From Nitrosospira sp. (GTDB lineage: Bacteria; Pseudomonadota; Gammaproteobacteria; Burkholderiales; Nitrosomonadaceae), in the NCBI GenBank assembly GCA_026399575.1, contig JAPLQS010000037.1, positions 1 through 32,467 of the forward strand: a DNA stretch of 32,467 nt. The letters run 5' to 3'. The translations under genes and the position numbers were made by a program. The notes beneath the pieces were generated by a model. That model searched no databases and was not told the DNA's origin. It was given only the letters and a program-made list of their open reading frames with translations. Shown one piece after another: positions 1 to 32,467 of this stretch. The first letter of the stretch is position 1; every line of letters starts with the position of its first letter.

Positions 1-1
1 C

Positions 2-268
2 GCGTTCCAACAAATATTCATTGCTGCGCCCAAACGGTTCCAACTCCCTCCCAGCGATACTCATTACTGGTTCAGGGCGAAACGACTGATTGCTGTGTCG
101 ATATGCTCATTACTGATCGGTACGGGTTTTTACACGACCCCCTGGGTGCATGTGATAGACCAGAACGTATTAGCTTCCATGGATGATTTGAATTCCTCAC
201 ATCACGGTATACAACAATCTAACACGGTGACTGTGCCTGTCGGGGCCAAAGGCGAACATGATGAGTGA
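2..268 (+). CDS. NuoM-like proton-translocating membrane subunit, C-terminal fragment (5' end outside window)
   Basis: An open frame enters from the left edge and stops at TGA 266-268, giving 88 residues. It contains one clear hydrophobic segment (around RLIAVSICSLLIGTGFY) followed by TPWVHVIDQNVLASM and a hydrophilic tail. This resembles the last membrane helix and tail of complex I subunit M (NuoM/ND4) proteins, where a final helix is followed by a P..W/vi..sv pattern. The next gene starts 11 bp inside this one, which suggests translational coupling. With that full NuoM-like gene, the locus encodes at least two antiporter-like subunits in tandem. The N-terminal part, and so the exact family (NuoM, NuoL or DabB type), cannot be seen. 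The coding frame is secure; the family call is moderate. Confidence 0.65.
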   Translation, partial: AFQQIFIAAPKRFQLPPSDTHYWFRAKRLIAVSICSLLIGTGFYTTPWVHVIDQNVLASMDDLNSSHHGIQQSNTVTVPVGAKGEHDE

Positions 269-1766
269 AGCCGGTTTCCCGCTGCTGAGTCTTGCCATTC
301 TGCTGCCGCTACTGGGTGCCATTGCCACCGGAATCACCCGCGACATAAAACTGGCTAAAGTGATCGCGCTGGCAATTGCCGGCTGTGAACTGCTGCTGAC
401 GTTGTTCATAGTGCAGTCATTCAATGCCGGTAGCGGCGATTTCCAGTTGGTCGAAAAGTACCCCTGGATACCGTTCCTGAATATCGACTATCTGGTCGGT
501 GTTGATGGCATATCAGTATTGTTCCTGCCAATGTCAGCGTTGTTGACGCTGACGACGATCATTGCTTCGTGGAATTCGATACAGCATAACCCCCGCTTCC
601 ATTTTGCATTATTGCTGGTACTGGAAGGGATCACCATCGGGGTGTTCACCTCATTGGATACGGTGTTGTTTTTTTTGTTCTGGGAACTGACGCTGCCGCC
701 ATTCTTCTTTTTAATCGGCTTATGGGGTATCGGTTCGCAGCGGCGTGGTGCGGCGATGAAATACACACTATTTATGCTGTTCGGCGGGGTACCGTTATTG
801 CTTGCTTTCATCATACTGGCGATTAATCATGCCAGTGTGGCGGGTGGAGTCATTCCCCATGCCCTGTCCTTCAGCTTGCCGGTCCTGCTGGAAACACCCT
901 TGTCAGATAATTTGCAGATACTGGTTTTCTTGTTGCTACTGCTGGGCTTCGGTGTCAAAGCACCTCTGGTTCCCTTTCATACCTGGTTGCCGACTGCCGC
1001 AATGGAAGGTCCAGTACACGTAACGGCGATACTGACTGGTCTGAAACTGGGAGCTTACGGTATCTTGCGTTTTGCCATGCCGTTAGCCCCGGCTGCGGCA
1101 GTCGAATACAGTTGGATATTGGGCATTCTGGGCACGATTACGCTTATATATGGTGCGCTGATTGCTTTGCAACAGACTAATCTGCGCCGTCTGCTGGCTT
1201 ATGCCAGTATCAGTCACGTTGGCCTGGTGGTGGTCGGTATCGCGTCCCTGAATATACAGGGTCTGCAGGGTGCGGTTTTTCAATTGCTCAACTTCTCTTT
1301 GGTTGCCAGTTCACTGATACTGATTGTCGGCATGATTCAACACCGGTTGGGCAGTACCGAGATTATCCATTTGGGTGGTTTGGCCAAAGTGATGCCACGG
1401 CTGACCTGTTTCTACTTCCTGTTTACCTTGGCGAGTATCGGAGTACCGGGAACCAACGGGTTTCCCGCTGAGCTGATGTTGATTATCGGCGCATTGAAAG
1501 CTCACTCCAGTCTGGGAGTTGCCGCGCTGGTCGGCGCAGTCCTCGGTGCTGCATACATGCTGTCCTATATCCGCCGTGCCTTCTTTGGTCCGATCACGCA
1601 ATCCGTTGTCAGTCAGGCGCAGGATTTATACCCGCGTGAACTGGCTCTGTTATGTGTTCCTGCCTTGCTGGTTCTGGTGTTTGGGTTCTTCCCGGACAGT
1701 GTGCTGCATATCAATCAAATGGCGTCGGAAGTATGGTTGTCGCGGATACTTAATCCAGCTCCTTAG
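258..1766 (+). CDS. NuoM-family (complex I subunit 4-like) proton-translocating antiporter subunit
   Basis: A 502-residue, almost wholly hydrophobic protein of normal NuoM length with about 14 predicted membrane helices. The residues known to form the NuoM proton channel are present: Glu143 in FWELTLPPFFFLIGLWG, Lys234 in GVKAPLVPFHTWLP, Lys263 in TGLKLGAYGILRF, His320 in ASISHVG and Glu405 in GFPAELMLI. The last is Glu as in NuoM; NuoL-type subunits have Lys at the equivalent place. No other nuo genes lie nearby. The neighbours are a second NuoM-like gene and a carbonic anhydrase, so a role in inorganic-carbon uptake is more likely than respiratory complex I; this is inference. It overlaps the upstream gene by 11 bp. 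ATG codons at 258 and 261 are both possible starts, with AAAGGCG just upstream as a weak ribosome site. Confidence 0.9.
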   Translation: MMSEAGFPLLSLAILLPLLGAIATGITRDIKLAKVIALAIAGCELLLTLFIVQSFNAGSGDFQLVEKYPWIPFLNIDYLVGVDGISVLFLPMSALLTLTTIIASWNSIQHNPRFHFALLLVLEGITIGVFTSLDTVLFFLFWELTLPPFFFLIGLWGIGSQRRGAAMKYTLFMLFGGVPLLLAFIILAINHASVAGGVIPHALSFSLPVLLETPLSDNLQILVFLLLLLGFGVKAPLVPFHTWLPTAAMEGPVHVTAILTGLKLGAYGILRFAMPLAPAAAVEYSWILGILGTITLIYGALIALQQTNLRRLLAYASISHVGLVVVGIASLNIQGLQGAVFQLLNFSLVASSLILIVGMIQHRLGSTEIIHLGGLAKVMPRLTCFYFLFTLASIGVPGTNGFPAELMLIIGALKAHSSLGVAALVGAVLGAAYMLSYIRRAFFGPITQSVVSQAQDLYPRELALLCVPALLVLVFGFFPDSVLHINQMASEVWLSRILNPAP

Positions 1767-1826
1767 GGCGTAACCGGCAGAAGCATTTTTGCCCCACAGC
1801 TCTTTTCTTTTGGGTTCTCCATTCGT

Positions 1827-1832
1827 TATAAT
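1827..1832 (+). promoter_or_regulatory. Possible -10 box (TATAAT) upstream of the carbonic anhydrase gene
   Basis: A perfect TATAAT lies 26 bases before the ATG at 1859 in the 92-bp gap after the NuoM-like gene. The hexamer 17 bases upstream (TTTCTT, 1804-1809) is a poor -35 box. A GGAG ribosome site at 1847-1850 precedes the start codon by 8 bases. The carbonic anhydrase could therefore have its own promoter as well as being read from the NuoM-like operon. Confidence 0.35.
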
Positions 1833-1858
1833 ATTGCACCTAACATGGAGATGACCGT

Positions 1859-2929
1859 ATGAATACCGGAACTGATTACCTGCTTGATTTGAATACACGC
1901 CACTCGCGGGCTTTTATTGATTTGGCCATGGAGCGGCGCAGATATCGGGGCGAACATCCCACTGAAATAGCGGCGCTTAAATGCATGGATGGCAGGCTTA
2001 ACCTGCCGGTCATGACACGAACTGCAGTCGGGATCATTCAACCTTTTCGCAATCTGGGTGGCAAGTTTGATCTGGGCTGGCCCTTCTTTCAGGCAACTTT
2101 GGATCACTGGGCGCAGTACTCCATCGGCCGCGGCAGGCACTGCCTGATCTTCGTGACCTATCATTTTGCGCGCGGAGACATTCACCGTGGCTGCAGGGGA
2201 TTCAATTACGATACCAATGCTGCCAGAGACACGGCCATAAAACTCAAGAACCAGTTTGAGCGTATTTATGGCAAGGGTGCCGTGGTACCGATAGTGTGCG
2301 GGATCGAGACTGACCTTGAGGCCTTGATCCTGCACGGCGAAGACGGTCGCGTTATCGATCTGGCCGAAGTAAAGGAAGACTTATCCGGGCTCGAATTGGA
2401 AGGTATGTTGCATTCGCTGTACCCCTCAATGCCGGAACGGATTTTCAAGGATATGATCCCGCTGGTTGAAGGAAATATCCGGCACGTCCGAATGATCCGC
2501 GCTTCCAACAGGCCGATCGAAGATGCCGAACACAAGGAATGGGTTTTGGGAGTGGGGCGCGGCTTTGACTGGCTGCATGCCATTAATACGGCTTTCATCG
2601 TCGGGCCTTTCGATCCGAATCTTTCTGATGCGATTGGAACTGCGGCTGTATTGCTGAAAGGCAATATCGACGATGGCCGGGTCACCCCAAGCGGTATTGT
2701 ACTCATGACTTCGGCCGCTTACAGAGAAATTGGCCCCGAATGTGAGTTGGCGAAGGAGAAAGCAAGATTCCTGAGCAAATTTGCGCTCGACGTCATCAAG
2801 GCCAAGGTTCCGGATCTGGTGCCTCACCTAAATATACTTACCGGATACACTGATTTGAACACCAGAAAGTTTGAAGTGCTGGAGCGTTTGGACAAGGTTT
2901 CCAATCCGGTCGCTTACAAAGCGGCTTAG
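1859..2929 (+). CDS. CsoSCA-like carbonic anhydrase, lacking the N-terminal domain
   Basis: A 356-residue soluble protein with the beta-type carbonic anhydrase signature C-x-D-x-R at Cys42, Asp44, Arg46 (ALKCMDGRL). This is the same spacing as the zinc Cys and the Asp-Arg dyad of the carboxysomal enzyme CsoSCA. The other zinc ligands are probably in YHFARGDIHRGC: Cys112 with either His109 (H-x2-C, the classical beta pattern) or His102 (x9; CsoSCA has a similar long gap). No signal peptide or membrane segment is seen. Known CsoSCA proteins are about 500 residues, with an N-terminal region that attaches to RuBisCO. Here the catalytic motif starts at residue 42, so that region is absent. No carboxysome gene is visible. 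The gene follows two NuoM-like genes and ends at a strong terminator. Likely role: CO2/bicarbonate interconversion linked to the membrane subunits. Confidence 0.8.
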   Translation: MNTGTDYLLDLNTRHSRAFIDLAMERRRYRGEHPTEIAALKCMDGRLNLPVMTRTAVGIIQPFRNLGGKFDLGWPFFQATLDHWAQYSIGRGRHCLIFVTYHFARGDIHRGCRGFNYDTNAARDTAIKLKNQFERIYGKGAVVPIVCGIETDLEALILHGEDGRVIDLAEVKEDLSGLELEGMLHSLYPSMPERIFKDMIPLVEGNIRHVRMIRASNRPIEDAEHKEWVLGVGRGFDWLHAINTAFIVGPFDPNLSDAIGTAAVLLKGNIDDGRVTPSGIVLMTSAAYREIGPECELAKEKARFLSKFALDVIKAKVPDLVPHLNILTGYTDLNTRKFEVLERLDKVSNPVAYKAA

Positions 2930-2944
2930 CAGGGTAGAAGCTAC

Positions 2945-2993
2945 AAGCGGAGCTGCCAGTTCGAGATAGAGCTGGCAGCTCCGCTTTTTTTTT
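2945..2993 (+). terminator. Rho-independent terminator after the carbonic anhydrase gene
   Basis: A perfect 15-bp inverted repeat (arms 2945-2959 and 2972-2986, GC-rich, 12-base loop) runs directly into nine T residues (2985-2993). It lies 16 bases after the stop codon and separates the NuoM/carbonic anhydrase operon from the PII-like gene. Confidence 0.95.
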
Positions 2994-3094
2994 GCCGTTC
3001 ACACCAGATTCGCGCCGCGATGCAGCGCGAACTGAATTTCTGTCTGCCGTGAACAAGTTATCTCAGCAAAAACAGATGGTTGAAGATTGTCCGC

Positions 3095-3123
3095 TTGACG
3101 GCAGAGGTTACGTCATCTATGAA
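3095..3123 (+). promoter_or_regulatory. Sigma-70-type promoter for the PII-like gene
   Basis: TTGACG (3095-3100) and TATGAA (3118-3123) are separated by exactly 17 bases, matching the consensus at 5 of 6 and 4 of 6 positions. It lies between the terminator and the ATG at 3168, so the PII-like gene probably has its own transcript. The rest of the 238-bp gap (2930-3167) shows no open frame. Confidence 0.55.
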
Positions 3124-3167
3124 ATTAACAGGAAGCATTCAATTCAGAATTACGTTTTGGAGATGCC

Positions 3168-3485
3168 ATGAATAATACGATAACAATGAAACGGTTTGAG
3201 ATCGTCGTCGATGAGGAAAAGCTCAACGAGCTGATCGCATTGCTGGAATCAACCGGTGTGCGCGGCTATACTTTCATCAAGCATACGGGCGGTCTCGGTT
3301 CGCGCGGTGAACGGCGTCCTGATGGCCTCTTTTTTCAGGAAAAGAATGCCATGGTGATTCTCGCCTGCCAGGAAGAGCAGGCACAGAAAGTAGTCACGGT
3401 GCTACGCCCCAGGTTGAAGGAATTTGGTGGCATGTGCCTGATTTCAGACTGCCTCTGGGTGGAAGGGCCGACAGTTTCATACTGA
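3168..3485 (+). CDS. PII-like signalling protein, CPII (carbon-regulated) type
   Basis: A 105-residue protein with the alternating beta-alpha-beta pattern of the PII fold: strand KRFEIVVDE, helix EKLNELIALLES, strand RGYTFIKHTGG, strand NAMVILACQ, helix QAQKVVTVLRPRL, strand GMCLISDCLWVEG. The loop equivalent to the T-loop (about residues 42-59, GLGSRGERRPDGLFF) is short and lacks the tyrosine uridylylated in GlnB/GlnK. There is no C-terminal CGPxGC redox motif of the SbtB type. CPII proteins, described from carboxysome-linked loci of autotrophic proteobacteria, bind adenine nucleotide and bicarbonate; position beside a carbonic anhydrase and NuoM-like genes supports that class. GGAG (3159-3162) precedes ATG 3168; ATG 3186 is an alternative start. 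Nitrogen-type GlnB is unlikely from length and loop. Confidence 0.8.
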   Translation: MNNTITMKRFEIVVDEEKLNELIALLESTGVRGYTFIKHTGGLGSRGERRPDGLFFQEKNAMVILACQEEQAQKVVTVLRPRLKEFGGMCLISDCLWVEGPTVSY

Positions 3486-3496
3486 AACGCCAGTAC

Positions 3497-4447
3497 TTAC
3501 TTACGTGGCGCAGCACCCAGTGATGCGGCCAGCTTCCGGTAGAAACCAAGCCGCCGTACGTTGATTCTTCCTTCTTCTGCCGCTTGTGCCAGCGCGCAAC
3601 CGGGTTCGCCGGTGTGCCGGCAATTGCTGAATCTGCATTGCCCGAGGTAGGGGTGAAATTCAACAAATCCCCAAGCCAGATCCGCTTCGTCAATATGATG
3701 CAGACCGAACTCCTGCATGCCGGGGGAATCGATCAGGCGGCTACTCTGATCGAGGTGGTAGAGCCGCGCGTGGGTGGTGGTGTGACGTCCGGTATCGAGT
3801 GCGACGGAAATCTCTGCAGTGGCGCGTTGTGCAGCTGGGATGAGCGCATTGATGAGGGTGGATTTGCCCATGCCCGATTGTCCTACCAGCACACTGAGCT
3901 GGCCTTGCAGATACGGCAACAGCGGTGTGACATCCGCCTTGGCGCTGAGCTGCAGCAGCGGATAACCCAGTTCCCGGTAGAGCAGGAGAGTGGCGGCAGC
4001 AGTGCGCGTGGGCTCAGCGAGATCAGCCTTGTTGAGCACGATCAACGCTTTGATCCGCTGGCTTTCGGCGGCGGCGAGACAACGGTTCACCAGTTCTTCA
4101 CTGAAGCTGGGAACGGCGGCTACCACGATGACGATCTGGGTGACGTTGGCAGCGATCAGTTTTTCGCGGAAAGCGTCGCTGCGGTAAAGTAGCGTGGTAC
4201 GCGGCAGGATGTTTTCGATCACACCTTGTCCGGGCGTGGTGGGCTGAATCAGCACCTGGTCACCGCAGGCCGCACCCCCCTTCTTGCCACGCATCACGCA
4301 GGATAGAGTTACCGCGCTTGCGGTTTCAACCAGATACTGCCGGCCGAATGCGGCGACGATCTGTCCTGCAACAGGTGCCGGTGAAACAGATGGGGAATTG
4401 CGGGCCGTGCTCAAATCTTGAACAGGGCATCGACCTTCGCCGCGCAA
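3497..4447 (-). CDS. rsgA: Small ribosomal subunit biogenesis GTPase RsgA
   Basis: A circularly permuted GTPase that releases assembly factors and checks late 30S subunit maturation. The motifs appear in permuted order: G4 NKAD (139-142), then G1 GQSGMGKST (189-197), G2-like RHTTTH (221-226) and G3 DSPG (240-243). An N-terminal OB-fold region precedes them. A C-terminal zinc-binding knuckle has Cys271, Cys276, His278 and Cys284. Length is normal (up to 316 residues). The frame opens with TTG at 4447 and overlaps the end of the pterin dehydratase gene by 37 bp. No ATG or good ribosome site fits the N-terminus, so the start is uncertain by about 25 codons; homology would begin near residue 27 (VAGQIVAAFGRQYLVE). 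It is the last gene of a three-gene minus-strand group and ends 11 bp from the convergent PII-like gene. Confidence 0.95.
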   Translation of the reverse strand: MRGEGRCPVQDLSTARNSPSVSPAPVAGQIVAAFGRQYLVETASAVTLSCVMRGKKGGAACGDQVLIQPTTPGQGVIENILPRTTLLYRSDAFREKLIAANVTQIVIVVAAVPSFSEELVNRCLAAAESQRIKALIVLNKADLAEPTRTAAATLLLYRELGYPLLQLSAKADVTPLLPYLQGQLSVLVGQSGMGKSTLINALIPAAQRATAEISVALDTGRHTTTHARLYHLDQSSRLIDSPGMQEFGLHHIDEADLAWGFVEFHPYLGQCRFSNCRHTGEPGCALAQAAEEGRINVRRLGFYRKLAASLGAAPRK

Positions 4448-4752
4448 ATGAAATCATTCTCGGACAGTCCATTGACGGCGTGAGTGGTGTATTCCACGCG
4501 GCACTGATTGTAGCCGACCGTGATGTCCGGATGATGATCCTCGCGGTGCGAAACCCATGCGACTGCGTTGACGAACGCCATGGTCTGGTAATAATTCTTG
4601 AAATCGTAGGTTTTGCCGATCCGCTGGTCGAAAAGCTGCCAGCCCTCAAGCTGCGGCAGCAGCGTGGCAATTTCGCCGGGCGTGAGCGGCGGCATGCCGC
4701 CTTCGCAGGGCTTGCATTGTTTGGTTGCGAGATCGCAGACGGAAGCATTCAT
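4411..4752 (-). CDS. phhB: Pterin-4a-carbinolamine dehydratase
   Basis: A 113-residue protein with the family's hallmark EDHHPDI (71-77) and a later His91. These give the three active-site histidines (73, 74, 91) that dehydrate 4a-hydroxytetrahydrobiopterin in pterin cofactor recycling. Length is typical. No phenylalanine hydroxylase is seen here. In bacteria without that enzyme the protein is thought to serve molybdopterin or other pterin functions, so the exact role is open. A good ribosome site (AAGGAGAG) precedes the ATG by about 5 bases. The gene lies 51 bp after the M48 protease and overlaps rsgA, which points to one operon. The cysteine-rich N-terminus (Cys6, Cys13, Cys16) is not part of the catalytic domain. 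Confidence 0.93.
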   Translation of the reverse strand: MNASVCDLATKQCKPCEGGMPPLTPGEIATLLPQLEGWQLFDQRIGKTYDFKNYYQTMAFVNAVAWVSHREDHHPDITVGYNQCRVEYTTHAVNGLSENDFICAAKVDALFKI

Positions 4753-4803
4753 TGTTTCTCTCCTTCTTTGGGTAAGGTGGAGGAACGGGTCAAGATTTCT
4801 GCG

Positions 4804-6093
4804 TCAATTATGCGCCAGGTTCTGCAGCCGCGCTATCCTCAACGCAGCAGGCGGATGAGAGTCATAAAATGCCGAATGCAGCGGGTCGGGAGTGAGCGTT
4901 GCAGCATTGTCCTGGTAGAGCTTTACCAGCGCCCGGATGAGATCGTTGGCAGAGGCTTGATGTGCGGCGTATTCGTCAGCTTCAAATTCGTGTTTGCGCG
5001 AATACAGGCTGGACAGAGGCTGCAACAGGAAGGTAAACACGGGCATTGCCAGGAAAAACAGCAACAGTGCCATTGCGGTTGATGGTACGGCCACAACGGT
5101 TACGCCCAGTCCCCGATAGAACCAGTCCTGCTGCATCAGGTAGCCCAGTCCCCACAGGAACACCAGGCTCATGGCGAAAGTCAAGACGATGCGTTTGATG
5201 ACGTGGCGGCGCTTGAAATGTCCCAGTTCATGCGCCAGCACTGCTTCGATTTCGGGTGCGTCGAGACGCGCAAGTAAAGTGTCGAAGAAAACGATACGCT
5301 TGGTTTTGCCGAAGCCGGTGAAATAAGCGTTGCCGTGACTGCTGCGGCGCGAGCCATCCATCACGAATAACCCGCTGGATTCGAAGCCGCATTTTTGCAG
5401 CAGTTGTTCGATACGTGTCTTGAGTGCAGCATCTGCCAGCGGCGTGAATTTGTTGAATAGCGGTGCAATCCAGGTGGGGTAAATAGCCAGAACCAGCAGG
5501 TTGAATACCATCCAGGCGAACCAGACGTAGAGCCACCAGTGCGCACCCATCTCCGCCATCAACCAAAGTACCCCGAACAGCAGCGGTACGCCGATCAGCA
5601 TACCCAGCGCAGTCTGCTTGATGAGATCGGTAAAGAACATGGCGGGCGTCATTTTATTGAAGCCGAATTGTTGTTCGATGACAAACGTGCGATAGTAGGT
5701 CATGGGGATTTCTACTACACTCATCAGCAGCATGGTGCTGACGATCAGCGCTATACCGTGGGTTATTGGGTAATTTTCTGAACTGCCATCGAGCGGCATC
5801 GGGACACCCAGCAAGTCTGACCAGAAAGCGGCCAGGGCATTCAACCCGCCGCCGAGGGTAAGCGCCAGCAGCAATGCCGCTTCCAGAAATATGTTGAGAT
5901 AACCGAGACGGGTTTTGGCGCAAGTATAGTCGGCTGCTTTCTGGTGCGCCGCCAGATCGATCTGTGCGGAAAAGTTGTCGGGCACGCTGGCGCGATGGGC
6001 GCGGATATGGCGGATGTGCCGCGTTGCGAGCCACATGCGCACACAGGTGGTGAGCAGCAGGGCGGCAACGAAGACGGCAGTGAAGATTTGCAT
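4804..6093 (-). CDS. M48-family membrane zinc metallopeptidase (Ste24/HtpX-like)
   Basis: A 429-residue integral membrane protease of the Ste24 (CAAX prenyl protease 1) type. It has several hydrophobic helices and the zinc site HELGH (His288, Glu289, His292 counting from Met at 6093). The third-ligand region is KHEFEADEYA about 80 residues later, as in the family. Bacterial members have been linked to membrane protein quality control; the substrate here is unknown. The open frame extends 22 codons further to a TTG at 6159, but the ATG at 6093 begins a normal inner-membrane N-terminus (MQIFTAVFVAALLL) and matches the usual length, although no strong ribosome site precedes it. It heads a minus-strand group with phhB and rsgA and is divergent from orn across 100 bp. 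Confidence 0.93.
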   Translation of the reverse strand: MQIFTAVFVAALLLTTCVRMWLATRHIRHIRAHRASVPDNFSAQIDLAAHQKAADYTCAKTRLGYLNIFLEAALLLALTLGGGLNALAAFWSDLLGVPMPLDGSSENYPITHGIALIVSTMLLMSVVEIPMTYYRTFVIEQQFGFNKMTPAMFFTDLIKQTALGMLIGVPLLFGVLWLMAEMGAHWWLYVWFAWMVFNLLVLAIYPTWIAPLFNKFTPLADAALKTRIEQLLQKCGFESSGLFVMDGSRRSSHGNAYFTGFGKTKRIVFFDTLLARLDAPEIEAVLAHELGHFKRRHVIKRIVLTFAMSLVFLWGLGYLMQQDWFYRGLGVTVVAVPSTAMALLLFFLAMPVFTFLLQPLSSLYSRKHEFEADEYAAHQASANDLIRALVKLYQDNAATLTPDPLHSAFYDSHPPAALRIARLQNLAHN

Positions 6094-6193
6094 GGATAAT
6101 TGAGACCAGAGGTTGGCAAATGGCAGTGAGCGTGACGGACTGCTAGCGGTATGACACAATTACATCCTGAAAATTCAGGGGAAGGGTCGGATT

Positions 6194-6739
6194 ATGGCAC
6201 AAGATAACGGTAATCTTATCTGGATTGACTTGGAAATGAGCGGTCTCAATACGGATACCGATCGTATTACCGAAGTGGCTCTGGTCGTGACCGACTCACA
6301 GTTGAACGTGGTGGCGGAAGCGCCGGTGCTGGTGGTGCATCAATCAGACACGGTGCTGGACGGGATGGACAACTGGAATAAATCCACTCATGGCAAATCC
6401 GGTCTGATTGACAAGATCAGGGCGTCAACGCTGACGGAAGCCGAAGTGGAGGCACGCATGCTTGCGTTCCTGCAGCAGCATGTTCCAGCCGGGATTTCTC
6501 CCATGTGCGGCAATTCCATCTGTCAGGATCGCCGCTTTCTGGCGCGCTCGATGCCGCAACTGGAGGCATATTTTCATTACCGCAATCTGGATGTGAGCAC
6601 CCTGAAGGAACTGGTCAAGCGCTGGAAGCCCGAGATTGCCGCAGGCTTGACCAAACAAAGCAAGCACGAAGCGCTGGCGGATATTTATGATTCCATTATT
6701 GAAATGAAGTATTACCGCGAGCATTTCCTCAGAGCGTAG
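6194..6739 (+). CDS. orn: Oligoribonuclease (3'-5' exoribonuclease for 2-5 nt RNAs)
   Basis: A 181-residue DEDDh exonuclease that degrades very short RNAs, including pGpG from cyclic-di-GMP turnover. All catalytic residues are present at the same numbers as in E. coli Orn: Asp12 and Glu14 (WIDLEMSGL), Asp112 (CQDRRFL), His158 and Asp163 (KHEALADI). Length is normal. A purine-rich stretch (AGGGGAAGGG) precedes the ATG. Just upstream, at 6166-6179, CCTGAA and TTCAGG flank two A residues, a small inverted repeat that may lie in the leader. The gene is single, divergent from the M48 protease operon, and 73 bp before glgP. Confidence 0.97.
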
Positions 6740-6812
6740 CAGAGTGATGCGCAATTTACTTTTCTGCTTGCAATAACACCTATCGTCTAGTCTCTGTCAA
6801 GGAGAGTCACAC

Positions 6813-9368
6813 ATGTCCTCCGGCACTGTATTCAATCTTGCAGTCAATCCCAAAATCCCCCGCCGGCTGGTGCGCCTGGAGGAGTTGGCCAACAATCTCT
6901 GGTACAGTTGGGATCGCTCCACACGCTCGCTGTTCTCCCGTTTGCATCCCGGCTTATGGGGGGCAGTGGGGCACAACCCCAAGGCTTTCCTTAAGCGCGT
7001 GGACGAATCCCTGCTATTGGAAGCCGCAGAGGATCAGGTATTTCTTGCCAATTACAACAGCATACTATCGTCCTACGATTCTTATCATTCCGAACCGTTA
7101 CGACATAACGGTACCGAAAGCCTGCGTCCGCATGACCAGGTGGCGTACTTCTGTTTCGAGTTCGGTTTTCACGAGAGCTTTCCGATTTATTCCGGCGGCC
7201 TTGGCATCCTGGCTGGTGACCACTGCAAGGCGGCGAGCGACCTGCGCTTGCCGTTTGTCGGTGTTGGTCTGCTCTACCGTCAGGGCTATTTCTTCCAGAC
7301 CATCGACAACCAGGGCAACCAGCAAGTCACCTACACCGATTCGGATTTTGAAGACTTGCCGGTGGTGCCGGTGCTGCATGCAGATGGCTCGGAGGTGCGG
7401 GTCGAAGTGGAATTGCCGCAGCGCAAGGTGGTGATAAAAGTATGGCAAGCGCAGGTGGGTCATGTGACGCTCTATCTGCTGGATACCGATTTGCCGGAGA
7501 ATTCCTCGCAGGATCGCGACATCACCCACCAACTCTATGGCGGCGACAAGGCCATGCGTATCGAGCAGGAAATCATACTTGGTGTCGGCGGCGTGCGCGC
7601 ATTGCAGGCGGTGGGCATGCGGCCCACGGTGTGGCACATCAACGAAGGTCATGCGGCATTCATGATGCTGGAACGCATGCGCACTCTGGTGCAGCAAGGT
7701 CTGGATTTCGCCAGTGCACTGGAAGCGGTGGCAGTGAACACGGTGTTCACCACCCATACTGCAGTACCAGCGGGGCACGACCATTTCAGCGCCGACATGA
7801 TGCAGACATATTTCGAGGGATTCTACCGTGACCTTAGTCTGGCCCGCGAGGAGTTCATGGCGCTGGGCCGCGTTCCGGGCACTCCGGATTTCAACATGAC
7901 CGCGCTTGCCATCCGCAGCTCGCGCTCGCATAACGGCGTGAGCCGGATCCACGGCCATGTGTCGTCGCACATTTGCCAGGATCTGTGGCCACAGATCGAG
8001 CCGGAAGAGAATCCGATGGGATATATCACCAACGGCGTGCATGTGCCGACGTTCCTGGCGCAGGAATGGTCCGACCTGTTCGATCGCCATCTCGGTCACG
8101 AGTGGCGCAACAAAATGTGCGACATCGAGTACTGGTCGCGCATCGAGACCATACCTGACCACCAGTTCTGGAGCGTACGGCAGTCACTGAAATCGCAAAT
8201 GCTTTACGGTGTGCGCTCCCATCTCGCCGCACAAAATACCCATAACCATGGTTCTGAGGCGCATCTGGACCGCTTGCTCAAGCTTACCGACCCAATTAAT
8301 CCGAATATCCTGACCATCGGTTTTGCCCGCCGTTTCGCCACTTATAAACGTGCCACGCTGCTGTTCGAGAATCTCGACTGGCTGCGCAAAATCATCCTTG
8401 ATCAGGAGTGCCCGGTGCTGTTTATTTTTGCCGGCAAGGCGCACCCGGCGGATATCCCTGGGCAGGATTTGATCCGGCGCATCAGTCAGGTTGCACGCAT
8501 GCCGGAATTTGAAGGGAAGCTGCTGCTGATCGCGGGCTATGATCTGCGGCTTGCCAGGCGGCTGGTGGCAGGGGTGGATGTGTGGCTCAACAACCCGGTG
8601 TACCCGCTGGAGGCAAGCGGCACTTCCGGAATGAAAGCGGGCATCAACGGAACAATTAACCTGAGCGTGCTCGATGGCTGGTGGGGAGAAGGCTACAACG
8701 GCAAGAATGGCTGGGCTATCAAACCGGGACCGGAGGATATGCCGCCCACGCTGCGCGACAAGGAAGAGAGCCAGACCCTCTATGAAATTCTGCAGGATCG
8801 GGTGGTGCCGCTCTATTATCATCGTGACAAGCTTGGTTACTCGCCCGAGTGGGTGAAAATGGCCAAGCACTCGATGATGTCGTTGCTGCCGCGCTTTAAT
8901 GCCACGCGCATGCTGGGCGAATATCTGAACAACTTCTATCTGCCGGCCAGCAACCAGGGCGCACTCTATACCGAGAACGATTTCGACGGTGCCAGGAAGA
9001 TCGCGGCCTGGAAAGCACATGTGAGAAATGCCTGGGGCGGAGTGACGCTGCGTCGGCTGGATACCCCATGCAAGTGCATCAGTTTTGGTGATGTCGTACA
9101 TTTCAGCATCGCCGCAAGACTGAACGGCCTGCAGCCCGAGGATGTGGTGGTGGAACTGCTGGTTTGCCGCCAGTTCAAAGGCAGCAAGCCATGCGATTTC
9201 AAGCACTTCAGGTTCGAAGCTAGCGGTGTCGAGGAATCGGGTGAATATCTGTTTGAACTGAATCTCGCTCCGGAACTATGCGGCAGACTGGAATATTACA
9301 TCCGTATTTATCCGTATCAGCCGCTGCTGACACATCCGCTGGAAATGGGCCTGATGGTATGGCTGTGA
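6813..9368 (+). CDS. glgP: Alpha-glucan (glycogen) phosphorylase
   Basis: An 851-residue enzyme that releases glucose 1-phosphate from glycogen. The N-terminus (LVRLEELANNLWYSWDRST) matches the DUF3417 domain found on the long alpha-glucan phosphorylases of bacteria and archaea. The pyridoxal-phosphate lysine is Lys608 in EASGTSGMKAGINGT, and GGLGILAGDHCKAASDL near residue 130 is the phosphorylase glucan-site motif. This is the non-MalP/GlgP-E. coli subfamily, judged by the DUF3417 domain and the GTSGMKAG form of the motif. A strong ribosome site (AAGGAGAG) precedes the ATG. The gene converges on glgA with only a short heptad repeat between them, and is the degradative partner of the synthesis operon next to it. 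Confidence 0.95.
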   Translation: MSSGTVFNLAVNPKIPRRLVRLEELANNLWYSWDRSTRSLFSRLHPGLWGAVGHNPKAFLKRVDESLLLEAAEDQVFLANYNSILSSYDSYHSEPLRHNGTESLRPHDQVAYFCFEFGFHESFPIYSGGLGILAGDHCKAASDLRLPFVGVGLLYRQGYFFQTIDNQGNQQVTYTDSDFEDLPVVPVLHADGSEVRVEVELPQRKVVIKVWQAQVGHVTLYLLDTDLPENSSQDRDITHQLYGGDKAMRIEQEIILGVGGVRALQAVGMRPTVWHINEGHAAFMMLERMRTLVQQGLDFASALEAVAVNTVFTTHTAVPAGHDHFSADMMQTYFEGFYRDLSLAREEFMALGRVPGTPDFNMTALAIRSSRSHNGVSRIHGHVSSHICQDLWPQIEPEENPMGYITNGVHVPTFLAQEWSDLFDRHLGHEWRNKMCDIEYWSRIETIPDHQFWSVRQSLKSQMLYGVRSHLAAQNTHNHGSEAHLDRLLKLTDPINPNILTIGFARRFATYKRATLLFENLDWLRKIILDQECPVLFIFAGKAHPADIPGQDLIRRISQVARMPEFEGKLLLIAGYDLRLARRLVAGVDVWLNNPVYPLEASGTSGMKAGINGTINLSVLDGWWGEGYNGKNGWAIKPGPEDMPPTLRDKEESQTLYEILQDRVVPLYYHRDKLGYSPEWVKMAKHSMMSLLPRFNATRMLGEYLNNFYLPASNQGALYTENDFDGARKIAAWKAHVRNAWGGVTLRRLDTPCKCISFGDVVHFSIAARLNGLQPEDVVVELLVCRQFKGSKPCDFKHFRFEASGVEESGEYLFELNLAPELCGRLEYYIRIYPYQPLLTHPLEMGLMVWL

Positions 9369-9372
9369 TGAT

Positions 9373-9436
9373 GGGGAGTGGGGAGTAGTTAAGTGGTAAG
9401 TAGTGAGTGGTGAGTGGTGAGTGGAAAGTGGTAAGT
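9373..9436. repeat. Degenerate heptad tandem repeat (consensus GGTGAGT) between glgP and glgA
   Basis: Nine consecutive units fill almost the whole 74-bp gap between the two convergent stop codons: two of GGGGAGT, one 8-mer AGTTAAGT, then GGTAAGT, AGTGAGT, GGTGAGT, GGTGAGT, GGAAAGT and GGTAAGT. The plus strand is almost free of C across the array. No hairpin terminator is visible in this gap. Confidence 0.85.
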
Positions 9437-9442
9437 GGGGCG

Positions 9443-10984
9443 TTACGTTTTGCGCTTCCGTTTAGGTGCAATCGGGGTGGCACGGACTGGTTTTGCTGAC
9501 CCGGATACCAGCGACAGGTAGATTCCACGGTAGGCTGCAGCGCTTGGGAGCCAACTGAAATCTTTGGTCATGCAGTTTTTCTGCAAGCGGCGCCAGATCG
9601 GTTTGTCCTGGTAGGTGATGCTGACACGACGGATGGCGGCGAGGAAATTGCCGGAGGTCATGGGGTGAAACAAAAAACCGCTGGCACTTCCGTCTGCCAG
9701 TGTTGCCGGGGTGCAATCCACTACCGTGTCGAGCAGGCCACCGGTGGCATGCACCAGTGGTGGCGTGCCATAGCGCTGGCTGTACATCTGGTTCAAACCG
9801 CAGGGCTCGAAGCGCGACGGCATCAGGAAGCTGTCGGCGCCGGCCTCGATCAAGTGTGATAGCGCCTCATCAAAACCGATGCGCACCGCAATTTTCCCGG
9901 GGTGAGTCTTTGCCAGCAACGCCAACTGCTGTTCCAGCGCCGCTTCGCCATTACCAAGAATGACCAGTTGTGCAGGAAGCCTGATCAGTTGCAGCGCGAC
10001 CTGCAGCAGCAGATCGTAGCCTTTCTGGTGAGTGAAACGGCTCACTGCCCCAAACAACAAAATATCCGGATCGAGCGTGAGTCCCAGCGCCTGCTGCAAT
10101 GCACGTTTGTTGGCGGCCTTGGCGGCAAGCCTGCGGACAGTGTAATTGCGCGCAAGACAGGGGTCGGTGGCGGGGTCCCATTCGACCGTGTCGATGCCAT
10201 TGATGATGCCGCTGAGATGTTTGCGGCGTCCTGCCAGCAAGCCTTGCAAGCCGAAACCCAGTGGTGCCGTCTGGATTTCTCTGGCATAGGTGGGGCTGAC
10301 GCTGACGATGTGGTCGGCATAATAGAGTCCGGCCTTGAGAAACGACATTTTGCCGTGGTATTCAACACCGTTGATGTCGAAGCTGGCGGCAGGCAGTCCC
10401 AGTTGGGTTACGCTGCCAGGCGGGAATACCCCCTGGAAAGCGAGATTGTGCACCGCCATCAGAGATGCCGCTTTTGTTCCCCGATGAAAATGCAGATATG
10501 CCGGCGTGAGGCCGCTTTGCCAGTCATTGCAGTGCACCACCTGCGGGCGCCAGGCGAGCGGACTGGCATCGCAAGCCAGAATAGCGCCGACTTTTGCGAG
10601 CAGGCCGAAACGCAGCGCGTTATCCGGCCAGTCGTGGCCGGCTGCATCCAGGTATGGACCGCCCTCACGCCGATAGAGTCCGGGGCAGTCGATGATGAAT
10701 ACGGGAACATCGGTGGACGTAGTTACCGGCAGTCTGGCGGATAGCAGCACGGCTGGAGGAAACTGTGCCAGATCATTCAATTCTGCCACTTTGCGTTTGT
10801 GTTTGAGTCCCGCCAGCACTTGCGGGTAGCCGGGAATCAGCAGGCGCACATCCACCCCCAGTTGCCGTAGCGCCGCCGGCAGTGCTGCGCTGACGTCGCC
10901 CAGACCGCCGGTTTTACTCAGGGGATGGACTTCAGATGTGATGAACAGGACACTAAGTTCGGAGCGTGATGGGCTGGGTGGCAT
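9443..10984 (-). CDS. glgA: Glycogen synthase (ADP-glucose type, GT5)
   Basis: A 513-residue GT-B glycosyltransferase that transfers glucose from ADP-glucose to the growing alpha-1,4-glucan. The N-terminal KTGGLGDV loop (Lys24 onward, after SVLFITSEVHPLS) binds ADP-glucose. The C-terminal domain has the GT5 pattern RFEPCGLNQMYSQRYGTPP followed by TGGLLDTV. Length is slightly above the common 475-490 residues because of a basic C-terminal tail (PKRKRKT). ATG at 10984 is followed by a short Ser/Pro-rich leader. It is the last gene of the minus-strand operon glgB - thiolase - pgi - glgA, 30 bp after pgi, and ends beside the heptad repeat. Confidence 0.96.
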   Translation of the reverse strand: MPPSPSRSELSVLFITSEVHPLSKTGGLGDVSAALPAALRQLGVDVRLLIPGYPQVLAGLKHKRKVAELNDLAQFPPAVLLSARLPVTTSTDVPVFIIDCPGLYRREGGPYLDAAGHDWPDNALRFGLLAKVGAILACDASPLAWRPQVVHCNDWQSGLTPAYLHFHRGTKAASLMAVHNLAFQGVFPPGSVTQLGLPAASFDINGVEYHGKMSFLKAGLYYADHIVSVSPTYAREIQTAPLGFGLQGLLAGRRKHLSGIINGIDTVEWDPATDPCLARNYTVRRLAAKAANKRALQQALGLTLDPDILLFGAVSRFTHQKGYDLLLQVALQLIRLPAQLVILGNGEAALEQQLALLAKTHPGKIAVRIGFDEALSHLIEAGADSFLMPSRFEPCGLNQMYSQRYGTPPLVHATGGLLDTVVDCTPATLADGSASGFLFHPMTSGNFLAAIRRVSITYQDKPIWRRLQKNCMTKDFSWLPSAAAYRGIYLSLVSGSAKPVRATPIAPKRKRKT

Positions 10985-11014
10985 GGAGTGGATTAGTTGT
11001 CTGCCGCTCTGTTA

Positions 11015-12649
11015 CTAACGGTTTGCCTTGAAATAATTCATTAGTCCGTTGCTGGATGCGTCATGGGTGGCTGTCGGACCATCCTGCTCCAGTTCAGCCA
11101 GAATTGTCCCGGCCAGTTGTTTGCCCAGCTCCACGCCCCATTGATCGAATGGGTTTATGTTCCAGACTACGCTTTGTACAAATACCTTGTGTTCGTACAG
11201 GGCGAGCAGCGACCCCAGAGTTTGGGGATCCAGTTGCCTGAACAGGATGGAAGTGGTGGCATGGTTGCCGGGAAACACCTTGTGCGGCAGCAGTTGCTCC
11301 AGCGCTTCTCCTGTCATCCCCTGGGCTGCCAGTTCGGCACGGACTTTGTTAGCATTCTTGCCGCACATCAGCGCTTCGGTCTGGGCAAAGAAATTTGCCA
11401 GCAACAGGCGGTGATGATTGCCGATGGGGTTGTGACTTTGGCAGGGTGCCAGGAAATCGGCCGAGATGGTTTGTGTGCCCTGGTGCAGCAGTTGGTAGAA
11501 AGCATGTTGCCCGTTGGTTCCCGGTTCACCCCACACCACTACGCCGGTGCTGTAGTCCACCGCGTTACCGTCACGGTCTATGCGCTTGCCGTTGCTCTCC
11601 ATTTCCAGTTGTTGCAGATAAGCCGGGAAGCGCTGCAGATACTGATCGTAAGGTAGTACCGCATGGGTTGTGGCACCGCAGAAATTGATCTGCCAGATGC
11701 CGATGAGAGCAAGCATGACCGGCAGATTCTGTTCCAGCGGCGTGCTGCTGAAATGCCGATCCATTTCCTTTGCCCCGGCGAGCAGTGCATGAAAATTCTC
11801 CATGCCGATCGCAAGTGCAATCGGCAGGCCGATGGCCGACCACAGCGAATAGCGTCCGCCCACCCAATCCCAGAACTCGAACATATTGCCGGAGTCGATG
11901 CCAAATTTCTCCACCTCCACACGGTTGGTGGAGACCGCAACAAAATGGGTGGCGATATCCTGTTCCCTGTCGCCATGGGTAAGAAACCACTCCCGCGCGG
12001 CGCGGGCATTGGCCATGGTTTCCTGGGTGGTGAAAGTTTTCGAGGCGATGATGAACAGCGTGGTTTCCGGGTTCAACTGCCGCAGCGTTTCGACAAGCTG
12101 GGTGCCGTCGATGTTGGAAACGAAGTGTGTTGCGAGATGGGGCGAGCCATAAGGCCGGAGCGCTGCGACCACCATTGCCGGTCCCAGATCGGAACCGCCG
12201 ATGCCGATATTGACTACATCGGTGAAGCGCTTGCCGGTGTAGCCTTTCAGCTCGCCACTGCGCACCGCGTGCGAGTATTGCTCCATCTGTGCCAGCACCC
12301 GTTTGACCGCAGGCATGACATCGATCCCGTCCACCCGCGCTGGGTTGTCGCCGCGCAGCGCAACATGCAGGGCGGCACGGCCCTCGGTATTATTTATTTT
12401 CTCGCCACGGAACATCCGTGCGATCCAATCCTCCAGCCCTTGCTGGCGGGCGAGTGCCAGCAGCAAGGCGATGGTCTCCGCGCTGACGGGCTGCTTGGAA
12501 TAATCCAGCAGCATGTCATTGAATCGCAGCGAGAATTTGTCGAAGCGCTGTTTATCCTGTACAAACAACTCGCGCAAATGCTGCCCTGCGATGACTGGCT
12601 GGTGGGCCTGCAATGCAAGCCAGGCAGGGGACAGGGTGAGAGTGGACAT
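11015..12649 (-). CDS. pgi: Glucose-6-phosphate isomerase
   Basis: A 544-residue enzyme interconverting glucose 6-phosphate and fructose 6-phosphate, which connects the glycogen genes to glycolysis/gluconeogenesis. Family signatures are present: [15 protein letters not shown] in the sugar-phosphate site, [16 protein letters not shown] (Pgi signature 1) and the C-terminal [10 protein letters not shown]. The open frame continues 81 codons upstream into the thiolase gene; the ATG at 12649 ([13 protein letters not shown]) gives the normal Pgi N-terminus and has AGGAA about 9 bases before it. It lies 32 bp after the thiolase and 30 bp before glgA, so it is probably co-transcribed with the glycogen genes. 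Confidence 0.97.
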
Positions 12650-12681
12650 GTTGTCTTGTTCCTGATCGTGGGAAACTCGGG

Positions 12682-13866
12682 TTATAGGCGCTCGAATACC
12701 GCTGCGATGCCCTGACCACCGCCGATGCACATGGTTACCAGCGCATAGCGTCCGCCGCTGCGGTGCAGTTCGTAAATGGCTTTGACCGTGAGGATGCAAC
12801 CGGTCGCCCCGATGGGGTGTCCCAGCGCCACCGCGCCGCCGTTGGGGTTGGTTTTTGCCGGATCGAAATGCAGTTCCCGTGCTACGGCACATGCCTGAGC
12901 AGCAAAAGCTTCGTTGGACTCAATCACGTCCATGTCGGCCACCGTGAGACCGGCGCGCTTCATGGCAGTTTGCACTGCCGGCACCGGGCCAATGCCCATG
13001 TATTTCGGATCGACCCCAGCGTGGGCATAGGACACCAGTCGCGCCATCGGTTTGAGGCCGCGCTGCTCGGCGACACTGCGCTCCATCAGCACTACCGCCG
13101 CCGCGCTGTCGTTGATGCCGGAAGCGTTGCCAGCCGTGACCGTACCATCTTTCTGGAACACCGGGCGGAGTCCGGCCAGACCCTCGATACTCACATCCGC
13201 GCGCGGATGTTCGTCAGTAGCAAAGGTCGTCGTACCTTTACGGGTTTTCAATTCCATGGGCAGGATCTGTTCCCGGAAATAACCATTCGTGATGGCATGG
13301 ATGGCGCGGCGGTGGCTTTCCAGCGCGAAGCTATCCTGCTCTGCACGGCTGATGCCCCACTTGGCGGCAATGTTTTCCGCGGTAATTCCCATGTGCACGT
13401 TGTCGAACGGGTCGGTCAGTGCCCCTGCCATCATGTCCACGGTGCTGCCGTCATTCATGCGCTGTCCCCAGCGCAGTGCTGGCAGCAGATAGCCGCCGCG
13501 ACTCATCGATTCCGCACCACCGGCGACGGCTGCATCGGTGTCACCCAGCAGGATGGTCTGCGCGGCGGAGATGATGGCCTGCAGGCCGCTGCCGCACAAG
13601 CGATTCAAGGTCAGTGCCGCGGTGCTCTGCGGCAGGCCGCCGTTGATGCAAGCCACGCGTGCGAGATACATGTCACGGGCTTCGCCGTGGATTACATTGC
13701 CAAATACCAGATGGCCGGCTTCATTGGGATCAATCCCGGCACGCGCCACTGCTGCGCGCACCACGGTTGCCGCCAGTTCTGTAGCAGCAACATCTCTGAG
13801 CGCGCCGCCGTAATCGCCGATGGCGGTGCGGACACCGCTCAATATCACTACTTCGCGCGCATTCAT
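12682..13866 (-). CDS. Acetyl-CoA C-acetyltransferase (biosynthetic-type thiolase)
   Basis: A 394-residue thiolase. The nucleophile Cys91 is in [11 protein letters not shown], His350 in GHPIGATG and the acid/base Cys380 in CIGGGQG, all standard for the family, as is the length. It condenses two acetyl-CoA to acetoacetyl-CoA, or the reverse; the sequence alone does not separate a PhaA (polyhydroxybutyrate) role from a degradative one. The ATG at 13866 has AGGAAA 6 bases upstream. Its position is odd: it sits between glgB (64 bp upstream) and pgi (32 bp downstream) in an otherwise glycogen-related operon. No phaB or phaC is in the window. Confidence 0.93.
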
Positions 13867-13930
13867 GACATTTTCCTTGTTTGCCGGAAATATTTTACTT
13901 TGCGCACACTCGGTGGCTGCGTTTTGCAGA

Positions 13931-16207
13931 TCAATTGCGCACTACATTCGTTAATGCCGTGCTGCCATATGAATCTTCCAGGGAAAGAATGATCCCTGCC
14001 AGCGGCGGCAGCGTGACGACAATGGAATCCGGCAGTCCCATCCATGACTCGCCGCTGCTGGCGAGGTGACCCAGACTGCCCAGATTGCTGCCGCCGTAGT
14101 AAGTGGAATCACTGTTGAATATTGCATGATAATTTCCCGCAACAGGCACACCGATACGATAGCCCACGCGCGGCACCGGAGTAAAATTGAGTATGACCAG
14201 CACGAATGAGCCATCCTGTGCGCGGCGCAGGTAACTGATCACGGAATTATCGGCATCGTGGCAGTCGATCCAGGCAAAGCCTTCTGGAGAGAAGTCCAGT
14301 TGATACAACGCCGGAATATTGTTGTAGAGATGGTTGAGATCACGCAGCACCGCTTGCACGCCGCAGTGCTGTTCATATTTCAGCAGACTCCAGTCCAGTT
14401 CCCGGCTGGCATTCCATTCGCGTCCCTGGGCAAATTCGTTACCCATGAAATTGAGCTTCTTGCCGGGGTAAGTCATTTGATATGCGAACAACAGGCGCAG
14501 GTTGGCGAATTTCTGCCAGGCGTCGCCCGGCATTTTGTCCAGCAGCGAGCCCTTGCCATGCACCACTTCATCGTGCGAAAACGGCAGCATGAAATTTTCG
14601 GTATGGGCATAGAGCTGACCGAAAGTGAGCCGATTATGATGAAACCGCCGGTGCACCGGGTCTTGCAGCATGTAGGCAAGCGTATCGTTCATCCAGCCCA
14701 TGTTCCACTTCATCGAGAATCCCAATCCACCGGCATAGGTGGGATGCGACACCCCCGGCCACGCGGTGGACTCCTCGGCCAGCGTCAGCGCCCCAGGGAA
14801 TTCTTCATGCACCATGATGTTCAATTCACGCAGGAATTCGATGGCCTCGAGGTTTTCCCTGCCGCCATATTTGTTGGGCAACCATTCGTCCTGCTTGCGG
14901 GAATAGTCCAGATAGAGCATGGATGCAACCGCGTCCACCCGCAGTCCGTCAAAATGAAATTCCGCTAGCCAGTAATGCGCGCTGGATAGCAGAAACGATT
15001 TAACTTCATTACGCCCGAAATTGAAAATATAAGTGCCCCAGTCCTGGTGAAATCCCAGGCGCGGGTCTTCGTGTTCGTATAGTGCGGTGCCGTCAAAACG
15101 GGACAGGGCAAAGGCGTCCTGCGGAAAGTGTGCAGGCACCCAGTCGAGTATCACACCGATCCCCGCCTGATGGCAGGCATCGATAAAGAATTTCAGATCA
15201 TCCGGTGGGCCATAGCGGCTGGTGGCAGCGAAATAGCCGGTGGTCTGGTAACCCCAGGACTCATCGAGAGGATGCTCCGACAGCGGCAGCAGTTCGATAT
15301 GGGTATGGCCCATTTCCAGGACGTAGGGAATCAGGTGTTGGGCAAGCTCGCGATAAGTATAGCAGCGTCCATCCGGATGCCTTTTCCACGATCCGGCATG
15401 AATTTCGTAGATATTCAGCGGCGCGTGCAGCCAGTCCCACTCTGCGCGGTTTGCCAGCCAGCCGCTATCCCGCCAGTTGATAATATCGGAAGTGGGGGTA
15501 CGCGCGGCAGTGCCGGGGCGCAGTTCGTAGCGCGTGGCATAAGGGTCGGTTTTCAGCACGACTTCGCCACTATCGCGGTTGCGGATCTCGTACTTGTAGA
15601 GTGAGTCCGGCGGCAGGTTCGGGATAAACAGCTCCCAGACACCGCTGGAGCCGTGTACCGCCATCGGATGCACTCGCCCATCCCAGCGGTTGAAATCACC
15701 TACTACGCTGATGCGTTCAGCATTGGGTGCCCACACCGAAAAACATATCCCTGCGACACCATGGATTTCAGCAATACGGGCGCCCAGGGTGCGGTACGCT
15801 TGCCGTAACCGGCCTTCGTTGAACAGATGCAAGTCATGAGCGGAAATTTGTGGCGGGAATGCATAAGCATCATAAGTTTCATATACTGTGGTATTCCGCG
15901 CTGTGTCATGTTCCTCAACGCGCAGCAGATAGGGTATGGCGGGCAGAATTGCGCCGTGCCATTCGAAAACCCCGCTGGGATGGACGCACGTCATTGGCTC
16001 AAAGCCATCGGCCGTCTTGATCCAGACGTTGCCGGCGTGGGGACGGAATACCCGCACCAGGCCGTGGTCTTGCTGCATGCGTGCGCCAAGAAAAGCAAAA
16101 GGATCGTGCAGCCGTGCTGCCAGTAGCGCTTTCAGCAGCGGATCGGCTTTAACCGAGGTGACGGGTTTCACGAGGCTGGATTGCATGTGTGGAATTATAG
16201 CTTGCAT
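13931..16207 (-). CDS. glgB: 1,4-alpha-glucan branching enzyme (GH13)
   Basis: Introduces alpha-1,6 branches into glycogen. Counting from Met at 16207 (758 residues), the catalytic triad is Asp425 (LRVDAVASM), Glu478 (LAEESTAW) and Asp546 ([12 protein letters not shown]), with exactly the spacing of E. coli Asp405, Glu458, Asp526. An N-terminal carbohydrate-binding (CBM48) region precedes the barrel and an all-beta C-terminal domain follows. The frame is open to an ATG at 16309, but that extra stretch coincides with a long inverted repeat and reads as non-family sequence. Starts at 16207 or 16186 fit better; none has a good ribosome site. A TATAAT on the minus strand (16199-16194) would suit a near-leaderless start at 16186. 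First gene of the operon; divergent from glgC. Confidence 0.95.
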
Positions 16208-16232
16208 GTGACTGTTGATTCGGAGCAAATTT

Positions 16233-16291
16233 AAGGAGTCACTGAACAGATTCTCCGTCGTGCCTGCGTATAACTCGTTCAGTGACTTCTT
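16233..16291. repeat. Long inverted repeat in the glgB/glgC divergent region
   Basis: Arms 16233-16247 and 16277-16291 pair at 14 of 15 positions (core GTCACTGAAC / GTTCAGTGAC) around a 29-base spacer. It lies between the two divergent genes and overlaps the doubtful 5' extension of the glgB frame. It may be a regulator site, a hairpin in the leader, or the remnant of a small mobile repeat; a related sequence occurs at 23366-23386. Confidence 0.7.
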
Positions 16292-16349
16292 ATTGCGAGA
16301 AAGTGCCATAATGCAGAAAGATGCGGCAACATAATCAGGGGAGCAATAT

Positions 16350-17648
16350 ATGCCCGAGAACTCTTACCCGAAGAAACAAGAGGCTGATCTTCGTTTTCAC
16401 AGTCAGATTACACGCAATGCCATAGCGCTGATACTGGCAGGTGGGCGCGGCAGTCGTTTGCAACAGCTCACTGATTGGCGTGCGAAGCCTGCGGTGCCAT
16501 TCGGCGGCAAATTTCGCATCATTGATTTCCCTCTTTCCAATTGCGTCAATTCCGGTATCCGCCGCATCGGTGTTGCCACCCAGTACAAATCACAGAGCTT
16601 GATCAGTCACATCCAGCACGGCTGGGGTTTTCTTGATGGCCGCTTCAAGGAGTTCGTCGAGTTGCTGCCCGCACAGCAGCGGATTGAGGAGGCCTGGTAC
16701 CAGGGAACCGCCGATGCGGTATTCCAGAATCTTGACATCCTGCGCCGCCATGAGCCGAAATACGTGTTGATTCTGGGGGGAGATCATGTTTATAAAATGG
16801 ACTACAGCAAGCTGCTGGCCGAACATGTAGAAAAATCCGCCGATATGACCGTGGCCTGCCTTGAAGTGCCGCTGGAAGAGGCGAGCGCTTTTGGTGTCAT
16901 GAGCGCCGATAATGAAATGCACATCACCAGTTTTGCCGAAAAACCCGCCAACCCGGAACCTATTCCCGGTCAACCGGGGCAGGCGCTCGTCAGTATGGGT
17001 ATTTACGTATTCAACGCGGCCTTTCTTTTCGAACACTTGATTCGCGATCATGATGATCGCAACTCATCGCACGATTTCGGCAAGGACCTGATTCCGTACC
17101 TGGTGCCTCGCCATCGGGTGTTTGCCCACCGTTTCTCTGACAGTTGCGTCAATATGGTCTCGGGTGTGCCGTACTGGCGCGACGTGGGTACGGTCGATGC
17201 TTACTGGGAGGCCAATCTTGGTCTCACCCACGTGACTCCGGACCTCAACCTGTACGACGAGGACTGGCCGATCTGGACTCACCAGGAACAACTGCCGCCC
17301 GCCAAGTTCGTATTTGATGACGAGGATCGACGTGGTCAGGCGCTGGACTCGATGGTATCAGGCGGCTGCATCATCAGCGGTTCGACGGTTCGCCGCTCAA
17401 TACTGTTCTCCAATGTGCAGGTCCGCAGCTACAGCAGCATCGAGGACTCGGTGATATTGCCCAATGTCGACATTGCCCGGCATGCGCGCCTGCGGCGGGT
17501 GATAGTGGACAAGAACTGCATGATTCCTGAAGGGCTGACGGTGGGATTTGATCCGGAGGAAGATCGCAAGCGCTTCCATGTCACTGACAAAGGCATTACG
17601 CTTATTACTCCGGAAATGCTCGGCCAGAATGTGCATTATGTCAGGTAG
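16350..17648 (+). CDS. glgC: Glucose-1-phosphate adenylyltransferase (ADP-glucose pyrophosphorylase)
   Basis: A 432-residue nucleotidyltransferase that makes ADP-glucose, the committed and usually allosterically controlled step of glycogen synthesis. It has the nucleotide loop LAGGRGSRL (29-37), [20 protein letters not shown] with Lys46 and Lys54 in the effector/substrate region, and AEKPANP, the glucose-1-phosphate site, further along. The C-terminal third has the left-handed beta-helix pattern ([16 protein letters not shown]). Length is typical. A good ribosome site (AGGGGAG, 16337-16343) precedes the ATG by 6 bases. It starts the plus-strand group with two GH57 genes and is divergent from glgB. 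Confidence 0.97.
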
Positions 17649-17739
17649 CCGGATGGCCGGGGATCAAAGGCGGAATGTGGCTGGCCCCCCGTGCCAGTTG
17701 AAGTCGTCCTGCTGAATTTTCATAGAGTTTCCAGCGCAA

Positions 17740-19446
17740 ATGCAACCACTAAACCTCGTTCTGCTGTGGCATATGCACCAGCCGGATTATCGCAATTACA
17801 AGACCGGCGAATTTACGCTGCCGTGGGTGTATCTGCATGCCATCAAGGATTACACCGACATGGCACATCACCTTGAGGCACATCCGCGCGTCAAGGCAGT
17901 AGTGAATTTCGTGCCGGTGCTGCTGGACCAGTTGGAAGACTATGCCGCACAGTTTGCCTTGGGGCGGATGCGCGACCCGCTATTGCGCTTGCTGACTACT
18001 GCCGACCTGGATCAGGTATCCGCGAGCGAGCGTCTGCGTGTATTCGACAGCTGCTTTCGCAGCAACCATACCCGGATGCTGCAGCCGTATCCGGCATACC
18101 AGCACCTGTATGACCTGCACGCAACGCTGCGTGAACACGGCGAGGCCCAATTGGCCTATCTTTCCGGCCAATACCTGGCGGACTTGCTGGTGTGGTATCA
18201 CCTGGCATGGACCGGTGAGAGTGTGCGCCGGGGCAATGAGGTGGTGGCGCGATTGATGGCGCAAGGCGGAAATTTCAGCCATGCTGACCGGGTTGAATTA
18301 TTTGACCTGATTGGAGAATTGATCCAGGGGTTGATTCCGCGCTACCGCAAGCTGGCCGAGTCGGGTCAGATCGAGCTGTCTACCACGCCGCATTACCACC
18401 CACTCTCGCCACTGCTGATTGATTTTACTTCTGCGCGCGACAGTCTGCCCGACGTTGCTTTGCCAACAGAAGAGATTTACCCGGGAGGGCGCAGTCGTGT
18501 CGCATTTCATGTGGCATCAGCGATCGAGAGTCACGCGCGGCGCTTCGGCAGCAAGCCTGTTGGCGTATGGCCGGCGGAAGGTGCGGTATCCGCGCCATTG
18601 CTGGAGATCATGGCAGAGCAGGGCTGTCAATGGAGTGCCAGCGGTGAGGGCGTGCTGGTCAACAGTCTGTACAAATCATATCCTGACAGACCACTGCCGG
18701 AGCGAAGCCGTTATCTTTACCGCCCCTACCGGGTGCAGGGCAGAAGCGATGGCCTGACCTGTTTTTTTCGTGACGATAAACTATCTGACATGATCGGCTT
18801 CGAATACGCCAAATGGTTCGGCCGCGATGCCGCCGAGCACCTGGTGCATTCATTCGAAGAAATCAGCCGTGATGCCCCAGCGGGAGAGAATCCAGTGGTG
18901 AGCGTGATTCTGGATGGCGAGAACGCCTGGGAATATTATCCTTATAACGGCTATCATTTCTTTAATGATCTTTATGAAATTCTTGAGAATCATCCCTCAA
19001 TCCGTGCCACCACTTACCGCGACTATGTCGCATCCCCGGAGTATGCCGCCGCTGCCGTGCTGCCGGTACTGGCGGCGGGTAGTTGGGTGTACGGAACATT
19101 TTCCACCTGGATCGGCGACCACGACAAGAACCATGCGTGGGATCTGTTATGTGCCGCCAAGCGCAGCTACGATCTGGTGATGCAAAGCGGGCGCATGACT
19201 GACGAGGAAAAGGCTGCAGCCGGACGGCAACTGGCTTCCTGCGAAAGTTCAGACTGGTTCTGGTGGCTGGGTGATTACAATCCGCCGAATGTGGTGGAAG
19301 GTTTTGACAAGCTGTTCCGCGACAATCTGGCCAATCTTTACGGTTTGCTGAAACTGCCAGTACCGGCAGCGGTGCTTGAGCCGATCAGCCATGGCAGCGG
19401 ACACCCCGAGTCGGGCGGCGCGATGCGGCGATCCACGTTGGAATAA
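17740..19446 (+). CDS. GH57 glycoside hydrolase (alpha-amylase/amylopullulanase-like, COG1449 type)
   Basis: A 568-residue cytoplasmic protein with no signal peptide. It has the GH57 N-terminal motif WHMHQPDY (9-16), PHYHPLSPLL, the nucleophile-bearing GVWPAEGAVS (Glu280), and FRDDKLSD (343-350), which should carry the acid/base Asp. VILDGENAWEYY follows, as in the alpha-amylase/amylopullulanase-like subgroup. It would hydrolyse internal alpha-glucan links; branch cleavage is possible but cannot be read from sequence. It lies 91 bp after glgC, and the next GH57 gene starts 4 bp after its stop codon. No GlgX-type debranching enzyme is in the cluster, so this enzyme may fill that role (inference). 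No strong ribosome site is seen before ATG 17740. Confidence 0.9.
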   Translation: MQPLNLVLLWHMHQPDYRNYKTGEFTLPWVYLHAIKDYTDMAHHLEAHPRVKAVVNFVPVLLDQLEDYAAQFALGRMRDPLLRLLTTADLDQVSASERLRVFDSCFRSNHTRMLQPYPAYQHLYDLHATLREHGEAQLAYLSGQYLADLLVWYHLAWTGESVRRGNEVVARLMAQGGNFSHADRVELFDLIGELIQGLIPRYRKLAESGQIELSTTPHYHPLSPLLIDFTSARDSLPDVALPTEEIYPGGRSRVAFHVASAIESHARRFGSKPVGVWPAEGAVSAPLLEIMAEQGCQWSASGEGVLVNSLYKSYPDRPLPERSRYLYRPYRVQGRSDGLTCFFRDDKLSDMIGFEYAKWFGRDAAEHLVHSFEEISRDAPAGENPVVSVILDGENAWEYYPYNGYHFFNDLYEILENHPSIRATTYRDYVASPEYAAAAVLPVLAAGSWVYGTFSTWIGDHDKNHAWDLLCAAKRSYDLVMQSGRMTDEEKAAAGRQLASCESSDWFWWLGDYNPPNVVEGFDKLFRDNLANLYGLLKLPVPAAVLEPISHGSGHPESGGAMRRSTLE

Positions 19447-19450
19447 TCTG

Positions 19451-21472
19451 ATGCCACCAACCATTTCCCTGCTTTTTGGCGTGCATGCGCATCAGCCCGT
19501 CGGCAACTTTCCGGAAGTGCTGACCGATGCGCACCTGCGTTGTTACAAACCCTTTCTGCAGGTACTCCACCGCTACCCGGATTTTCATTTTGCGGTACAT
19601 TTTTCCGGCTGGTTGCTGGACTATCTGATCGAGCATTATCCGCAAGACATGGCATTGTTGCGGGAAATGGTGGCGCGGGGGCAAGTGGAACTGTTCGGCG
19701 CGGGCGATACCGAGCCGGTGCTGGCGGTGATCCCCAACCGTGATCGTATCGGCCAGATCCAGACTTTTTCCGACAAACTGGAAATGAAATTAGGCCAGCG
19801 TCCCCAAGGTGCGTGGCTGACAGAACGGGTGTGGGAGGCAACGGTAGTTCCGGCACTGGCCGATTGCGGTATACGCTATGTGATTGTGGACGACTATCAT
19901 TTTCTCTGCACCGGTAAAACGGTGGCGGAATTGAATGGTTATTTCACCACCGAGGAAGATGGACGCACGCTGGACCTGTTTCCCATTTCCGAAACCTTGC
20001 GCTACAAGCTGCCATTTTCTCCGGCCCATGAAGCGGTGGCGTATATCGAATCTCTGGCCGAGGGCAGTAGCGCAGACGGCGGCAATGCAGCAGTTTATTT
20101 CGATGACATCGAAAAATTCGGCATTTGGCCGGAAACTTACCAATGGGTATACGAAAAAGGCTGGCTCGACCAATTCATCCAGGGTGTGCTGGCTTCGCCA
20201 AAAATCCGCACCCGGCACTACCGTGATTATCACGCCAGCGGAAAGACTCGCGGTATAGTCTATCTGCCTACCACCTCCTACATTGAAATGAACGAATGGA
20301 CGCTTCCTGCGCAGCCAGCCAATGCCTACGCCGATCTGGTGCAGCAGGCAAAAACGGACGGCCGCTACGAACACGATAAAGCGTTTCTACGCGGGGGCAT
20401 CTGGAAGAATTTCTTTTCGCTCTATCCCGAGTCCAACTGGATGCACAAACGCATGCTGGGACTTTCCGCGCGTCTTGCCACGCTACCGCAGACGCAGCGC
20501 ACTGCCGCCATGCAACAGAAACTGTACGAGTCTCAGGCCAACGACGCTTACTGGCATGGCTTGTTTGGCGGCCTGTATCTGCCGCACCTGCGGCGCGCGG
20601 TTTACAACGACATGGTCGCCCTGGAAGCAATGCTCGATGCCTGTGCACCGCGTCCGGTGCGTTTCATGGAGGATACCGATCTTGACGGGGTGGATGAGGC
20701 TTATCTGCAGAATGGCGTACTCCAGGCGGTGTCGAAACTGGATGGTAATGGCTGCATTTGCGAACTTGATGCCTATACGCTCAATCACAACTTCGGTGAT
20801 ACCTTGCGGCGCCAGGCCGAGCATTATTACCGCCGGATTCAACAGGGCGAGGGAGGCGGACACGGGCACAGTGACACGGGCATCGCCTCGGCGCATGAGC
20901 GCGTCAATTTCAAGCATGAAATAAATGCTGCGGACATGGAGGCTGACGATCATGTGCGCGGGCTGTTTGTTGATCGTCTGAATGGCGTGTTCATGCACTA
21001 TCGGCATGATCCTTCCACTGTGGGCGGCGTACATTTTCTGGCGGATATGTCCGACCTGTCTGTGAGCAAAAGTTTCGAGCTTGCGGGTAACCGGTTACAT
21101 GTGTCGTATCGTTTCAGCGGTGCAGTGGAGGGCGTATTCAGCACCGAACTCAATCTCGCCATGCCCAGTTGCGACGGTTGGGGCGGGCGCTATATTTATC
21201 AGGGACAAATCCCCGGCGGTTTTGGTCAACCGCTGCAGCTGACTGCGCTGAATGAGATCACGCTGGACGATGATGTGTTGGCCGGGAGCGTTACCTTGCA
21301 TGTTTCCTCGCCAGTCGCGCTGTCGGCGCAGCCGCATTATTCCGTATCGCAGTCCGAGGGCGGATTCGAGAAAATCATGCAGGCGGTGACGCTGCAACTG
21401 GCATGGCCGGTGTCCACGCGGGAGCTAACCATCACTCTGGAAATTAGCGTGCGCGGCAAGGAAGCTGCGTGA
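19451..21472 (+). CDS. GH57 4-alpha-glucanotransferase / alpha-amylase with C-terminal beta-sandwich
   Basis: A 673-residue enzyme resembling the Thermococcus-type 4-alpha-glucanotransferase (about 659 residues). It has GVHAHQPVGNF near the start, the nucleophile Glu125 in GAWLTERVWEA, and FDDIEKFGIWPETY with Asp218/Asp219, one of which is the acid/base. The region after about residue 290 corresponds to the DUF1925/DUF1926 domains. It would rearrange or shorten maltodextrins and could replace MalQ in glycogen breakdown. The frame is open from 19376, but the ATG at 19451, 4 bp after the preceding stop, begins the family N-terminus (MPPTISLLFGVHAHQP). Tight spacing implies co-transcription with the first GH57 gene. 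Hydrolase and transferase activity cannot be separated by reading alone. Confidence 0.9.
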   Translation: MPPTISLLFGVHAHQPVGNFPEVLTDAHLRCYKPFLQVLHRYPDFHFAVHFSGWLLDYLIEHYPQDMALLREMVARGQVELFGAGDTEPVLAVIPNRDRIGQIQTFSDKLEMKLGQRPQGAWLTERVWEATVVPALADCGIRYVIVDDYHFLCTGKTVAELNGYFTTEEDGRTLDLFPISETLRYKLPFSPAHEAVAYIESLAEGSSADGGNAAVYFDDIEKFGIWPETYQWVYEKGWLDQFIQGVLASPKIRTRHYRDYHASGKTRGIVYLPTTSYIEMNEWTLPAQPANAYADLVQQAKTDGRYEHDKAFLRGGIWKNFFSLYPESNWMHKRMLGLSARLATLPQTQRTAAMQQKLYESQANDAYWHGLFGGLYLPHLRRAVYNDMVALEAMLDACAPRPVRFMEDTDLDGVDEAYLQNGVLQAVSKLDGNGCICELDAYTLNHNFGDTLRRQAEHYYRRIQQGEGGGHGHSDTGIASAHERVNFKHEINAADMEADDHVRGLFVDRLNGVFMHYRHDPSTVGGVHFLADMSDLSVSKSFELAGNRLHVSYRFSGAVEGVFSTELNLAMPSCDGWGGRYIYQGQIPGGFGQPLQLTALNEITLDDDVLAGSVTLHVSSPVALSAQPHYSVSQSEGGFEKIMQAVTLQLAWPVSTRELTITLEISVRGKEAA

Positions 21473-21494
21473 TACAGCGTACCAGTCTGTTTCA

Positions 21495-22355
21495 TCAAAT
21501 CACATTGACGGGTACTTTCAAATAAATAGTGCCGTTCGCTTCTGCTGGCGGCATCTCCCCCGCGCGTACATTGATCTGCACCGACGGCAGCAATAAGGTT
21601 GGCATCTCCAGCGTGGCATCCCGCGCTTCACGCATGGCAACAAACTCGTCTTCGCTAATGCCGTCATGTACATGAATGTTGTGCGCGCGCTGCTCGGCCA
21701 CCGTGCTTTGCCACTGCGCGGGACGACACGCGGGTGGATAATCGTGGCACATGAACAATCGCGTGGCCGGAGGTTGTGCGAGTAGTCGGCGCACCGAGCG
21801 GAACAGGCGGCGGGCATCGCCGCCCGGAAAATCGGCGCGCGCCGTACCCACATCCGGCATGAACAGTGTGTCGCCTACAAAAATCGCATCATCGAGCTGG
21901 TAAGCCATGTCGGCTGGTGTGTGACCTGAAACTGCAATGGCTGTCGCACTCAGTTTGCCGATCTTGAAAGTCTCGCCATCTGTGAACAAATGGTCGAACT
22001 GCCTGCCGTCCGGAATGAAGTCATCGCCGAGATTGAATATCTTCTTGAAAGTTTCCTGCACCTGGGGAATTTCATGACCGATGGCAATTTTTCCACCCAG
22101 TTTTTCCCTGAGATAATGTGCGGCTGAGAGGTGGTCGGCGTGCGCATGCGTTTCGAGTATCCAGGCAGCGTTCAGTCGCCGGTCATGGATGAATGCAATC
22201 AGCTTATCTGCGGATGAGGTGCTGATCCGGGCAGATTTTGGCTCGTAATCCAGGACGGGATCGATAATCGCGCAACTCCCGTCAGGCTCGTCAAATACCA
22301 CGTAGCTGACGGTCCATGTGGCCGGGTCAAAAAAAGCCTGGATTTGCGGGGACAT
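21495..22355 (-). CDS. Metallo-beta-lactamase-fold persulfide dioxygenase-like protein (ETHE1/Blh family)
   Basis: A 286-residue protein with the HxHxDH metal motif (His70, His72, Asp74, His75 in ETHAHADHLSA) and further ligands His145 (SGHTPADM), Asp162 (VGDTLF) and His204 (CHDYPP). This set is typical of the ETHE1/Blh branch of the glyoxalase II-like fold, which oxidises glutathione persulfide to sulfite using one iron. Some Blh proteins carry a fused rhodanese domain; this one does not. ATG 22355 is preceded by AGGAG at 7 bases; the longer frame to 22400 would run into the operator palindrome. It is divergent from the sulfur-transporter/ArsR operon and shares its operator. Substrate assignment rests on this context. 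Confidence 0.88.
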   Translation of the reverse strand: MSPQIQAFFDPATWTVSYVVFDEPDGSCAIIDPVLDYEPKSARISTSSADKLIAFIHDRRLNAAWILETHAHADHLSAAHYLREKLGGKIAIGHEIPQVQETFKKIFNLGDDFIPDGRQFDHLFTDGETFKIGKLSATAIAVSGHTPADMAYQLDDAIFVGDTLFMPDVGTARADFPGGDARRLFRSVRRLLAQPPATRLFMCHDYPPACRPAQWQSTVAEQRAHNIHVHDGISEDEFVAMREARDATLEMPTLLLPSVQINVRAGEMPPAEANGTIYLKVPVNVI

Positions 22356-22381
22356 TGTTTTCTCCTGCATGCGGAATTTGT

Positions 22382-22420
22382 GTTGACAATAATATATCAA
22401 TTAATATATTATTCGTCAAC
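22382..22420. promoter_or_regulatory. Long palindromic operator with two overlapping divergent promoters (probable BigR-type site)
   Basis: GTTGAC (22382-22387) and AATAATATAT (22388-22397) are mirrored by ATATATTATT (22404-22413) and GTCAAC (22415-22420) around a 6-base centre, with one unpaired base at 22414. The same bases form a plus-strand promoter, TTGACA (22383-22388), 16-bp spacer, TATATT (22405-22410). They also form a minus-strand promoter, TTGACG (22419-22414), 17-bp spacer, TATATT (22396-22391). A dimeric repressor bound here would block both directions. The ArsR protein encoded at 23431 is the obvious candidate. Confidence 0.85.
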
Positions 22421-22478
22421 ATAATGTTGTTGGCTCGCAAGGAGCCGCTTCCCAAAATCAGGTAAAAGGATAAATAAG

Positions 22479-22913
22479 ATGTCGATCGACTGGAATCACT
22501 TCACCCCGTGGTCCGCGCTGGCAGGCGGGATGGGCATTGGTATCGCGGCAGCACTGTTCGTATTGCTGAACGGACGTATTGCCGGAATCTCCGGCATAGT
22601 CGGCGGATTGTTCAAGCTGCAGACGGGTGATATGGGCTGGCGCATGGCCTTTGTTGCGGGGCTGGTCGCTGCGCCGCTGGTATGGCAGCTGTTTCATGGC
22701 TTACCCACTTTGCAGATTGATACCGGCTACGGCATGCTGGCGCTGTCTGGTCTGATGGTCGGCATCGGCACGCGCTACGGCTCTGGTTGTACCAGTGGTC
22801 ACGGGGTTTGCGGAATGTCCCGATTGTCGCCGCGCTCCATCGTTGCCACCCTGGTATTTATGGGCACGGGCTTCGTCACCGTTTACCTCATACGACATGT
22901 GTTCGGCGGGTAG
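22479..22913 (+). CDS. YeeE/YedE-family sulfur transport protein, first half-transporter
   Basis: A 144-residue membrane protein with about four helices and the family's signature GSGCTSGHGVCGMSRLSPRS, whose cysteines are thought to pass sulfur species (thiosulfate-type sulfur in YeeE) across the inner membrane. Full-length YeeE/YedE proteins are about twice this size; in sulfide-responsive operons the transporter is commonly encoded as two adjacent halves, as here. The promoter and operator lie at 22382-22420. AGGA in AAAAGGATAAATAAG precedes the ATG at a slightly long distance. The next gene begins 7 bp after the stop. The substrate is not determined by sequence. Confidence 0.9.
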   Translation: MSIDWNHFTPWSALAGGMGIGIAAALFVLLNGRIAGISGIVGGLFKLQTGDMGWRMAFVAGLVAAPLVWQLFHGLPTLQIDTGYGMLALSGLMVGIGTRYGSGCTSGHGVCGMSRLSPRSIVATLVFMGTGFVTVYLIRHVFGG

Positions 22914-22920
22914 AAATAAA

Positions 22921-23367
22921 ATGGCGAACATCACTGCATTGCTGGCGGGTTTGATCTTTGGGCTGGGACTGATTCTGGCAGGAATGGCGAATCCGGCCAA
23001 AGTTCTGGCGTTTCTCGATATCACCGGATCATGGGATCCTTCTCTCGCATTGGTCATGGGGGGCGCGATTGCCGTGGGATCAATCGCTTTCGCCGTGGCC
23101 GGCAGGCGCAGCCGCAGCTATCTGGGGTTGCCCATGCACTTGCCTGCTGCGCGCATGATCGACAAGCGGCTGGTGCTGGGGAGTCTTGTATTCGGCATCG
23201 GCTGGGGGATGGCAGGCATCTGTCCCGGACCCGCACTGGTTCTGCTGGGAGCTGGCAGCAGCGAAGGCGCCGTATTCGTCGCGGCAATGCTGCTGGGAAT
23301 GGGGATTTTTGAAATTCTGGAAAGATCCAAATCCGTTGACCGGTCCAAAACTGGCCAGCATGTCTAA
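22921..23367 (+). CDS. YeeE/YedE-family sulfur transport protein, second half-transporter (DUF6691-like)
   Basis: A 148-residue membrane protein, the partner of the preceding half. It has four hydrophobic segments with GMANPAKVLAFLDI near residue 21 and GWGMAGICPGPAL around residue 95; the Cys in GICPGPA corresponds to the second sulfur-relay motif of the family. The open frame extends upstream to 22795, but the ATG at 22921 begins a clean membrane N-terminus just after the first half's stop. It is followed by a 63-bp gap containing a repeat-like stretch before the ArsR gene. Confidence 0.9.
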   Translation: MANITALLAGLIFGLGLILAGMANPAKVLAFLDITGSWDPSLALVMGGAIAVGSIAFAVAGRRSRSYLGLPMHLPAARMIDKRLVLGSLVFGIGWGMAGICPGPALVLLGAGSSEGAVFVAAMLLGMGIFEILERSKSVDRSKTGQHV

Positions 23368-23386
23368 GGCATCGCTGAACAAATCC
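23366..23386. repeat. Possible dispersed repeat, related to the glgB/glgC inverted-repeat arm
   Basis: The 21 bases starting at the yeeE-like stop codon (core CTGAACA) match 16233-16253 at 16 of 21 positions. Both copies lie in short gaps next to gene starts. The similarity is modest and may be coincidental. Confidence 0.3.
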
Positions 23387-23430
23387 CGCGCAAGCGTGGT
23401 GTTGGTTCTGCACGCAAGGCGGGGGCGTTT

Positions 23431-23754
23431 ATGAAAACGAAAACAGATTTGCCCAGTGTTGCGGCGATACGCGCATCGGCGGCGGGAGCCTGTTCCATGC
23501 TGAGAGTACTGGCAAATGAGGACAGGCTGCTCATTTTGTGTCAGTTGATTCAGGGCGCCAGAAACGTTGGCGAACTGGAAGAGCTGCTGGATATCCGCCA
23601 ACCTACGCTATCGCAGCAGCTTACCGTGCTGCGCACAGAAGGATTGGTCACAACCGAGCGCAAAGGAAAATACATTTATTACAGTCTGTCCAGCCAGGAA
23701 GTGATTCAAATCATGCAGACTCTATCCAAGCTTTATTGTGACAAGGGCCATTGA
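23431..23754 (+). CDS. bigR: ArsR-family persulfide-sensing repressor (BigR/SqrR/YgaV type)
   Basis: A 107-residue winged-helix regulator. The recognition helix region is IRQPTLSQQLTVLRTEGLV and the wing is TERKGKYIYYSL. It lacks the ELCVCDL metal site of ArsR. Cys37 (RLLILCQLI) and Cys103 (KLYCDKGH) are 66 residues apart, the same spacing as the sensing pairs Cys42/Cys108 of BigR and Cys41/Cys107 of SqrR. Those cysteines form a disulfide or tetrasulfide on exposure to persulfide and release DNA. An extra Cys21 is present. The gene sits in the operon it would control, between the sulfur half-transporters and TauE/SafE, and its probable operator is the palindrome at 22382-22420. The family assignment is strong; the ligand is inferred from the cysteines and neighbours. 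Confidence 0.88.
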   Translation: MKTKTDLPSVAAIRASAAGACSMLRVLANEDRLLILCQLIQGARNVGELEELLDIRQPTLSQQLTVLRTEGLVTTERKGKYIYYSLSSQEVIQIMQTLSKLYCDKGH

Positions 23755-23757
23755 ATC

Positions 23758-24189
23758 ATGGAGCAGCAAGCAATCCAGATAACCAGCGCACTGCTGGGTT
23801 CGCTTGTCGGCATCACGCTCGCGCTTACTGGCGCAGGTGGCGCCATCATTGCGGTTCCCCTGCTCATTTTTGGTTTGCATCTTGCGGTTGCCGAGGCAGC
23901 CCCTATTGCGCTGCTTGCTGTGAGCTTGTCGGCTGCCATTGGCGCCGCGCTGGCGCTGAAGCTGGGGAGGGTGCGATACCGGGCGGCCGGATTGATCGCT
24001 GTCAGCGGTGTTCTGACTGCGCCCATCGGCATCTGGGCAGCGCACAAATTACCCAATGCGCCTCTGACCCTGTTGTTTGCCATTGTACTGGCGTACGTTG
24101 CGCTTCACATGCTGCGCCAGAGCAGGGCGACTGTCGCCAAGGCTGAAGAGTCATGCTCTGCCAGTTGGATGCGGCCATCGGCCGTCTGA
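23758..24189 (+). CDS. TauE/SafE-family sulfite/organosulfur exporter, N-terminal part (frame ends early)
   Basis: A 143-residue frame starting 3 bp after the ArsR stop. It holds the first TauE/SafE repeat, with GSLVGITLALTGAGGAIIAVPLL and about four helices. The family is normally a single protein of about 250 residues with two such repeats. This frame leaves the family sequence near Ser131 and ends after a short unrelated tail, while the second repeat continues in the -1 frame from 24153. The simplest reading is a one-base frameshift between about 24140 and 24160 (natural, programmed or a sequencing error). The alternative is two overlapping half-genes, as for YeeE/YedE next door. Role: export of sulfite or related products of persulfide oxidation, inferred from the operon. 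Confidence 0.75.
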   Translation: MEQQAIQITSALLGSLVGITLALTGAGGAIIAVPLLIFGLHLAVAEAAPIALLAVSLSAAIGAALALKLGRVRYRAAGLIAVSGVLTAPIGIWAAHKLPNAPLTLLFAIVLAYVALHMLRQSRATVAKAEESCSASWMRPSAV

Positions 24190-24578
24190 TCTGGACCGAG
24201 CCTTGCGCCAGGGCACTGGCAATTTCAGGTGCTGTTGCAGGCTCTTTGTCGGGTCTGCTGGGGGTGGGCGGCGGCTTTGTCGTGGTGCCGGCACTCAGGA
24301 AAGCCACCAATCTGCAGATGCAATCCATACTGGCAACATCGCTGGCGGTGATCGCACTTGTTTCCGCAGCCGGTGTTGCCTCAGCCGTTTTGATTGGAGA
24401 AATGGACTGGTCAATCGGGCTGCCATTTTCCGCTGGTGCAATCGCCGGAATGGTGGCAGGCGGAATGTTTGCCGGGCGTTTCGCGGGTCCAAAGCTGCAG
24501 CAGAGCTTTGCGGTTCTCGCGCTGTGCGTGGCACTGGGCATGGTTGTTAAAGTGTTACTGACTGCGGGTATCATTTAA
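24153..24578 (+). CDS. TauE/SafE-family exporter, C-terminal part (overlapping -1 frame)
   Basis: A 141-residue frame holding the second TauE/SafE repeat ([16 protein letters not shown] near residue 33) and four helices. It overlaps the N-terminal part by 37 bp. Its ATG (24153) is preceded by GAAGAG in GGCTGAAGAGTC, a possible weak ribosome site, so separate coupled translation is conceivable. If the two parts were joined by a one-base shift at the overlap, the result would be about 275 residues with normal family architecture. Coding quality is good on both sides of the break, so the gene is either recently broken, programmed, or still functional as two chains. Confidence 0.75.
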
Positions 24579-24616
24579 CAGCGCGCCCGATTATTGGCTA
24601 TACAGTTATAGTGGTG

Positions 24617-24644
24617 TCCGTAAAATTTCTGGTAAAATTACGGA
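24617..24644. promoter_or_regulatory. Inverted and direct repeat upstream of the ferredoxin gene
   Basis: TCCGTAA (24617-24623) and TTACGGA (24638-24644) form an inverted repeat, and GTAAAATT occurs twice (24620-24627 and 24632-24639) at a 12-bp period. The element begins 59 bases before the ferredoxin ATG in the 97-bp gap. It may be a protein-binding site; no clear -35/-10 pair was found. Confidence 0.35.
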
Positions 24645-24675
24645 TTCTCAAAGAGCCCCGCAAGGAAGAACCGCC

Positions 24676-24999
24676 ATGACTTACGTAGTAACTGAAAACT
24701 GTATCAAGTGCAAATATACCGATTGCGTAGATGTGTGTCCGGTGGATTGCTTCCGCGAAGGCCCCAATTTTCTGGTGATCGATCCGGATGAGTGCATCGA
24801 TTGCACCCTGTGTGTGGCTGAGTGCCCGGTAGAAGCGATTTTTGCCGAAGATGATGTGCCGGACAATCAGCACAATTTTATTTCGCTCAATGCCGATTTG
24901 TCAAAAGTATGGGGACCCATCATCGAGAAGAAAGATGCCCCGCCCGATGCCGACGAATGGGCGAAAGTGACCGATAAGCTGGACAAGCTGGAACGCTGA
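24676..24999 (+). CDS. fdxA: Seven-iron ferredoxin (3Fe-4S/4Fe-4S), FdxA type
   Basis: A 107-residue electron-transfer protein. Its nine cysteines (9, 12, 17, 21, 25, 40, 43, 46, 50) match the Azotobacter ferredoxin I pattern exactly with an offset of one residue, including the extra free-cluster Cys25, so a 3Fe-4S plus 4Fe-4S protein is expected. The C-terminal extension (from about residue 60) is also of the FdxA type. AGGAAG precedes the ATG by about 7 bases. It stands alone between the persulfide operon and the addB-like gene; its redox partner is not evident. The gene is common in proteobacteria as a single unit. Confidence 0.96.
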
Positions 25000-25028
25000 C
25001 CCGGCGTAGCGGTAGCCTGCCTTGCCGC

Positions 25029-27776
25029 ATGTCCATCACCCTGAAATTTCCGCAAGTCACTCCAACTGATGTTTTCACGTATCTTGCCGCCGGCCTGAAA
25101 GCCGGCGTCACGGTCGTTACCCCTAACCGGCGGCTCGCGCTGGCGCTTAAACGCGAGTTCGACGCTGCCCAGGCCGCTCAGGGATTCAGCCTCTGGGATA
25201 CGGCCGATATCCTGCCATTCCCCGCATTCGTCGAACGTGCTTACGCGGACGTGCTTTACTCCGGCCAGGCAACCGGGCTGCCCATTCTGCTTACTGCTGC
25301 GCAGGAACAGGCGCTGTGGGAGGACGCCATTCGGCGTGCGGATACGGTTCTGCTGGCGATCGCGGAAACTGCACGGCTCGCACGCGAAGCGTGGCAGCTC
25401 GCGCATGCATGGCAGCTTTTTCCACAGCTCAGAAATTTTCCGCTCAACGAAGATGGCAAGGCCTTCCAGGATTGGTCGCAGCATTACGTACGCGCTACCG
25501 GGCGCAAACAGCAAACCGACAGCGCGCGGCTGTATGATCTGGTGGCCGGATTGTGGCAGCACGCAGCGGTACCGCAGCGCCTGATCTGCTACGGCTTCGA
25601 CATCATCACACCGCAGCAGGCGACATTGCTGAGCAAACTCGAGGCTGCTGGTTGCGAAGTGCTGCTGGCACAATCGCAGTCGCAACTGCGGCGGCATCAT
25701 GGCGCTGTGCAGCGTGTCGCAGGCGCCGACAGCCGCGATGAAATTCAGCGTGCGGCGGTGTGGGCGCGAGCGCGGCTCGAGACTGATGCTGCGGCACGTA
25801 TCGGCATTGTGGTACCGGATCTCGCCAGGCGGCGCAGTGCGATCATGCGCATTTTCAGTGCGGTGATGGAGCCGGACGTACAGTGTGTGCTACCGGATGT
25901 TGCGCAGCGCACCTTGCCGTTCAACACCTCGCTCGGCATGGCACTGACTTCATATCCGCTGGTCAGCACCGCATTCCTGCTGCTCGAGCTGGCCGGACGG
26001 GAGATCGAGTTTGAACGTGCCAGCCGCTTGCTGCGCTCGCCATTTATTGCGGGCGGCGAGACTGAAATGGCCAGCCGCGCGCGACTCGATGCCCGGTTGC
26101 GCCAGCGTGCCGAACCGGTGCTGACACTCGACCGACTGCTTATGCTGATTGTACGCGCTGGGGGGGATTGTCCGATCCTCGTGCAGCGCTTGTCCGCGCT
26201 GGCTGAATTCCGCAAGGCAAATCTGTTCGGCGCACAGGCGCCCTCAGCGCTGGCCAAAGCCATTTCCGCAACACTGCAGATTGTCGGTTTTCCCGGCGAG
26301 CGCAGCCTCGATTCAGCCGAATATCAGACTCTGAAGAAATGGCACGAGGTTGTCGCCGATTTCGCCGCACTTGACAGCGTCATAGCGCGCACCGGTTACA
26401 GCGAGGGGCTGTCGCGCCTGCGTCGCATGACAGCGGAAACCTTGTTCCAGCCCGAGACAGCGGATGTTCCGATCCAGATACTCGGTGTGTTCGAAGCTGC
26501 GGGCATGGAGTTCGATCACCTGTGGGTGATGGGGTTGTCCGATGAAGTCTGGCCGCAGCCACCGCGTCCGAATCCGTTCCTGCCGGTCGAGCTGCAACGC
26601 GCGGCAAAGCTGCCGCAGGGTTCTGCCGCTGAATCACTCGAGCTGGCGCGCCGGCTTACTGCTGACTGGCTATGCAGTGCGGATGAAGTCATTCTGAGTC
26701 ATCCACGGCACAGCATGGATCGCGGTGGCCAGGAACTCATGCCCAGTCCATTGATTACGCACATTGCCGAAAGTGAGCCTGCACTCGCATCGATACCAGC
26801 TACTTATGCCAGCCACCGTGATCTGATTCACGGCGCCAGTCAGCTTGAACACAGCGAGGATGCCAAGGCACCGGCATTCGATCAAGTAACAAACGCCATC
26901 AGTGGCGGCACGGCGGTGATAAAAGATCAGGCCGCCTGTCCATTCCGCGCACTGGCGCTGCATCGGCTTGGTGCGCAGAGTCTGCAGGCTCCGCACACCG
27001 GACTGGATGCGCGGGAGCGTGGCACGCTGGTGCATCGTGTGCTCGCACAGGCATGGAAACAACTCAAGAGCAGCAGTGCGCTCGCTGCGAGCAGCGACGC
27101 GGAGCTCGAAGCAATATTGCAGCAGGCTGCCGCAGAGGCGATTGCACACATCCGCAAAGACCGGCCGACCACACTCGCCGGACGTTTCGCGGAAATCGAA
27201 CAACGGCGTCTGGTGCGACTGGCGCGCGCATGGCTCAACGCAGACAAAGAACGCGGCGATTTCAGCGTCATTGCCTGCGAAGACAAACGCAGCATCGAAA
27301 TCAGCGGACTGGCGTTGACCACGCGTCTCGACCGCGTGGACGAGCTTGCTGACGGGCGTCGCATCGTCATCGATTACAAGACCCGCGCACCATCGGTTGG
27401 CGCCATGCTCGGCGAGCGCCCGGACGAGCCGCAACTGCCGCTGTATCTGGTCACTGCCGAGCCGGATGCCGCCGCAGTTGCCTTTGCCCAGGTCAGGTTG
27501 GGCGCCATGCAATTCACCGCACTGGCGCGCGACAACGACCTGTTGCCCGGGGTGAAAGCCTTTTCCGAATCGCGCCAGCGTGAGCGGCATGGCTCATGGG
27601 AGGAGCTGGTTGCCGCCTGGCGCACCAATCTCACCCACCTTGCCGCGAGTTTCCGCAACGGCGATGCCCAGGTCGATCCCAAGCGACGCCGACACACCTG
27701 CGACAATTGCGACATGCAGCCGTTCTGCCGCATCTACGAACGCAGCGAGAGCGCATTTTCCCAGGAGGAGGAATGA
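25029..27776 (+). CDS. AddB-like subunit of an AddAB/RecBCD-type helicase-nuclease (PD-(D/E)XK nuclease)
   Basis: A 915-residue protein. The N-terminal two thirds resemble an inactivated UvrD-like helicase: the Walker A position reads TPNRRLALAL instead of GKT. The C-terminal part is a RecB-family nuclease with Asp782 and Lys784 in IVIDYKTRAP. Cys637 (ACPFRALALHRL) together with Cys891, Cys894 and Cys900 (CDNCDMQPFC) forms the four-cysteine iron-sulfur staple typical of AddB nuclease domains. Its partner addA follows with an ATGA overlap. The pair would process double-strand breaks for RecA loading. There is no clear ribosome site before ATG 25029, which is 29 bp after fdxA. AddB is the most likely family; sequence divergence is high, so I leave the symbol empty. 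Confidence 0.88.
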   Translation: MSITLKFPQVTPTDVFTYLAAGLKAGVTVVTPNRRLALALKREFDAAQAAQGFSLWDTADILPFPAFVERAYADVLYSGQATGLPILLTAAQEQALWEDAIRRADTVLLAIAETARLAREAWQLAHAWQLFPQLRNFPLNEDGKAFQDWSQHYVRATGRKQQTDSARLYDLVAGLWQHAAVPQRLICYGFDIITPQQATLLSKLEAAGCEVLLAQSQSQLRRHHGAVQRVAGADSRDEIQRAAVWARARLETDAAARIGIVVPDLARRRSAIMRIFSAVMEPDVQCVLPDVAQRTLPFNTSLGMALTSYPLVSTAFLLLELAGREIEFERASRLLRSPFIAGGETEMASRARLDARLRQRAEPVLTLDRLLMLIVRAGGDCPILVQRLSALAEFRKANLFGAQAPSALAKAISATLQIVGFPGERSLDSAEYQTLKKWHEVVADFAALDSVIARTGYSEGLSRLRRMTAETLFQPETADVPIQILGVFEAAGMEFDHLWVMGLSDEVWPQPPRPNPFLPVELQRAAKLPQGSAAESLELARRLTADWLCSADEVILSHPRHSMDRGGQELMPSPLITHIAESEPALASIPATYASHRDLIHGASQLEHSEDAKAPAFDQVTNAISGGTAVIKDQAACPFRALALHRLGAQSLQAPHTGLDARERGTLVHRVLAQAWKQLKSSSALAASSDAELEAILQQAAAEAIAHIRKDRPTTLAGRFAEIEQRRLVRLARAWLNADKERGDFSVIACEDKRSIEISGLALTTRLDRVDELADGRRIVIDYKTRAPSVGAMLGERPDEPQLPLYLVTAEPDAAAVAFAQVRLGAMQFTALARDNDLLPGVKAFSESRQRERHGSWEELVAAWRTNLTHLAASFRNGDAQVDPKRRRHTCDNCDMQPFCRIYERSESAFSQEEE

Positions 27777-30700
27777 GCACTACGCCCATTCCGGATCTTG
27801 CCGAGCGCCGCCATGCACTCGATCCTGCGCAGTCGTTCATCGTGCAGGCGCCAGCCGGGTCGGGCAAGACCGGGTTGCTGATCCAGCGTTATTTGAGATT
27901 ACTGGCATGTGTCGATGCGCCGGAAGAAATCATTGCGATCACCTTTACCCGCAAAGCCGCGGCGGAGATGCGCGAACGAGTGCTGGCAGCGCTGACACCG
28001 GATGGCAAAACCCCCGCAACTGAACACGAACAACTGACCCGCGAGTTGGCGCACGCGGCTTTGCAGCGCGACGCTGCAGCGGGCTGGCAGATTGCGGCGA
28101 ATCCGGCGCGACTGCGCATCCAGACCATCGATTCATTGTGTGCTGCTCTTACGCACCAGATGCCGTTACTGTCAAAGTTCGGTGCGCAACCGGAGAGCGT
28201 CGAGGACGCATCCGAACTTTATCTGGAAGCGGCGCGCGCGACCATCGAGCTGGTCGAAGGTGACGATGCAGGGGCGCAGGATGTCGAACGCTTGCTCGAA
28301 CATCTCGACAATGATGTGGCCCGCATCGAAATGCTGCTGGCCGACATGCTGGCACGGCGTGACCACTGGCTGCGGCATATCCACGGCAGAGACCGTGGCG
28401 AGCTGGAAGCAGCACTGAAGAATGCGCGGCGCGCAGCACTGGAACATGTGTGCGGCATCTATCCCGTCCCGGCGCAAAGCGAGTTGATTGAACTTGCACG
28501 CTATGCCGCCGCCAATCTGACCACTGCCGGCAGGAGTTCTCCAATCGGTGTGTGCGACAGACTCGCTGCATTACCCGGCAGCGCTGATGATGCTGTCGTA
28601 CTGTGGCGTGGCATCGCCGAACTGCTGCTGACCAAGGAAGGCGATTGGCGCAGACAGCATGATGTCAAGAATGGTTTCCCGCCGGGCAGCAGCAAGGCCG
28701 AGAAAGAAATTTCCAGATCATGGAAAGAGCGTGCACTTGCATTGATCGCGGTACTCAAGGAAAACGATGCGCTGCGTCAGACGCTGCATGACCTGCGCCG
28801 CCTGCCGCCGCCCGCTTACACCGACATGCAGTGGGAGGTACTCGGTGCGATCACCCGCTTGCTGCTGCACACCGTCGGCCAGCTCAAGCTCGTGTTCCAG
28901 GCGCGCGGTCAGGTGGATTTCACCGAAGTCGCGCAGGCTGCGCTGCTCGCGCTGGGCGAGCCGGATGCGCCGACCGATCTTGCGCTGGCGCTCGATTATC
29001 GCATCCGGCATTTGCTGATCGATGAGTTTCAGGATACGTCGATCAGCCAGTATGAGCTGGTGACCAAGCTTATTGCCGGCTGGGAACCGGGAGACGGTCG
29101 CAGCCTGTTCGTGGTTGGCGACCCGATGCAGTCCATTTACCGTTTCCGCGAGGCCGAGGTTGGATTGTTCCTGCGTGCGCGTGCAATGGGCATCGGTAAC
29201 TTCGCGCTGCAGCCGGTTGCGCTGTGCGCCAATTTCCGTTCGCAGCGCGGCGTTGTCGACTGGGTCAATGCCACTTTCGCGCAGGTGATGCCGGCGCAGG
29301 AAGATATCGCTGCCGGTGCGGTGCCGTACACAGCATCCATCGCTACGCACGCAATGCTTCCCGATGCAGCAGTCAATGTGCACGCATTTTTCAACAATGA
29401 CCATGCGGCTGAAGCGGAGAAGGTGGCAGAGATCATCCAGCAGGTACAGCATGACGATCCGTCCGCCACCACCGCAATCCTGGTGCGCAACCGCGGCCAC
29501 TTGCGCGAAATCGTGCTGCAGCTCAACGCGGCCGGATTGCGTTTCCGCGCCATCGAAATCAAAGGCCTCGGCTACCGGCCGGTGGTGCAGGATCTGCTGG
29601 CGCTGACGCGTGCACTGGCGCATCCGGCCGATCGCCTGGCGTGGCTGGCAGTGCTGCGCGCGCCGTGGTGCGGACTTACGCTGGCCGATCTGCATGCGCT
29701 GGCGGCAGTACAATCTGCTTTCGCTGACAGCGAGCACACCATGTGGCAATTGCTCCACGATGATGCACGCATGGCGGCAGTTTCCGCCGATGGTGGTGCG
29801 CGACTGCTGCGTGTGCGCGAAGTACTGCAGGAGTGTATCGGCAACCGCTGCCGCTCATCGCTGCGCACGCTGGTCGAAGCGGCATGGCTGGCACTGGGCG
29901 GTCCGGCTTGTGTCGGCGATGTGACCGATCTTGCCGACGCCGAAATCTATTTTGATTATCTGGAAGCGCATGAGGAAGCGGGCAGCATTCCCGAACTGGC
30001 GCTGTTCGAGCAAGGGCTGGATCGGCTTTACGCGCTGCCCGATCTGGGGGCTGACGACAGGTTGCAGATCATGACCATCCACAAAGCCAAGGGTCTCGAG
30101 TTTGATCATGTGATCGTGCCCGGCCTCGGCCGTCTGTCGCGCAGCAACGACAAGAAACTGTTCATGTGGATGGAACGCCCGCGCGCAACATTTGCTGGCG
30201 GCGAGCAAGACGGCAGTACTGACTTGCTGCTGGCGCCGATTCAGGAGACCGGTACGGACGGCGACCTCATCTATGCCTGGCTGGAGAAGCTGGATGCCGA
30301 CAAAGAGTATTTCGAGGATCAGCGCCTGCTCTATGTCGCGGCGACACGTGCCAGGCAGCGCCTGCACCTGCTGGGCAGTACCTGTCTGGTTCCCGACCGT
30401 GATGGCGTGATTGAGCCGCGATTGCCTGCCGGGAAATCCTTGCTGGGCAAGCTCTGGCAGGTAATTGAACCGGATTATGTCGAAGCCGCTTCACGCGCAA
30501 TGCATGCGCATGCCCCGCCTGCACCGGAGGGCGGAGAAATTACAGAAGAAAAACTTTCTGTCGATCAGTCACTGCGCCGCCTCACGTCGGACTGGACATT
30601 GCCCGCCGCACCGCCACGGGTGGAATGGAGTCCGCCACAGTGTATGACGCAGACGCAGGATCAGATCGAGTTTTCCTGGGTGGGCGAAATCGCGCGCCAT

Positions 30701-31213
30701 GCCGGCAGCGTGGTGCACCGCTGGCTACAGCGCATTGCCGAGGACCAGATGCAAGGCTGGGATGCGGCGCGGATCAAGAGCCTGCGCACCATCTTCAAAC
30801 ACAATCTGCTCGCATGCGGCATTAGCGGTAGTGAAGTAGAGGTGGCCAGCGAGCGTGTAGTAGTGGCGCTTAGCCATGCACTCAGCGATATGCGCGGCCA
30901 GTGGCTGCTCGGGCCGCAGCAGGATGCCCAGAATGAACTGCGCCTGACTGCCCTGATTGATGGCGTGCAGATGAATCTGGTGATCGACCGCACTTTCCGT
31001 GATGCACATGGCCAGCGCTGGGTTGTGGACTACAAAACCAGCAGCCATGAAGGCACTGATGTGGAAGGCTTCCTCGATCGCGAGCAACAGCGCTACCGCG
31101 CCCAGCTCGAGCGCTATGCCGCGCTCATGCGCAGGATCGATGAGAGGCCGGTGAAACTGGGATTGTATTTTCCGCTGTTGAAGGGATGGCGGGAATGGGA
31201 GAGTGGCGGTTAG
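27773..31213 (+). CDS. addA: AddA-like helicase-nuclease (UvrD/Rep family with C-terminal nuclease)
   Basis: A 1146-residue protein with all superfamily 1A helicase motifs: Walker A QAPAGSGKT (25-33), motif Ia ITFTRKAAAEMRERV, Walker B IDEFQDT (Asp417, Glu418), motif III VGDPMQSIYRFREAEVG, MTIHKAKGLEFDHVIVPG and LLYVAATRARQRL. The C-terminal RecB-type nuclease has Asp1086 and Lys1088 in VVDYKTSS. Length fits AddA (about 1100-1250). The frame is open from 27596, but ATG 27773 overlaps the addB stop (ATGA) and has a strong GGAGGAGG ribosome site just before it, so translation is coupled to addB. It is the motor and one of the two nucleases of the break-repair complex. No terminator is seen in the 42 bp after it. 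Confidence 0.93.
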   Translation: MSTTPIPDLAERRHALDPAQSFIVQAPAGSGKTGLLIQRYLRLLACVDAPEEIIAITFTRKAAAEMRERVLAALTPDGKTPATEHEQLTRELAHAALQRDAAAGWQIAANPARLRIQTIDSLCAALTHQMPLLSKFGAQPESVEDASELYLEAARATIELVEGDDAGAQDVERLLEHLDNDVARIEMLLADMLARRDHWLRHIHGRDRGELEAALKNARRAALEHVCGIYPVPAQSELIELARYAAANLTTAGRSSPIGVCDRLAALPGSADDAVVLWRGIAELLLTKEGDWRRQHDVKNGFPPGSSKAEKEISRSWKERALALIAVLKENDALRQTLHDLRRLPPPAYTDMQWEVLGAITRLLLHTVGQLKLVFQARGQVDFTEVAQAALLALGEPDAPTDLALALDYRIRHLLIDEFQDTSISQYELVTKLIAGWEPGDGRSLFVVGDPMQSIYRFREAEVGLFLRARAMGIGNFALQPVALCANFRSQRGVVDWVNATFAQVMPAQEDIAAGAVPYTASIATHAMLPDAAVNVHAFFNNDHAAEAEKVAEIIQQVQHDDPSATTAILVRNRGHLREIVLQLNAAGLRFRAIEIKGLGYRPVVQDLLALTRALAHPADRLAWLAVLRAPWCGLTLADLHALAAVQSAFADSEHTMWQLLHDDARMAAVSADGGARLLRVREVLQECIGNRCRSSLRTLVEAAWLALGGPACVGDVTDLADAEIYFDYLEAHEEAGSIPELALFEQGLDRLYALPDLGADDRLQIMTIHKAKGLEFDHVIVPGLGRLSRSNDKKLFMWMERPRATFAGGEQDGSTDLLLAPIQETGTDGDLIYAWLEKLDADKEYFEDQRLLYVAATRARQRLHLLGSTCLVPDRDGVIEPRLPAGKSLLGKLWQVIEPDYVEAASRAMHAHAPPAPEGGEITEEKLSVDQSLRRLTSDWTLPAAPPRVEWSPPQCMTQTQDQIEFSWVGEIARHAGSVVHRWLQRIAEDQMQGWDAARIKSLRTIFKHNLLACGISGSEVEVASERVVVALSHALSDMRGQWLLGPQQDAQNELRLTALIDGVQMNLVIDRTFRDAHGQRWVVDYKTSSHEGTDVEGFLDREQQRYRAQLERYAALMRRIDERPVKLGLYFPLLKGWREWESGG

Positions 31214-31255
31214 AAGGAGGGGGAGGCGGGCACAACCGGAGAATACGCGAGTTCC

Positions 31256-31768
31256 TTAGTAAGCAATACCACCTATCTTGATAGGTTCTTTTTGTATAAG
31301 ACCCAAATCTGGCTGTAAGCCTCGTCTTTGATTCACTAATCTGACAGTACCGTCTTCATTTTTAATAATAGTATCAGCTTCAATTATTTCTTCTACATTA
31401 AGCGCATTTTCTTGCAAGTCGAGCGACTGATTGGCCACTGTCATTGCGTCGCCATTAGCTTGGGCAGCAGTTAGTGTTTTAAGCTGAACGCTGATAAGCC
31501 CCATGCTTTGGGGTGATTTAGATTGTGGCTGATGCACTCCAAACGTATTTTCCGTGTTCAGGCGTTGATAAGTGGTAGTGACGGCAACAGATATGATCCG
31601 TTGCTCCATAACCGGGTCTGCCTGCGCGTTGTTCTGGGAAAGCGCGCAACCTAAGCCCGCTAGTAAAATAACATGGCGATATGCAAAAAGATTGCGGCCA
31701 TTTTTTTCGAGGAAGGTCAGATAACGCAGCATAAAGTTCACCAATAGCTCAAGTTTGATAAACTTCAT
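31256..31768 (-). CDS. Hypothetical protein with probable signal peptide
   Basis: I do not recognise a family. The frame encodes up to 170 residues. A hydrophobic stretch (YRHVILLAGLGCALS, about 31-45) followed by QNNAQADP suggests export with cleavage after AQA near residue 50. The mature part is polar and contains a stretch rich in N, A, Q, E (QANGDAMTVANQSLDLQENALNVEEIIEADTI). Two starts are possible: ATG 31768 and ATG 31732, the latter with GGTGA 5 bases upstream and a more typical leader length. Base composition is clearly more AT-rich than the surrounding genes, which hints at recent acquisition or weak selection. It is convergent with addA and divergent from the Sel1-repeat gene. No function can be inferred. 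Confidence 0.6.
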   Translation of the reverse strand: MKFIKLELLVNFMLRYLTFLEKNGRNLFAYRHVILLAGLGCALSQNNAQADPVMEQRIISVAVTTTYQRLNTENTFGVHQPQSKSPQSMGLISVQLKTLTAAQANGDAMTVANQSLDLQENALNVEEIIEADTIIKNEDGTVRLVNQRRGLQPDLGLIQKEPIKIGGIAY

Positions 31769-31844
31769 TACGGCAGTATTTTTTAAATATTTAGGGAAAT
31801 AGTCGTAGTAAAAGAATCAGTAATAAAGGAGGCGGATTTTTTAT

Positions 31845-31875
31845 ACCCAGCTCGACCGCTGCGCCGGGTTTTTAT
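31845..31875 (+). terminator. Terminator-like hairpin followed by T-rich tract
   Basis: ACCCAGC (31845-31851) can pair with GCCGGGT (31863-31869) at 6 of 7 positions, followed by TTTTTATTT. It would stop plus-strand transcription, yet no plus-strand gene ends nearby. The flanking gap 31769-31942 is AT-rich and has no convincing open frame. Confidence 0.4.
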
Positions 31876-31942
31876 TTATACTTATTGAAATGCTCTGCTT
31901 TGGGTTATGCTACTGACAAGACTACGCGCAACGAGATTTCGC

Positions 31943-32467
31943 ATGCCCATCCCCGTACACCACAGCACCATGATCCTGCCACGCCGCATCACCGCCGCCT
32001 GTATCTGCTGCCTGCTGAGTGTCGGCACTGCAACCGCAGCGCCTATCGATATTGCGGGGGAAGCCTACAACAAAAGCGCGCACGTGCAGGCCATCAAGCT
32101 ATTCAGGCCGCTGGCCGCCCAGGGAAACGCGGATGCGCAAGCGATGCTGGGCATGATGTACCTCAAAGGCGAAGGCACAGCCCGGAATTATCCGGAAGCC
32201 GTGAAGTGGCTCACGTTGTCGGCAGCACAGGGCAATGCAAGTGCGCAAAATAACCTGGGAGCGATGCATTTCAATGGTGATGGCGTAGTCCGGAATTATC
32301 CCGATGCCCTGAGATGGTTTCGCTTGTCTGCGATGCAGGGAGATAAATATGGGCAAACCAGTCTGGCTGCGATGTATCTCAATGGCCATGGCGTAGCCAA
32401 GGATGTGAAGGAAGCCGTGAAGTGGTATCGCCTGGCTGCGGCGCAGGGGGATGAAAATGCCGCGCAG
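31943..32467 (+). CDS. Sel1-repeat (TPR-like) protein with signal peptide, 3' end outside window
   Basis: An open frame from ATG 31943 to the window edge, 175 residues so far. The N-terminus (RRITAACICCLLSVGTATA, then APID) is a good signal peptide, so the protein is probably periplasmic; ATG 31970 is an alternative start. After residue 40 come Sel1-like repeats of 36 residues: AQAMLGMMYLKGEGTARNYP, AQNNLGAMHFNGDGVVRNYP and GQTSLAAMYLNGHGVAKDVK, each followed by an A(V/L)xW(L/F/Y)..SAAQGD-type helix. Such repeats are scaffolds for protein-protein contacts; a specific role cannot be given. The repeats are also similar at DNA level (CCGGAATTATCC appears in two), suggesting recent expansion. A weak promoter may lie at 31885-31911 (TTGAAA, 15-bp spacer, TATGCT). 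Confidence 0.88.
   Translation, partial: MPIPVHHSTMILPRRITAACICCLLSVGTATAAPIDIAGEAYNKSAHVQAIKLFRPLAAQGNADAQAMLGMMYLKGEGTARNYPEAVKWLTLSAAQGNASAQNNLGAMHFNGDGVVRNYPDALRWFRLSAMQGDKYGQTSLAAMYLNGHGVAKDVKEAVKWYRLAAAQGDENAAQ

Follow-up and report, generated by a model that had tools for sequence, protein, structure and literature searches.

A CsoSCA2-type carbonic anhydrase at the end of a DabA operon with additional NuoM-like subunits in Nitrosospira sp.

The stretch of DNA analysed here, referred to as the window (32,467 nucleotides, contig C73), starts with the 3' end of an operon interrupted by a contig break. Judging from their sequences, the genes lying there are the downstream part of an operon specifying a membrane CO2 pump of an established type, DabA with four proton-channel-like subunits, and the last gene of this operon encodes a carbonic anhydrase of the CsoSCA2 type. 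We consider it probable that the locus specifies a carboxysome-free CO2-to-bicarbonate pump, together with a co-expressed soluble CsoSCA2 that would return some of the bicarbonate as CO2 to RuBisCO. The locus may thus be a natural carbon-concentrating system without carboxysomes in a family of ammonia oxidisers. CsoSCA2 is widespread, named in print and little studied, and its repeated place beside DAB pumps and hydrogenase-4-like complexes offers a testable role for it.

Another contig of the same genome, C63, shares an exact 133-base overlap with the first bases of the window, and a single continuous frame runs across the junction. Read from C63 into the window, the full order is SbtA, CPII (PIIa), NuoM-like (M1), DabA, NuoL-like (L), NuoM-like (N3), NuoM-like (M2), CsoSCA2, a terminator-like hairpin and a second CPII (PIIb), in which M1-DabA-L-N3-M2 is the five-gene operon. 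A preliminary description, made from the window, had proposed an inorganic-carbon pump operon with kinship to DabAB systems and had suggested an upstream extension in search of dabA or a NuoL-like gene; both are on C63, in support of the proposal. The order matches from SbtA to PIIb in G001 and G004, from SbtA to the anhydrase in G003 and from M1 to the anhydrase in G009, G025, G038, G040, G050 and G058, in each case on one contig, and it is also carried by strain-named Nitrosomonas records, for example N. marina Nm71 and N. aestuarii Nm36. The dN/dS of the anhydrase is about 0.04–0.06 in four comparisons (dS saturated in two), which at the level of sequence indicates that the gene is under purifying selection. 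This low ratio and the recurrence of the gene order in many other genomes argue that the locus is not a product of chance.

DabA (C63, 12134–15412, 1092 aa) lies three genes upstream of M2, the first whole gene of the window. It matches PF10070 with 836.6 bits (cut-off 25), and its only match among solved structures is DabA2 of 9RD0 (E 1e-72). The zinc ligands and the Asp-Arg dyad (C564, D566, R568, H755 and C770, the equivalents of Cys351/Asp353/Arg355/His524/Cys539) are identical in all 26 aligned long DabA sequences, so that, on its residues, the pump has a hydration subunit of its own, DabA. At the position of the membrane-finger Glu444 of DabA2, where the alignment is uncertain, 16 of the 26 sequences (the present one included) have Asp and 10 a non-acidic residue. 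The earlier proposal, which gave the hydration role to a CsoSCA relative in place of DabA, does not hold, and replacement of DabA by CsoSCA2 in this genome is ruled out by the upstream gene with its unchanged active-site residues.

Among the proton-channel-like subunits, the NuoL-like, DabB-type L (C63, 15417–16985) adjoins DabA and matches DabB2 (9RD0_B) with E 7e-34 over 43–383, NuoL/NdhF chains scoring higher; it gives 148 bits with the NdhF3 model (cut-off 589), and its TM5 Glu is kept in 26 of 26 aligned sequences. N3 is present in the window as its 3' end (2–268, + strand, 88 codons), a fragment that on its own has no Pfam or NCBIfam match at E up to 1. Continued into C63 it becomes a NuoM-like antiporter subunit of 535 aa, whose homologue is whole in G001 (L098, 13347–14936) and has NuoM/NdhD chains as its best solved matches. 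Its channel is degenerate: of 26 aligned sequences, 24 have Arg in place of TM7 Lys and 24 have another residue for TM12 Glu, the other two being gapped there. M2 (258–1766, + strand, 502 aa), whose start overlaps the N3 stop, is a NuoM-like antiporter subunit by TIGR01972 (465.7 bits, cut-off 263.8) and PF00361 (E 7e-63). All 24 aligned M2 sequences, its own included, keep TM5 Glu, TM7 Lys and TM8 Lys, and 23 keep TM12 Glu, the remaining one being gapped there; M1 likewise has all four channel residues. The preliminary description was therefore right about the second of its two NuoM-like genes, while the first, not judgeable from the window, proved NuoM-like once joined.

These subunits belong to the NuoM/NuoL families, as those of an ordinary respiratory complex I operon would; that the locus is a fragment of such an operon is nonetheless ruled out and has next to no probability, given that the neighbours are DabA, SbtA and PII and that separate L, M and N genes of complex I are found on C93. 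The remark that no other nuo genes are visible applies inside the window and fails outside it, where the NuoM-like and NuoL-like genes of C63 and the L/M/N genes of C93 lie.

RuBisCO is present in the genome and CsoS2 has no match in it, which, as far as CsoS2 goes, agrees with the earlier remark that no carboxysome genes are visible. The possibility of a carboxysome remnant is ruled out by this result and by the position of CsoSCA2 outside carboxysomal CsoSCA in the tree. CsoS2 is found in 0 of 21 genomes with the operon as against 9 of 40 others of the family (p 0.02, with no correction for kinship), and as against 11 of 80 in the rest of 101 genomes (p 0.11, not significant). The only beta-carbonic anhydrase detected by PF00484 has an N-terminal KRSFLK...ATA stretch that looks, on visual reading, like a Tat signal; in this survey of beta-type and CsoSCA-type enzymes, CsoSCA2 is then the probable anhydrase of the cytosol. 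CsoSCA2 as the sole anhydrase of the cell is ruled out, as the beta-enzyme is also present and the two are not mutually exclusive across the 101 genomes.

The anhydrase (1859–2929, + strand, 356 aa) lacks the N-terminal domain of the carboxysomal enzyme and is assigned by TIGR02701, Foldseek and its active-site residues, in line with the CsoSCA kinship first proposed. With TIGR02701 (carboxysome shell carbonic anhydrase) it gives E 4e-5 and 22.5 bits, far under the cut-off of 241, so it is a distant relative of CsoSCA. Among solved sequences it matches carboxysomal CsoSCA alone (5 sequences, E 4e-4 to 0.01), and the best Foldseek matches of its model are 8THM, 9G4T and 2FGY (E 5e-14 to 3e-12). 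C42, D44, R46, H102, C112, H225 and E227 are invariant in 49 of 49 CsoSCA2 rows; they correspond to C173, D175, R177, H242, C253, H397 and E399 of CsoSCA and align with three of four carboxysomal rows, the fourth, L152, being a wrongly extracted frame. The catalytic Cys is at 42 in CsoSCA2 and at 173–234 in those three rows, which gives CsoSCA2 an N-terminus of about 40 residues. Profile matches place M2, the anhydrase and a PII gene where the preliminary description had read them, and the C42-x-D44-x-R46 signature is seen in the anhydrase. In a tree of 50 CsoSCA2 and 4 carboxysomal rows, from which the broken copies (G005, G006, G036 and G567) and named records that were partial or nearly duplicate are excluded, CsoSCA2 is separate from carboxysomal CsoSCA (judged on the three good carboxysomal rows). 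Sequences of the window type group together there on a long stem, set apart by 22 residue swaps specific to their clade.

CsoSCA2 as published has the same short N-terminus, all active-site residues and a place outside carboxysome loci, with Nitrosomonas oligotropha named as a carrier; its genes were, as of 2022, yet to be studied (passages of PMC9164163). The same passages list heterotrophs among the carriers, suggesting that CsoSCA2 does not in every case serve CO2 fixation, and they describe no DabA operon around csoSCA2, whereas here csoSCA2 is the last gene of the pump operon.

Downstream of the anhydrase, a terminator-like hairpin of 18 pairs followed by a T run (2945–2986, + strand) separates it from the CPII gene, which is, on this evidence, probably outside the operon transcript. 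A scan of the stretch found 4 terminator sites, against a mean of 2.3 (sd 1.5) in shuffles, and this hairpin is the longest by far. It is identical in G001; G004 has a 15-pair hairpin of other sequence in the same place, G058 a weak one of 8 pairs further on, G003 just 43 bases at the position, and seven relatives (G002, G008, G009, G025, G038, G040 and G050) no hairpin at that place. A terminator 3' of CsoSCA2 is thus evident in three cases, the window, G001 and G004, and in no other. The CPII-like protein PIIb (3168–3485, + strand, 105 aa; PF00543, E 5e-13) is 89.5% identical to PIIa, the C63 copy adjoining sbtA. As first described, it is of the CPII kind: at E up to 0.001 its only matches among solved structures are 5D4N/5DRK and 5D4L (E 1e-5), two versions of one P-II protein, which we take to be a bicarbonate-responsive CPII. 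In the 92-base gap 5' of the anhydrase, a TATAAT hexamer (1827–1832, + strand) can be read without a good –35 box; a promoter scan of 1500–3700 gave no + strand site, and an internal promoter there is possible but unsupported.

Across 101 genomes, 19 of the 21 that carry the long-DabA operon have CsoSCA2, against 0 of 19 with other DabA types and 3 of 61 without DabA. The 19 of 21 are not phylogenetically independent, being mostly one inherited operon. G005 and G036 carry broken copies of CsoSCA2, and none was found in G044 or G023 (the latter showing, at a contig edge, just M1 and a portion of DabA); as pump genes are kept in all four, CsoSCA2 appears dispensable. In a class-wide sample DabA was matched in 83 of 369 genomes, 17 of which, besides the present one, were counted as long (match over most of the length); in 16 of these, G194 (split over two contigs) being left aside, the five-gene order occurs in 10 and CsoSCA2 in one of the 10 (1/16), G449. 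Membership of CsoSCA2 in the five-gene operon is hence not obligate, and its co-occurrence with the NuoM-like pair, raised by the preliminary description, is strong in Nitrosomonadaceae and rare in the class-wide sample. Weak class-level matches (E 1e-13 to 1e-6, frames of 508–576 aa) were assigned to carboxysomal CsoSCA without a locus check. CsoSCA2 adjoins five-gene DAB operons in Nitrosomonadaceae, G449, G512 and G691. On the CsoSCA2 tree this linkage is scattered, with 5 changes, 4 of them forced by well-supported branches (in a count that leaves out the four carboxysomal rows and L197, which has a long branch), and a single DAB-linked clade is rejected (p 7e-7).

In the mechanism that we propose, DabA, a zinc beta-anhydrase-like protein, would sit on the NuoL-like DabB, and proton entry would drive the one-way conversion of CO2 to bicarbonate. 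M1, M2 and N3 would extend the pump. With a complete set of four channel residues each, M1 and M2 might move additional protons in every turnover. In N3 at least the TM12 Glu is lost and TM7 Lys has become Arg, which makes a structural or coupling role the more likely one for it. The soluble CsoSCA2, as the product of the last operon gene, would be made in step with the pump and would set the exchange of cytosolic bicarbonate and CO2, supplying CO2 to unencapsulated RuBisCO and bicarbonate to carboxylases; SbtA would add direct bicarbonate uptake, and the CPII proteins may sense the carbon or energy state. A cytosolic anhydrase next to a bicarbonate pump could set up a futile cycle, and harm of this kind in a cyanobacterium is cited in passages of PMC9894237. 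The mostly CsoSCA2-free five-gene operons outside the family and the non-acidic DabA finger residues are further points against the proposed mechanism, as are the operon genomes that do without CsoSCA2 and the many CsoSCA2 loci outside the family with no pump beside them.

CsoSCA2 might instead be a free housekeeping anhydrase whose adjacency to the pump is neutral or results from joint transfer only. Of the 31 genomes with CsoSCA2 outside the family, 20 lack a pump or complex-I-like gene next to it within the examined stretch (the genome-wide DabA search covered 14 of the 31), and in G637 long DabA and CsoSCA2 are far apart, as this explanation expects; we hold it unlikely, however, in view of the scattered placements beside the same operon with their four forced changes, the order conserved in the family and a chance of adjacency of two single loci that we put at about one in a thousand per genome. 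Also unlikely is a CsoSCA2 bound as hydration subunit to N3-M2, or to the whole M1-L-N3-M2, with two catalytic sites or two alternative pumps. The long stem and its 22 swaps are what the gain of a new partner would leave, other enzyme complexes of CsoSCA2 are suggested in passages of PMC9164163, and CsoSCA2 recurs beside two kinds of antiporter complex, five-gene DAB and hydrogenase-4-like. Against such binding stand the intact DabA, the sampled five-gene operons that mostly do without CsoSCA2, its opposite strand in DAB-linked genomes of other families, and the 356-aa protein and its model, which on inspection by eye showed neither a transmembrane stretch nor an additional domain.

The CPII gene that follows CsoSCA2 in the window and in some relatives, and the occasional loss of CsoSCA2 with the pump kept, would fit a catalytically weak sensor or regulator of the pump that binds CO2 or bicarbonate. 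A different CsoSCA is reportedly regulated by RuBP. Seven catalytic residues invariant in 49 rows point to catalysis and make a sensor very improbable. A broader suggestion, which we advance tentatively and regard as doubtful, is that CsoSCA2 is a general soluble partner of two complex-I-derived carbon machines, the five-gene DAB pump and an undescribed hydrogenase-4-like pump, of which it would be the hydration subunit, driven by a redox arm (NuoB/NuoD-like) rather than by proton entry alone. CsoSCA2 adjoins hydrogenase-4-like complexes in G074, G662, G567, G182 and G588, and the DabA search found no DabA in the four other than G567. In this second kind of complex the NiFe cysteines are lost; SulP and CsoSCA2 lie beside it, as does RuBisCO in two genomes. 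Literature on hydrogenase-4-like complexes with SulP and carbonic anhydrase yielded nothing relevant among the matches listed.

Among known systems, the cyanobacterial NDH-1MS (NdhD3/NdhF3/CupA) couples NuoM/NuoL-type subunits to CO2 hydration. It is described as a vectorial carbonic anhydrase in part of PMC13144422; the present cluster differs in having no peripheral-arm gene, and no CupA was noticed in it by inspection. With the DAB/DAC pump of Halothiobacillus (DAB2, 9RD0) the locus shares DabA (PF10070), the Cys2His zinc site, the Asp-Arg dyad and the adjoining NuoL-like, DabB-type subunit, but DabA is of 1092 aa here and 870 in DAB2, there are three additional NuoM-like subunits, CsoSCA2 and SbtA are in the cluster, and L keeps the TM5 Glu where DabB2 has Ile151 (passages of PMC13144422). 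Closer in layout are the YbcC/COG3002 operons with extra NuoM (COGNAT clade C), which also have DabA upstream of NuoL and additional COG1008 subunits, and in another YbcC clade a PII gene stands at the 3' end (passages of PMC5700660). The main text of that paper does not mention carbonic anhydrase, and its application-example passages do not set out the five-gene order; they already propose that more membrane subunits translocate more ions. With the extra NuoM-like subunits here it can be asked whether the bicarbonate gradient becomes steeper when each hydration is served by more proton channels. Finally, E. coli equipped with DAB2 and a carbonic anhydrase, and with no carboxysome, showed modest growth in air that depended on RuBisCO (2022; passages of PMC9894237). 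Both arrangements combine a DAB pump, a cytosolic anhydrase and RuBisCO without a carboxysome; that one is engineered with E. coli Can, whereas here the operon is natural, the enzyme is CsoSCA2 and the function is deduced from the genes. A DAB pump with CsoSCA2 and RuBisCO and no CsoS2 resembles the carboxysome-free stage in the evolution of carbon-concentrating mechanisms that is proposed in the same passages.

The operon cut by the start of the window (bases 1-32467 of contig C73) can be followed onto another contig of the same genome (2.09 Mb, 93 contigs), C63, of 18,466 bases, the last 133 of which are identical to the first 133 of the window, with the open frame continuous across both. 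Read through this junction, the order is SbtA (C63 8837-9790; PF05982, 368.9 bits), the CPII-like gene PIIa (C63 9840-10157), the NuoM-like M1 (C63 10652-12124), DabA, of 1092 aa (C63 12134-15412; PF10070, 836.6 bits), the NuoL-like L (C63 15417-16985), the NuoM-like N3, of 535 aa (C63 16994 to window 268), the NuoM-like M2 (window 258-1766) and CsoSCA2, a distant relative of the carboxysomal carbonic anhydrase CsoSCA (window 1859-2929), followed by a hairpin with a T run (window 2945-2986) and by a second CPII-like gene, PIIb (window 3168-3485), whose protein is 89.5% identical to PIIa. The pump genes are bracketed by PIIa and PIIb, and a PII gene likewise stands on either side in the related genomes G001 and G004, where the order from SbtA to PIIb lies on a single contig; G003 likewise has the SbtA-to-anhydrase part on one contig, and the shorter M1-to-anhydrase part is on one contig in G009, G025, G038, G040, G050 and G058 and in named records including those of N. 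marina Nm71 (L018) and N. aestuarii Nm36 (L027). A 99%-identical anhydrase is present in the isolate record of Nitrosovibrio sp. Nv4, with other relatives in Nitrosospira, Nitrosomonas, N. marina and N. aestuarii. The other lineage of the Nitrosomonadaceae, the family of the ammonia oxidisers (records L103, L104, L126, L127), has an oppositely oriented SbtA and PII gene upstream of M1; the SbtA-PII pair thus accompanies the pump in either layout. PF00361 matches the genome at eight places, of which four are on C63/C73 and four on contig C93. To judge from position and length, the C93 matches belong to an ordinary complex I, as its L, M and N genes; NuoN (G000:C93:41821-42704, L145) is split there into two frames of 282 and 276 aa, which we read as a frameshift or an assembly error.

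Among 101 genomes (our own and 100 relatives), CsoSCA2 is found in 22, DabA in 40 and CsoS2 in 11, and inspection of the DabA surroundings in all 40 identified the five-gene, long-DabA operon in 21, counting G023, which shows just the M1-DabA end at a contig edge, and G002, without M1 at a contig edge. CsoSCA2 accompanies this operon in 19 of the 21, broken copies in G005 and G036 included, and was not found in operon genomes G044 and G023; in 14 carriers it lies directly 3' of M2 on the same strand, in four it is tail-to-tail with M2 (G012, G033, G037, G045) and in G036 it is on a separate contig. It is present in none of the 19 genomes carrying only other DabA types (pieces of 25-42% identity, with a DabB-like gene, without the M1-N3-M2 set) and in three of the 61 without DabA, namely G074, G076 and G006, the last a 51% complete assembly with a broken copy. 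Fisher tests gave p from 1e-9 to 1e-15, kinship being ignored.

In a tree built from 49 CsoSCA2 rows, location beside the DAB operon requires five changes (shuffled mean 16), of which well-supported branches force four, a parsimony count that does not distinguish gains from losses of linkage; a single grouping of the 23 DAB-linked rows is rejected (p 7e-7, LG+G4), and the window-type CsoSCA2 forms one clade on a long stem. Because strand and position vary among lineages, repeated gain of the linkage is the simpler story. Beyond the family, CsoSCA2 was detected in 6/369 genomes of a class sample (E below 1e-80, our own included), 21/399 of an order sample and 11/349 of a phylum sample (E up to 1e-30, our own and some family members counted). 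Our DabA matches 83 of the 369 class genomes, 17 besides our own across most of its length; of the 16 of these inspected, ten have M1-DabA-L-N-M2 (with M1 truncated at the start of the contig in one genome and M2 fragmented in another), two end at a contig edge after M1-DabA-L, two have only DabA-L-N, one only M1-DabA and one only DabA, and CsoSCA2 occurs in just one of the 16, G449, tail-to-tail with M2. Across 31 distinct genomes examined outside the family, CsoSCA2 adjoins a DAB operon in three (G449, G512 and G691, whose contig ends within DabA), a hydrogenase-4-like operon in five, and SbtA in one (G469); a hydrogenase-4-like operon lies 3 to 7 kb away in two (G571, G666), and 20 have none of the three in the stretch examined, some being short contigs. 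Against a pump-linked reading, G637 has a long DabA and CsoSCA2 separated by about 3.5 Mb of contig coordinates.

The five hydrogenase-4-like operons beside CsoSCA2 (L106, from G074, 159-15984; L242, G662; L255, G567; L193, G182; L252, G588) carry HyfB-like, HyfF-like, NuoB-like and NuoC/D-like genes, just the last two being present before the contig end in G588. SulP precedes the operon in G074, G662 and G567, and in the first two of these LysR and RuBisCO are on the far side of CsoSCA2, RuBisCO-adjoining CsoSCA homologues of this kind having been reported (PMC9164163). In G074 and G182 the NuoD-like subunits lack any CxxC motif and are thus not expected to hold a NiFe site. Together with CsoSCA2, this operon may represent a second type of carbon machine.

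Our anhydrase scores 22.5 bits against the carboxysomal CsoSCA model (cut-off 241) and has no Pfam match at E up to 1; a relative in G033, 44% identical to it, passes PF20686 CsoSCA_cat (30 bits, cut-off 21.5). Its sequence matches among solved structures are to carboxysomal CsoSCA only (five sequences, E 4e-4 to 0.01), and the first structural matches of its predicted fold are carboxysomal CsoSCA 8THM, 9G4T and 2FGY (E 5e-14 to 3e-12), the AlphaFold model being built from 19 sequences (pLDDT 79, pTM 0.74) and poor at residues 107-116, surrounding the zinc ligand Cys112. The equivalents of the seven CsoSCA active-site residues listed in PMC9164163 (Cys42, Asp44, Arg46, His102, Cys112, His225, Glu227) are invariant in 49 CsoSCA2 rows, and dN/dS of about 0.04-0.06 indicates strong purifying selection. 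The family was named in that paper, where it is described as widespread and yet to be studied, heterotrophs are listed among its carriers and an origin of CsoSCA from it is suggested as possible (PMC9164163). Copies broken into several frames are seen in L030 (G005), L053/L055/L058/L060 (G006) and L031 and L052/L054 (G036), all five pump genes being retained in G005 and G036; since the break points are near-identical in G005 and G006, decay may be common to these two. The sole PF00484 beta-CA of our genome (G000:C69:34726-35172, L144) has an N-terminal KRSFLKLTAASAIGLGFAGTGIATA stretch, Tat-like as judged by eye, and is therefore probably periplasmic.

The operon DabA matches the solved DabA2 (9RD0_A) at E 1e-72, and the equivalents of the DabA2 zinc ligands and dyad, Cys351, Asp353, Arg355, His524 and Cys539 (PMC13144422), are identical in 26/26 aligned long DabA proteins. 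The first 360 residues of L match NuoL-type chains, and residues 43-383 match DabB2; TM5 Glu and TM7 Lys are kept in 26/26, with His at the TM8 position, and no TM12 residue is conserved among these 26. This pattern fits the published account in which the missing half-channel is supplied by the DabA finger (PMC13144422), although the finger Glu444, which lies where the alignment is uncertain, is only partly kept (aligned with Asp in 16/26 long DabA). All four NuoM channel residues are present in M1 (23/23), and in M2 three are in 24/24 and the fourth in 23/24 (one gap). In N3, the 24 of 26 proteins readable at these positions carry Arg in place of the TM7 Lys and lack the TM12 Glu; the aligned TM5 column contains no Glu, the window's own copy having one two residues further on. 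These residues point to two complete extra channels (M1, M2) and one degenerate (N3).

By analogy with DAB2, for which proton-driven CO2 hydration has been proposed from structure and mutants (PMC13144422), proton entry would drive hydration of CO2 to bicarbonate by DabA/L, and extra protons per turnover may come through M1 and M2, an ion number set by subunit number being an idea already in PMC5700660. RuBisCO is present in our genome and CsoS2 was not found there, so bicarbonate would have to return to CO2 in the cytosol, a step for which CsoSCA2, encoded at the end of the unit and under strong purifying selection, is the candidate. DAB2 with a cytosolic CA and without carboxysomes is reported to have given modest RuBisCO-dependent growth in air, to its authors' surprise, and modest pump/CA co-expression to save pumping energy in their model (PMC9894237). 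DabA and an extra NuoM in DabA operons were already known (PMC5700660), as were the CsoSCA2 family and, in general terms, DIC transporters near some atypical loci (PMC9164163); among the listed open-licence PMC papers, main texts, no report was found of CsoSCA2 within a DAB operon, of its recurrent placement beside such operons or of its linkage to hydrogenase-4-like complexes. Remaining doubt is chiefly functional, with activity, complex formation and regulation all putative.

The window also holds a glycogen cluster (6813-21472) with a phosphorylase with DUF3417, starch synthase, phosphoglucose isomerase, branching enzyme, a GlgC-like nucleotidyl transferase, two GH57 proteins and an interposed thiolase. 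At 25029-31213, a PD-(D/E)XK nuclease protein precedes a UvrD helicase with a PD-(D/E)XK domain, which we take to be an AddB/AddA-like pair.
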